From NCBI GenBank assembly GCA_027922465.2, contig BQMF02000270.1:124001-188000 (forward strand): a stretch of 64,000 nt of DNA, written 5' to 3'. The notes under the pieces were generated by a model, which was not told where the DNA came from, made no database searches, and saw only the letters and a list, made by a program, of their open reading frames with translations. Position numbers and translations under genes: made by a program. Of this stretch, positions 1 to 64,000 are shown piece after piece; position 1 is the stretch's first letter; every line of letters begins with the position of its first letter. The DNA comes from Turritopsis dohrnii (lineage: Eukaryota; Cnidaria; Hydrozoa; Anthoathecata; Oceaniidae).

Positions 1-990
1 GATATTTTGATACTGGCAAATGTTTAATCACTATATAAAACAACGTTGATGTTTTAGATGTACAAAAATGTGTAAAAGAAAAATTTGTCAAATCAGTCCA
101 CTGAGGACTACTTTTTGTTGTTGTTTTGTTTTTTGTTTGTTTGTTTTTTTAACATGCTTTAGGTGTGCTAAGTGTAGTTTCCATAATGCACTTTTTAAAT
201 CGGAAGAATGTTAGAACAGTTTTCACCGAATTTAAACCTTTTTCATATTATTTTTTGTATAATCTAATTTTTGTAATAGAACATCAACATTCTCGGAATG
301 CTACCCTTTAAATACAAAACCCCTTAAACATCACAAACGCGTGTTTACGTAAGAGGAATAAGGATCGCAAATTTTTCCGGGAAAACGGATTAGCTTAATT
401 AATTTTGTATGATGATTATGAGGAAGAAAAATGACTTTCGTCTTCAGTATTCTTCACAGGTGTTTTTGTAGCCTAAAATGTCAGTTTGTCTCTGTGCGTT
501 GTTTTTCTAAGTTCTCAAAGCTAAAGCCAATATATTATGATCATCATTTTGTCAATTAAGATGCCAAACGAATGCTCATCAAATAAACGAAGCAATTGCA
601 AAAATCTATTTCAAAAACACAAGAACACGACATCATGACATCATCACGACATCATCGTCATTTTTTTGTTTTTCACCTCATGTTTGTTTGCAATTCATTT
701 TCATACTTATATTTGACATGCTTTTTTAAAAGAGAATGTCTATTTACTTTTATCAAAATATGGTAGCTTAATATTTATTTCGATCAAAATGATAAAAACA
801 AGATTATATGATGGAATGGAAACATCATGCTTACTGTTTCAATTTAAAAGCGCTTAGAAACTGAAAATATTTTGACAAATAAAATTATCCTACAGTTTGA
901 AATAGATGTTGGCTTTCAATAAAATCGTTTTTAGTAGCTATGAAAACATGCATATAGGCATACTTTTCTAAATAACATCTCCATTATATC
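1..990. other. AT-rich intergenic DNA, no gene seen
   Basis: No exon with splice signals, tRNA-like sequence or clear repeat was found here. Poly-T/TG-rich tracts near 110-150 and short CATCATGACATCA-type repetitions near 625-665 are the only structure. Confidence 0.5.
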
Positions 991-1009
991 ACACGCATAA
1001 AGCCCACTC

Positions 1010-2380
1010 CTCTCAAGCGCGTTTGGTCCACGAATCGTCATAGCTTACATGACAAAGACTGGCTCATTTTAGCATGTCATTATTTCCCCCTGACATGCTA
1101 ACACATACACGCGGGGGGTTCAGCAACATAAAATTCTTACGTCCCTTCTTAGCAGAGCTACTCACAACAGCTTGTAACGTTTATAAGGTCCCTCCCAGAC
1201 ATCCTACCCATACCTCTTGATAGAATCATAACTTAAGACAGTGAGACACATTGTTTGAAAGTGCAGCAGCAAGCATAAAGAATTGCATTACCATTTTTTC
1301 ACAGACAGTTTTATAAGCATATTAGTCCATTCCAATTTTGTTGACAGCTTCGTTTGACGATTAGATAACCAGATCATTCGTATTTCGTATCGACCATGTG
1401 CTGGTTTTGATATGTTCGGTTTTCGTTATTTGGCAGATCGACCTCATCCGAAGAAAGATTTGAACGTATTATGTTTCGCCCTGAAAAATGATGATTTAAG
1501 TATTGACAATGTTATGCAGTCCAATAGTCGTTGAAAAACATGTAATTACATTTCTTTCAAGATTTAAGCAGAACTGGGCAGATAAGGGTTGCCGCTATAA
1601 TGTTTGTAAACCTAAATTTCCCTAGGTGAAACACTTGTCTTTGCACATTTCTATGACTTTTCTTACTTTAATTTCCACCTATATCAACTCCTTGATTGCA
1701 ATTAAAAATCTTTTCTTATTTATTGTTTTGATAAACATTTGATAAGATGATTTTATAGGACATTTTTGAGAGTCATTTTCTGAGAACTTTAGGCAATAGG
1801 GCAAGGTCTGGAAGTGATATCCTCAGATTGTGTTTGTTTTCAGATGTTTTCTACACAACAATGTAAACAGGCACCTATCAAGTTAGAAGAATTCCATTAC
1901 CATTTTTTCACAGACAGTATTAGAAGCATATTAGTCCATTCCAATTTTGTTGACAGCTTCGTTTGACGATTAGATAACCAGATCATTCGTATTTCGTATC
2001 GACCATGTGTTTGTTTTGATATATTCGAATTTCGTTATTTGGCGGATCGACCTCACGCGAAGAATGGTTTGAACGTATAATGTTTTCTCTTGAAAAACAA
2101 AGATTTAAGAATTCACAATATTTGGTATCCAATCCTGGTTACAAAAAAAACAATAACATTTATGCCAAGGTTTAAACTGAAATGAGCAGATAAAGGATGT
2201 CGGTAGAATGTTTTCTTTGGAAATCTTAATTTTTTCTAGATCAAAAACTTGTCTTTGGACATTTTTATGAGTTACCTTCAATGTCAACCTATATTAACTC
2301 TTTGATTACATTTAGAAATCCTTTCTTATCAATTATTGATAAGATGATTTTGTAGGAGATTTTCAATCTCTGTCAGTAAG
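1010..2380 (+). repeat. Duplicated block, first copies (direct repeats)
   Basis: The stretch starting near 1040 (AGCTTACATGACAAAGACTG) recurs near 3152. The stretch starting near 1281 (ATTGCATTACCATTTTTTCA) recurs near 1893 and near 3393, each time followed by the same several hundred bases. The copies differ by scattered substitutions and small indels, so these are old direct duplications of roughly 0.3-0.5 kb units. At 1845-1890 a stump of the inverted-repeat exon annotated at 5590-5725 is fused to the second copy. Confidence 0.75.
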
Positions 2381-2741
2381 AAATTGAACATCAGACTGTG
2401 TTAAAATTATCGCAGTAGAATTCAATGTGATCCACCTTTTCTTTAACGAAGTCATTTTGAAGTTGCTGTGGTTTTTATTTAGCGGTACTAAACAAACGTG
2501 TTGTTGTTTGATGGACCATGCTTCTGAATTTGTTGCAAACGTTTGTTTATGCCTGTATAACAAAACTTTGTTCGTAGAAATGCTTTCTTAACAAGATGTT
2601 GATCATAAAACAAAACTCCTTGCACTACATTAATAAGGACTTCTGGGAAATTTACTCCTGGACAATAACTTAGCTTTTGACAATCATTAAAGGAAATATT
2701 CTCCTGGGATCATCTGCATACTGACTATTGAGATAACAATG

Positions 2742-3093
2742 CTACTTACAGTTCATACTTTGTAGCAACTTGCTTTTGCTTCTTTTTTCATTTTCATCCT
2801 CACTGATGACAATTGATCTGAATAGAAGGCAGGAACGAAAAGAATCTGAGATTTCACGAGGAAATTTACTTCAAGTTCCATTTGAAGAGCTTACCACTCA
2901 AGATTCAATCAGAGTTTTTAAGGTGTGCTAACCGTATCTCTCATTCTCCTGGACACACTGAGGAGAGTTAGGAGAGTGAATCTCATACTTACTTGTCTTC
3001 CATCACAATAACGTGGATCTCCAGTGGAGAGCATATAGTGCATAATTTTTGTTTGGAATATTTCAGATAACGACCACTCAGTATCTTAAATAT
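2742..3093 (-). CDS. Unidentified two-exon gene end, copy A
   Basis: Product not recognised. Reading the minus strand, a pyrimidine-rich acceptor precedes an exon at 3093-2993 (101 nt) that ends in a GTAAGT donor. It encodes a Lys/Tyr-rich segment with a CTICS (CxxC) motif. A second acceptor (TCTATTCAG) opens an exon at 2817-2742. Its reading frame joins in phase (phase 2) and gives an acidic/lysine-rich tail starting KSIVISEDENE, ending at TAG. The same two exons occur at 6581-6275 (copy B). There the first exon is again exactly 101 nt and open, and substitutions are mostly conservative, which suggests that both copies were coding after duplication. Upstream exons are not resolved; 5725-5590 on the same strand is a candidate but its phase does not join directly. 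Function unknown; the CxxC could bind metal, but that is only a guess. Confidence 0.45.
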
Positions 3094-3139
3094 CTAAAGA
3101 GAAAAAACAAAAAAAAAGTTGAAAAATATAGAAATCGTT

Positions 3140-3930
3140 ACGAATCATCTAGCTTACATGACAAAGACTGGCTCATTTCAGCATGTCACTATCTCCCCCT
3201 GACATGCTTAAACATACACGCTGGGGGCTCAGCGACCTAAAATTCTAACGTATGCTCTTAACAGAGCTATTCACATCAGATTGTCAAGCTTATAAGGTTC
3301 ACTCCCAAACATCCTACTCATCCCTGTCGGTAGAATCATTATTTAAGACAGTCAGATATATCGTTCGCAAGTGCAGAAGCAAGGATAAAGAATTGCATTA
3401 CCATTTTTTCACAGACAGTATTCTAATCATAGTAGTTCATTCAAATGCTGCTGTCAGTTTTGTTAGACGATTAGATAACCAGATTATTCGTATTTCCGTA
3501 TCCACCATGTGTTCGTTTTGATAGGTTGCAATTTCGTTATTTGGCAGTTCGACCTCACGCAAAGAATGTTTTAGACGTAGAATGTTTCGTCCTGAAAAAT
3601 GACGATTTAAGAGTTCACAATGTTATGAAGCCCAATCGTAGTTACAAAAAAATACAATTAGATTTATTTTAACATTTAAGCAGAACTGGGCAGATAGAGG
3701 TTCCCGCTATAAAGTTTTTTTTGTAAATTTAAATTTTCCCTAGCACAAAAAATTGTCTTTGCACATTTCTATGAATTTTCTTACTTCAATGTCCACCTAC
3801 ATTAACTCTTTGATTGCAATTAAAAAATGTTTCTTATCAATTATTGTTTTGATAAAAATTTGTTCAGATGATTTTACAGGAGATTTTTAAGAGTCATTTT
3901 CTGAGAACTTCAGGCAAAATAGGGAAACGT
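3140..3930 (+). repeat. Duplicated block, later copy
   Basis: This is the third copy of the unit seen at 1010-1700 and 1893-2300. In this copy the plus-strand frame from about 3252 to 3521 stays open, while the two earlier copies carry stops at equivalent places. The frame gives no recognisable domain, so the block is called as a repeat and not as a gene. Confidence 0.65.
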
Positions 3931-4200
3931 CTGGAACTGATATCCTCAGATTGTGTTTGTTTTCAGATAATTTGTACCCAACAATGCTAACAGACACCTG
4001 TCAAATTTTTTAGAAAAGATTCCTATCGGTTCCCTAGAAATAGTGACCGTAATATTGACATTTTTAGGGCTAAATTGGTAACATTGAATGAAACTGCTAC
4101 TTTAAAGGTAGGATTATCTGTTTTTATGATGATATAGGCCTGTCTTTTGATATTTTCTCAAACTATAGGCAGAATTCTACCACAAAATTTAAACACCAGC
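3930..4200. repeat. Left arm of a 0.25-kb inverted repeat
   Basis: The reverse complement of this segment matches 5490-5775. It includes a plus-strand degenerate copy (stop codons) of the exon annotated on the minus strand at 5590-5725, with its acceptor (GTTTTCAG) and donor (GTAGGAT) context still visible. Confidence 0.7.
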
Positions 4201-5480
4201 GCCTTCATAGCTTTGTTGTCTAGAATCAATTCTCCAAAAACACAAAAATATATGGATTTGTTAAAATTTGAGCCTGAATATCTCTAATGGCCATCACTTA
4301 TAGCTTTCTATGGTTTATTTGAAAGTCATTTGAGTCATATGGTTTATTTGGCCTTTTCATAGAAAAACATCTGTGCGAAAATTAGGGCCTGGGGCTGAGT
4401 AGCTGTTCAAAAATCAATTTTTGGATACGTTGGATACGTACATAGTATGAAACCATAAGACATTTGATTATTGTATAAATTTATTAGGCCTTCAGAGGGG
4501 CACATGTACCTTATCGGCAAAAACTTTGTTGGCCAAAAACAACGAACTATTGGCGAGGTGACGAAAATTTGTACTGACGAAAAATTTATACCGACTAATA
4601 CTTTTAATCGACAAAACATTTCGACCATTTCAAAAATTTTTTCTTTTGTATCTTATTTATTTACCATAAAATCGGATGCCAACTGTCATAAAGTTTTTAA
4701 TACAGTGTTCCCCCTTCTTCTTGTAGAATTTTAACAGGGCTGTTGCTAGAAACCAAGAAAGCCTTTTCTGAACTTTTAAGTCCATTTTTAGTTGAAGTGG
4801 ATTACTTCGGGGGATCATCCCAAGCAGGCATGGTACCTTGATGTGTCAGGACCTCATGAGTTGGGCATATAGACAAATTGTTTCAAATAACGAAATGGAA
4901 AGATTCAAAGATTTCTTACAATAGTTCATAAATCCAACAAAGACTATAGTTAGACTAACCAGGACTATAGTTACATGTATATTATTCAAAGCCGCTACCT
5001 GGAAACATCTTTGGCTATGTTCACACTCACCGATGCAATTACGTGCAAAATAAATGTGTCTTACAGACTTGCTATCAAAGCACTTTCTCAGTTGTTTTAG
5101 TAATAATGAAATTGAGTAAATAAACAAAAAAGAAGCAATAACGGAATTTCGAAAAAGTTCGAAATGTTTTGTTGGCTGAAATTATTCGTCGGACAAAAAT
5201 GATGAATTTTTAGCCAAGTGACGAAAAAGCTTCGTCTGACGTAACTTTGTACCGACAAAGTTTTTACAGATAAGGCATAGTCGTTGCTAGGTGAAAATAG
5301 TTCGTTGCTGGGTAAAAATTTCATTATAAAATTTAGCGTTTCAAGGCTACTTTTGAGGCTTCTGTAGCCTTCTGATGACCAGAGCACATGATTTCTTCCT
5401 TATATATGTAAGGTATGACGATAGAAGAAAGTAAAATATTGTCTCATATTCTAAGGCCGCTGCCAATATGGGCTATTCCT
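4201..5480. other. Spacer of the inverted repeat, no gene seen
   Basis: AT-rich sequence between the two inverted arms. Short frames exist on both strands, but none has splice signals, a recognisable domain or a counterpart in the duplicated blocks. Confidence 0.4.
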
Positions 5481-5589
5481 TAGAGCATGAGCAAAAATTG
5501 GTTTTTATATTTTTTGGTAGAATTCTGCCTGTAGCTAGAGATAATATCAAAAGAGAAGCCTATATCATCATAAAAACAGCTTATCCTAC

Positions 5590-5725
5590 CTTGAGCAGTT
5601 TCATTTAATGCTACAAATATAGCCCTAAAAATGCCAAAATTACGGAACCTCTCTCTAGGGAACCCATAGGAATCTTTTTGAAAAACCATTGACAGGTGCT
5701 GTTTACATTGTTGTGTATAAAATAT
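5590..5725 (-). CDS. Unidentified internal exon (136 nt)
   Basis: On the minus strand a strong acceptor (TTTGTTTTCAG) opens a 136-nt exon that is open in one frame (45 codons plus one base). It ends at a GTAGGA donor, so it runs from phase 0 to phase 1. It encodes a basic/aromatic segment with a DSYGFPRERFRNFGIFRA core. Decayed copies on the plus strand lie near 3970-4112 and 1845-1890. It lies 5' of copy A (2742-3093) on the same strand and could belong to that gene, although its donor phase does not match that gene's next acceptor directly. Family not recognised. Confidence 0.35.
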
Positions 5726-6274
5726 CTGAAAACAAATACAATCTGATCGTATCACTTCCAGACGTTCTCAGAAAAAAACTCTTAATTTCTGTCAGTAAGA
5801 AATTGATAAATAAACTGTGTTTATTTGCCTATTTCTGAACAATTATGGTAATGGAATTCAAAGTGTTCCGCCTTTCCTTTAAGGGAATTATTTTCAAGTT
5901 GCTGTCGTTTTTACGTAGAGAGAAATAAATATAAGTGTTGTTGTTTGATGGATGATGCTTCTAAATTTGTTGCAAACGTTTGTTTATGATTGTACAAAGA
6001 ATGTTTGCTCAAAGAAATGCTTTTTTTTAACGATGATGATCTTGCTAAAACAAGATGACGATAATAAAATAAAAATCCTTTCACCAGACGTTTATGAGCC
6101 AATCAAAACACCCTATTATTATTAATTAATAAGGACTTAATAACTAATAAGGACTTTACGAAAACATTTTGAAGATCATTAAATGCATTATCTTCTCGTA
6201 GGATCATCTGCATACTGACTATTGAGATAACAATGCTACTTACAGTTCAACATTTGTAGCAACTTTCCTTTGCT

Positions 6275-6581
6275 TCATTGTTCATTTTCGTTTTCATCCT
6301 CACTGATGACAATTGATCTGAATAGAAGACAACAACGAGAAAAACCTGAGATTTCACGAGGAAGTTTACTTCACATTCAATCACAAGAGTTTATCATTGG
6401 AGATTCAATCAAAGGTCTTAAGGTGTGATAACCCATCTTGCATACACTAAAGAGAGCTAGAAAGTGAATTACACACTTACTTGCCTTTCATCATTAGAAG
6501 GTGGATGCCCAGTCGAGAGCATATAGTACAGAACTTGTGTTTGGCATATTTTGGATAACGATCACTCGGTATTTTAAATGT
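6275..6581 (-). CDS. Unidentified two-exon gene end, copy B
   Basis: Paralogue of the exons at 2742-3093. The first exon (6581-6481, 101 nt) begins after TTATTCAG and ends at GTAAGT. It keeps the CTICS motif and an open frame despite many substitutions. The second exon begins at 6317 after TCTATTCAG, and its in-phase reading terminates early at TGA (6275-6277) after SEDENENEQ, where copy A continues for eleven more residues. The upstream side is cut by a pogo-like MITE at 6617. Product unknown; it may be a functional shorter isoform or a pseudogene. Confidence 0.4.
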
Positions 6582-6616
6582 CTGAATAATGAGAGACTGA
6601 AGTTGAAAAGGCAATA

Positions 6617-6791
6617 CAGCAGACACTCTCTAATTGGAACCTCGAAAGGGAAAACAAAATCCTTCGAATTATGGAGAGCTCGAGTTATAGAGAGTGATAT
6701 TGCAAGGTTTTAGCTTGAAAGGGACACACTAATTCAGTTCGAATTATAAAGAGTTTGAGTAATGGAAAGTCGAATTATAGTGAGTCTACTT
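6617..6791. mobile_element. pogo/Tc1-like MITE, TA-flanked
   Basis: About 175 bp with imperfect terminal inverted repeats (left CAGCAGACACTCTCTAATT, right ending in TATAGTGAGTCTACTT), flanked by TA on both sides (6615-6616 and 6792-6793). The interior repeats the GTTCGAATTATAGAGAG theme, as in pogo/Tigger-type miniature elements. It has no coding capacity. Confidence 0.6.
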
Positions 6792-6793
6792 TA

Positions 6794-7460
6794 CCTTGAT
6801 TTTAACCAAAGTTTCTTGTTATACATTTTAATAATACATTTTAATAATTACCATAACTTTTATTTAAAGTATACATTTTCTACCGTCACGTAACTTGCCT
6901 GAGAAGGGAAACGTAACCGACATTATTCTGAACCAAGATGTGATATCAATCAAGATAAGATCAAGGCTATTTCATATAGCACACATTTAAAAGTCAGTAT
7001 TTTAAAAAGAACCACGTGGAAGAAAACATTGATACCTGTGCGAAGGTTGTTGTCAAAATCTATTTCATTTCCTTCGATTAATCTCCAAACCTTTCTTCAA
7101 AATCCACGTTGTTTTTACATTAGCATTTGTAGTTAAGGTTATCAAACGTTAAATCACAGAAAAACTTCAAAAACAAGTATTCATTGGGGACTCGTTTCAC
7201 TTAATGTTAAAACTGTTAAGGCTCTATCTAAATTTGCAAGTAGTTTTCGTAGAGACCCATTAAAAGTATGGTTTTAATGAAATGTATCGTATCAAGAAAC
7301 ATGATTAGAGGGAACGTTTGACCATAGTCATTAAGAACTCTGGGATTCCTTATAATAACTTCTTGTTACTTTTTGTTTTGGATCTATTGAAATAAGAAAT
7401 CTTTGTTTTGTACATGTTTTGATCACGTGTCGAAAATTCTAACCAATCTGTATCATTAAA
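6794..7460. other. Intergenic DNA, no gene seen
   Basis: AT-rich sequence without splice-bounded frames, tRNA-like sequence or obvious repeats. Confidence 0.4.
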
Positions 7461-7464
7461 TCAC

Positions 7465-8300
7465 AAGTTCATTTTCGTGCACTATTTGAAACAGTTTTAA
7501 AAATGCTGAACGTCAGTTTTTGAATTTTCAAAAAATCATTTTTCGTTCTTTAGATATTGCCGTTTACAGGGTTTTTTTTCGAAACACAATCTCCATGGCA
7601 ACGTGACATCACAACATTCAAGAAAATATTGCTGACATATAAATATGTGAATAACTGAGGATTTTTTTAATGATATATTGTTAGAACATTGCAAGTATAG
7701 TGGTAATTCATGTGCAGTGATCCCTAGCCTAGGTTAGGGCCTATCCCCATTATGGGAAGGTGTATGTCTGTCTGTCTGTCTGTCTGCTACTCCGGCTCGG
7801 TTCCAGGTTCCTATTATTTTTTGCTGACAAAGCTATATATCAAAATGCAACATTGTTGCTATGGTGAATTTCGCTTTAACTTATATCCAGTGAGAACTGT
7901 TCCATTTTCTGAAATTTCTTTTCCCTTACCTGAGTAGATCTCCATTTATAGGTTTGTCAGCAAAAAACAGAAGAGACCTGGAAACAAACCCAGGGTAACT
8001 ATGGCAACAATTATTTTTAGTAATTCGATACCTATAGGTGTTTGCCACTACACATACAAAATTCTAGCAGTGTATCACTAATAATTCTTCAGTTATTTAC
8101 ATATTTGTAGGTCAGCAATTTCTTTGTGAACATTGTGATGTCACGTTGCCATGGAGATCAAGTTTAAGCAAAAATTTTAAATGACAATATCTCGGGATCG
8201 AAAAATGATTTTTTGAAAATTCAAAACTGACTTTCATCATTTTTTAAAATTCTTCCAAATGGTAGAAAAAAATCAGTTTTGATTTTTTGAATGTAGTTCC
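7465..8300. repeat. Old foldback (palindromic) element
   Basis: The left side 7470-7690 (including CTCCATGGCAACGTGACATC) pairs with the reverse complement of 8060-8300 (GATGTCACGTTGCCATGGAG). Inner segments near 7800-7865 and 7945-8010 also pair (CCAGGTTCC / GACCTGG and TTTTTTGCTGACAAA / TTTGTCAGCAAAAAA). The arms are diverged, so this is an old hairpin-type element. A TGTC microsatellite lies at 7764-7787. Confidence 0.65.
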
Positions 8301-8450
8301 CCTTTAATTCAGATTATGGTGACCCAAAAGTGTTCAAAATACAATATGGCTAGGTAGGTCAGGATAAACATACCTTGTGTAGAACTTCAAAATTGATTGA
8401 AATTCTGATGACGTAACATCAAACATAGCATTTTGTTCAGCCCGAAGAAA

Positions 8451-8482
8451 AAAATTTTGTTTAATTACTTAAACAAAATTTT
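8451..8482. repeat. Perfect 14-bp-arm hairpin
   Basis: AAAATTTTGTTTAA and TTAAACAAAATTTT are exact reverse complements separated by four bases. No gene is adjacent; it may be a small element end or chance in AT-rich DNA. Confidence 0.5.
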
Positions 8483-9260
8483 ATGTATTTTTTTGAGTTT
8501 CAGTTTTGAATTCTTCACCTCACGTTTCTTTATTTTTGTCTGAAAAACATCTTAAATTTTCTTCTGTCTTTCGACCAATTACCTTTCGTCTTAACATGCA
8601 GTCTTTCTGATTCATTACTTCAACTAATTTACTCCAATCATTGTTTAGAGAGTCGGGATAGTTGGTTATGAACTCTCGCGTTGTTTTTTTATCAAAGGTT
8701 TACCGGGGATTTCGTAAAACGGTAATATTAGGGTGTGTTAAGTGGTTGCGTTATGTTTCAAAACCCCAGCATCAAACCTTCAATAAATTTGTTTGAATGA
8801 AGAGCGGGAAAAGCAACGGCGGATGACACCATGCGCATGCGTACATTATGCTTCATTCATTTTAGGAAATTTATAGAAATAGCTGATTCTGCAGTTGTTC
8901 TATACTTTCTGTTTACAACCTTTTGAATTTTGCGCCCCTTGATTAGATATGGTAATAAAACATTTGTCTTGATCTGGCTTACTTGCACAAATTTATAAAA
9001 TGCTGCTTAAACATCAACGACAAACAAGCATCAAACTTGGCAAGAACGTTTCTTGCAGACATTATTTCTAACATGAAGGTAGAAAATATTGGTTTCCTTT
9101 GTTTCCATTCAAATCATCTGTGATGCGCTGAAACAGGTATCTGTATTCAAATGTTTATTTTAAATTTACCCGCGTTTTAATTAGCTAAAATAACAATCGA
9201 AAATTTTGCATTACGTTATGTTATGACATCGTGCGCACAGGCTGTAGTTTTCATTTTAAA

Positions 9261-9476
9261 ATGGCTTCCAAAGATGAGTGTGATGTTAAAAGTGAATTTG
9301 ACAAAAAGTTAGAGGTTGATGCTACACAATGGAAATTTTTTAATGATTTGGAGAGCGAAGAAGTTCAATTTGAAGAATTAGATGATGCGTTACTGATGAA
9401 AGAAACAACTTCAGTTGATCGCTCAGTTGACTTTTCAGTTATTTTTTCTACCTCCATGCTTCTAGTAGATAACTAA
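9261..9476 (+). CDS. Hypothetical small acidic ORF
   Basis: A 71-residue frame begins at an ATG in good context (TTTTAAAATGGCT) with MASKDECDVK. It is rich in Glu/Asp and hydrophilic over its first 50 residues, which is unusual for random AT-rich sequence. The last 20 residues look like read-through, but no clear GT donor could be placed, so it is either a short protein or a first exon with an unrecognised splice site. No domain recognised. Confidence 0.25.
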   Translation: MASKDECDVKSEFDKKLEVDATQWKFFNDLESEEVQFEELDDALLMKETTSVDRSVDFSVIFSTSMLLVDN

Positions 9477-9479
9477 TCA

Positions 9480-10890
9480 ATATAATAGGGGTTAGGGAAA
9501 GTGAGCGGATTTTTATTCAACAGTTTCTAGCGAGCGAGTTGATATTGTAAAGGTGTGCGTGAGATTAAAGTCGAATAGGACTTCTCAACCACTGCAGCTA
9601 GTTTATGACGTCATAATGACTCTTCTTATATTGCGACATAAGGTTGCATGAAGTACGCGATCAATTATAACGCCGGTATGAGGATTCCTATTGATTAAGA
9701 TTAAAAACGACAGAAATAAGTGCACAAATCATTCGACGATCTATTGCAACGTCGTAATAACGTCAATCGAACTCTGTTAGCTAGCTCATTTTCCCACAGA
9801 GGATTATCAAACGTAAAACACTAGCCCCTTATAAACCAGTAATCATTAACAATTCTGAATTGTAACAAATTCAAATGATAGGGTTACCACGCAACCAGCT
9901 GGCATTTCGAAATTTAATTCACCAGATGTCCTTTATCAGTTCACTAAATGTTACTTTTTTGAACTTTACGCTAATTAAATCATATCAACTAGGAGCAGAA
10001 AATGTTTAAACTTCGTCATGGTGACTTGGGTTACTTTTTCAATTCAATGTCAAACTGGAAATGCTCCAAAAAGAAAAGTATTTGCGACACATTTTCTTGT
10101 TACTGGTAAAAGGTATTTCTTCATAAGAACTTGTAAAACGGCAGCACTGACGAAACAAAGCTTAGACGTTACCTGATTTTCATTTAAGGCACTCTGTTAT
10201 TGTTCAAATTTCGTTTCAAGCACCATGCAAATGAGTAGCCAGAGATGTACCTAGAGTTGAGTCAAAATTTATGAAGGAAACGACGATTAAAAAATGAATT
10301 AATCGCCGCAATTGCCAACTGCCAGGTGTGAACACTCTCAAGTATTTCATTGTAAGCAATCAGTAATAATCAGGTTTTAACAAGTTTCACCACCTTTCTA
10401 GACACGCTATTGTCACGCTAGTACACTCATTACTTTTAGAATATCTAAAACGAGGTCATATGTGTTGACCAAGCTTTAGTCCGACGTTTAAACATGCCAT
10501 TTCATGAAGGTTTCAGTTTCGCGTTTGCTCAAAATAATATTTCGAAATAAATAAGGAAAAAGAAAAATGGTTTCGCGCTTCAGCGACATTTTATATTTCG
10601 TCTGCGCGGAAATTTGAAACTGTATCATCAGCATCTGTTTTCGTGTATAAAAGTTTTTAGGCTTAAATTTTCTCGAACACATATACAAAATATACTGTAT
10701 ACAGACTTTTGGAAGAAGCTAAATGGCTAAAGTCTGTCTCAATATAATTGGCAGTGGAAACAAATTACCTCATAACTTTTGATAGGCACTTCCGATTCCA
10801 AAATTTTTTTTTGCATGTTTTAGATAATTAAAAGCAATATTTTCTACTACATCTCTCCTGAAAATCCTCCTGCAACACCCAACACCATTT
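9480..10890. other. Intergenic DNA, no gene seen
   Basis: No supported exon, RNA gene or repeat. The frames present are short and lack splice context. Confidence 0.4.
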
Positions 10891-10899
10891 AATCAATTT

Positions 10900-11045
10900 C
10901 CCTCTCTTCGGATGGGTCGACCCGGCGCCGTGGTGCATTCACTAGTGCATGCTGAATCGCAGCCAAGGGGAATTGAACTCCGACCTCTCGCATGAATTAC
11001 GAAAGTGATATCCATTACACTACAGTGCCACTGAAACCACTGTCG
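10900..11045 (-). mobile_element. tRNA-derived SINE fragment
   Basis: On the minus strand a tRNA-like head starts near 11032. It has an A-box-like TAGTGTAATGGATATCAC and a B-box-like GGAGTTCAATTCC, followed by a body running to about 10900 (CGCCGGGTCGACCCATCC). The cloverleaf stems do not close well, so this is a SINE or tRNA pseudogene, not a functional tRNA. A related head is found at 36452-36524. Confidence 0.55.
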
Positions 11046-11905
11046 CTTCTGCTGAATGTAACAAATAGAAGAGCTGAGTGAAAGAGAAAACAAATGGAAT
11101 TCTAACAGAGTTCTAAAATCTCACTAAAATCATCTATGTTAAATGAAGGTGACAAGTTCTTCAGGTCAAAGTAACCCTAACCCTAAAAGAATAATTGCAT
11201 CGTAACACCCCTAGTTAAGTAAGTTTTAATGAACATGACAAGCTGAAGTCTGCATTCTCTATCACTTTTTCTTCTGCTCTGTATCTTTTTTTTTTCATTG
11301 TCCTGGTTTTAAGGTTCTTTTCAGGATACAGGATACAGGTTCAATAAAACGTAAGACTGATCACACGCCTTCATCCTAGGAATTGTTAATTGTTAGGAAA
11401 TTATAGAGTTGCAAACGATCAGTTATTTCAGTACTTTGAATATTTTCACATAAACTAGTAGGAGTGAAACCATTTCCGAAAATCAACCAATCAATCAATC
11501 ATGCAAAATTGAATGCAATTAAATATATGCTGACATACAGCGGTGAAATATTCTGTAGTAAAGTATGACCGAGATAACAGTGAACCTGTATGGATACAAA
11601 CAGATGGGGATATTTAGTTTGACTAGCAGTTGTTCACAAAATCATTGCTATAAACAAGGAAATACAAATACAGAAAGAGGAAACGAAAGTTTTGTTGGTT
11701 ATGAGAGTGATTCAATTTCCGCGCCTTAGCGAAGGAAATTGTTTGATTTAGACATTCTATCTATCAATCTCCGTAACAGTTTTTTGCCGTTTTCGGAAAG
11801 TCCGTTCGGATTTCGGATTGTTTGTTTATTCAGAATAGTTAATGACAGACCCAAAACTCTATGCAAAATGTAGTACAAAAAGGCCACTGTCAATATTAAT
11901 TCATA
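11046..11905. other. Intergenic DNA, no gene seen
   Basis: Contains a short AACCCTAACCCTAA run near 11173, too short to be telomeric, and no supported gene. Confidence 0.4.
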
Positions 11906-12874
11906 AAAATAATAAGCTTTTTATACTTTTGAAATACTTCTAAAAGTTATTTTAGCCGTTTTATATTTAAAACTTCCCAATTCAATTATTTTTAAAATTT
12001 CTTTAAAAAGTCAGTAAAATATGCACACCAAACACGTGAATCGTTCTCGAACCGTCTGGTTTATGTTTTGAGGAAATTGTAGAACTAGAAGAAGCTTTGA
12101 AGAAGAATTTTAAGACTTTATCTACTATTGCAATCGAAATATAATCATAAGAACATTCCTTATGGAGGAAATATTGATGTTTAGCTGACTCTGGGAAAAA
12201 TTCTTGAAAAAGAAGGTGAAGGCTTGATAGTAAACGACGAAACTTTGCTGTGAAAAAAACTTTCAATATCGCAGCAGAAAAGTATTATAGTATCAAAACA
12301 TTACTGGTGAATACGTCTTATCAATAAATGCATGAAACATGTTCATTTCATTTAATAAATATTACACCGAAAGTTGAAGATATTGACAAAAACAAACAAA
12401 TGAAATTGTCATAATAGCAGCACAAGTCACTAATAAATGAATTGACCCAAACATATACATACTGAAAGTATAAACATGTGCAAGATATTGGTGAACGTTA
12501 TGTCTTGTAAAACTGTTTTTCTGGCTCCGAAACGTCATAGTGAATTGAGAAGCGGTAATGAATTAAAGAAGGGAGTAATTTGGGGAATTCCAGACTGTAT
12601 CAAATTATTCATCACTGTACAATGCTCGGTCAAGTTATCACTTGTGTGGAACTGATTAGTTTTAAATTCACATTTAAAAGATTTAAAGATGACATTGTTC
12701 AAAATAATCCTGCAAACTGCTCAATGGAGGCACAATGATTTAGTTTGGATATATATATGTCAGAGGAAAACAAACTTTGAATGATGATTAGAATCCAACC
12801 AATTATATACATACAATGAGATCACTAAAGCCTTGTGAAAATTTGGAGTGTAGTTCTAGGACACAATACCTTAA

Positions 12875-13275
12875 GGGGATTTTTTTTTGCAAGGATTAAG
12901 TTTTGCAACTTTTGCGAATTTTGGGCAATTTCGCAAAAATAAATCCACACAAAACATCAAGACATGAACGATTCGCGAAAATAAATTCACGCAAAATTTC
13001 ATGATTTTATTTGCTCATTTTTTGGCTCTGCGTACCTTTCATATATTATCTATTTCCTTGTACTTATCAAGCACCCATTGATTTTGCAATGTGGAAGGTG
13101 ATTTTTGCTGCTACTTCTAAGCTATATTATAAAGTACACACATTGCACTTTGTGCCCATTCGCAAATATAAATCCAAACATTTTCCTTGAGAAGCTCTGA
13201 CTCGAAAAAATTAATCCACGCAAAACGCTCTCAAGCCTTCGCTCACAAAAATTAGTCCACGCAAAAAATCTCCCC
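12875..13275. mobile_element. TTAA-flanked MITE (401 bp), copy 1
   Basis: Terminal inverted repeats GGGGATTTTTTTTGC and GCAAAAAATCTCCCC are flanked by TTAA on both sides (12871-12874, 13276-13279). The interior repeats a CGCAAAA/AATAAATCCACGC theme. TTAA target duplication is typical of the piggyBac and Kolobok superfamilies; which of the two mobilised it is unknown. Confidence 0.75.
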
Positions 13276-13393
13276 TTAAGGTATATCATGTTCGAAAAGA
13301 ACATTTTCACACAGATCCTAACAAAGTTTTATTGTGTCATTTGTCTTTTCGTGCACATTGGTGTTAGACTCCATAGAAGTGGTAATATGCAGA

Positions 13394-13558
13394 CAATGGT
13401 GGATCTAGAGTGTAGTCGCAACTTGTAGAGAAGCGCATTAACATAAGTTGTGAATTCAGTTCATATTATCAATGGGATTATTTGAACCTTTTTCTTTTAT
13501 GTTTGAATTGCTAACACTCTCCTACACAAGTTGCGGCTTACCACTGGATCCACCACTG
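13394..13558. mobile_element. hAT-like MITE, copy 1
   Basis: The ends are CAATGGTGGATCTAG and the reverse complement of CAGTGGTGGATCCAG, followed inward by GTCGCAACTTGT / ACAAGTTGCGGC. CAGTGGTGGATC-type termini are typical of hAT elements. An allelic or paralogous copy lies at 28255-28419. Confidence 0.5.
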
Positions 13559-13689
13559 GCAGGTTTAGTAGAAATAGATTTTCATATTGTATGTTATGTT
13601 GATCTAAGTTTTGTATATAATTTTTATCTTCTTGTAATGCTGTTAAATGTCATGGATTAAAATCTTTGAAATGCCCAAGTTTCTCCTGC

Positions 13690-13960
13690 TCCTATTAATG
13701 CAAGTTATGAACAATTTCATGTAATGTTTACTTAAATATATTACCATTCACATTTCTGGCAAAATTTGGAAGGTGTGCGCAAAGAACAATTGGAAGGTCC
13801 TGATATTAAAGTTGGCAGTTACTTACAGATTTTTCCCTGATTTTCAAATGATTTGGGTTCACTTCTATCGAATATCATTTTATTCTTCATGTGAACCATA
13901 TATAAGTCATATTTTGGGAATTGTGATAGACCTGTTCTCACGTAAGCAACAAGAACAGAA
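13690..13960 (+). repeat. Single-unit relative of the 128-bp satellite element
   Basis: The TTCTCCTGCTCC...AAGTTATGAACAATTTCATG module, followed by a unit containing AACAATTGGAAGGTCCTGAT, is the reverse complement (diverged) of the satellite monomer and flank at 57830-60510. The same module occurs at 20560-20860 and 28545-28830. Confidence 0.55.
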
Positions 13961-14474
13961 TGGATAGTCATTCAGATATCTTGAAAATTAGCCTAAAGCT
14001 ATTTCCTCTAGGCCTGATGCGGAAATTGTTCAAGCCCTGAGGCTTCTAGTTATAATTAGGTTTGTTTTTTTTTTATTTGTAAAAGGATTTCATATCAATA
14101 AAGCTACAATTGACGTATCTGTATGTTTTTATACCTCACAATAGCGGAATATCTTTGTCATAAAAGAAGATATGATTAAGTTATACGTAAGAACATCTAC
14201 TGATCCTAAAATCCCATCTGAAACGAAAATGCTTATTAGAGATCAAGGATTATGAATCATAAATCATTTGCTACTACGAAACTCGGAAGTTTTAAAGGCA
14301 TTTCTACCAATCAGTTATGTTGCTAAAATTCTGCTGTACCTTTATTTACTTCCATCTGATTCTAGATTCTTTGAAGGTCCATCGGAAAAAAGAATATAAA
14401 ACAGGTTTAAAATAATTAATTAATAGAATAATTCGTAGAAACCGGAAGAAAAAACCACTCGAATGAAACTAAGA

Positions 14475-14483
14475 ATATAAAAG
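14475..14483 (+). promoter_or_regulatory. TATA box of peptide gene 1
   Basis: ATATAAAAG lies 64-72 bp upstream of the ATG at 14547, leaving a short 5' leader. Peptide gene 2 has the same arrangement (TATAAAAA at 19025, ATG at 19091). Confidence 0.6.
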
Positions 14484-14546
14484 CTTCGTTTGTTATAAGG
14501 AGGGCAGTTAGTGGCGAGCAGGCAAAATACAGTTACAAGAAACAAA

Positions 14547-16116
14547 ATGAAAACTGTCGTGTTATTGGTGTTGTTTTCAGCTGTCCTGTGCATCACTGCA
14601 GGTATCTTTCATCTGCATCTTTATTCTTAAGATGATCTGTTGTACGGAACCATAAGACATTAAAGTGTTTTTTAGAGGAAAGCAACGACATTGAAAATGT
14701 TTTGCAAGTATTATTGGAAAGGGAACAGAGCAATGAAGAAAACACTGAAAATTTTGATGATGACTTCGACCTTGAAGGTGAGCAACTCGACGAATATGGT
14801 TTATTTTTGGTTCTTTGTTGAAGTTCAAAATATGTCCTTCCCTGTACATAAAAACATCACTGATTTACAATTTATACTGATCCTAACAAAAGTTATTCAG
14901 TTAAAATTGAAATGATTACTTTTAACTAACTATAGTTATTTAATTATTTAAAACAAATGTAGAAGGAGAAACGTTTACAACAGTCTAAAAGTTACAATTT
15001 CATAAGATTGGAAAAGAATAAGTGAGATGGAATTTTGAGGTTAAGTAGTCGAATCACAGGAACACCAACACAATAAAAGAAGTGTGGTGGCCTAACTAAG
15101 CTGTTTTATGGATTTGCTTTACCAGTAAGATGAGAGATATCCGCAGATGTTCACAAATAACAACTTCTTGTATAAAGCTTGTTGTCATGTTAAAATCATT
15201 CTGCCGTAGACTTTACTGTTTATATATCTGCTTGCTCCATTCATTCTAATGTACCTATATTATAGGGCAAAGTGATTACGGAAAGTATGAAAATTCCGAA
15301 GATGATGAACTAGAACTTGAAGGTTAGTAACTTTAAAGATAATAATGAACTATTATATGTAGCTAGAGCTGAGGGCTGCACTATGCTGATGTCAGTAATA
15401 ATAGAACAATTGAGAAATGATCTGGGAATGAACAGCTGTTTATTATTAACATAGCGCTGAAACAAAGTAAAAAAATGATTGGCTCTCTCTTTAACTAATC
15501 ACAAGAAAACTGCTGACACAGTTTTTTCTCGACGTATGATCATTATCATTATCTTTTAATGCAATATCATACGCTATTGCTTCTGACCTTTTGATGAAAT
15601 CTCTTTTATTATTGATGGATTCAAGGAACCATTAACATGTTCATTTTCTGACTAACTCAAACGGTTTTCCTAAATATATTCAACGTCCAATGATTTTTCA
15701 GTCGTTTAACTAATCTAACTAATTTTCCATCTTATGTTCGTGACATTGTTAGAATTTATAATTATCTATTTATCACACACCTCTACATAAGATCAAAATA
15801 GCCAAATATGTTGTGCAACATTGTATATTCTACAGTGTGAATCACTTGAAATATTTTTGCAGATGACAGTTGGAATGAAGAAGAGGTAGGCAGTGAAAAC
15901 GATCCATTTATATTTAAAAGACGAAGACGTCGCAACAGACGTGGTTGGTTTCGAAGAATCCGTATTCGACTTCCACAATGGGTGTACCGCATACGAGTAC
16001 GCTGTACAACTGCATGTGTCGCATACCATTTTTGCAAGTTTAACAAGAAGAAGACTAACTGTACCCATCCATCAAAATGCAACTGCTATAAATTCGCATG
16101 GCAAAGAAAAGGATGA
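14547..16116 (+). CDS. Secreted acidic-cationic six-Cys peptide precursor (gene 1)
   Basis: Four exons: 14547-14601, 14676-14777, 15266-15322 and 15863-16116, all with GT-AG boundaries and all phase 1, giving 155 residues. Residues 1-18 (MKTVVLLVLFSAVLCITA) are a signal peptide encoded by exon 1. Exons 2 and 3 encode an acidic Glu/Asp-rich propiece without cysteines. Exon 4 opens acidic, reaches ENDPF, then switches to an Arg-rich basic tail starting at a KRRRRR run (likely processing site) with Trp/aromatic residues. It ends with six cysteines spaced CX3CX5CX8CX5CXC. This layout resembles antimicrobial precursors such as Hydra arminins (acid pro-region neutralising a basic C-terminus), although arminins lack this cysteine module. 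Antimicrobial, venom-like or signalling roles are all possible. A TATA box and AATAAA complete the gene; the paralogue is at 19091-29468. Confidence 0.8.
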
Positions 16117-16218
16117 AGGTGTTGCTTAAACAGAGATTCTTAAACTTTCACTCGCTCCCGCATACTTTTAATTCTGAATGCACAATGTATTTCAATGCAT
16201 GTTATGAAGCTGCTGGTT

Positions 16219-16224
16219 AATAAA
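16219..16224 (+). terminator. Polyadenylation signal of peptide gene 1
   Basis: AATAAA lies 103 bp past the stop codon of the gene at 14547-16116. Confidence 0.6.
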
Positions 16225-16493
16225 ACATTTCTCCTGAATTGAAGACTGTGTCAATACTTAGTTATCCAGTATAGCCTCGTTCCTATGAATGTTTCACAGT
16301 TCTTAGTACTGAGTAGTAGCAATTGCTTTTAAAACGAGATATTCTTAAAAATACCAAACAATGAAAACATTGAAAAAAGTCTTTTTTTTCTTCAAACACA
16401 TTTGAGACTTGAATTCTGGGCGAGCATATCTTTAAATGCATTGACGCGATTCGTTTTAAATCCAATGACACGTAAATGACACGTAAATTTTAG

Positions 16494-16666
16494 ATAGTGT
16501 TGGTCATAAAACAGTCATTACAAAAAGGATTCCATCTGTAATAAAATCCAATGACTTTGCTAAAGTATCACATATAAGAACGTATCCTAAGAAAACAACA
16601 CCTCCAGTCATTGAAGTATCCACAGAAAGCATTTTAGGATCCGATTCTGAAAAAGAACGTAATTAG
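16494..16666 (+). CDS. Candidate phase-1 terminal exon downstream of gene 1
   Basis: An acceptor (GTAAATTTTAG) opens a frame of 57 codons including the TAG stop, beginning DSVGHKTVITKRIPSV and ending ILGSDSEKERN. The acceptor phase is 1, like every intron of gene 1, so exon 3 of gene 1 could in principle splice here, giving an alternative tail without cysteines. Alternatively it is the last exon of a separate, otherwise lost paralogue. It lies beyond the AATAAA of gene 1, which argues for the second reading unless polyadenylation is regulated. No domain recognised. Confidence 0.35.
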
Positions 16667-18080
16667 CTATCATGAAGGTAGCATAATGCTTCATATATGT
16701 ATGTTTTTAATGATGATTCGCAATCTGCAATCGAAAAACGTAGAATCGAAAACGGAAAAATCAAATAAGCATTGTATTCATAACATAAGTATTCGACTTA
16801 ATTATGTAATCTGGCCTTAAAATCGAAATCACTACAAACAAGCTTTTCCACGCACACATTTTAATATCAATTTCATAGTGGTGTACAAAATTTGGTCAAA
16901 GTTTGTATCAAAATGGCAAATTGGACTCTTAAATTCAAAGTCTGGTACGATCAGAGGAATCAGTGCCAATTTTCATTTTAAACATTATAGCTCTGCAGCC
17001 CTTTCATGTTTGTCACACTCCAAAATTCGAAACCACATATGCAACGTAACTCTAATGGACAGTAATGGCACGTAAGCGTTTTTAAATGCGGTATTTAAAC
17101 TCCAAAGTTACTTGAATTTGTTTTTCAAAATAATCAACATGGTTCAGAAAATTAACTTTTGAACAACTGCAAGTAGCATAACTAAACATGGCAATTTATT
17201 TTATTCCGTTGTTTGCATTATTCAGAATTTTTGGAAATAGTCATTAACTTTCAAAGCAAGACTTAAAAGATAACTTTCATCCAAGTAAGTTCTCTTTAAT
17301 CACCAAAAACTTGATTCAACAAGATCACCTCATTGCCATTTACGTGAAATATTTAGATGTTCTCTCTTCGAAACCAGCTTAGTTAAAATTTCGATATGAT
17401 TTCAACTATACCAAGTCAATCTAAACTAGCAACAAGGTAGATTTGGTTTCATTTTGTAACTTGTTTCTGTAACATCTATGTCATGAAATGTTCTCATGGA
17501 AATCCTAACCCTAACATTTTCCAATAACGACTCAAAGTTCTCTTATGTGCTAGGACTTCATTTTTCTTTATCGACTGTATAGCCAATAGACTGATTCATC
17601 CTTCAACACAGCTCACGTTCAAGATCTACGTAGTTTCTGTCACATAGATAGATTCTATGATACAGATTCTTCTCAGTAACAATCCAATGCAATTTCAGAA
17701 CTGCGCTTTCTTTGCCGATCAATTTTAGTAGTAAAAGAACAAATACTACTATAACAACAGCATGACAACAGTGAAGATAAGGTAGATGTTGCTTTTGGTG
17801 TTACTCATTCCAAATTCTTCATGGGTCATTCAATCAGTCTACTAGGGGTTGTCTTTATACTGATTGTTCACTTGGATTGTTCCCGTTGAATTTTGATCAT
17901 TAACTTCTCCGTAATAACGTTACATATTTTTCGGAACAGAATCTCCAAATCGTTATCCGGGCAATATATCCAATGAATAGGCATTTAAGTAAACATGTCA
18001 TTTGAATTGTATTTGTAAGATTGGATTGGAAATGAACAAAACTTCTCATGTGAAGGGTGATTGAAATGGTGAAATTACGA
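16667..18080. other. Intergenic DNA, no gene seen
   Basis: AT-rich with no supported exons or repeats. Confidence 0.4.
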
Positions 18081-18082
18081 AT

Positions 18083-18906
18083 TTAACAGGTCGAACAAAT
18101 CTGATTGGAAACCGGATGGTAATGACAAAACAGAAGCGTGATCAAGAAAAGGTCAAGCAATATGTCAACACTTGCATCTTTTACGTCAACCAAAGTGTAT
18201 CCAATCTCATGTTTTGAAAAGATGACAGAAAGTGGTTTACACTCCGTTTGTATGAATATGTCCCAGTTTTTTGACAATTCTGCAGCATCACCAAAAATCA
18301 ATTTAAACTGTTCAGCTTAACCTTAAATCGAGCTGGATGAACGACAACACTTTTTATGTTTATTGGTCTACGTTTTAGTCGTTCCCTTGTGTTACCTTAA
18401 CAACCACAAAATCCCCAGCAAAATATGAAAATCTGGAATTCTTTTTATTCATTGGTGATAGCTGAAAATCCACCTAGGACTTCTTAGGAGATAGACAGTC
18501 AAGGAAACTAGCATCGAATCGCAACAAATCATTTCAAACCTTCAATGCATTTGGTAATATTTATGTGGTGTGAGAGATTTTCTGTTGGAAGTAATACTAT
18601 TAGCTGTAGATTCTTTAGATTAGATTCTTTAAAAGTTTCGAAACCATGATTCAATGCTTTTTTGACGGCATATAATGAAGAAAAATTTACAAAAAAACAA
18701 ATATTATCAAATTTCAACAGAGCATAAAAGGAAGGTTTCCACATGTACGTTGTGGTTCATGATTTTGTTCCAGGTCTATATCCTTTTGTGTGCAATCTTT
18801 GATCAATCACATTCTGGCTCACGTCGGGAATTATTTTCACGTTCTCACTCATAGATAGTGATTCCCAATTTAAAATGGTGACCATTTCAGTGATGGATCT
18901 ATAAAT
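18083..18906 (-). pseudogene. Degenerate multi-exon gene, possibly macro-domain related
   Basis: Minus-strand segments look coding. An exon opens at 18906 after TTTTCTGTAG (IYRSITEMVTILNWESL...) and runs to a TGA near 18773. A second frame at 18744-18529 contains AVKKALNHGFETFKESNLKN followed by LQLIVLLPTENL. A short exon (about 18471-18397) lies between TTTTCAG and GTAAC. A frame at about 18317-18083 starts FKLIFGDAAELSKNWDIF. The alternation of an AV..AL helix with a LQLIVLLP strand, and the KLIFGDA..L..DIF start, resemble macro (ADP-ribose-binding) domains, but the match is by eye only. The in-frame TGA and a frameshift between segments indicate a pseudogene or an unresolved gene model. 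Confidence 0.35.
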
Positions 18907-19024
18907 CTACAGAAAAGTTATGATTGAAAATTTATAATTCAATTTAAGTACAAACCAGTCGGAAGATATTATTCGATCCTAATATTTGAAATCGATACGA
19001 AATATCTTTCCACCGTTCTCTCAT

Positions 19025-19032
19025 GTATAAAA
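19025..19032 (+). promoter_or_regulatory. TATA box of peptide gene 2
   Basis: TATAAAAA lies 59-66 bp upstream of the ATG at 19091, matching the spacing in peptide gene 1. Confidence 0.6.
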
Positions 19033-19090
19033 ACCTTTCATCACACATTGATCACATCATCATTCCAAAGTTCCAGTGACGAACGAAAAG

Positions 19091-20447
19091 ATGAAGATCA
19101 TCCTCGGCTTGGTAATTCTCTCCGCTCTCACTATCTTAAAAGCAGGTACCGTATTTCCTCTATTAACCGAGCGGCCGCTTATTAAATGTTTTTGACATTT
19201 AGGGAGTGGTGTGGACGGGGTGGCTTAAACGAGGGGGCGGCTATTAAAGTGTTTTGAAAAAATCCATGCAACAAAATAATGAAAGATGCAAACTCGCGTT
19301 TCGACCGTTCATTAGAGGTGTCCACTAATTAGAAAGCTTGTTAATTTAGAGTCAATTTTCGTTTTCTAATCGAAATTCGTGCGTTTTTTACTTTTGGTGG
19401 CGAGGAGGAGGCCATTGTGGAATATTAAAGACTTCAGAAAGACGTAAAGTCAAGAGTAACATTAAAAAAAGCACGCCGTCAAAATCAGAAAGATGAATTC
19501 TAAGGGAAAAGATGCTACTTTTGGACATATCCTTAAAAAACATCTGTAAGGCTTCGTGAATGTTTCTCTCTGAGGTTATTGGGAACTATGGAGGAGGATA
19601 TTGGCTTGAAATTCCCGAGAAAAATCTATTTAAGGGACCTACAATAGCAAGCATAAAACTGGTTCATAAAAAAAATCGAGAAAGCTGAGAGAAAGAATTT
19701 TGTAATAGTGTTGAAAAATATTTAAAATAATATAATTATATAATAATACAAATTAATGTATTTTTTTCCTCAAATCAATAAAAATTTAAAAATTTTCGAA
19801 ATTTCCTAACAATGTCCTCTAATCAAAAAGAGAAAATCTCAAAAAAGATTATTGCATTTGGTGATAGAAATTCTGTTCGCCAATTAGAATGCCACTAATT
19901 GCTTGTCCACTATTTAGAGCGTTTTCCGTGTTAGGGGCTTTAAAGAGAAAATACAGCATAAGATTGATGATTGGAACAATAGCCACTAAAGAGAGATTTT
20001 AAAAAATTTTGTTTGTTTAAACACTGGATCGTATCAAAAAAATTACTGTTTACTCTGCTATTGTCAATTGTAACATTTTAAGGTCACATATGTTTATCTC
20101 ACTTAGTTTTCTTTCTAACACGGTTGCTTCGCTATTTTACCTGGAGATATCGAGGTAAAGGTTGCGTCAAAGACACTTTACCGCAGAGCGTTTTAAGTTG
20201 TCGATTTTGTTCAGTTAACCGGAACACTCTTAGATTACTTCAGTTGTGTTCTTGTGAAGTCCCATTGTTTTATATACGTATTAACTTGCAATTAATGTTT
20301 GTGATTTAAACAAATCACGTGTTTATTGATTCACAGAACGACAAGAAAATGTTGAAAAAGCTCTTCGATCTATTTCGGAAAAACAGTTGGTTGATGACGT
20401 AAATTTGGAGTATTGTGACTTCGATGAAGATGGTGTCGATAATGAAG
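19091..20447 (+). CDS. Secreted peptide precursor gene 2, exons 1-2
   Basis: Exon 1 (19091-19145, 55 nt, the same length as in gene 1) encodes a signal peptide starting MKIILGLVILSALTILKA and ends at a GTACCG donor in phase 1. Exon 2 (20337-20447, 111 nt) begins after TTCACAG and encodes a propiece that is acidic towards its end (DFDEDGVDNE). It contains one cysteine and ends at GTGTGT, again phase 1. The next phase-1 acceptor that yields a plausible continuation is at 29293, giving a tail homologous in layout to gene 1. The intervening intron is then about 8.8 kb and packed with mobile elements. If that intron is no longer spliced, gene 2 would be dead despite intact exons. Confidence 0.65.
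19150..19260 (+). repeat. Interspersed repeat with CCGTATTTCCTCTA head
   Basis: ACCGTATTTCCTCTATTAA followed by GGCCGC/GGGGCGGC motifs begins a few bases after the exon 1 donor of gene 2. The same head (TACTGTATTTCCTCTAATAA plus GCG-rich sequence) is present at about 33415-33500. Class unknown. Confidence 0.4.
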
Positions 20448-20524
20448 GTGTGTTACTTAAATTATTACATCAATGGTGTTTATTGTTACATCTTTACACA
20501 CAACTTTGTAGCTGTAGGAGCAAA

Positions 20525-20860
20525 AGCTAATTGACTTTGTCCTAAAGTCAATTAGCTCCGTGGTGGAGTAAAGTATTCAAAATATCCGTGGTTTCTCCTA
20601 CTACTACTAGTATTTCTACTCCAAGTTATGATCGATTTCATGCAACGTTTACAAGACACTGATGACAAATTTGCAACTTTGGCCAAAGTTGAACTTTTAG
20701 CTCACCAAATTTCCAAAAAAGTGTACTAAGAACAACTGGAAGGTGCTGATTTTGAACCTGAGAATTATTTCGTCAGGTTTGACTAAAACTGGACAATTCG
20801 GGCCAAACTTGGAAAATTTTCGAAAGTTCTCCAGTCTTCATAAAAATTCTCATAAAGCAC
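20525..20860 (+). mobile_element. Single-unit relative of the satellite element with terminal hairpin
   Basis: Starts with a perfect hairpin (AGCTAATTGACTTT / AAAGTCAATTAGCT, 20525-20557, 5-base loop), then GTGGTGGAGTAAAG, CTACTACTACTAG and one monomer whose reverse complement is the 128-bp satellite unit of 57830-60370. The same CCTAAAGTC and CCACCACGG end is found at 60480-60512 in reverse. This looks like the original, unamplified element. Confidence 0.6.
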
Positions 20861-20865
20861 AAGTG

Positions 20866-21281
20866 AAAGGCTTTTTATACTTTTGAAATTTTTTTAGAAG
20901 TTATTTTAGCCGTTTTATATTTAAAACTTCCCAATTCAATTATCTTTAAAATTTCTTTAAAAAGTCAGTAAAATATGCACACCGAACACGTGAAACGTTC
21001 TCGAACCGATTTGTTTTATGTTTTGAGGAAGTTGTAGATGTAGTAGAAGCTTTGAAGAAGCTTTGAAGAAGAATTTTAAGACTTTATCTACTATTGCAAT
21101 CGAAATATAATCATGAGAACATTACTTATGGAGGAAATATTGATGTTTATTCTTGAAAAAGAAGGTGAAGGTTTGATAGTAAACGAAACTTTGCTGTGAA
21201 AAAAAACTTTCAATGTCACAGCAGAAATGTAGTATCAACATTACTGGTGAATACATCTTATCAATAAATGCATGAAACATG
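20866..21281 (+). repeat. Compound repeat block X, copy 2, 5' part
   Basis: Matches 11910-12345. The match stops abruptly after CATGAAACATGTTCAT and resumes without loss at 27218, so the block was opened by an insertion. Confidence 0.75.
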
Positions 21282-22320
21282 TTCATTATATATTTTCCCA
21301 TAGGGCGAAATATATGTTAAAACCGGCAGTTTCCTTCTCCTTCATCTTCTCCGTTCACTTTTATAGCCGCGGTTCAGAATGCAATTTTCGCCTAGCCGCC
21401 AAAGTAGATAAGAATAGAGGCTAGCCTACAGTCAAGTAGTACGCCATGTTTTTTCAGTCAGTGCTGATGGGCTGTAGAAGATTTTTGATTTTTCCACTAG
21501 CTTTTAAAATGATTCAAGGGAATTCAACTTTAAATGATGGAAATAAATCATTTTAGCTCAGTATTGTCTTAAAAGGTTTCGTAAAAACTTTTGAAGAAAC
21601 GTGTAAAAACAGAAAAATGTTGTTTTGTTTTTGTTGAGATGATGCTGTGATTTTGTGGTGCAAAGGCGAAAATTCATTATCAATACAGGCAGAAGACTTA
21701 TTTTCATTTTACGTCCTGATATAATGTGAACTGAAAGCACATATGATTTACACGTACAGTGCTATAAAAGGAAGTCTTTTTTATGTGGAGAACAACCAGT
21801 TCAACCAGTGTTAATTCAAAAAGTACATTACAAAAACAGCAAGTAAAAATGTGATGTCGTATATGCAATAAGAACATCAGAAAACCAATTACGTATAATA
21901 ACAGAAAAGATTGAGAGACACAAATGTCTGCTCGGAAAATGTGCTTCCCTGGATATTCATTTAATCTGACAACAGAAACATAAATTTACTATGGATTTAC
22001 TATGGATTACACGAAACGTCTACTTTCAGCTTTTTAGTGATTTGGTTATAGATATGTAGTCTATTTTCACTACAGAAATCTGTTTTTTGTTTTCATTTAG
22101 GATTTACAATGGTCATTTTTATCAAATAATAAATAATGGGTGTGCACATATTTTTTTGAACAGAGATGTTTATTCTGAACACTTGAATTTGATTTTATAA
22201 ATTGTCACTTTAAGCCCATCTCTTTTGAAAATAACTCTTTTGTCAAAATTTTTTGATTGCTTTTTGATAGTTATTTGCTTATATATATATTGAAGATATT
22301 CTTCAGGGCGTAAAGCTTTA

Positions 22321-22464
22321 GCAAAAAGAGAATAACAAGAAGTTTCATTTTGATTTATAATTTAATTCAAATTTCGTCCTGCATGATGATGTTCTGTGGA
22401 TGTAGGACAAAATATTGAATTAAATTATGAATCAAAATGAAACTTCTTGTTATTCTCTTTTTGC
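22321..22464. repeat. Hairpin with 63-64-bp near-identical arms
   Basis: 22321-22384 and the reverse complement of 22402-22464 both read GCAAAAAGAGAATAACAAGA and onward, with only about six differences and a 17-base loop. The transcript would fold into a pre-miRNA-sized stem. It is most simply a foldback MITE. Confidence 0.7.
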
Positions 22465-23255
22465 TTATAGAGGAGTTTCTTAGTGACATAATGTTTATAA
22501 ACACCAGTGTTCTTTGCTCGATAATTACGGTATATTGCAACATAAAATATCATTAATCAAGTCATTTTCCTGTGAGTATGCGCACGCAGCCTCACAGGAA
22601 ATAAAAGTCTCTTTATACACTTCAAAATGTTGTCCCTTTATTTGGTTCTCTGGAGTCCCCTTAAAGACAATCGACATTAGAAATTTTCAATACACATTAG
22701 CACTTCCTATCTATTTTTGTACATTGTATTTGATTTTTAGTATGTACAAGGTATAAAAGTGTAATTAACATTGGAAACTCGTCTATATATCTGCCTCATA
22801 GTATTTTTAATACTTATACTGTAGTACTAAAATTAAGTTTGACAATTTTCTTTTCTTCTTTTGTAAATTTGATTGTATAATTTTGAAAGAAAGTTTTATC
22901 TGAGTTACAAAAAGCAAGTGCAAGTGTCTTCCGTTACATTACATTGTTTTGTTGTGATTTTATGGTATAAAGGATGTCAAGCTTCTGCAACAATAAAGAT
23001 CATGTTTATTATGCTAAAATCGCCTTACACATTGGTGCGGCTGTTGATATTTAGTTGTTTAAAATTTGTAAAAGAAACCTCATTTGACCATGAACATCTT
23101 CATTTCTTAATAAATTCAAAATAAGTTTTTTTGTGGTATCAAATTCGATTCTACCCTGTTTAGTAAGGACAACATTTTTATCTGAGAGTATGACATTGAT
23201 GGTAGTTATACCATTCATTGTAGTTATTTGATGATGTATATTTTTCTTATGGTAT

Positions 23256-24436
23256 TTAAGAGCCAATTTCTGTAAGAGTGGGGCAGTTTTAGCAACTTCT
23301 GATAGTAAAAAAAATTTTTTTCTTTCATTTTGGGACATGTTGTACAAAACCATGTGAGAGGAAAAAATCCAAAATTTGAATGCTCAAAAATCCATAATGG
23401 CCGAGTTATGCCCATTTGAAGAATTTTGAAAATTAGTAACCGGACCAAAATTGGCCTCTGTTGCAATTTTGCTGGCTTATATCTGAATGCGCCCTTATAG
23501 TCACACAACTTTCTTTTCAGATTCTGTTAATATGTCCTGAAGGCTATTGAAATTGATCAAAAAATTTGTGTGACCATAATGGCGGCACAAGCTACAGTCC
23601 CCCAAAATCACAACAAAATGAACGCAAACAAACTTTGAACAACTTTGAAGCCTGGTATCTACAGGAAAAATGGTTTAGTAGCCTGGGTACTATGGTGCTT
23701 TTCGTAGCAGTAAGAAGCAAAAAAAGGCAAAAGTGGTGATTGTTTGCCTCGCTTTCCCGCATTGCGCCCTTAGTTGCATGTGAAAACCTTTTTTGTTTCT
23801 GATACTAAACTAATTGAACTATCAGTAACAAAAGAAAAAGTCATGTGACCTCCTATAGATTTTTCAAAAATTAGCTCAGAAGTTTGAAAAAAAGTCATAC
23901 GAAATCCTAAGACTTTCAACTACTGAGATAGACTTGCGCTCTTATAAGTTGTATTACTGACAAATGGTTGAGGAAATTTGGTCAGGTATTTCTTTGTATT
24001 AAGCTTATTTGACAGTTATTGTTATTGAAAATTAAGGATTTCTTCATAAATGCTGATTTAGAGGTCTTTTATATCTTAAAATATTAACAAAATTGTATCG
24101 GACATGATCTATCTAGGTATATACATCATCAAGTGAAATGTTGTAAAAGTAATAAAGTAATAACAAGCAAGGAAGTTGAAATAATAAACTTCCAGTGATA
24201 AGTTATAAACAAATGAAGTTAGCTGTGTTTCAGCTTGTCAATATCGCATTGATGAAGGCCAAAGGCCCTGCTATTAACTGGAGCTGGTGGTGTAACTGAA
24301 CAGACAACGTCTTCCATAGCAAACCAGCTAATGTCATCTTTATCCGGCCAGATGAATCGATTTTCCTCACTTCCAATCCTCTTCATACACTTTACTTCAA
24401 CTTCATCATCTTCCATTTTCAATATTTTGCCAGGAT
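23256..24436. repeat. Left arm of a 1.2-kb inverted repeat
   Basis: Reverse-complementary to 25702-26955 (for example AAGAGCCAATTTCTGTAAGA at the outer edge and AATATTTTGCCAGGATACCA at the inner edge). Relative to the right arm it lacks about 90 bases near 23672. It contains the last exon of the transposon-like gene at 24219-24485. Confidence 0.8.
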
Positions 24437-25690
24437 ACCATTGTTTATTAAACTTTACGATCGCCCATTTTCCAATTTCCAACACAGGACCTAATTGAAA
24501 GAATTTTTTTTAAAGCCGTACATTTATAGGATTCAGTGTCATGTTTAGTCACTAATAAACTTGCAATTAACATTTTAATGTCTTTGTTGTTGAAAATAGA
24601 GAATGAAGCTTAATAATATCAAGAGGTGATGCCAGACATAGCTTTTTCTATTAAATTCTTAGCCCTCTTAACATAAATCAGTCCAAAGTTTTGAAATTAC
24701 TTACTGGACACTTTTTCCTGTAACTCAGACAAGGATGATGTGCGTACTTGTTTGCTCCATCGAGAAAATAAGGAACGAATTTGCTTTACTGTACAATATT
24801 CATTGGTAGGAAAGCATTTTCGCATGGCCATATGAACATCTTCTGGACTGGCTTTCTGTCCGGTCTTTTCACCATCTTCAAATGCTTTAAGAAGGAAAGC
24901 TTTTTGTCGGGGATTGAATCGGAAAGTTGACCTGACTGGTAGTGCCCATCCTTTACCGACCTGTGATGGATTCATAGAGGCTGTAGGTTTTGAGGAAGAA
25001 GGACCTGGTGTCGATGTGATATGTGAATGTGTTGATGCCGCCATCAGCATTCTGTTTGCAAAAGACTTTTTTATACAATCAAAAGTAGTGATTCCTTTTG
25101 GAATTGAATGAACACCTTGGATCATATGCACCTCTAAATCTTGAAAGGAGCTGAAAGATGTGGTACATTCTTCATAATTACAAAATATTACGTTACAAAG
25201 TTGACGATCACTACGCTTTTTTTTATTTTCACTTATCACAACATTGGAAGCCCCAGTACATTGTGTGAATGGCTTCACAATTTGTATGCTAGATTTTAAC
25301 GACCATTTAGTAGTGTAATTCTGGTTAACACCGGATCCAATTCCATAATAACGCCAAAGTTTGATTGCATTTGCGGTAAACTCCATGGAATGGTAAGATG
25401 AAATATTTGGAATTGCATCTGCATTGACTGAACATTTACTTTTGTCGAAGGAAACAACGGACACCTTTGTGTTTTTCATTTTAGACATAGTTAATGCTTT
25501 GTGAATATCTTCAGCTGAGACAATATCATTTCCTTCATCCACAAAACAGCGTAACACGTTCCGGTAACAGCAGAATCTCGATCACACTGATCCTTTCCTT
25601 TTTGGGGTTCATTGTAGTCCAGTCTTCGTAGATTGATTCCATTCTCTTTGCAAATGTTGTACAAGGATTCCGCATAAAAGTTTCCATGGT
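24219..25690 (-). pseudogene. Transposon-like gene with C2H2 finger and RNase-H-like segment, truncated
   Basis: Minus-strand gene in the loop of the inverted repeat. From the 5' side: a segment with SSYHGNFYAESLYN and LDYNEPQKGKDQCDRDS (25690-25560), then after a frameshift an open frame 25557-24697. That frame contains AEDIHKALTMSKMKNTKVSV and PNISSYHSMEF, a C2H2 finger (CNYEECTTSFSSFQDLEVH), a Ser/Pro linker and FNPRQKAFLLKAFEDGE. After an intron comes a final exon 24485-24219 resembling a Tudor/chromo-like module (KFNKQWYPGKILKMEDDEVE...WPDKDD). I recall this domain order from multicopy proteins in cnidarian genomes; the EPQ.GKD.CDR block looks like part of an RNase-H/DDE-type transposase. 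The N-terminus is missing where the right arm begins, so this copy is dead. Confidence 0.55.
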
Positions 25691-25701
25691 ATGAAGATGG
25701 T

Positions 25702-26955
25702 ATCCTGGCGAAATATTGAAAATGGAAGATGATGAAGTTGAAGTAAAGTGTATGAAGAGGATTGGAAGTGAGGAAAATCGATTCATCTGGCCGGATAAAG
25801 ATGACATTAGCTGATTTGCTATGGAAGACGTTGTCTGTTCAGTTACACCACCAGCTCCAGTTAATAGCAGGGCCTTTGGCCTTCATCAATGCGATATTGA
25901 CAAGCTGAAACACAGCTAACTTCATTTGTTTATAACTTATCACTGGAAGTTTATTATTTCAACTTCCTTGCTTGTTATTACTTTATTACTTTTACAACAT
26001 TTCACTTGATGATGTATATACCTAGATAGATCATGTCCGATACAATTTTGTTAATATTTTAAGATATAAAAGACCTCTAAATCAGCATTTATGAAGAAAT
26101 CCTTAATTTTCAATAACAATAACTGTCAAATAAGCTTAATACAAAGAAATACCTGACCAAATTTCCTCAACCATTTGTCAGTAATACAACTTATAAGAGC
26201 GCAAGTCTATCTCAGTAGTTGAAAGTCTTAGGATTTCGTATGACTTTTTTTCAAACTTCTGAGCTAATTTTTGAAAAATCTATAGGAGGTCACATGACTT
26301 TTTCTTTTGTTACTGATAGTTCAATTAGTTTAGTATCAGAAACAAAAAAGGTTTTCACATGCAACTAAGGGCGCAATGCGGGAAAGCGAGGCAAACAATC
26401 ACCACTTTTGCCTTTTTTTGCTTCTTACTGCTACGAAAAGCACCATAGTACCCAGGCTACTAATTTTTTTTTACCAAATAAAGTTTTTTCAATAGTAGTA
26501 ACATAGTAGTTTGCATTTTGCATAGTTTTTAGTAATACAAACCATTTTTCCTGTAGATACCAGGCTTCAAAGTTGTTCAAAGTTTGTGTTGCGTTCATTT
26601 TGTTGTGATTTTGGGGGACTGTAGCTTGTGCCGCCATTATGGTCACATAAATTTTTTGATCAATTTCAATAGCGTTCAGGCCATATTAACAGAATCTGAA
26701 AAGAAAGTTGTGTGACTATAAGGGCGCATTCAGATATAAGCCAGCAAAATTGCAACAGAGGCCAATTTTGGTCCGGTTACTAATTTTCAAAATTCTTCAA
26801 ATGGGCATAACTCGGCCATTATGGATTTTTGAGCATTCAAATTTTGGATTATTTCCTCTCTTATGGGTATGTGCAACATATCCCAAAATGAAAGAAAAAG
26901 AAAATTTTTACTATCAGCACCTGCCCCACTCTTACAGAAATTGGCTCTTAATGAT
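25702..26955. repeat. Right arm of a 1.2-kb inverted repeat
   Basis: Reverse complement of 23256-24436. At 25702-25915 it carries a plus-strand copy of the last exon of the gene at 24219-24485. In this copy a TGG codon is TGA (ATTAGCTGATTTGC), so it is not coding. Confidence 0.8.
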
Positions 26956-27022
26956 GTATATTTTTCTTAACAATGTATAATATATAATGATGTATGATTA
27001 AGTTTCGCAACTTTGGGGAAAT

Positions 27023-27187
27023 CAGAGGCGTAGTTGAGGTCAGTCAAAAAAACCTGGAGGAGTTCAACATTACGATATTTCCTTTCAGTCTCAAGTGGCG
27101 ATTAGGTTACTTGCACGCTTTTCTTTTCTACCCTAAATGACTTAACTCTCCTCCACAAATTTTGACTGACCTCTGGCTACGCCTCTG
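27023..27187. mobile_element. hAT-like MITE (165 bp)
   Basis: Ends in CAGAGGCGTAG and CTACGCCTCTG, with inner matching GAGGTCAGTCAAAA / TTTTGACTGACCTC. CAGAGGCG-type termini are typical of hAT elements. No convincing 8-bp target duplication was seen. Confidence 0.6.
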
Positions 27188-27749
27188 GAAATATATAGTC
27201 GCATTTTTGCGAATCTTGTTTCATTTAATAAATATTACACCGAAAGTTGAAGATATTGCAAAAAAAAGACAAACAAATGAAATTGTCATTGCAGCACAAA
27301 ATCGCTAGTGAATGAATTGACTCAAACATACATACATCTGAAAGTATAAACATGTGCAAGATATTGGTGAATGATATGTCTTATAAAACTGTTTCTCTGG
27401 CTCCGAAACGTCATAGTGAATTGAAAAGCAGTAATAAATTAAAGAAGGGAGTAATTATGGGAATTCCAGACTGTATCAAATTATTCATCACCGTACAAAT
27501 GCTCGGTCAAGTTATCACTTGTGTGGAACTGATTAGTTTTAAGTTCACATTTAAAAGATTTTAAGATGACATCGTTCAAAATAATCCTGCAAACCGTTCA
27601 ATGGAGGCACAATGATTTAGTTTGGATATATGTTAGAAGAAAACAAACTTTGGATGATGATTAGAATCCAACCAATTATATACAAAATGAGATCACTAAA
27701 GCCTTGTGAAAATTTGGAGTGTAATATGTTCTAGGACACAATATGTTAA

Positions 27750-28131
27750 GGGGACTTTTTTTGCGTGGATTAAGTTTTGCAATAAATCCACGCAAAAAGT
27801 CAAGACATGAACGATTCGCGAAAATAAATCCACGCAAAATTTCATGATTTTATTTGCTCATTTTTTGGCTCTGCGTACCTTTCATATATAAAACTATTTC
27901 CTTGTACTTATCAAGCACCTATTGGTTTTCCAATGTGGCTGGCATGGAAATGGTGATTTTTGCTGCTACTTATAAGCTATATTATAAAGTACAACATATT
28001 GCACTTTGTGCCCATTCGCAAATATAAATCCAAACATTTTCCTTGAGAAGCTCTGAATTGAAAATGTTAATCCACGCAAAACGCTCTCAAACCTTGACTC
28101 GCAAAAATTAGTCCACGCAAAAAAAATCCCC
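27750..28131. mobile_element. TTAA-flanked MITE, copy 2
   Basis: The 382-bp counterpart of 12875-13275, flanked by TTAA at 27746-27749 and 28132-28135. It was present before block X duplicated, since both copies share the insertion. Confidence 0.7.
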
Positions 28132-28254
28132 TTAAGGTATATCATGTTCGAAAAGAACATTTTCATACAGATCCTAACAAAGTTTTATTGTGTCATTGTC
28201 TTTTCGGGGACATTGGTGTTATTTATAAACTCCATAGAAGTGGTAATATGCAGA

Positions 28255-28419
28255 CAGTGGTGGATCTGGAGTGTAGTCGCAACTTGTGGAGAACCGCATT
28301 AACATAAGTTGTGTATTCAGTTCATATTATCAATGGGATTATTTGAACCTTTTTCTTTTATGTTTGAATTGCTAACACTCTCCTACACAAGTTGTGACTT
28401 ACCTCTGGATCCGCCACTA
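28255..28419. mobile_element. hAT-like MITE, copy 2
   Basis: Counterpart of 13394-13558, starting CAGTGGTGGATCTGG and ending CTCTGGATCCGCCACTA. Confidence 0.5.
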
Positions 28420-28544
28420 GCGAGTTTAGTAGAAATAGATTTTCGTATTGTATGTTATGTTGATTTAAGTTATGTATAATTTTTATCTTCTTGTAATCAT
28501 GTTAAATGCCATGGATTAAAATCTTTGAAATGCCCAAGTTTCTC

Positions 28545-28830
28545 TTGCTCCTATTAATGAAAGTTATGAACAATTTCATGTAATGTTTACTTAAATATAT
28601 TACCAAATTCATATTTCTGGCAAAATTTGGAAGGTGTGCACAAAGAACAATTGCAAGGTCCTGATATTAAAGTTGGTAGTTACTTGCAGATTTTTCCCTG
28701 ATGTTTCCCTGATTTTCAAATGATTTTGGATCACTTCTATCGAATATCATTTTATTCTTCATGTGAACCATAAGTCATATTTTGGGAATTGTGATAGACC
28801 TGTTCTCGCGTAAGCAACAAGAACAGAATG
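28545..28830 (+). repeat. Single-unit relative of the satellite element, copy in block X
   Basis: Counterpart of 13690-13960 (TTCTCTTGCTCC, AAGTTATGAACAATTTCATG, AACAATTGCAAGGTCCTGAT). Confidence 0.5.
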
Positions 28831-29292
28831 GATAGTCATTCAGATATCTTGAAAATTAGCCTAAAGCTATTTCCTCTAGGCCTGATGCGGAAATTGTTCA
28901 AGCCCTGAGGCTTCTAGTTAAATTACATACCATTTGATCTAACGTCTCCTGAGACAAAAAAAACTAAAAACCCTTAACGATAACGGTGACAATCGCAATT
29001 TTAATGGCTAAATATTTGATTGGATCTATCGGTCCTGATCTCAAATATCGTATAAATATGCAAGTACAATACAAAATAATAAACAGTCACTTAAATCTTC
29101 ATCTCAATCTAATCTACTAGATTCGTTTGTGCTTATGAATTCATTAAGATAAAGGGAAAATGTTTGGCAAAAGACATTAAGAAAGCAGAATCTAATGTTT
29201 TCTCGCAGAACTATTATCAGTTCCATTTCCAAGTACTCTGACATCGAATGAATATGGAAAAATTCTGTATATTTCATTCTTATCTTTCGTAG

Positions 29293-29468
29293 ATGAAATC
29301 GATGAAAAAGAAGAACAATATTTTGAAAATAATGATCCATTGGGTCGCAGACGAAGATGGCGTCTTCCACCATACAAAATTTATCGAAGATTTCGAATAC
29401 CGTGCAACATCAGATGTCTTTTTTGTGGACAACATTGTCGGAAAGTTGGAAGTTGTGTATGCAAGTAA
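29293..29468 (+). CDS. Terminal exon, cationic six-Cys peptide (gene 2 or a third paralogue)
   Basis: A phase-1 acceptor (TTATCTTTCGTAG) opens a 57-residue terminal exon. It has an acidic start (EIDEKEEQYFENNDPLG), then an abrupt Arg-rich basic tract (RRRRWRLPPYKIYRRFR) and six cysteines spaced CX3CX2CX3CX5CXC, stopping at TAA. The acidic stretch ending N-D-P-(L/F) directly before the Arg run, and the shared CX3C...CX5CXC frame, match exon 4 of gene 1 (15863-16116). The two exons are therefore homologous although their sequences have diverged strongly. It is the first suitable acceptor found after exon 2 of gene 2 (20447). In the same frame the sequence is open back to about 29209, but that stretch is hydrophobic and unlike a propiece. 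Confidence 0.65.
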
Positions 29469-31240
29469 ACTGCAGTAAACATGAGAGGAAAATTAATTAA
29501 TATCATGTCTAATATCATGGAGATATGTAATAACGAAATTATAAACTGACTAGTATCCCGGGTAAAAACTTTTTACCGAACTTAACTTCGAAAACATTAG
29601 GTCAAATCCACCATTCCCGTGTACGTACCCCGTGACGAAAAAATAAATCATAGAATCGCAACTCAAAAACATCCCAGGCGGCGTCGCTCGCCACCCATGT
29701 TCAGTATGCGTTGTGTTGCAAAATTTAACTCGTGTAAAAGTTTCTACAGGCATTAATTTTTTAATTCATTTCTTACATTCAGAAGATTAAAAACAGAAAC
29801 AAATAGCAACATGGCTCAGAATAATATATTTATACTCAGAAGAGAAGTAACTTTAATGTAAAAAAAATGGCAATATATAACACAGAACTGTTTACCCAGA
29901 CATACGAAACCAAACGTTACAAAATGTTAATTCAAAACAAATTGATACCTTCCAACTTTTTCTTTTGTTCCAAAGTTACTACTCGACTGCAACCATTAAT
30001 GAATTTTTGAAATGATATGAAGTCTGTTCTTCCCAAAACCATCAACGTCATGATTAAAACGATGAGTTTCATTTCTTCATGCTTTTTTTATTATTACTTA
30101 AAAAATTAATACTTGAATTGTAATACCGAAAACCTAATCATGCTATAACAATATTGAAATAAAAAATAAAACAAAAAGAAAGAAAAAACAAAAAGAAAAT
30201 TCAAGTACGCATTTATCCTAAAGATAACAATTAAAAACAAAATTTGGTCTATAAAGTCAACCGATACTGTGAGTCAATACGGGTTCACTCAACACTGGAG
30301 CTGAACAGAATAAAGACTTTTACCTGGCATACACAACCAAACATCAAATTAATAAAAATAATTGAAACAACAAAATGCCCTACTTTGACCAAAACCATAA
30401 TTGAATACCCAGAATGCCGTAAACAAATATAAACTGAAGAAAAATATACCCCAGCAATGCTTCTATTTTGTAGTACAATCGCAATGAAATACTTAATCCA
30501 TTCTTCTCTTAAATAACCTTCTCAACATACCATGTGTTTCATTTATACATTTATAAATTTCGTTTATAAATAGCTACACTGACCTAAAAGAAAAAGATTT
30601 CAGTAAAGAACAGCTACAATACTTACTACTACTGCAACCATATTTAAGCAAACCAAAACAAAAGGCATAAATGGCTGGCAGAAAGGCATGCAGACAAAGA
30701 ATCAAACATCGTCAATAGATACAATTTGACAGCACAACACATTCCCTACTTCCACAGCCATGAGAAAGGAAAACAGTCATAGCTGTGGGACCATTTTTAA
30801 TTGATCTGTAAATAAATAAATCAAATCAAATCTTCTTTCCTAACTATAAAAATAATAATAGCGCGCGTTACCAAAACAAATTACTCTCGTCTTCATTTTT
30901 CATCCAGCAGCATATAAACTAAACGAAAGAACTCATATAATAAGAATCTATTCAAAGCTATAGTATTTAATCTTTCAAAACTATAAAACCATTCCTTACT
31001 GTGTAAATAAACATCATTTTGTTCTGCATTTCTTCACTACACTTTCTTCTGTATAGCGATATTTGATAACTAAAACGTAAACAAACATTTAAATACATTT
31101 AAATACAAATACATATACCTAACTTGTTCTTTTATTAATCAAAAAGAAAAGTTTTATAATAATACCTTTTGTTCGTTCGATCTTTCTGCAGCTAATTTTT
31201 AAAAACTTCACTGCACTTCTTCTGTATATCTAAATATGAT
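29469..31240. other. AT-rich intergenic DNA, no gene seen
   Basis: Very A-rich on the plus strand, with short frames lacking splice signals or domains. Confidence 0.4.
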
Positions 31241-31269
31241 TTTTCATTGTGAACAAACAACTAACTCAC

Positions 31270-31520
31270 TTACACGTGCTACCCGTGTAAACCTGTGTTT
31301 CTTCGTCAGTTCTTTCGTCGATTTGCTGCCTAAAACAATCAAATTTAAATTAAAATATTCGTATACAAAAAGAAACACGTCTTCTTCGCGAAGTTTCTTG
31401 CTAACGAAATGATCGTTGACAAATTTAGAACGAAGAAGATTGCATTGCTCGCACTCCTCCAAAGACGTTTTTCGGCTGATTTCCACTGCGCAAACCAAAA
31501 ATAACAAAACGGAGGAGCAT
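31270..31520 (-). CDS. Candidate exons of an unidentified minus-strand gene
   Basis: On the minus strand a frame around 31515-31400 gives a hydrophobic run (VLLFLVCA) followed by a charged segment with a CEQC motif (LEECEQCNLLRSKF...). Lower down, TTGATTGTTTTAG opens a Lys/Arg-rich exon at about 31331-31275 ending at GTAAGT. No in-frame ATG precedes the first segment and no family is recognised. It is reported because both segments have splice context. Confidence 0.25.
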
Positions 31521-31929
31521 ATACTAATCGCGGAAAATCAAAAAAAAGTGTTCTTGCCTCTACGTGGTTTTACGACAAAAAGGGAAAAAATAAGAAGGAT
31601 TTGGCCGTGAAAAAAAACAAATATGTCACTCTCTAAAATAAAAGTGGGATGCACGAAGCGAATTAGTATAATAAGATATAGAATAATGATAATTTTCACT
31701 TCTCCCGTCTATCTGGGTTTCATGACTGCAATCAAAAACATTGTTAGAACTTTTAGGTGCCGAATAATGCATATCCAGCATAATGTATGCTGTTTTGTGA
31801 GAACTTCCTTCCCCAGCTGTTATGCTTAATATACCCTTGCAGCTTGCAAAGGATGTCAGTATTAAAAACGCACAATTTCTGTAACACTTCCAGTTATGAC
31901 GGGAAAACACCAAAAACAGTCTCACTGAT

Positions 31930-32808
31930 TTAAACTGTTTCCGTGGTGCTATTGGAATGTACTTTTTTCTTGCATCCTATCAATTTCAGCATATGTTTCC
32001 TCATATATGGTGCTCTATAGTAATAAACAACAGGGTTGACAATAGAGTTCACAACACACATCGTCATCCCAATGACGTATGATTTCGCCAATGACTCATA
32101 AGAAAAGTTTTTCGTCACATTCAGAAAATGATGAATACAAATCGGCATGATTGAAAACACGAAACACGTGATCAATATCATGACTGTCATTGTGGCTTTT
32201 CTTTCCATTTTGATATAACTGAACATTCTGCCTCGACGCTTCTTCCCGTGTTTATTTAAAGCCACAAACAACATGATATATGAGCAAATTAATATGATGA
32301 GAATCGACATTGCCATTGTTACTATAAATGCTGAGTACACCTGCTCGGAATCATCAATCTTTCGTAGCAATGGAGTGAGCAAAGGGACAACCCAACACAC
32401 AAAAAGACTCAAATATAATTTTCTGCTGGTCAACTTGTAGCACATTAACTTTCTCAAATGTAATGATCGGTCATAACTTATTAAGCAGATGGTCAAAACT
32501 GATGCACCAATCAGAAACGCCGACAGATATCTTCGTACTAAATCAATACTGCAATTGTTGGTTAAATTTTTATCCAGGAGTTGAATGGCAAATAACAGTG
32601 CAACTGTAACACCAGTCAAAAAATCTGAAGTTGCTAGTGATGCAAGGATCTTGTTTGATTTGGTATGAAGAACTTTATACCAGTAGATAGTAATCAAAAC
32701 GTATGCATTTTCGATTGTTGCGAGAACTGACAATATTGCCATTAATGTACCAAAGACATTTTTCCAGTTTTGAGATGGTAGCATATCTAATGTAGAATTG
32801 CACGACAT
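31930..32808 (-). CDS. Class A GPCR, intronless (receptor 1, 292 aa)
   Basis: Seven-helix receptor in one exon. A short N-terminus has an NST glycosylation site. TM1 carries the conserved Asn (about residue 34, in TIENAY) and TM2 the LATSD motif (Asp 62). At the start of TM3 there is a Cys (86). The TM3 end reads SYDRS (DRS replacing DRY), TM6 reads CFVFSIMP without the usual CWxP, and TM7 has NSIVNPVVYYY (NPxxY). The second extracellular loop is very short and has no Cys, so the usual TM3-loop disulphide cannot form; this is also true of vertebrate melanocortin-type receptors, but orthology is not implied. Acts in the plasma membrane, presumably with G proteins; the ligand is unknown. Its C-terminal half is nearly identical to receptor 3 (49169-50071). 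Confidence 0.9.
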   Translation of the reverse strand: MSCNSTLDMLPSQNWKNVFGTLMAILSVLATIENAYVLITIYWYKVLHTKSNKILASLATSDFLTGVTVALLFAIQLLDKNLTNNCSIDLVRRYLSAFLIGASVLTICLISYDRSLHLRKLMCYKLTSRKLYLSLFVCWVVPLLTPLLRKIDDSEQVYSAFIVTMAMSILIILICSYIMLFVALNKHGKKRRGRMFSYIKMERKATMTVMILITCFVFSIMPICIHHFLNVTKNFSYESLAKSYVIGMTMCVVNSIVNPVVYYYRAPYMRKHMLKLIGCKKKVHSNSTTETV

Positions 32809-34270
32809 TTTTGAGAAATTTGCTCAATCTGACACTAATATTCGATGATGCTTCATCGACACGGTTTGTAGTAAAGATTAGAAACCAATTTCTCGCTTTA
32901 CTTTTTCGTCAGCAACAACACTAAAGAACTTCGAGTTAACTACTTGTGCCAAAGCTGTATAGTTTCAAAAACATCATTTGAAAGATCTTACATCTTTATT
33001 GCATATTGTAAATAAAAACCATGCAACCATTTACAACAAAATGGTGAATCTTTTAAAGGTTTCCTTTTAAGCAGATGTACTAACCAAAAGCCATTAGAAA
33101 TAAAAACCTATTTGTCTATGTTTTTTACATAAAAATGTCTGAATGTACGATAAGATGGAGAAATGTCCAACACATCTAAATCAGAATAAACTGATATAAA
33201 TAAGCAAAGATGTTAAAATGTTAAAGATATAAAATAATGTTTAAGTATGAAATCCGTTACATTAGAAAATGCAGTACTTACAGACAGTGAACTGCAACGA
33301 ATGGAACTAACGTTTGCAGTAAAAAAGAAAACAAGAAAGGTTTTCAGAAGATTTCTCATACCAGCTGGGCTTTTTCCCCATCCAATAACAGCTTCCCACA
33401 TCTTAAGCAATAACTACTGTATTTCCTCTAATAAGCGTCGCGGCTTTCTACCATGTTTTGGATCGGTGAAGTAGCGTTCATTAGAGGGCGCCATTTATTA
33501 CAAAATGAAGAATGACATAAGAGCAGACTTTAAACAACAATGTGTTTATAAAAACTTTACGAAAGATTGTCGGAAAATGCTTTAAACAAAAAGGTATATT
33601 CACATTACACAAAATGTTAAAGATATTGTACTAATATGATACTTCATACACAAAAACACTTAAAAGATAATGAGCTGTTGTGAAAAGTACTGAAAGATGC
33701 AGTCAAAAAAGCAGTTAAAATTTTCAGAAAATTGCTTCGAAGGAAAAGTTTTATTCACACTGCAACAAGATTTTTTAATGAGATGATGTAGCTGATGATA
33801 TATAAATGATATATAAATAAGCGTTGCGAATGGAGAGTGGCATGCTAAGCTGGGGTGAAAAACGAAAGAAACACAAAGACAATTGAAGATTTCTTGCTTA
33901 CGCAGATAAGGCGTAAAGTTTGAACACTTCAAGATGTGTCACAATTTCACAACTAGTTTCGGGCTACAGCGTCAAAAGACAATTTAATGATTTTAAACAA
34001 GTGAAAACTTCAAGAACATTTGAAAGACAATTCGAAAGCAACGCTTGTAGATGTTCTTTGTGCAGATTTTTTTAACCTGCTAGCATATATTTTCGGTCTC
34101 GTTTCCATCATGCCTGAGAGAGATAGACAAATATCAGTTCTTCCACGAACATAACAACAAAACATTTCCAGGAAATACTTAAACGATAAGAATAACTTCG
34201 TGCAGGGATAATAAAGTAATTATAATTGCTAAAACACAGGTGTTTATATATTATTATATATTATCTATAT
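32809..34270. other. Intergenic DNA, no gene seen
   Basis: Apart from a short repeat near 33415-33500 (shared head with 19150), no supported feature was found. Confidence 0.4.
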
Positions 34271-34299
34271 TATAAGATATTTTATTTATTTATTTTATT

Positions 34300-34595
34300 T
34301 ACGAATGTTTACCCAGGATAACCTCTTCAGTTCCGTAAGGTACTGTTATCAATGAGGGTCCTGCGAAGGAGGTCCTAGAGCATTTAAAGCCCCCATTTGG
34401 GCTACGGAAGCTGTAATGACAGGAACCGCTCAACTAGACAACCACCCTAGACATCATTCCTACTCTCTTGCTGAGTGCAAAGCAGAGAGGATTGATTCAC
34501 ACTGTTATAGTCGCTGGCATGACTCGGTCGGGGATCGAACCCGCGACCTCCCGAACAGGAAGCGAGCACTCTACCACAAGGCTACCAGTCGGTTG
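34300..34595 (-). mobile_element. tRNA-derived SINE
   Basis: Minus-strand head starting near 34590 with an A-box-like TAGCCTTGTGGTAGAGTGC and a consensus B box GGTTCGATCCC. A body of about 200 bp follows, with an A/T-rich AAATAAATAAA tail at about 34305-34270. The acceptor stem is imperfect and the anticodon stem pairs poorly, so it is not scored as a functional tRNA. Confidence 0.7.
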
Positions 34596-34898
34596 TACTA
34601 TACCAGTATCTCATTATATACTACTATAGTATATACCTGTCATTTACCTATTTTTATGCAGGTGACTAAACCAATGTAATCATCTGCTTACCATCAGCCT
34701 TATTCCGGAGATGATAATATCAGATTTAATTTATCGATTTAATAATTGGGACTTGGTGAAAAGGCACTTCAGCCTTCTGCTTGCTCCAGCAATTATCTAC
34801 GGTCATAGATTGTAAGATTTATTTATACACTGGCGAAATAAAAATAAACTAACTAATTTAAAACTCTGTTACCTTAAGTTTGCATCTATCCTTTTTAG

Positions 34899-35035
34899 CA
34901 AACAAGTTGGAAGAAGAGGAACGTCCAGCAGTGTCGGCCTTAGGCTTTCGTCGTATAGGTTGGGAGAATCCAGTATTTGGTGGACGAAGATTTTGTGTAG
35001 TTGAAATATTTATTGTTGTGCTAAAATTAAATTAA
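34899..35035 (+). CDS. Candidate terminal exon of a small secreted-type peptide
   Basis: An acceptor (TATCCTTTTTAG) in phase 1 opens a frame of 45 codons including TAA. It starts NKLEEEERPAVSALGFRRIG (acidic, then an RR pair), passes GGRRFC and ends in a hydrophobic tail. The acid-to-basic switch and the intron phase recall the peptide genes at 14547 and 19091, but there is only one cysteine. No signal-peptide exon was found upstream, so it may be an orphan or decayed exon. Confidence 0.3.
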
Positions 35036-35871
35036 ATATTAGATAATCAATCAGAATCAGTTGCAAAACTATTAAAATATGGACACAGCTAACAAATAGT
35101 CTTAAAGATAATGAACTATCAAAAGGCCAAGAAAAAGTGTGTTGTGAGATAATCTCCACAAGAGAGCCAGTCATTTTTTTACTTTATTTGAACGCTTTGC
35201 TAAAAGTAATCTTGTTCACGAGCAGCCTATGATCTTTTTTGCATCGTTTGTTTGCATATTTGTCTGCTATTCGTTTAAAGGCCTTTCTTATTGATTTCAT
35301 GAGGGATTTACACTGCTTACATCAGCACCTGCAACCCTCAATTCTATTAAAGATCGTTAATAATGAATAAAATTGATAATCATTAACAAAAAATTAAAAA
35401 TTTGGATTAAATGTGTGTTATTTCAACCCAATACGGAATAAAAGATTGATAAACCTGTTCGGAAATTACGTCACAAGGACCTAGCTTCGTTTCTAAATTA
35501 TTTACGTACTTAAAAATGATAGAAAGATTTTGTCACACTGTAGTATCTTTTTTCTTTCCCTTAACGTTGCAAATGTTATTATGATACTGCTTGAAAGTGA
35601 GGCGATGACTGTTGTGACGTAATTATTGAAAAGGTCTGTGAGACACAGAAATACTTGCTCCTATAGTAGAACATAGCCAATAAAGTACTATCTAATCGTT
35701 AATATGCAGTCTCAAAAAAGTCAACATAATATAATATCTTTCACTGACACAAAAAAGCTCCAAATACATCGACATTTCAAGTGATTGGTTGATCTCAGTG
35801 AGTAAGGCAATCCAAAGGAAATATTTTCAGTTACAACCCTAACAGTATATCATGCTTTCAACCGATTTTAG

Positions 35872-36186
35872 TTCTTATGCACGACCGAATTTCTCCCCAT
35901 GTATCCCTTGAATCGAAAATTAAAAGATATATCTCAGAAATTGACGAAGGAAATGCACAATACAGAGATCTCTACAAATCACGACGCTGCAGCCTTCGCG
36001 TTGTTTCTCTCCTCAATTACTCAATGACGTGTCATCACCATGAAAATCGTGCATGCAAAGGTAATTCTACTCTAACGTACGTCGCACGTTCCTGTATATT
36101 TCTAAAGAAAATATTTGAACCATCTGTTTTCATTACCAGGTCAACAAAACTGCAAATCTCCAAAAGATGAAAATGTTACCTATTGA
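35872..36186 (+). CDS. Candidate two-exon Cys/His peptide end
   Basis: A phase-1 acceptor (CGATTTTAG) opens exon 35872-36060, which ends at AAAG/GTAATT. A second exon, 36140-36186, follows CATTACCAG and terminates at TGA, in phase. The encoded segment starts LMHDRISPHVSLESKIKRY and passes LYKSRRCSLRVV. It has TCHHHENRACKG across the junction and a last Cys in the short final exon. The C-x-HH-(E/D)-xxx-CK pattern and the preceding EG...D..KS spacing are shared with 55663-55906. No signal exon identified; function unknown. Confidence 0.4.
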
Positions 36187-36299
36187 TTTTTGTGATATTG
36201 GTCCATCTTCGCTAACACCAAGACGTTTTATCGACGTTGTTTTGACGTCGAATGCCATCGTCACTGGACGGTCGTTTAATGATCGAAATGGAAAAAGCA

Positions 36300-36524
36300 C
36301 AAGAACATCGGATTTTGACGTCAAAACGACGATAAAAAAAACAAAAATGACGTTGAACGGATGTTGTACAACGACCAAAAGACCGAAAACAACGTTGCAT
36401 TGAAGTTGTAGCATGGTCAAGTTGTCGATAAAAGGTAATGAACAAATGAAAAGTCACCAGCGGGAATCGAACCAGACCCCTCGCATGAATTCTGAGAGTG
36501 ATAATCACCATACTACGGTTCTGA
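36300..36524 (-). mobile_element. tRNA-derived SINE interrupting a GPCR pseudogene
   Basis: The minus-strand head at about 36524-36452 has CCGTAGTATGGTGATTATCA and a B box GGTTCGATTCCC, related to the head at 10957-11032. The body continues to about 36300. GPCR homology in the pseudogene at 36513-36998 stops exactly where this head starts. Confidence 0.6.
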
Positions 36525-36998
36525 ATAAACTTGCTCAGAACCATCGACTTTTGACAACAAGGGCAATAAAAATAGAATAAACCAACATACGAACAAAGCA
36601 AAATAAATTCTTTTGTTACTCAACTGGTACGTATTAAGTTTTCTCAAATGTAACGATCTATCGTAACTGATCAAGCAGATGCTGAGAAGCGATGTTCCAA
36701 TAAACCAAGTCCCTAAATACCTTCGAAGCAATTCAATTACACAATTATTTTTAAGTTCACTACGTATCAATTGAGTAGAAACCAATGGTATACATGCAAA
36801 TCCAGTCAAAAAATCTGAGGTTGCCAACGATGCCAGAAATTTGTTAGATTTTGTATGAAGAACTTGATAACAGTATATTATCATCAAAAAATACGCATTC
36901 TCAAATGCTGCAAGAATTGATATTATTCCAATAGTAATATTAAAGATTTTGAACCAGTGTTCACTTTCAACATAATCCAATGTCGAATTACATGACAT
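36513..36998 (-). pseudogene. Class A GPCR pseudogene (TM1 to TM4 only)
   Basis: Open frame of 161 residues starting MSCNSTLDYVESEHW. It retains TM1 (AAFENAYF), LATSD in TM2, the TM3-start Cys and SYDRS, then TM4 and DGSEQVYS before TM5. Homology to receptors 1-3 ends there, at the junction with a tRNA-like SINE, and the frame stops two codons later. No TM5-TM7 sequence was found beyond the SINE, so the 3' half is deleted as well as interrupted. It is the most diverged member of the family in the window, so it was probably a distinct receptor before loss. Confidence 0.85.
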
Positions 36999-37971
36999 TA
37001 TCTAAAATTCAAGTAGATATGGAACGTTAATGGGCTTTGGTTATCAACACAAGTCCAACGAGTGATGAACAGAATCAGTTTTTAATAAATAGACGCACCA
37101 GGACCAACAAACTCTTTAAAACTACTTTATTTTTTATGAGCCTTTTTGTTTCATCTTTGAGCCCCATTAACCTGTTAATGTGCAAAGTTCATCACATAGA
37201 AAACATTTTATTACTTCATTAAAGGAGAACGAACGTTAAATATTTTTTTCATCTTAACTCTCAGTCTTTAACATCAGTAACAGCCTCCAAAGTTTTTTTT
37301 TTTGCAAAATTCATTCAATTTGGTCCCAAACTTACGGTGGCTCATATCTGCCACCCATGTTGAGCTGTTGAATAAGGATTTCTACTGCGCAGTAGAATCA
37401 TGTCTAATCAATCATGTTTTATACACACTTGAAAATGGTTTTTACCGAAAAGCTTCGTGCTGAATTTTAATATAATTTTTTTAAAACTTATATCTTTGTT
37501 TTTATTAATATCGTATATGTTCTATGTGTTATTGTCAACGCTGTTTGATTTTAGTTGATTTTTTCTCAAGCATTTTTTCATATTCGTGTTTATCTATGTG
37601 ACGAGGAAATTCAAATTCAAGAACAGTAAGGTTAGTTATTAACATTTAGCACTTTTTTCACAGCTTTCGGAAAAATTTTGAATTTAGTTTCAATCGTTGA
37701 GATTTAATTTATTAAAACACGAGTTCCATGTTATAAGTTTATTGTTCTTAAAAAAAACATTTTAGCTAGCATTTTTCATTTTTACTTTTTGGTGCTTCAT
37801 CGCAGACATTTTTGTTGTCTAAATGTAATGGTAACACAGCATAATATGAAATTGAGATGACTGCGCCGGAGGGTGAAAGAGTTATGTTGATGAATAATTA
37901 ATGAGTCAAGAAAGATTAACTACCTGTGTACATGTAGAATATCAGAAACGTGACTACTTTCAGAATAGCTT

Positions 37972-38178
37972 TCAGAATATTTGTGAAAAAAAGAAAATAT
38001 TTTGACCACTACACAGAATCCCCATTGTTTGCAGCTCTTCGTTCGAATACTCCGGTTCACATGAATAACTTTCAACGTATTGACAGTCATCTTCTTCATC
38101 AGGGCTATATTCAAAATTTTCATCGTCCTCCAAACTCTCTGCACTACACACCGCTTCTTGTTTTTCCTTCGTTTCCAT
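37972..38178 (-). CDS. Acidic ORF within the TTAA element
   Basis: Minus-strand frame with METKEKQEAVCSAES at its start, strongly acidic in its middle (EDDENFEYSPDEEDDCQY); the last residues (FFFSQIF) look like read-through. It resembles the acidic first exon of a transposon protein that has lost the rest of its gene. No family assigned. Confidence 0.3.
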   Translation of the reverse strand: METKEKQEAVCSAESLEDDENFEYSPDEEDDCQYVESYSCEPEYSNEELQTMGILCSGQNIFFFSQIF

Positions 38179-38413
38179 CTGTTCTCGTTCTGCTGTGCCG
38201 CAACATTGACGTCATTATGCAGCATGTTTTCAAAATAAACCGTGTTTCACTTTCACTTATATAAAAACAAGGAATTTGACCCCTTAGAACATAGTCACAG
38301 GAAGAAAGATAGTCTGGAGACTACGGGCCGTCTACAAGTTTTCCAACTGTTTTTTGAAATGATGATGTTTAATATCGCGCGGCCCGAGTTGGACTGCACA
38401 GAAAACACATAAA

Positions 38414-39573
38414 ATGGCTGCGCATAATGAACATTACTTTGATGGCGATGATTTCGATGCGATTTTAGCCGTCATTGACGAGGATATGCTCGATCAAGAC
38501 AATACTTTTAGTCGTGAAGTTTCTGATATGGTTGAAGAATTAGTTCAAATGCCTTGTAGCAGTTTTTCATGTGATCTTTGCGACAAAGTTTACAAAACTA
38601 AGGGGACTCTCAAGACATAAAAATTCGAAACATGTTGACGTTGTTGAAAATCCTTCTTTGACCACTGCTTCTACATCTGCACCTGAAGAAATACTCCATC
38701 CTTTTTCCTTTAAAAAGTACCTTCAGATGAGTGCATCAGAGCTTGCTCAGGATGAATGCTACTCTGAAAAAACAACAAGGGAGTTTGCTGATTTTGTTGT
38801 ATCCAACCAGGATGCATCCCACTACTATCAATTTATAAAGAAAACTGTTGGTAACTTTAAGGGTAATGCTGAAAAGTTCTATCCAGAATTTTATAAATGT
38901 GTTTCAGATGATTTCATTTTCAAGTTCTGTCATTCTTGGATTCAAAGTTGCAAATCATGTTTTGGCACATCTAACTGGTTTCAAGGCAACAGATGATAGT
39001 ATAGATATAAAAGAACCTTTAAAATTTACGGAAAAGGAGAACAATATTATAAAATATTTGAGTGGTTATGTGTTCAGCACATTATATAGACGTATCAGAA
39101 GATCAAACAATTCACGTAATTTGTTAAGTGCTGAAAGTTCTTCCACTTTGTTAGCTGGGAAAGCCTCCATGGAGGACAAAGGTAGTGTGAGTGATAACTT
39201 AATTTGTGCCAAGGACAGAGGAGGATTATGGTCTGTAACAACTGATGTTTTTCTAATATTCAGTCATGTAGAGTTGCGATTTCGTGCTGCAACCACAAAA
39301 TTTAAGAAAAACATTAATAGTAAGGTAATTGTTTCAGAACTCTTAAAGTGCTCAACAGTTCTCTGTTATTATAACAAACTTTGTTCCCAGACAACAGCAA
39401 AGGTCAGTAAGGAGGTATCTATGAACTTACTTGAACATATTCTTATGCTATGTGTTCGTGTTCGAGTCTTTTCATATGTTAAAGATCAGAATGAGCTCCA
39501 CAACCTCGCAACAAAAAGCAAGATCTCTTCGCACGGAAATAAAGAAATCGATGACAGAAGGACAATGATCATT
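38414..39573 (+). pseudogene. C2H2-finger accessory gene inside the P-like element
   Basis: Begins MAAHNEHYFDGDDFDAILAV, an acidic N-terminus, then a C2H2 finger (FSCDLCDKVYK...H...H) interrupted by a frameshift or unspliced junction near 38600. It continues to about 38996 in a second frame (FSFKKYLQMSASELAQ, TTREFADFVVSNQDASHYYQ), and from about 38935 in a third frame (LKFTEKENNIIKYLSGYVF, YRRIRRS, KDRGGLWSVTTDVF, VSKEVSMNLLEHIL, VRVRVFSYVKD). A further one-base shift near 39510 leads into a basic SLRTEIKKSMTEG end with TGA at 39571-39573. I recall LSGYVF/DRGGLW-type proteins as multicopy in cnidarian and mollusc genomes. It lies between the 29-bp termini, so it travels with the transposon; role unknown, possibly DNA binding. 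Confidence 0.6.
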
Positions 39574-39856
39574 GGCAGTCCAGAACAGTGACTATAAACC
39601 TGTTAAAACAGCTATTTTTATAGCTACAAACTTATAAAAAACATTATGGCTTACCTCATTGGCTATCCCAAATCCTAACTGTTGCACCAGAACTGGCTAC
39701 ATCATCGTCACATGACAAAGCAGGTGAGCATCTTCTTTTTCGGTTGTGAGATTGGATGAATAATTAAGACCAATGTTAATGTTTTTTATTATGTGTGGCT
39801 ATAAAAATAACCGTTTTTTTAGTATTTTTTTGGTTTGCTTTTGTGTTTTTTTCATT

Positions 39857-42257
39857 TCAATCTTGCTTACTCCTAGTACGGCAAGGCACAGTCTCTACGT
39901 CAATCTGAGTAAGGGGATCTAAACAATTTCCTGCAGCAATAGGTCGAAAAACTTTTTGTGTTCTTATCGTGTTGTCATTGTACCCAAAATCACGAAGTGA
40001 TAGATTATCTTTTCGGTGTCCAATTGCTCGTTGACGTCCAAAATAGTTTTCTAGAGGATCTTGACAAAAACGTTCGGTCAAGACATATGGCACACCTTCA
40101 TTCAATAAATACTTGATTAATTCAATGGATGAATGGACAGTAATCTTTATACCTTCGTATGCGATAATATGATATGCCAATATGATATAAACATATATTA
40201 GCTCGATGACTATCAGTAAAGGCACCAGGTCTTGCTTCAATGGAATCTTTCCATCGTTTGAAGTAGGCAAGAAATGTATCAATTAACCAAGTAAACCGCT
40301 CATCATTTACTGACCTGTAGGGTTTCAAAAAGGGTTTCAACTTAATGACAGCTTCTTCCTTGTTTCTAACATTTAGACAGTCAAACATTTGGTCAAACAT
40401 GCGACAATAAACAGCAGTAGCTTGTGCTTCTGGAGGACCATACAATTGCAGAGCTTGGAAAACAGATTCACTAAGTAATTGTGCTGCTAGTCTAACATTC
40501 ATTACAGAAAATGGAGTTAAATTTATGTGGTCAATTGTAATTTTAGGTACCAAATGTAAGCCACAATCCAAATCTTCAAGAAATAACTTTGAAATATGAT
40601 TCCATGTTAAATAACTTCCATCGTTCCACATATTTCTTGTACAACGTCCAGCCATGGAATTAGCAAGACAATTACGTGCTGTTTTAATCAAGTGAGGTGG
40701 ATCAGAAATGAAATATATAAAACGTTCTTCATCAGCCGTTACATTAAGTGTGCGATACGTTACATCCACATTTTCATTTTTATGGACAACTCTAGTCATA
40801 TTCAAATGCATGCGATAGAAAGATCTGTTAGCAGAAGCACCATCTGAGGTTACACCGACCAAATACCATACCTTTCAATTGCTTGAAATTTAGAAACAAT
40901 ACTGGCTAACTCTTGGATGACACATTTATTGAAACCCTGCTGTGGACGAATGTAGTTCTTATAGTCCCTTAATCGTCTTCGACTAGGCAAAATAAGAAAA
41001 CCACTACCATTTTTTTCATCAAGCCTTATTTCATCATAAAAGGAAGGAGACTTAGCTGCTAAACCCAAGCAATAGCGTATTATCATTGGATGGTATCGGA
41101 CACCAAAAGATGAACAGGATAAATATTTTTGTTGCTCTTCCCAAAATAGCTTCATAAAAGGAGGTATGTTTCGATTTGAACAGTTAGACATGATTTTGAC
41201 CAAATCCTCACCTAAGTTTTTATCTAATGGTAAAGACTTTGAAATTTCTTCTTGCATTTTGGACAATTCCTCTTTCAGTTGCTTATTCTCTATTTTGTAA
41301 CCTTGAAGAGTTTGCTTGATCCGATCAGGTGAAGTGATAGAGATTGGTGCTTTTAATTTTGCAGGTGATATGATATTAGATCTTTTCCTTTTCAGACTTA
41401 ACGATTCTTTGCGTTCAGCTTTCAGACAGGGGTTGCAACTGTTTTCTGTTGGTGGTATGATTATTACACAGTCTGGAGAACGGTACCATTGACTTTGATG
41501 TAGGGGAGAACAGTTAATGTGTGTGGCAGGAAATTTCTTTGGAACATTTTGTTCAATGCAGCTACCAGCAAAATGATCTGACAATCCTGGACATATCTTC
41601 AAGTTCATCAGAAATTTCATCAAGTTTGATATTGTAACAAATTTTAATGACTTTTGATGGTAGGAATAGATTTCATGTTGAATGGGCACATTCCATAGTA
41701 AAACTCTTATCAGAAAGGTAAGATTCTCATCAACATAGATTTCATACTTTGGAACTGAGTGGGTGTCATCACGAAAAGTAAATGTAGCATTATTATCAGT
41801 GGATGAAACATGCCAACCTGCAAGTTTTAGTGACTGGATCCTGGATTTAAACTCATAGAAGGACTTGTAACAAACAAAAATGTCATTTTCGACAACTGGA
41901 ATCTCAGACTTTTTTTAAAGAATGGAATAAGCTGAATCACGAGATTTTGTGGTGGACGGAGCAAAACTTTTTATTGGAAGGTTCAGCGAGGGTATTGCAC
42001 CAGGAACAAGAGTCTTTCTATTTGAATCATGGTTATGAATTTGATCTTCCTTGAAATGCTTTTCACAAATATACAACTTCTTTGATATTATTCTTTCTCT
42101 GAGAGCAGCATCGATTTCTCTATCCCTCGTGATTATGATCTCTCCAACCCTTATCGAAAGAATTATCACCAGAAGGAACCTTAAAAATGGAAATCCCCTT
42201 ATACTTAGACCTTCGTGAGACTGAGCAACCGTATATAGAACAATTTTCTCCGGGCAT
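39857..42257 (-). pseudogene. THAP-domain P/THAP9-like transposase, broken
   Basis: From the 5' side: a THAP zinc finger starting at 42257 (MPGENCSIYGCSVSRR...) whose Cys-x4-Cys and later CEKHF half are in different frames (frameshift near 42130). After a gap comes a coiled-coil segment (ENKQLKEELSKMQEE) and the conserved LILPSRRRLRDYKNYIRPQQGFN block (41689-40850). Then VTSDGASANRSFYRMH, FISDPPHLIKTARN and LTPFSVMNVRLAAQ (40862-40122) and a C-terminal [12 protein letters not shown] block (to 39857). These are hallmarks of P-element transposases, which cut and paste DNA by an RNase-H-fold nuclease using GTP as cofactor. The stretch normally lying between the GFN block and the SDGASANR block, which holds the first catalytic Asp, is missing, so this copy cannot be active. 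Confidence 0.8.
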
Positions 42258-42544
42258 ATCAATACTAAAAGACAAAAAGCACGTAAAATTTTCTGTAGCA
42301 TGCGATGTTAATTCGCCATCTTTAACAGTAGCGTGCAGGCATAAGACTGGGTACTAGTCATATTCGCGGAACAAAAACATAAACAATCAGAGCCGTCAAG
42401 TGTCCAGACTATCTTTCTTCTTGTGACTATGCTTAGAATAAAAAAATAAAAAAATAAAAATCATTTCTATATTGAATAGGCTCTACTGATGTCATATCAA
42501 CAAATATTACGAAAATTTTTTTTCTGACGTTCGTTCTCCTTTAA

Positions 42545-43535
42545 GTATAATATCTACAAAAGGTTTTATCACAAGTTGCAGATTATAGATATCTGTATAC
42601 CGTACTGCTTTCTTCATATAAAAGCAATATAAGTCTTTGGTATAACTAAAATATCAAATGTGCTGCAATATCTTGCTAATGTTTTAATATTGATTTAGAT
42701 AATGATAATTCAACATTTCCTGTAAATGTTTCAATTTTTTAGATTTGTTTTTTTTCTCCTAATTAGCAAAACACGTTCATTGATGTGTAAACAAAGGTAA
42801 CTAGCTACTTAGGAAATGAGGTTTCACGCGCTCTCTTTTTTGAAACATTTTCAAAGTAATAAATCATCTACTCTTAAGCCAATATACAGTGTGCTTCAGA
42901 AAGGAAATTCACTTTTCAAGGAAAAGGAAATAGCCTGAAAATGAGGTTTTTATAATAAAGAAGTAGCTAATAAAAGAATCTGTTTTTAATCGCATCTTTT
43001 GAGATGCTATCAAGAGTGGAATGAGCTTTGGAAACTGAGTAGTTTTTGGAAAAGAAGTTAGATACTTAGATAGAAGTATACATTTTCCTAGTCACGATAA
43101 CTATCGTCATCATGTACTCAAATGTAATGTTTTATTTGCATATGAAAAATTTGATGCAAAATCCTTTTAATAACTTTTCAAAAGAATAAACGTTTTCACC
43201 CCGTCAGATGTCTCAGATGTTTTTGATTTCACACACACTAAACAGATATGTATTATGAAGGTTATAAAGAATTACTTTCGTTTCATAGTCAAATAATTTT
43301 TATTGCAGGACAACGTCAATTAAAGCAACTAATTTAAAAAACCGTTCAATAATCAGACTAATGAGCAAGAACAATTTCCCATAGGTTCGTCCCTGTGGAA
43401 TAGTTGTATTTCCGCAGTTGAAACAAGTACGAAAACCGTGATACATTGTACATTGCATTACAAGATAAAATACTATGTATATCTTAAAATAAAGAACATT
43501 GCTTATAACGACGAAAGTTTACTCATAGTGTTTTG
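42545..43535. other. Intergenic DNA, no gene seen
   Basis: AT-rich; no supported exon or repeat. Confidence 0.4.
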
Positions 43536-43536
43536 T

Positions 43537-44472
43537 TTAAGATTTGAATTCTTCATTGAGATTATTTCGTTTATTCAGTAACTGAGTATCAGTATCAGTA
43601 GAGTTGATTTCACGCTCTATATAGTCACAACCAATCAGTTTGAGCATGTATTTTTTCATATGTGGCGTTCTATAATAATATATGACAGGATTGATGGTTG
43701 AGTTTAGTACACACATGGTCATACCGATCACATAGGATTTTGCCAAAAATTCCTCTGAAAATTGCTTCGTCACATTTATGAGGTGATGAATACAAATCGG
43801 CATGATTGAAAACACAAAGCACGTGATTAATATCATGACTGTCATTGTGGCTTTTCTTTCCATTTTGACATAACTGAACATTCTGTCTTGACTTCGCTTC
43901 TTCTTGTGTTTATGTAAAGCCACAATCAGTATGCCGTATGAGCAGATCAACATCATCAGAATAAACATCACCATCGTCACTATAAATGCTGAGTACACCT
44001 GTTCTGAATCATCAATTTTTCGTAGCAATGGAGTGAGCAAAGGGATGATCCAACAAACAAATAGACTTAAATATAATTTTCTGCTTGTTAGCTTGTACGA
44101 AGTCAACTTTCGCAAATGTAATGATCGGTCATAACTTATCAAGCAGATGGTCAAAACTGATGCACCAATCAGAAACGTTGACAGATATCTTCGAGCTAAA
44201 TCAATACTGCAATTGTTGGTCAAATCTTTATCCAGCAATTGAATGGCAAACAACAGTGCAACTGTAACACCGGTCAAAAAATCTGAAGTTGCCAGTGATG
44301 CAAGGATCTTGTTTGATTTGGTATGAAGTACTTGATACCAGTAGATAGTAATCAAAACGAATGCATTTTCAATCGTTGCGAGAAATGAAATGACGGTCAT
44401 TAATGAGCCAAAGGCCTTTTCCCAAAACTCATTTGGTAACACAGCCAGCGTAGAATTGCAAGTCATTTTCAT
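43537..44472 (-). CDS. Class A GPCR, intronless (receptor 2, 311 aa)
   Basis: Same family as receptors 1 and 3: MKMTCNSTLAVLPNEFW start with one glycosylation site, TIENAFVLI in TM1, LATSD in TM2, a Cys before TM3, SYDRS at the TM3 end, a Cys-free short second extracellular loop (RKIDDSEQVYS), CFVFSIMP in TM6 and NSTINPVIYYY in TM7. The C-terminal tail is longer than in the other copies (EREINSTDTDTQLLNKRN...). Identity with receptors 1 and 3 is very high through TM1-TM4 and lower in TM5 and the tail. The ATG used is the first in frame; a second Met two codons later is equally possible. G-protein signalling role inferred; ligand unknown. Confidence 0.9.
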   Translation of the reverse strand: MKMTCNSTLAVLPNEFWEKAFGSLMTVISFLATIENAFVLITIYWYQVLHTKSNKILASLATSDFLTGVTVALLFAIQLLDKDLTNNCSIDLARRYLSTFLIGASVLTICLISYDRSLHLRKLTSYKLTSRKLYLSLFVCWIIPLLTPLLRKIDDSEQVYSAFIVTMVMFILMMLICSYGILIVALHKHKKKRSQDRMFSYVKMERKATMTVMILITCFVFSIMPICIHHLINVTKQFSEEFLAKSYVIGMTMCVLNSTINPVIYYYRTPHMKKYMLKLIGCDYIEREINSTDTDTQLLNKRNNLNEEFKS

Positions 44473-44479
44473 TTTTTCA

Positions 44480-45430
44480 GTAATACATCTAATGTTGACA
44501 ATCTAGTTTAACTTTATATTGAAATGTATACTTAAATGTCCGCTATCAGTTTGTGTTCTTAGAAAAATATCATTACGCACTGCTGTGTAAAATGAAAGCT
44601 CAACTTATAAAAAGCCAACACTCGTCAAACAAACTCAGATGATGGCAATTAACATTTTTTATATATATACATACTGGACTTTCGATTCATTAATACCATG
44701 TACGTGTTCTCGATAAAACGTTTTCATTTAGTTTCGATAAGCTGACGTCCTATCATTAAAAATGAATAGATAGCTGAAAGGATGAAACGATTTACTGTTT
44801 GTCATTTTGGTAATATGATACTAGAAGTCTTGACAATATCTAGCTTTGTTTTGAGCATCCTGTACATAATTTCAGGACTGTAGTGCAAAAAAGAGTCAAG
44901 ATTTGATTCGTGAAATCTGTGCTAGTATGTTAAAAAATGGAAACAGAAAATTCCTGTTAAATGTTGGTATAAGTTACACTAAAATCCTGTTTGAAAAATG
45001 ACCAATAACGGGATTTGCTCTTTCTATAGTCAGAGAATAACGGCGAGATAACGGAAGATCGGAAAGAAAACGATGATTTTCGTTGATTTTCACTTGTTCT
45101 AAACCTGAAAGCGAACTTTCATCTTCAACATGGCGCAGAATTGTTTAAATTTCTGCCGATTTCCCGAATGTGAGACAAAACGATTGTTGCAATACATTGA
45201 TCCTGTCTAAGAAATCATCTTTGCCACGTTTGCTCATTCATAATAGGGACCTTACGAAAGTACGACGGTAACGAAGATGACTTTTAAGATATTCATCTTC
45301 AAGGAATCACAAAACAACAGAAATTGTATACTTGGTTAAGACATTTGTTTATTATGTTAATGATGTGTGTTTCTTGAACTTAGAGAGACAGAATCATGAA
45401 GGAACCAAGGAAATTTTATCCGACGCACTG
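44480..45430. other. Intergenic DNA, no gene seen
   Basis: No supported feature apart from a motif near 45255 (GACCTTACGAAAGTACGACGG) resembling the inner end of the foldback at 45611-46048. Confidence 0.35.
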
Positions 45431-45452
45431 CTATTATCACATCTTCGTTTTC

Positions 45453-45610
45453 AGTAAGTAAGTAAGTAAGTAAGTAAGTAACGGGAGTTTTCAGTCCTTG
45501 GGCTTCCATCCGTAATGGTTGGTTCTTCCGCCCGCCGACTTGCAACTATTAGTTGACTTACCGCCAGAGATACGTATAGCATTGCTCTAACTTGCCCGAA
45601 GGCCAGTGTG
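45453..45610. repeat. GTAA microsatellite and repeat tail
   Basis: Seven GTAA repeats at about 45454-45480 are followed by a GC-richer segment (TTGGGCTTCCATCCGTAATG, CCGCCCGCCGACTTGC). This looks like the simple-repeat end of a retroelement or MITE. Class not determined. Confidence 0.4.
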
Positions 45611-46048
45611 CACAAGAGATGTCTTTTATTCTGTACGCTTGCCGAGATATTTGCCTGTAAACAACACTTTCAATCGATATTACAATTGGTTTTGTGACTA
45701 TTGACGTCGCGTGTAATTAGCGGACTTACGAAACTCCGACAGTACGACTTCAAAATATTACTTTTCACGTTATGTGTGGAACGTGCAAACCTGATAATGA
45801 TATTAATAAAATTAAAAACATTTTCCAATAGTAAAGTGTGAAATAGACTTTCATTCTAAAGCAAATCTATAGCGTAAAGTGAATCTTTTGCTTCCCTCCC
45901 GTCGTCGCTCACGTTGCCGTCGGAGTTTCGTAAGTCCGCTAATTACACGCGACGTCAATAGTCACAAAACCAATTGTAATATCGATTGAAAGTGTTGTTT
46001 ACAGGCAAATATCTCGGCAAGCATACAGAATAAAAGACATCTCTTGTG
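45611..46048. mobile_element. Foldback element with 130-bp arms
   Basis: 45611-45740 and the reverse complement of 45919-46048 differ at one base out of 130 (outer end CACAAGAGATGTCTTTTATT, inner end CTTACGAAACTCCGAC). The 178-bp loop carries no gene. Near-identity of the arms implies recent formation or conversion. No target duplication was identified. Confidence 0.8.
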
Positions 46049-46059
46049 GTCACATTTCG

Positions 46060-46960
46060 CAATAGAGTTGAGGCCAAAATTTCGTGACTTTAAGTCACGA
46101 CATCGAATTTTGATGTAATCATCATCTGTGACTATGTATCCTGGAAAAATCTAATCATAAACCATGTTTTTTTCTGTAAGAGAAAAGCGTTGCTTTGTAC
46201 ATTACTATACAGACCTAGATACTTAAAAGTATCTTGTTAACCAACTAACAAAATTACGGCCATTATGAATAAAAAAATTCTGTTTAACTAGCATAGCTTT
46301 TGTAAACAGACATAGCTGATAAGATATGCAAATCGTTTATTTTGCTATAGTTGTTGCCTGGCAACCTTGATAATTTATTAAATGTGACTGAAAATGGCTG
46401 ATATGTTATTTTGCAAGGATTATTACGAATTCCACTTCATAGGTTGAAAATAACAAACAAAGGGTAGTACTTTTCGCAGTTATTTTTGGTTTGAAAAAAC
46501 GCACCCTAACCAAGACCACATAAATGCCCCAAAGAAATTTCTGCTAGAGAATATATTTTGCTTGGAAAGGTCTGTTTTTAGAACCAATTCGATATGAATG
46601 GCTGAAGTACACTCCATAAGTGTTCCAATGTAGTGTGAACACTCGTCTTCGACATAAAAGGTTCTTTGTTCTTTTGATCATCACATCAAGCTGATTGTGT
46701 TTAATTAATTTCTCTAACAGTCCTCTAAAGACAGCTTTCTACTGATGTAGAATAATGCGAACACTGGATTTCGAAACATCTCGTTTGAGAATGAACGGAC
46801 ATATTCGTATGGAATGGTTATTCGTATACCTACCAAAGCCAATTCTCTGTTTGTCTGTCTGTAGGTTTGTTTGTCTGTCACGCAAAATGGTAGGTGAACT
46901 GTGAGAGAAATTATATCTTATCTTTTGCGCGACGTCAGTGTGAAGCCACTTCATTGAGAC
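46060..46960. other. Intergenic DNA, no gene seen
   Basis: A small palindrome (CGTGACTTTAAGTCACG, near 46083) is the only structure noted. Confidence 0.35.
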
Positions 46961-46969
46961 CCAAATAGA

Positions 46970-47205
46970 ATGCGACGTTTAGGGAAAATTATCTCGGTAA
47001 CAAATACAGAACACTGACGTTTTTTTTGGATCCGCGATGCAGGCGATGGGGTGATAAAAAATTTAGGCCTAATTTTTTTGTTGGACAGATTTGTGACGTC
47101 ATCAAAATCTTTGATATCCCTGTAATGGCTGGTCTGAGCAAAACGATCCCCTACCTATTTTTGATCATTTTTCGAGCTCTACAACATGGGTACACTTTGC
47201 GTGGG
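46970..47205 (+). repeat. Interspersed repeat shared with 63790-63995
   Basis: Shared landmarks in order: GACGTTTAGGGAAAATTATC / GACGATTTGGGGAAATATC, TGACGTCATCAAA, GATATC, AAAACGATCCC / GAAACGATCCC, and AGCTCTACAACAT.GGTACACTT. The copies are diverged, so it is an old repeat of unknown class. Confidence 0.6.
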
Positions 47206-48050
47206 CAATTATTCAACACTTTGTGGGTGACGCAACGCAGGCTGAGCATGGGCGGTGAACGACGCTGCTTTGTCGTCTAGTGTTTATTTATTAACAGTGT
47301 TACTGATGTTACTTTTAATCAGAGAAAGGGTGGTCCAATTGAAATAAAATACATTTCATTGCACAAAAGATATGATGCATGAGACACTTGTTGATGTTTT
47401 TAACGATCACAGTCAAAACCTTTATCAGCTTTCACCGTGTAAAATCTACTAATATTTTGTTTTTAATTGTATTTAAACATCTCCTATTATAGCGAAAATT
47501 CAGTATCAACATTACGCGAAAAAAAATTGATTCGAACAGCGGAATGCCAACAAAATCACAACAAAACAAATAAGAAAAGTTTCGCAACCAATCAAATCTG
47601 TCTGCATCATCAGGATCTATCTTTTATTCACATATAATATCAGGCCACATTTTCCGTTTTAAGTTCATGTAGTCTCTTTGTAAATATTTTATAACAATTG
47701 TCAGCTCACCTACAAATATGGCACAAACTAATTGTCAATACAAAAATATTTCATCCGATCAGAATTGTCCAAAATAAGGGAAATATTTTTAGGAACCGAT
47801 AATTGTTGGGATACATACAAAAGTGGTCTCTCACGTTTCATTAATGGCGTAGAACAAATCCCCTTAACATCCCGTCAAATCAGGTTGATCATAATACAGT
47901 CGATCTCTATAATTTAAACATTAATTACTCGGACTCCCACTAATTCAAACAAATCTCACGATTTCTTCACCTTCACCCATTTATTTGTAAACCTCTGTAA
48001 ACTTATAAACTTTTTTATGTCCCTGGGGTGTTTGAAATAGAAAGAGTTAA
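47206..48050. other. Intergenic DNA, no gene seen
   Basis: A fragment near 47895 (TACAGTCGATCTCTATAATT) resembles pogo-like MITE ends; otherwise nothing supported. Confidence 0.35.
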
Positions 48051-48060
48051 CAAGACATTT

Positions 48061-48698
48061 TCATGAACTACAGTGTGTATCAAAATGTCTTATCCACCAA
48101 CTTTCAAGGCGTATATTTCATTACATGTCTGATAAAATATTGTGAATTTTATATCACAAGAAAGAGCTTTTCATGCTCTATCCGTTAATATAAAATGTTT
48201 GCCAAAATATTTGTTCTTCGCAAATATATTGAAGAAAAACTCAACGATTTGGCTCATTAAATTCTTAAAAGTCAATTAACTGACATGCTAATGACTTTTT
48301 AATGGTGCAATTTTCTTTTGTTGTGCTGATGAAACCTTTAGAAAATTTTAAGTATAGCTTTGCGTATTAATTTCCCTTAATAACTAATCTTAAAAATTTC
48401 AAATAAAAATTTTTTACTGTGTGTTGATTTTTAATTTTTTTATTGTGTTTACAAATGGCCTTCATTGTAAATTGAGTTAGTTGACTTTTAAGAATTTAAT
48501 GAACCAAATCGTTGAGTTTTTTTCAATATCTTTTCGAAGAACAAATATTTTGGCAAACATTTTATATTAATGGATAGAGCATGAAAAGCTCTTTCTTGTG
48601 ATATAAAATTCACAATATATTTTATCAGACATGTAATGAAATATACGCCTTGAAAGTTGGTGGATAAGACATTTTGATACACACTGTAGTTCATCACC
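48061..48698. mobile_element. Foldback element with 225-bp arms
   Basis: 48061-48285 is the reverse complement of 48475-48698 with a modest number of differences (outer end CATGAACTACAGTGTGTATC, inner end TTAAAAGTCAATTAACT), around a 190-bp AT-rich loop. It is a long-terminal-inverted-repeat MITE or foldback. The short GTTAAC next to each end may be part of the termini. Confidence 0.75.
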
Positions 48699-49168
48699 GT
48701 TAACACATTTGTAATGGTTTATTGTTACCATATTGGGGACCATAAAATTGCATTTTCCAAAAGTTGTTCTGTTTTTTTATTATTCCTTTCGACGAGGTAT
48801 TTGGCTTATTTCTTGGAAAGGGCTCGTATCATTACTACTATGATGTGAAAAAAACATAATGAACGTTAGTATAGGAAATGAGACATATCAAGAGACATAC
48901 TGTCGACTTTTTAAAACCTCAATCATGCTTATCTTGTTGCCACTTTCTCGTGAAATGAAATCTTCCTGTCATTCATGATACAACACATCATTTGAAAAAC
49001 TGTCATCTCGTATATATGAGCTACAGCGAATCGGAATCACTTACAAGTTAAATCAGAAGGTCATTTTAACATTTGTTGTTTGTCTTGTATAAATCACCTA
49101 GCCTTTCCATCAGTGTTAAAATTTTTCCAACACAAATTCATGACACTTTCTGATCATATCGAGGTCGA

Positions 49169-50071
49169 TCAATATGTCTGCTCTTCAACTTCAGTGTCAA
49201 CTGATTGCACTTGTCGTTCTGTTATTGGATCGTATCCAATCAATTTCAGCATATGTTTCCTCATATATGGTGTTCTATAGTAATAAACAACAGGGTTGAC
49301 AATAGAGTTCACAACACACATCGTCATCCCAATGACGTATGATTTTGCCAATGATTCATCAGAAAAACTTTTCGTCACATTCAAGAAATGATGAATGCAA
49401 ATCGGCATGATTGAAAACACGAAACACGTGATCAATATCATGACTGTCATTGTGGCTTTTCTTTCCATTTTGACATAACTGAACATTCTGTCTCGACTTC
49501 GTTTCTTCTTGTGTTTATGTAAAGCCACAACCAGCATGATATACGAGCAAATTAATACGATCAGAATTAACATTACTATTGTTACTATGAATGCTGAGTA
49601 CACCTGCTCTGAATCATCAATCTTTCGTAGCAATGGAGTGAGCAAAGGGACAACCCAACACACAAAAAGACTCAAATATAATTTTCTGCTGGTCATCTTG
49701 TAGGACATTAACTTTCTCAAATGTAATGATCGGTCATAACTTATTAAGCAGATGGTCAAAACTGATGCTCCAATAAGAAATGTCGACAAATATCTTCGTA
49801 CTAAATCAATGGTGCAATTGTTGGTTAAATTTTTATCCAGGAGTTGAATGGCAAATAATAGTGCAACTGTAACACCAGTCAAAAAATCTGAAGTTGCCAG
49901 GGATGCAAGGATCTTGTTTGATTTGGTATGAAGTACTTGATACCAGTAGATAGTAATCAAAACGAATGCATTTTCAAATGTTGCGAGAAATGAAAGTACT
50001 GCCATGGCCATACCAAATCCTTTTTTCCATTGTTCAGTTGGTAGAAAATCAAATGTTGTGTTACAAGCCAT
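49169..50071 (-). CDS. Class A GPCR, intronless (receptor 3, 300 aa)
   Basis: Starts MACNTTFDFLPTEQW (NTT glycosylation site). It shows the family pattern: TFENAFVLI in TM1, LATSD in TM2, Cys before TM3 but none in the short second extracellular loop, SYDRS, a basic third intracellular loop (KHKKKRSRDRMFSYVKMERK), CFVFSIMP in TM6 and NSIVNPVVYYYR in TM7. Its last 250 coding bases are almost identical to those of receptor 1 (31930-32808), while its N-terminal first 20 residues and tail differ, as expected from recent duplication or gene conversion. Plasma-membrane receptor by family; ligand and G-protein coupling unknown. Confidence 0.9.
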   Translation of the reverse strand: MACNTTFDFLPTEQWKKGFGMAMAVLSFLATFENAFVLITIYWYQVLHTKSNKILASLATSDFLTGVTVALLFAIQLLDKNLTNNCTIDLVRRYLSTFLIGASVLTICLISYDRSLHLRKLMSYKMTSRKLYLSLFVCWVVPLLTPLLRKIDDSEQVYSAFIVTIVMLILIVLICSYIMLVVALHKHKKKRSRDRMFSYVKMERKATMTVMILITCFVFSIMPICIHHFLNVTKSFSDESLAKSYVIGMTMCVVNSIVNPVVYYYRTPYMRKHMLKLIGYDPITERQVQSVDTEVEEQTY

Positions 50072-50403
50072 CGCATATACTACAGCAGCAGTTATTGTTC
50101 TTAACGATTTAGCGGAATAAATTTAGTGATGTTTGTATATTGGTTTTCTGGAAGACCTGAACATAATATAAGGTCAAAATCAAGATTAATTACTTTATTC
50201 ACAATAATTTTGAAAATTGGGACCTTTTAATAAAACACTCGAATACAGTTCACTTTAGATTTATTGTTCGATATCTTTTCTTCAAATTCTCAAATGAAAT
50301 ATTTGAAAATGTTCTTTTCCATATGTCTTTTTACGACTTACACTTATCAAGAAGTTTCAAGAATATAAAGGAATAGCACGAACATCTCATATTTGTATTT
50401 CAG

Positions 50404-50876
50404 AAAGTAATCAAAATTCTTGTGATATGATACATAATACCCAAAAGAAGTCAAAAATGAAAAAAAACTTGATCACCAAAACATTTATGAAGGCACACTT
50501 ACAAGAACTTTGCCTTTCGGATTCCAAGAATATTATATTGTTTTTACTAAACTGTCTTGTAACTTACTATCACCTGAAAAACCAAAAGAAATCTCCAGAA
50601 TTATGTTCAGAATATTTTCGTAAAACAATCTCAAGATTTTTAACTCTAAAAACCTTATTAAAAGTATTTACTTTATCATCACTTGAAAATATAACTGATG
50701 ATTTATCAATTAGCTTGCAAGACGTTCTTCTGAATTTGGAAATATCTCAATGTTGTTTTAATATAGTTTCGTTTCCTTTTCCTGCGATGTTTTTGATGAT
50801 CAGCTTTCCAACTAATGTCCAAGTTTTTTCATGTCCTTTTTCATATATGTGTGAGTTATTTGTTTGTTTATTCTAA
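50404..50876 (+). CDS. Unidentified long open exon, Cys-containing and helical
   Basis: A phase-1 acceptor (TTTGTATTTCAG) is followed by about 157 codons without a stop, long for sequence this AT-rich. The first 110 residues are hydrophilic to amphipathic with Lys-rich and Leu/Ile heptad-like stretches and several cysteines (AHLQELCLSDSKNIILFLLN, SPELCSEYFRKTISRFLTLK). The last 40 residues are hydrophobic and may be intronic read-through. No signal-peptide exon was found upstream and no family is recognised. A helical secreted protein is one possibility. Confidence 0.35.
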
Positions 50877-51890
50877 TTGTTTACTTACGTATGACATAAC
50901 TAATATGATGTCATAGTGCTGCACGTTTTAGCACGAATATTTTCGTAAGCTTTACTGCGTTGGTTTCTTGCTTGTTTAAGCATGGTATAGTTTCGGTGTA
51001 CTGCAAACAAAATTCTTATTTTTTATGCAAATATTCATTTCTTTGGCTTTCTTTCAGAGGAGATACATGATAGCTCAATTGTTACGTCATTAAAGTAGTT
51101 ATGTAAACGTGTCGCTCCAAAAACACAAGGAAAATGTTTTTCTGTTAATAATTAAATCTTTCTTAGCTGGATTTTTAGAAACAGGCGATGTTTAACAGGC
51201 TAAATTCTGATCTCACATCTGCTGTCCACCTCCTTTTCATCATTTAAGTGAAATTGCCAACAACTGCAAAAATTACTCAAGTATTGAATCGATTAGAAGA
51301 AAGTTTCCAGTACGTGATAAAATGATATTTAATTTATAGTGTGTGTGTGTGTGTATGTACGGAAATATATAACTTATACCAGTCAAACGTTTTAAGCAGC
51401 AGGAACATCTTCATGTTTTCCCTACATGATCAAAAGTTTCCCAGGTCCTTGAAATTGGTTGACAGATTTCCCTTACAAAATGGCCGTAGACTGTATAAAT
51501 TTAACGACCTATTAGCAAATGACCTGCCATGATTTGGAAAAGGCTTTAACGGTCAACATGCCTTCCTATGTTGCAAAGTTGGCAGAATTTACTAGATATA
51601 GATCGTGTTAACGAAGTACTATTAATGGATCTCAGTAAAGCTTTTGATTGAAATAACCATGAACTGTAAATAGACCTTTCCCCCGAATCTCTGTTTAAAC
51701 GCTGCATTGTCACCGAGCTGTTGTGTCTAACCTCGTTTTTAATATTCAAACTGCTTCTGATTATTAGAATGGGAATTGGGAATATTAGAGACTGTTGTTA
51801 AGTTATTAAATGATAAAATCAGTAATTGCATACAAACGAGGTTAGATATGAAACTCAGGTATAATCCGGCACAAAAACTCGGCACAAAAA
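50877..51890. other. Intergenic DNA, no gene seen
   Basis: Contains a short GT microsatellite at 51338-51355; no supported gene. Confidence 0.4.
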
Positions 51891-52017
51891 ACCGTCAAAC
51901 CAGCATTTGTGACCAACATTCTCGCCAACATTTAAGACAACATGTTGGTACGATTTGCGGTAGCGTGGGCAACATTATGGTCAACATACAAAAATACTAG
52001 TCATTCTCTGCAACAAA

Positions 52018-53034
52018 ATGGCGGAGAAGGAAGCTGCAGCCTTTATTTTACTAGCAATAACCTTGGATGGTGATGATGAAAAAAGAAAACGAGGTGCTAC
52101 AAGACAATGGATGAAGCGGAGAGAGAAGGATGGACTTTATGCTAACCTTGTTCAAGAGCTAAATGCTCAAGGACACAAAAACTTATCGTGAAATGATGAG
52201 GATGGACTATGACTGTTTCAAAAGCATTCTTCATTACATTGAACCCTACATTACCCCAAAGAACTCCGGAGTTTTTGGCCAGATTGTTGTAAGCCCTGCC
52301 GAAAGGCTGGTTTTGACAGTTCGATTTTTTGCAACAGGTGAAACTTTTCGCTCCTTTGAGTTATCAATTTCGTGAATCAGAAAGAGCTATATCTTATTTT
52401 CTGTAATTTTTCTGGCTATTGCTGGGCCTGACTACGAGTGCATTTATGCAGATATCGGCAGCAATGGTCGTATGAATGATTCGTAAATAGTTCCGATTTA
52501 CGACAAAAAATTGAAGATAATGAGTTGGGAATTCCTGCTCCTACGCCACTTCCTTATGGATGGACCAACGTACCTTACGTTTTTGTGAAGCTATATGATG
52601 AAGCCATACCCTCAGAAAAATTTAGCAGAAGAGAGGCGTATTTTCAATTACCGTTTAAGTCGTGCGCGAAGAATTTCAGAAAACCTTGTTGGTATTTTGG
52701 CAAATAAATGGCGCATTTTCCAACAACCCTTAAATTTGTCTCCAGAAAAGGCAAGCACAATTACAACATGCGCTTTGGTTCTTCATAATTTTTTACGAAA
52801 AACAGCAGACAAGTTTATACTCCACCTGGTTTAATTGATTACATTGATGGAAACGGCCGTTTAGTTCAAGGAAGCTGGAGATTGGAACAAGGGAATCCAC
52901 TTGGAGTTTTTTCTACTTCAATTCAATCACAAGTTGGACGAAAAGCGCCAAAGAGTGCTAAAGTTGTTCGAGAAACTTTAAAAGATTACTTCTTTGATGA
53001 GGGAAGTGTTGAATGGCAATGGGAAAAAGCATAA
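52018..53034 (+). pseudogene. HARBI1-like Harbinger transposase, internally deleted
   Basis: Begins MAEKEAAAFILLAITLDGDD, frameshifts near 52180 into KTYREMMRMDYDCFKSILHY and SPAERLVLTVRFFATGETFR. It then jumps directly to FLAIAGPDYECIYADIGSNG and LGIPAPTPLPYGWTNVPYVF, and after another shift to AEERRIFNYRLSRARRISEN and ALVLHNFLRK, ending at 53034. These are the helix-turn-helix and DDE-domain blocks of PIF/Harbinger transposases. The region with the first catalytic Asp (normally before FLAIAGPDYE) is lost and at least two frameshifts are present. Function in active relatives: cut-and-paste transposition with help from the MADF/Myb-like partner. Confidence 0.8.
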
Positions 53035-53109
53035 ACAGTTTTATTTTATTTACTAGACGACTACTTGTTTAGAATATGTGTTTTAAGAAAAAGAATACAA
53101 GAATACAAT

Positions 53110-53465
53110 CTAAAATGTACTCGAACTCTTCGAGGTTTTCTTTACTGTATCAACAAATTTCAGCTTTTGCATAAATGTTTCATATAAATCTTCTGTACTT
53201 TGACCACTCTTGGTCTTGTTTTCCTTTGCCAACTCTCTCCCGTATTGGGCCCTAAGAGACTTCCATTTGGCCTGGATGATAGTCAAATCAAGATTTAAAT
53301 CTTCTTTTATTTCACTTAGCGCCTTTTCCTTAATATAGAAACATCCCAAAGGCAAGGCCTTCTTCATACAGGTCAATTAATCTTTCTACCAGATCGTCAT
53401 CCCATTTATAAATTTATTTTGCTGGTTACTTGTAACTTGTTTCGAAGACGCAGCAGCTTCAGCCA
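53110..53465 (-). pseudogene. MADF/Myb-like companion protein of the Harbinger element
   Basis: Minus-strand frame 53376-53110 contains KALSEIKEDLNLDLTIIQAK and WKSLRAQYGRELAKENKTKS, the core of a MADF (Myb/SANT-like) DNA-binding domain. An upstream stretch from an ATG at 53465 (MAEAAASSKQVTS) leads, with frame changes, into a WDDDLVERLIDLYEE MADF start. In Harbinger elements this protein binds subterminal sites and recruits the transposase. Frameshifts make it non-functional here. Confidence 0.7.
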
Positions 53466-53584
53466 TTTTAAAATTTATTGTGGTTGTTTTCAATCCTTCC
53501 CCGCGTAAACCATAAATATTCGAACAAAAACATTCCAAAAGTTATTAATATAATTCGAAAAAACGTTCGAAATTATGAATTGTT

Positions 53585-53815
53585 GCCAAAATGTTGGCCA
53601 ACAATGTTGTCAGCTATAGCAAATCGTAGCAACACGCGGCAACATGCAGAATTAACCCAAAATGTTGGTCAACATTTATAAAAAAATTAATAAATGTTGG
53701 CCAACATTTTTGATGTTTTTTTCCCTCTGCCAACATGTTGTCAGCTATAGCAAATCGATACAACACGGTTGGCCAACAAATGTTGGTCAACAATGTTGGC
53801 CGAAATGTTGCTCGA
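53585..53815. repeat. Cluster of ATGTTGGCCAACAT palindromes
   Basis: At least six full or half palindromes of the type AATGTTGGCCAACA or TGTTGGTCAACAT occur in 230 bp, plus two copies of TTGTCAGCTATAGCAAATCG. They lie at the right end of the Harbinger element, with fewer at the left, and are likely binding sites for the MADF/Myb-like partner. Confidence 0.6.
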
Positions 53816-53903
53816 TTTGCGGCCGCCTTAACATTCCAAAAGTACAAAAGGAAAGGCTAAGCAACGAATGATAAAAGGAAGCCGCACACTGACTAACAAA
53901 TCC

Positions 53904-54240
53904 AGGGGCGGATCCAGGGTTAGGCAACTTAGGCAGATGCCTAACCCAAAATCAGTTAAATAATGTTTTTCATAAAATTGTATGAAAAAGTTACTGTATT
54001 ACAATAATCAGAAAAGAATCGAAAATATCAAGAGATTCCCGCATATCCGATCCTATCTCGCCAATACTGATTCTCCGGCGAGGCGCGGCGCGCGTCACTA
54101 TGTTAAAAATTAATGTTTTTGATACCTTGAGTTTATAGGTATTCATCTCTGCCGGGAAAATGACTTCTCGTGGTAACATTGACAACACAGACTAGTTGCC
54201 TAATGCTCATCTTAGGCGAAGAAAATTTGCCTAAGGAGCC
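53904..54240 (+). mobile_element. hAT-type element end (fragment)
   Basis: CAGGGGCGGATCCAGG at 53904 is a typical hAT terminus. No matching inverted end was found downstream, so it is a fragment. Two imperfect direct repeats (GCCTAAGGAGC, ATGGGTTTACACACTTTAA) follow to 54380. Confidence 0.45.
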
Positions 54241-54509
54241 ACGGATTTACACACTTTAATGAATGAACTGGAAGAAAATTTTGCCTGAAGGAGCCATGGG
54301 TTTACACACTTTAAATGAATGAACCAGAAAAAAACTTGCCTAAGGAGCAGCCATGGATTTACACACTTTATTGAATGAATGGTCACCAAATCTGCACAAA
54401 ACGACCGTGGGACCTTCTAATTAGACCCAGTTCAACATGGATTCGCTAGAAAATATTATTGATAGCAATAATGAAGTATTAATTAGAAAAAATGACTTCT
54501 CATTCATTC

Positions 54510-55440
54510 ATTCATACTTTATTCGTTTACGTAGGTTAAAATTTACAGTTGAAAACTGATGTGGACCTACAAATAAAATTTAAAACAATATACATCATAT
54601 AATTCGTAAAAAAGTTTCAAACAGTATCGAATAAATATATTAAACTTAAGATTTGGATTTAGTTTTGGAAAATTTAGAGCGGAAGACAGCAAGGAAAAAA
54701 TCGACATGTAAGACAGTATCAGAGGTAAAGTGACAGTATCAGAGGTAAAATGTGAAAAAAAAGAGTAAAACAGAAATAGTTGGAATGTGATAATACTGAC
54801 TAAAAATTTAAAGGCTCCTTTTAGCATATAAATATTTCAGTATATAAATAAATAATAAATAAAATCATCATTTTCCTTCTTCATTGCTCCACTTGCAAAG
54901 TAAATTGAATGGATTTCACTGCAAATTTTGAAGTTTGAATGAGCTGATGGAAGTTTGATCAACTGCTTCATTCGAAAGTTGATTCCAGGTAATCGCTGAG
55001 CGGTACGCGAACCACTTTTTATACGATACTTTGTTAAAAGATAGTAATCGGGCACAATGTTTATTTCTCAGAACACAACCTTTCTTCGTTTCTGCTTTCC
55101 GTCTAACTAAACATTCAGGTAGCTGGTTCTTGAAGAGGTTGTAAGCCAGACATACGAGCTGCTTTTTGTAGAGGTTCCAAACGAGTCTCATCCAATTCGT
55201 TGTAAAATATCAGAATCTGGTGTCTCTTTCTTAGCTCTTAATATCATCCTTGCAACTTTGCAATGCAAGTTGTTTAGTCTTGACAGTTTTACTGCAATTT
55301 CCCCACATTGGGACAGCGTATGTAGATCGACTTCAATGTATCTGGTGACATACCATACATTTGCTGTAAGTTCTTAAGTAAATGATCATTCCATTTGTTT
55401 TCGATCTTGACTCCCAGACAGGAGAAAAATCTCTAGGAAG
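54510..55440 (-). mobile_element. LINE 3' fragment (CR1/L2-like reverse transcriptase end)
   Basis: The minus strand encodes, with frameshifts, the C-terminus typical of non-LTR reverse transcriptases: AVPMWGNCSKTVKTKQ (near 55310), then a frame 55191-54916 ending KKWFAYRSAITWNQLSNEAV. An untranslated stretch ends at an ATGA/ATTC simple-repeat tail (54500-54520), the usual 3' end of CR1/L2-type elements. It is 5'-truncated and dead. Confidence 0.65.
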
Positions 55441-55662
55441 AGGATTCTAGACTCCTGGTTAAAAAGCAGTTTCAGATTTGAGAATTTTCAACCGCATAAA
55501 GGTACAGGAAGATAAATTCAAGAAGACGTATGAAATAAACGAAAAAGAAAAGAAAAGATCGAAGACTCCAGATTATTGAGCAAGGTTCATTGACCCCTTT
55601 CGTGTTCAGTGAAATAGGTGGTATGAAAGCGTTTTACAAGCGTTTAATCAAACGTATTGCAG

Positions 55663-55906
55663 AAATACGAACGCAATCAACGAACAATGTTGCTCAATGG
55701 ATTCGACGCATCGTGTCTTTCACTCTCACCAAATCGCTCGTGATTTGTGTGAGGGGTATAAGAAAGACATGGACCGAAAATCTGTTGGTGCAACAACTGT
55801 GAGATTTCATCTGAAACCAAAATCTAGTTTTTCTTTATGTATACACAAATGCCAACATCATGACCAATCCTTGTGCAAATACTGTTATGTAATAAGAACC
55901 TATTAA
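55663..55906 (+). CDS. Candidate terminal exon, Cys/His peptide (second member)
   Basis: After CGTATTGCAG a frame runs to TAA at 55906. It contains STHRVFHSHQIARDLCEG, DMDRKSVGATTVRFHLK and a tail CIHKCQHHDQSLCKYC. The C-x-HH-(E/D)-xxx-CK core and the EG...D..KS spacing before it match 35872-36186, suggesting a second diverged member of that peptide family. The overlapping frame 55590-55802 is also open and strongly cationic, so assignment of the coding frame is not certain. No signal exon was found upstream. Confidence 0.35.
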
Positions 55907-57820
55907 GATAAAAAAGAAAAGAAGCTTAAAATGAACAACGTTACATAACTAATAACGTGTTACGGTTTGTTTTCAAAATCCCGTGGAGCGTCACATTTTA
56001 TGATTTCTAAATAGATTGACGTAAGCAGCTGCAATTATGCTGATGACAATTGCAGCTATGGAGCTATGGTGGTCTCCAATGCGAAACGATATCTAGATAT
56101 ACTTAAAGTAAGTGAAAAATAAGCTGTAAGTTAACTCAAGGGAATGCAAATTTCTTGTTCTTGGAAAACTTAGTTACGAAAATTCCTTTAAACTTAAATG
56201 TGACAATTTTGTTCCAGTCACAAAGCGTAAAAACAGCTAATATTGTATTTTCAACCATTGTACCCTTCACTGAACTCGTAAATAATCAGAAAGTTAATGC
56301 TAAGATTCACGGCAACGTATTACCTGTGATGTTAGTGAATTGTGATGATTGTGAATTATTTTATATCAAAGTAATTTAATTGTTGCCCACTAGTTGGAAG
56401 TTATCCAGTAAAAGGTTGGTATCTATGGTTGATTGCTCTTTCAATCGTGCATCGATAATATTTCTTGGTGATAAATCGGAAGGTCCCAAAAGGGATATTC
56501 ATGACTAACATAACCGGCTTTTTCGAGCTTACGATAGTGCATTATCTTTAGTTCATTATCTTTAATTTTTGAAGGTTTGCTGAAGTCATTTTTCAGAAAC
56601 TCAAATTCTTACAGACTATCTAAACACCGTCCTTTTAACGACGTAACATGAAAATTATGTGCCAGACTAATAAGTGTGAACACGGTTTATAAACAGCACC
56701 AGAACTCGTGTTAGGAATGATCAGTATGTCGCGGAGGGTCCTCTCACCAATACTTGACATCGTTAGAGTCACGTGACCTGAGAAAGTTCCTGAGCAGATG
56801 TTTGCTAAAGCATTATTTTCCCGAGACATGACAACATTTAGTTATTATTCATTTTTTGTCATTTAAGATGAATTCAGACAGACAGGTGCAAATTGTACAA
56901 GCACTCACGCTATCAAATCTATTATTCTATAATGTACTAGGTGTGTGGGCAGTTTTGAGTCGAAACCTCTAGAAAGTAAAGTGATGAATGAAAGAAAGCT
57001 TGTTTGATGAAAATGACGTTGAAATGACTCATTAAAAGACGAGCCATTAAATGTTTTATGGAAACTAAAATATCTTATTACCAAAACAAGACAATTTTCC
57101 AGTATGTACTGTCAAAAAAAGGCATTGACAGCCTGCGTTGATCATTACGAAAATAATCTTGACATCTATAGCCTAGTGTTTATTTATTCCATTGTTTTGC
57201 ATTCAGAGGCGGATTAAGAGCGGTCAAGGCGAATCTAGAGCTGTCATGAAAGTACAAGGGCGTTGTAAAATGTGACACTTATTCGGCAATAGTCATAAGA
57301 GCAATTGTGCATTCTTCTTTCAGATGGTTCGCAAGTTATGAACGGTAGCGTTGAATATCAAGCTAATAATGGGTTAGCAATCATTAGGTTCGTTCATTGG
57401 GTTCGTTCATCAACAACAAAGTAGAAAAAACACTGTCAACTGTATGGAAATCTCGATCTGAGCCTTTCCATCATTTTCATTACACACCATGTATTTGTAT
57501 AGAAACAAGTAGCTTACTTGGTAGAACGTGGTTTCACTGTCCTTATTTATTTCGTTGGTTATATCTTACACTAACAAGGGTAAGGTGTAAATAGGAATTG
57601 GTTCCATTCAGAATAAAAGCTTCATATTAAACAAAAATATGCACCAGTGTCAAAGCAAAGGAGATATTACGACGTTTTGTGTCAACAATGTTTGTTTTTG
57701 TTAGAGATGTCGGATTATATGCTAGCAACAAATCCATAAATAATAAACAAGAAGCCGCTTGGCTTGAAGACTTCAGGACGTAACACAACGATGCATATTT
57801 AGTCTCAAAAATACAACGTT
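55907..57820. other. Intergenic DNA, no gene seen
   Basis: A short frame after TTTGTTCCAG at 56216 is open for about 50 codons but has no further support. Confidence 0.35.
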
Positions 57821-57829
57821 GCCGAATTA

Positions 57830-60370
57830 CCAAAGTATGTTCAAATCTAATAAAATGACTGGCAAATTCAAAATCAGCAACTTCTAATTGTGCATTGTAG
57901 AAATTTTTATGAATATTGCAGAACTTTCTAAGTTTGATCCAAATTTGGCCCGAATTACCCATTTCTCGTCAAATCTGACAAAATGACTCACAAATTCGTA
58001 ATCAGCACCTTTTAAATGTGATCGGAGCAAAATTTTTTGAAATTTGAAGAACTTTTTAAATTGGTCCAAATTTGACCTAAATTGCTTAATTTTAGTAAAA
58101 CCTGGCAAAATCATTGTCAAATTTGAAATAGGCACCTTTCAATTTTGATCCGTGCAAAATTTCATGAAAATTGAAGAACTTTCGAAATTTGGTCCAAATT
58201 TGGCCTAAATTGGCCAATTTTAGTCAAACCTGGCAATATCATTGTCAAATTTGAAATCAGCACCTTTCAATTGTGATCCGTGCAAAATTTCATGAAAATT
58301 GAAGAACTTTCGAAATTTGGTCCAAATTTGGCCTAAATTGGCCAATTTTAGTCAAACCTGGCAATATCTTTGTTAAATTCGAAATCAGCACCTATCAAAT
58401 GTGATCCGTGCAAATTTTTGCGAAAATTGAAGAACTTCCGAAATTTGGTCCAAATTTGGCCTAAATTGGCCAATTTTAGTCAAACATGACAAAATCATTG
58501 TCAAATTTGAAATCAGCACCTTCCAAATGTGATCCGTGCAAAATTTCATGAAAGTTGAAGAACTTTCGAAATTTGGTCCAAATATGGCCTAAATTGGCCA
58601 ATTTTAGTCAAACATGACAAAATCATTGTCAAATTTGAAATCAGCACCTTCCAAATGTGATCCGTGCAAAATTTCATGAAAATTGAAGAACTTTCGAAAT
58701 TTGGTCCAAATATGGCCTAAATTGGCCAATTTTAGTCAAACCTGGCAATATCATTGTCAAATTTGAAATCAGCACCTTTCAATTGTGATCCGTGCAAAAT
58801 TTCATGAAAATTGAAGAACTTTCGAAATTTGGTCTAAATTTGGCCTAAATTGCCCAATTTTAGTCAAACCTGGCAATATCATTGTCAAATTTGAAATCAG
58901 CACCTTTCAAATGTGATCCGTGCAAATTTTTATGAAAATTGAAGAACTTTCGAAATTTGGTCCAAATTTGGTCCAAATTTGGCCAATTTTAGTCAAACCT
59001 GACAAAATCATTGTCAAATTTGAAATCAGCACCTTTCAAATGTGATCCGTGCAAAATTTCATGAAAATTGAAGAACTTTTGAAATTTGGTCCAAATTTGG
59101 CCTAAATTGCCCAATTTTAGTCAAACCTGGCAATATCATTGTCAAATTTGAAATCAGCACCTTTCAATTGTGATCCGTGCAAAATTTCATGAAAATTGAA
59201 GAACTTTCGAAATTTGGTCCAAATTTGGCCTAAATTGGCCAATTTTAGTCAAACCTGGCAATATCATTGTCAAATTTGAAATCAGCACCTTTCAATTGTG
59301 ATCCGTGCAAAATTTCATGAAAATTGAAGAACTTTCGAAATTTGGTCCAAATTTGGCCTAAATTGGCCAATTTTAGTCAAACCTGGCAATATCTTTGTTA
59401 AATTCGAAATCAGCACCTATCAAATGTGATCCGTGCAAATTTTTGCGAAAATTGAAGAACTTCCGAAATTTGGTCCAAATTTGGCCTAAATTGGCCAATT
59501 TTAGTCAAACATGACAAAATCATTGTCAAATTTGAAATCAGCACCTTCCAAATGTGATCCGTGCAAAATTTCATGAAAATTGAAGAACTTTCGAAATTTG
59601 GTCCAAATATGGCCTAAATTGGCCAATTTTAGTCAAACATGACAAAATCATTGTCAAATTTGAAATCAGCACCTTCCAAATGTGATCCGTGCAAAATTTC
59701 ATGAAAATTGAAGAACTTTCGAAATTTGGTCCAAATATGGCCTAAATTGGCCAATTTTAGTCAAACCTGGCAATATCATTGTCAAATTTGAAATCAGCAC
59801 CTTTCAATTGTGATCCGTGCAAAATTTCATGAAAATTGAAGAACTTTCGAAATTTGGTCTAAATTTGGCCTAAATTGCCCAATTTTAGTCAAACCTGGCA
59901 ATATCATTGTCAAATTTGAAATCAGCACCTTTCAAATGTGATCCGTGCAAATTTTTATGAAAATTGAAGAACTTTCGAAATTTGGTCCAAATTTGGTCCA
60001 AATTTGGCCAATTTTAGTCAAACCTGACAAAATCATTGTCAAATTTGAAATCAGCACCTTTCAAATGTGATCCGTGCAAAATTTCATGAAAATTGAAGAA
60101 CTTTTGAAATTTGGTCCAAATTTGGCCTAAATTGCCCAATTTTAGTCAAACCTGACAAAATCATTGTCAAATTTGAAATCAGCACCTTTCAATTGTGATC
60201 CGTGCAAAATTTCATGAAAATTGAAGAACTTTCGAAATTTGGTCCAAATTTGGCCTAAATTGGCCAATTTTAGTCAAACCTGGCAAAATCATTGTCAAAT
60301 TCGAAATCAGCACCTTTCAATTGTGCTCTGTGCAAATTTTCATGAAAATTGGTCAACTGGAAGTCCTAAT
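57830..60370. repeat. 128-bp satellite array with an 8-monomer higher-order repeat
   Basis: About 20 tandem monomers. The anchor GTGATCCGTGCAAA recurs every 128 bp (58147, 58275, 58403, 58531, 58659, 58787, 58915), with one 129-bp step to 59044, then repeats the same series starting at 59172 (129-bp step again at 59940-60069). Variant monomers (for example the GCGAAAATTGAAGAACTTCC and GGTCTAAATTTGGCC types) recur 1,025-1,026 bp apart, so eight monomers form a higher-order unit present just over twice. Edge monomers at 57830-58140 and 60325-60370 are diverged. Confidence 0.95.
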
Positions 60371-60512
60371 TTGACCAAATTTGCGAATTCGGCAACGATG
60401 TCATGGAAACGCTGCACGAAAACGTTCATAACTTGGAGGAGTAGTAGTAGTAGTAGTAGGAGGAGAAACCACGGGTATTTTAAATACTTTACTCCACCAC
60501 GGGTGTCCTAAA
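60371..60512 (-). mobile_element. Flank of the satellite shared with single-copy elements
   Basis: CATAACTTGGAGGAGTAGTAG, GAAACCACGGGTATTTTAAA and TTTACTCCACCACGG, then TCCTAAAGTC, are the reverse complement of the start of the element at 20525-20640. The satellite is therefore the amplified interior of that element. Confidence 0.65.
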
Positions 60513-61186
60513 GTCAAAAAGAATTTATATTACGGCTATTTATGTCAAGATTATGTCAGTAGGTAATAAATTCCATATAAGGAAATTTTCATGTTCTGAT
60601 TGCGTTCATTCAAACACCTCCTCTGGCATACCACGTGTTACAGTTGCCGTCATGTGGTTGGATAAATACTGATATACTCTATCATCAAAAAGATCATTGA
60701 TATTTACCACGCAAAAAGACCTGAGTACTACATGAAAACAACGTCCTTTCTCTCCTTTTACTCGGTTAGTACTTTAGATATCTTAAGACATTTTGTTATA
60801 TGAGAATAAGTCAAGAACCATCAAAACGTCCTTAAGATACCTTGACATCGATGTCATAATAAGTCTTCCCATGTCAAACCATCTCATCTATAAAACCTAC
60901 GCAGTTTCTCTAATGGCTTCCCTTTACATTCTATAACGAGAGCACAGATAAGTTTGAAATAAAGAATAGAGGAAATAAATAGGTATGTTTCTCAAACTTC
61001 CCCTATATCCTTCCACACTTTCCTTTGCAAAGCAGATTTACAAAAAAATTTTCCCGGTATGCTAATCTGATTTCATCGGATATTTATTATAGATTTCTTG
61101 ATTTTACATATTCCTATGAAAGGGAAGAGAAGACTGGAGCTGGTTAGTGATAAAAACTACTAGATTGATGTTGTGATGGTTTATCA
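60513..61186. other. Intergenic DNA, no gene seen
   Basis: No supported feature. Confidence 0.4.
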
Positions 61187-61394
61187 GTTTCTTTTAAGCA
61201 TGATTCGTTAGTTTTCTTTTAAGCATGATTCGTTAGTTTTCTTTTAAGCGTGATTCGTTAGTTTCTTTTAAGCATGATTCGTTAGTTTTCTTTTAAGCAT
61301 GATTCGTTAGTTTTCTTTTAAGCATGATTCGTTAGTTTTCTTTTAAGCATGATTCGTTAGTTTTCTTTTAAGCATGATTCGTTAGTTTTCTTTG
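61187..61394 (+). repeat. 25-bp minisatellite, about 8 copies
   Basis: Unit TTTTCTTTTAAGCATGATTC followed by GTTAG, repeated almost perfectly. One unit has CGTG in place of CATG and two lack a T. Confidence 0.9.
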
Positions 61395-62215
61395 AGCTAA
61401 ATAGTCACCCAGGGTTAGGTTTGACGTAAACTAAGCTCACTGAACACTGAAGCACTGAACTTATCCGTAATCAAACTTTAAAGATTATGTCCATGGTGTA
61501 ATACTGTTTCAACTGCTTAACTAGACAATCTAAGCACCAATCGCTGAGATTTTTTACACTGTTATATTCGCTGGTATAATGTATATTTTATAGAGACCTC
61601 CCTGTAAGATTCATGGAAGATCTTTGTTGCACACTGTTGTCGTTGCTTGTTTTTTTTTCCAAGGCAAAATTATTTTTATAATTAAAAATGAATCTGAAGT
61701 GCTGTAAAGGCAAATCCGAGTAAACAACAATTCTATTCACATTAAAGGAGCTATCAAATCATGCATTTGTGAATTGTTGATAAGAAATCAGTTAGAACAA
61801 ATGATATTCATTAATAAACATCACATCTAACAACAGCTAAGAGAATCTTTAGTTGATTTATAAGGCTTCGTGTAAGCAGGATAACGAATTTAATTTATCT
61901 TTCCCTTCAGAATGGATAAAGAAATCGCTTGCAAAGAAAACGTTTTCTTCCTACGTTCGTCCTTTAATCTTATCTGAACGATTACAGCAGAAAAACAAAC
62001 AAAACAAATAAGCCGTAATGAATTAGCCTCGTTTCTGTGAAGTTTAGTTGTTCAAAGAGCTTGAATAGAAAATAGCAGAAGACATAGAAACTTAATGACA
62101 TCAATGAAATGCGTCCGTAGAAACGCACAGTTTCGTGCCCACTAAGATTTGATAAAAAGCCTTGTCATTAAAAAGATGTTAAGAATTGTTTCGCGTATTA
62201 TTGCGATTTTTTTTC
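61395..62215. other. Intergenic DNA, no gene seen
   Basis: No supported feature. Confidence 0.4.
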
Positions 62216-62219
62216 TTAG

Positions 62220-62398
62220 CATTAATCTCTTCATTAAAATATTATTCCGTGAGAAAATCTACAACCGAGATTCCTGTTAACAAATGGTATAAAAGCCATA
62301 CACAAGAAGATCTGTATAGATGGCTTTTTGCAAACAGCAACAAGAGATTTGATCGTATGTATGGGAAAACAGAAAACATTTCAAGAAAGGTTCGGTAA
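62220..62398 (+). CDS. Candidate phase-1 terminal exon of a small basic protein
   Basis: A strong acceptor (GCGATTTTTTTTCTTAG) in phase 1 opens a frame of 59 codons plus its first two bases, ending at TAA. It starts ALISSLKYYSVRKSTTEIPV and passes HTQEDLYRWLFANSNKRFDR; it is basic, aromatic and cysteine-free. The end GTTCGGTAAGG could instead be a splice donor. No upstream signal exon was found and no family is recognised. Confidence 0.3.
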
Positions 62399-62711
62399 GG
62401 TTTGTTTGCTAGTAGATGGAATGTCTAGTAATATTATTCGCTATCAAAGGTAGAACTTTGGCTTGGAATTTGTAAGATATGCAATAGTTTGCTTGAAGGG
62501 ACTGGTAACTACAGGAGGTGCGCATGCTCTGTTGAGTCATTTCAATTTTAAGTGATGTACAGGCAAACCATTCGAAAGATAACTTAACTGTATAAGACAT
62601 ATTTCCCGGACTTCAGGTTAAGCATCGGTGTTTTGCCAAACCTTCGTTTTGATGCGTTGTATTGTTATACTCTTATCAATTTTCCTGAAATTCCCATAAC
62701 AAAATCGATTA

Positions 62712-62795
62712 GGCTTCAGAAGTCCTTCAGTAGGATTCAGAAGACCTTCAGTAGGCATCAGAAGTCCTTCAGTAGGCTTCAGAAGTCCGCATAAT
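62712..62795 (+). repeat. Short 21-22-bp tandem repeat, about 4 copies
   Basis: AGGCTTCAGAAGTCCTTCAGT is repeated with variants (AGGATTCAGAAGACC, AGGCATCAGAAGTCC), followed by GAAAGTCAGAAAGTCAGA. Confidence 0.75.
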
Positions 62796-62799
62796 CTGA

Positions 62800-63785
62800 A
62801 AGTTAGAAAGTCAGAAAGTCAGACCAATAAAAAATTGTCGTTTGATCAAAAAAATAATCAAAAGTAAAGAAACTGTCTAGTTTCAACGGAAGTTTAAGTA
62901 CCAAACCATGTTCTGATGACGCGAAAAAATTAACAGGATTACCAACAAATTGGAAATTGAATTTTAGTATTAAGTTTTTAAAAAATGAAATCATCTGATA
63001 TTGAATATTGCATATATATCTTCAAAGCACAAAATTAATCTACTTATTGATATGGAAGTAGGCGATGCAAAGACGACATCACGTACTCCAAATTAATTCA
63101 CGAATATGTAAACATTCATCTACGTGAAGTCAGCAACCGGATAAATGGATGTTTTTTTATCTTCACACAATGTGTCTGAAGGTCATCAGGTTCGAGTTCT
63201 GGATTTACAAGCTCCATTTTGAATTTCATTCAGAACAGTAGATCAGAGAGAGGGGAGTTAGATTGAACAAAATAGTTTTCAGTTACTAATGAAATGTAAT
63301 AATAATGAACAAATTAAACGTCTTGAACCACTTTAGGGAAAATACTATTCTCCAAGATACTATTCTGCATGTTACATAAGAGTTTACATTGCTTCAATTT
63401 GGTTTCGTTCGACAGACAAGTTCGTGTTAACTTATCATGAATTTTGTATTGAAGGATAGGAACGAACTTGAATCTATTTCGAACTTGTTTCGATGATATT
63501 GTAATCCAGCTATGATGTCGTTATAGCTTATCTTTTGCATCGATTGCTTGCATCAAATTACTGTTTCACTGGCTCATCAATACTGTTTCAGGATCTTCTA
63601 CTTATACTAATTCGCAATCGTGCATACCACTTTTATTTTAGAGAGTGATATATTTAGTTTTAAATTACGGTCATCGTCCTCTTATGTGCGCGTAAAACCA
63701 CGTAGACGCGAGAGACACTTTTTTCACGATAATTCCAAAAGCACATGGCATCATTTGACGTCAGTTTTTTTATGATCACGGGGAA
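62800..63785. other. Intergenic DNA, no gene seen
   Basis: No supported feature. Confidence 0.4.
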
Positions 63786-63789
63786 TCAT

Positions 63790-63995
63790 TACATTGCATC
63801 CCCAATCGAACGCGACGATTTGGGGAAATATCTCGAGAACCAATAGGAAAAACTGAATAATTTTATTTGGTACTGCGGCTATGACGTCATCAAACTTTTT
63901 AACCGACGATATCTCTGCAACGATTGGTCGTAGCGAAACGATCCCATACACTTTTTTGATCAGTTTTTCAAGCTCTACAACATAGGTACACTTCT
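63790..63995 (+). repeat. Interspersed repeat shared with 46970-47205
   Basis: Same ordered landmarks as the copy at 46970 (TGACGTCATCAAA, GATATC, GAAACGATCCC, AGCTCTACAACATAGGTACA). It runs to the window edge. Confidence 0.6.
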
Positions 63996-64000
63996 GAGTT

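What the first reader, a model, noticed from the sequence alone, without database searches (positions are those of the whole stretch)
14547..16116. Complete gene for a possibly new class of acidic-to-cationic six-cysteine secreted peptide
Four short phase-1 exons encode a signal peptide, a cysteine-free acidic propiece, an Arg-run processing site, a Trp/Arg-rich basic stretch and a CX3CX5CX8CX5CXC module. The charge-neutralised layout recalls Hydra arminins, but the added cysteine module does not match arminin, macin, ShK or defensin spacing that I know. A TATA box and AATAAA make it a well-formed gene.
Basis: partly seen in the sequence, partly recalled or inferred. Interest (0 to 1): 0.85.

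Follow-up and report, generated by a model that had tools for sequence, protein, structure and literature searches.

The report
Multi-gene family of six-cysteine defence-like peptides

Summary
It is not alone. A diverged paralogue lies in the window (19091-29468). One search of the same genome plus scanned flanks gave 11 more last exons on four contigs; 12 of the 13 have a signal-peptide exon upstream. The Cys module is under purifying selection (19 of 45 pairs computable, all dN/dS<1). The arm before it runs from absent to six RIRLP repeats. Two paralogues lack Cys3 and Cys4 together, suggesting a Cys3-Cys4 bond beside a CX3C/CXC cysteine-stabilised helix. The array reads as a defensin's without the first Cys, consistent with nematode ASABF-6Cys-alpha, so "matches no defensin spacing" is only partly right; strict CS-alpha-beta spacing is not met. 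No significant homologue was found outside this genome. Best reading: a lineage-restricted antimicrobial-type family; function inferred, not shown. The host is most likely an animal; cnidarian was not tested.

The parts
14476..14482 (+). TATA box of gene 1, 71 nt before the ATG
   Evidence: consensus match, function inferred
14547..14601 (+). gene 1 exon 1: signal peptide MKTVVLLVLFSAVLCITA (cut by eye), phase 1
14676..14777 (+). gene 1 exon 2: acidic propiece
   Evidence: aligns with exon 2 of gene 2 (10 of 2000 shuffles as good)
15266..15322 (+). gene 1 exon 3: second acidic block; its 3' end resembles that of exon 2 (20 of 24 bases), perhaps an exon duplication
   Evidence: 37 of 200000 random GT-anchored pairs reach this
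15863..16116 (+). gene 1 last exon: end of propiece, DP boundary, Arg run (RX[KR]R), Arg/hydrophobic arm RIRIRLPQWVYRIRVR, six-Cys module CX3CX5CX8CX5CXC, C-terminal Gly, stop
   Evidence: similar last exons elsewhere in the genome
16219..16224 (+). AATAAA polyadenylation signal of gene 1
19026..19032 (+). TATA box of gene 2, 65 nt before the ATG
19091..19145 (+). gene 2 exon 1: signal peptide MKIILGLVILSALTILKA (cut by eye), phase 1, same length as in gene 1
20337..20447 (+). gene 2 exon 2: acidic propiece (one Cys)
29293..29468 (+). gene 2 last exon: DP boundary, RRRR, RLPPYKIYRRFRIP arm, CX3CX2CX3CX5CXC, stop; separated from exon 2 by an 8.8-kb intron that holds repeats
29642..29647 (+). 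AATAAA downstream of gene 2

Best explanation
Gene 1 is a member of a lineage-restricted, tandem-duplicating family of secreted host-defence (antimicrobial-type) peptides. The precursor enters the secretory pathway; its acidic propiece neutralises the cationic C-terminal part until proteolysis at the acidic/basic boundary (furin-type RX[KR]R where present, otherwise next to the DP pair) frees a peptide of about 57 aa, charge +15. That peptide would have an Arg/hydrophobic arm (possible beta-hairpin in gene 1, RIRLP repeats in others, missing in the shortest members) that binds anionic microbial surfaces, and a compact module held by a cysteine-stabilised helix (CX3C tied to CXC) plus a Cys3-Cys4 bond. 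Shown by computation: gene structure, family, purifying selection on the module, paired absence of two Cys. Inferred: processing, disulfides, fold, antimicrobial action.
For: Intact predicted gene with TATA and polyA signals. 13 last exons in one genome: window 2, C146 4 in tandem, C62 1, C11 5, C202 1; 12 of 13 have a signal-peptide exon upstream on the same strand. In 10 of 10 modelled genes the propiece is -9 to -28 and the rest +7 to +29, net -5 to +2 (the split was set at the charge minimum, so the two signs are partly by construction, the near-zero net is not). TATAWA within 150 nt of the ATG in 10 of 10, at 65-71 nt in 7 of 10 (four of the seven are the C146 copies). Module dN/dS 0.05-0.63 in the 19 of 45 pairs that could be computed (pairs are not independent; gene 2, C146c and C146d were left out of that test). 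RX[KR]R lies at the boundary in gene 1, gene 2, C62, C11a, C11c and as REKR in C11d and C11e. Cys3 and Cys4 are both absent in C11d and C11e while CX3C and CXC stay. The traits are those that PMC10945409 lists for Hydra AMPs: signal peptide, bipartite charge, complex Cys pattern, clustered paralogues (passages; section 4).
Against: No transcript, peptide or activity data. No homologue with known function. The four C146 copies lack RX[KR]R. The C146a/C146b whole coding sequence has dN 0.032, dS 0.024 from 12 differences, with identical modules: no constraint visible in their propiece. The AlphaFold models are unusable (pLDDT 45.2 and 51.5, two-sequence alignments). The two 4-Cys paralogues share other changes and probably one loss event. 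Amphipathicity of the gene 1 arm is borderline against shuffles (95 and 130 of 2000) and not seen in gene 2. A secreted charge-biased Cys peptide could equally serve venom or surface-coat functions. C11b has no signal exon that I could find.
Confidence: 0.66

Rival explanations
1. Divergent true CS-alpha-beta (cis-)defensins: descent from a defensin that lost its first Cys and gained one in the loop after CX3C, keeping the helix-stabilising half and the fold.
For: CX3C ... CX5CXC in both window genes; 8 of 13 last exons (C146 four, C62, C11a-c) carry G-R-C before CX5CXC, as in the published GX1CX4-9CX1C ending; [quoted passage not shown] Cys order consistent with ASABF-6Cys-alpha.
Against: Strict and spacing-only CS-alpha-beta patterns fail in both window genes; a profile of six modules finds nothing in PDB sequences up to E 10; no significant Pfam match; gene 1, gene 2, C202, C11d and C11e have no GXC at Cys4.
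Confidence: 0.3
2. Venom or prey-directed neurotoxin-like peptides rather than antimicrobials.
For: Secreted, Cys-rich, expanded by duplication; six-Cys CS-alpha-beta peptides with insect spacing cannot be split into toxins and antimicrobials by sequence (PMC5116183 section 6).
Against: Strong charge balancing and a +15 product fit the traits listed for Hydra AMPs; the beta-defensin-fold and ICK patterns of the sea-anemone overview (passages) are not met.
Confidence: 0.14
3. Polyanion-binding surface, mucus or egg-coat proteins: the Arg arm binds glycans or nucleic acid, and microbes are not the target.
For: Arm charge is high and arm length changes by whole RIRLP repeats.
Against: The short C11 members have no arm at all yet keep the module under purifying selection.
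Confidence: 0.1
4. Neuropeptide or hormone precursor, processed at basic sites and amidated at the C-terminal Gly.
For: C-terminal Gly in gene 1, C146 (four copies) and C62, 6 of 10 models; basic cleavage sites.
Against: One Cys-rich product per precursor, fast-changing arm; gene 2, C11a, C11c and C202 do not end in Gly.
Confidence: 0.06
5. Chance open frames or a pseudogene.
For: Splicing is predicted only; models outside the window were sought with a phase-1 rule.
Against: 0 of 200 simulated windows hold the pattern (post hoc); family members with dN/dS below 1.
Confidence: 0.02

Closest known systems
HyCWR peptides of Hydra (PMC10945409, section 4 read)
   Same: Secreted, six Cys with non-defensin spacing, strongly cationic C-terminal part, several paralogues at one locus, antimicrobial role proposed but untested; Trp present here too (1-4 after residue 40).
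   Different: The paper reports no conventional cleavage site; here RX[KR]R stands at the boundary at four of six loci (gene 1, gene 2, C62, C11). Its Cys spacing is in a supplement that I could not open, so sequence kinship is untested.
ASABF-6Cys-alpha, six-Cys nematode antibacterial factor (PMC5116183 section 6)
   Same: Array described as C3-C6, C8, C9: no first Cys, extra Cys after CX3C; consistent with the order seen here.
   Different: Nematode peptide; no sequence was compared, exact spacing not checked; I know of no acidic propiece or RIRLP arm in it (recalled).
Invertebrate CS-alpha-beta defensins (PMC6435467, passages)
   Same: CX3C, CX5CXC, mature part on one exon after a phase-1 intron.
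   Different: First Cys absent, extra Cys, acidic propiece and Arg arm here; no sequence match.
Penaeidins of shrimps (PMC9409781, passages)
   Same: Two-part mature peptide: a Pro/Arg arm of variable length and a better conserved six-Cys C-terminal domain.
   Different: No profile match in the PDB set up to E 10; the review names PDB 1UEO for LvPen3 but I did not check that it is in the searched copy; no penaeidin family among the Pfam matches; the precursor described there (signal, Pro-rich, Cys-rich) has no acidic propiece.
Arminins and periculins of Hydra (passages)
   Same: Arminin: negative N-terminal, positive C-terminal part. Periculin: bipartite charge, Cys bridges. Both: clustered paralogues.

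Membership tests
CS-alpha-beta defensin | Cys pattern CX4-15CX2HCX6-9GX1CX4-9CX1C, or its spacing alone | tested here: not met
   both window genes: strict pattern and two spacing-only forms on the mature part, one spacing-only form on the whole precursor; pattern from PMC6435467
CS-alpha-beta defensin | CSH half: CX3C ... CXC | tested here: met
   for the window genes; by inspection also in the other 11 last exons
CS-alpha-beta defensin | mature part on one exon behind a phase-1 intron | tested here: met
   predicted splicing, and models outside the window were sought with a phase-1 rule
CS-alpha-beta defensin | alpha-beta fold | tested here: inconclusive
   pLDDT 45.2 and 51.5; not searched against fold libraries because of low confidence
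CS-alpha-beta defensin | detectable sequence similarity to solved members | tested here: not met
   0 hits up to E 10; presence of particular defensin entries in the PDB copy not checked
ASABF-6Cys-alpha array | six Cys = C3-C6, C8, C9 of the reference array | tested here: inconclusive
   Cys order fits by inspection the description; whether Cys4 here is C6 or C7 of the array is not determined, and no ASABF sequence was compared
beta-defensin / big defensin | last two Cys adjacent | tested here: not met
   feature (beta-defensin fold)
ShK / aurelin type | CX3CX2C ending (recalled) | tested here: not met
ICK | CnCnCCnCnC | tested here: not met
   feature
HyCWR | six Cys, cationic C-terminal part, paralogues at one locus | tested here: met
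HyCWR | Trp-rich | tested here: inconclusive
   1-4 Trp after residue 40 in 10 models; the paper text gives no threshold
HyCWR | its own Cys spacing and sequence | not testable with these tools
   only in a supplement; supplement look-ups are capped at 0
Penaeidin | Pro/Arg arm plus six-Cys domain | tested here: inconclusive
   RIRLP arms in C202 and C146; gene 1 has one RIRLP, C62 none, C11 no arm
Penaeidin | sequence match in Pfam or PDB | tested here: not met
Arminin | acidic N-terminal, cationic C-terminal part | tested here: met
   feature
Arminin | no Cys module in the cationic part (recalled) | tested here: not met

The most novel reading that the evidence does not exclude
An undescribed animal antimicrobial family that builds, outside crustaceans, a penaeidin-like two-part peptide: an arm that evolves by gain and loss of RIRLP units, joined to a cysteine-stabilised-helix module whose third disulfide is re-routed (Cys3-Cys4 instead of the defensin bond to a missing N-terminal Cys). 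Two paralogues have shed exactly that bond.
Probability: 0.4. Interest if true: 0.75.

Novelty: new variant of a known kind. Interest (0 to 1): 0.58.

Why it matters
If right, it adds a peptide family with a modular, repeat-expanding cationic arm and a reduced defensin-like scaffold to the catalogue of animal host-defence peptides. The paired absence of two cysteines gives a testable answer to a question left open in PMC5116183 for ASABF-6Cys-alpha: how six cysteines pair when the missing ones do not form a bond pair. It is also a case of an apparently taxon-restricted effector family with full gene anatomy, near-identical tandem copies and diverged copies in one genome.

Tried and rejected
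Rejected: (a) arminin membership, because of the Cys module; (b) strict defensin, beta-defensin, ShK-type and ICK membership by pattern; (c) weak matches treated as chance: PDB DBS5 at E 0.96, CCCH antiviral protein at E 8.2 and alpha-L-arabinofuranosidase at E 1.2, phage proteins at E 6 to 10, low-complexity Pfam hits of the acidic or Arg-rich parts (best Nucleo_P87, E 0.0014, 18.1 bits against a cut-off of 25), Saf4_Yju2 at E 0.17 for the gene 2 frame, NCBIfam hits (best E 0.13). (d) A profile of signal peptides alone does not recover left-out window genes: without gene 2, gene 2 is not among the 8 best rows shown; without both, neither is, so the signal exon is no proof of kinship by itself. 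(e) The module profile does not find gene 2 up to E 5; its kinship rests on exon order and phase, shuffles (exon 1: 2 of 2000, exon 2: 10 of 2000, last exon: 0 of 2000; Cys module alone: 186 of 2000, not significant) and the shared CX3C/CX5CXC (at least 3 of 5 equal spacings in 1772 of 200000 shuffles; CX3C first and CXC last in both in 50 of 200000). (f) Beta-strand amphipathicity of the gene 1 arm is only borderline (95 and 130 of 2000 shuffles) and not seen in three gene 2 pieces (662, 400, 387 of 2000). (g) An exon 3 for gene 2 was sought; only three overlapping poor candidates. (h) Structure prediction twice, both too poor to search. (i) A GPCR search to name the host gave 4 unnamed hits at 49-53% identity. 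(j) Not in print: fragment searches of the paper library found 0 papers; 'HyCWR' is in one paper; the other searches were judged from their listings; the library lacks most subscription journals.

Full report
What is there. The signal peptide (18 aa as I cut it; no signal-peptide program was run) is followed by a Cys-free propiece of 72 aa with charge -26, then 65 aa with charge +22 and six Cys. The spacing is 3-5-8-5-1. TATAAA lies 71 nt before the ATG and AATAAA at 16219. Exons 2 and 3 end alike (20 of 24 bases; 37 of 200,000 random GT-anchored pairs reach that), so exon 3 may be a copy of the end of exon 2.

A paralogue in the window. A second last exon at 29293-29468 and a signal-peptide exon at 19091-19145 with an acidic exon at 20337-20447 make a 113-aa precursor of the same plan: -16 propiece, RRRR, +13 remainder, six Cys at 3-2-3-5-1. 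Its long intron holds repeats. Kinship is moderate rather than overwhelming: only 2, 10 and 0 of 2000 shuffles match exon 1, exon 2 and the last exon, but the Cys module alone is not significant (186 of 2000), and the family's module profile misses it.

A family in the genome. The one genome search that was answered places the window at C270:124001-188000 of a 435.9-Mb assembly of 891 contigs and finds 11 places at E<=0.001, of which 2 are gene 1 itself and 9 are elsewhere: four tandem copies on C146 about 4.6 kb apart, one on C62, three on C11, one on C202. Scanning 12 further 10-kb flank stretches added two more, both on C11: 13 last exons in all with the window's two. A signal-peptide exon precedes 12 of 13 on the same strand; for C11d and C11e the link is by position only, and C11b has none that I found. 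I modelled 10 genes in full. Outside the window the scan asked for phase-1 exons, so the shared phase there is partly by construction. In all 10, TATAWA lies within 150 nt of the ATG, in 7 at 65-71 nt (gene 1, gene 2, C62 and the four C146 copies), against 47 of 1278 window ATGs with one starting 55-82 nt upstream.

What is constant and what varies. Constant in six aligned modules (gene 1, C146, C62, C11a, C11c, C202): C, C, Y, C, C, P, C-N-C, F. Variable: the stretch before the module, which has six RIRLP units plus RIRL in C202, three RIR[LV]P units in C146, an Arg run with a basic strand in C62, RIRIRLPQWVYRIRVR in gene 1 and only FLFNW or FLFSW in C11. A DP pair stands near the acidic/basic boundary in 8 of 10 models, all but the two C11 genes. 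RX[KR]R marks the boundary in gene 1, gene 2, C62, C11a and C11c, lies inside the arm of C202, and is absent from the four C146 copies. Net charge without the signal is -5 to +2 in all 10. Six of 10 end in Gly, a possible amidation signal (inference).

Selection. In the module, 19 of 45 pairs of ten members give a finite dN/dS, all below 1 (0.05 to 0.63); one pair has no differences and 25 are saturated at synonymous sites. Gene 2, C146c and C146d were not in that set; pairs are not independent, and several of the 19 have dS above 1. C11a and C11c last exons differ at 8 of 165 bases, dN 0.015, dS 0.254. Against this, C146a and C146b whole coding sequences give dN 0.032 and dS 0.024 from 12 differences, with identical modules, so their propiece shows no constraint.

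Disulfides. C11d and C11e keep CX3C and CXC but have no Cys at positions 3 and 4. Lacking two cysteines together is what one expects of a bonded pair; it leaves CX3C and CXC, whose four Cys form the cysteine-stabilised-helix motif in CS-alpha-beta peptides (PMC5116183 section 5). The two copies share surrounding changes, so this is probably one event. The same review says that ASABF-6Cys-alpha has the array C3-C6, C8, C9 and that its pairing is open (section 6). The pairing 1-5, 2-6, 3-4 proposed here is inference.

Function. No activity is shown. The traits match those PMC10945409 lists for Hydra AMPs: signal peptide, bipartite charge, complex Cys pattern, clustered paralogues. The arm plus six-Cys plan recalls penaeidins, whose Pro-rich domain is also the less conserved half and of variable length (PMC9409781, passages). 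The most likely mechanism is storage or transit as a near-neutral precursor, release at the boundary, and binding of the cationic part to microbial surfaces with the module as a stable head.

Relation to known families. Pfam, NCBIfam, PDB sequences, 5.8 billion proteins, IMG/VR and GTDB contigs gave no significant relative. The contig collections are viral and prokaryotic, and how well the protein set covers animals is unknown (it did hold GPCR relatives), so absence says little about animals. Strict CS-alpha-beta spacing is not met, so I do not file it as a defensin, while its CX3C...CXC half, the CX5CXC end and the gene layout are like one. HyCWR of Hydra is the nearest printed description I found; its sequences could not be compared.

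Host. In the window, two intronless rhodopsin-type GPCR frames match 7tm_1 and a third has database relatives with that domain; near the C11 copies lies a DEG/ENaC-type channel (PF00858, E 2e-48). The host is therefore most likely an animal (inference); nothing tested here shows that it is a cnidarian.

Noticed in passing
window 11922-14058 and 20870-21287 + 27219-28925: Repeat unit of about 2.1 kb (90% and 87% identity in two blocks), upstream of gene 1 and inside the gene 2 intron; both copies end in a short hairpin AAGCC-CTGA-GGCTT followed by CTAG, like a Helitron 3' end (inference, recalled feature).
   Followed up: partly
window 21288-27218: About 5.9 kb inserted in the second copy of that repeat; holds an inverted pair 23256-23676 / 26539-26951 (94%) and a 294-aa ORF on the minus strand at 24697-25581.
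   Followed up: partly
window 31930-32823, 36513-37001, 43537-44502, 49169-50122 (minus): Cluster of intronless rhodopsin-type GPCR frames; two of the four were tested and match 7tm_1, a third has relatives with PF00001; 36513-37001 was not tested and looks truncated.
   Followed up: partly
window 40122-41914 (minus): Transposase remains; one ORF matches the TNP-like GTP-binding insertion domain PF21788 (E 8e-19).
   Followed up: no
L012 minus strand 8339-8527 (C11b): Family last exon with an intact module but no signal exon found upstream; perhaps a broken copy. Described only.
   Followed up: partly
L009-L010 (C146:764.6-779 kb): Four tandem copies about 4.6 kb apart; three have identical coding sequences, a very recent expansion or gene conversion, or an assembly artefact.
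   Followed up: no
L025 2817-4100 and 7867-9153: Two similar long open frames beside the C11 cluster; the second matches the amiloride-sensitive sodium channel family PF00858, the first was not tested.
   Followed up: partly
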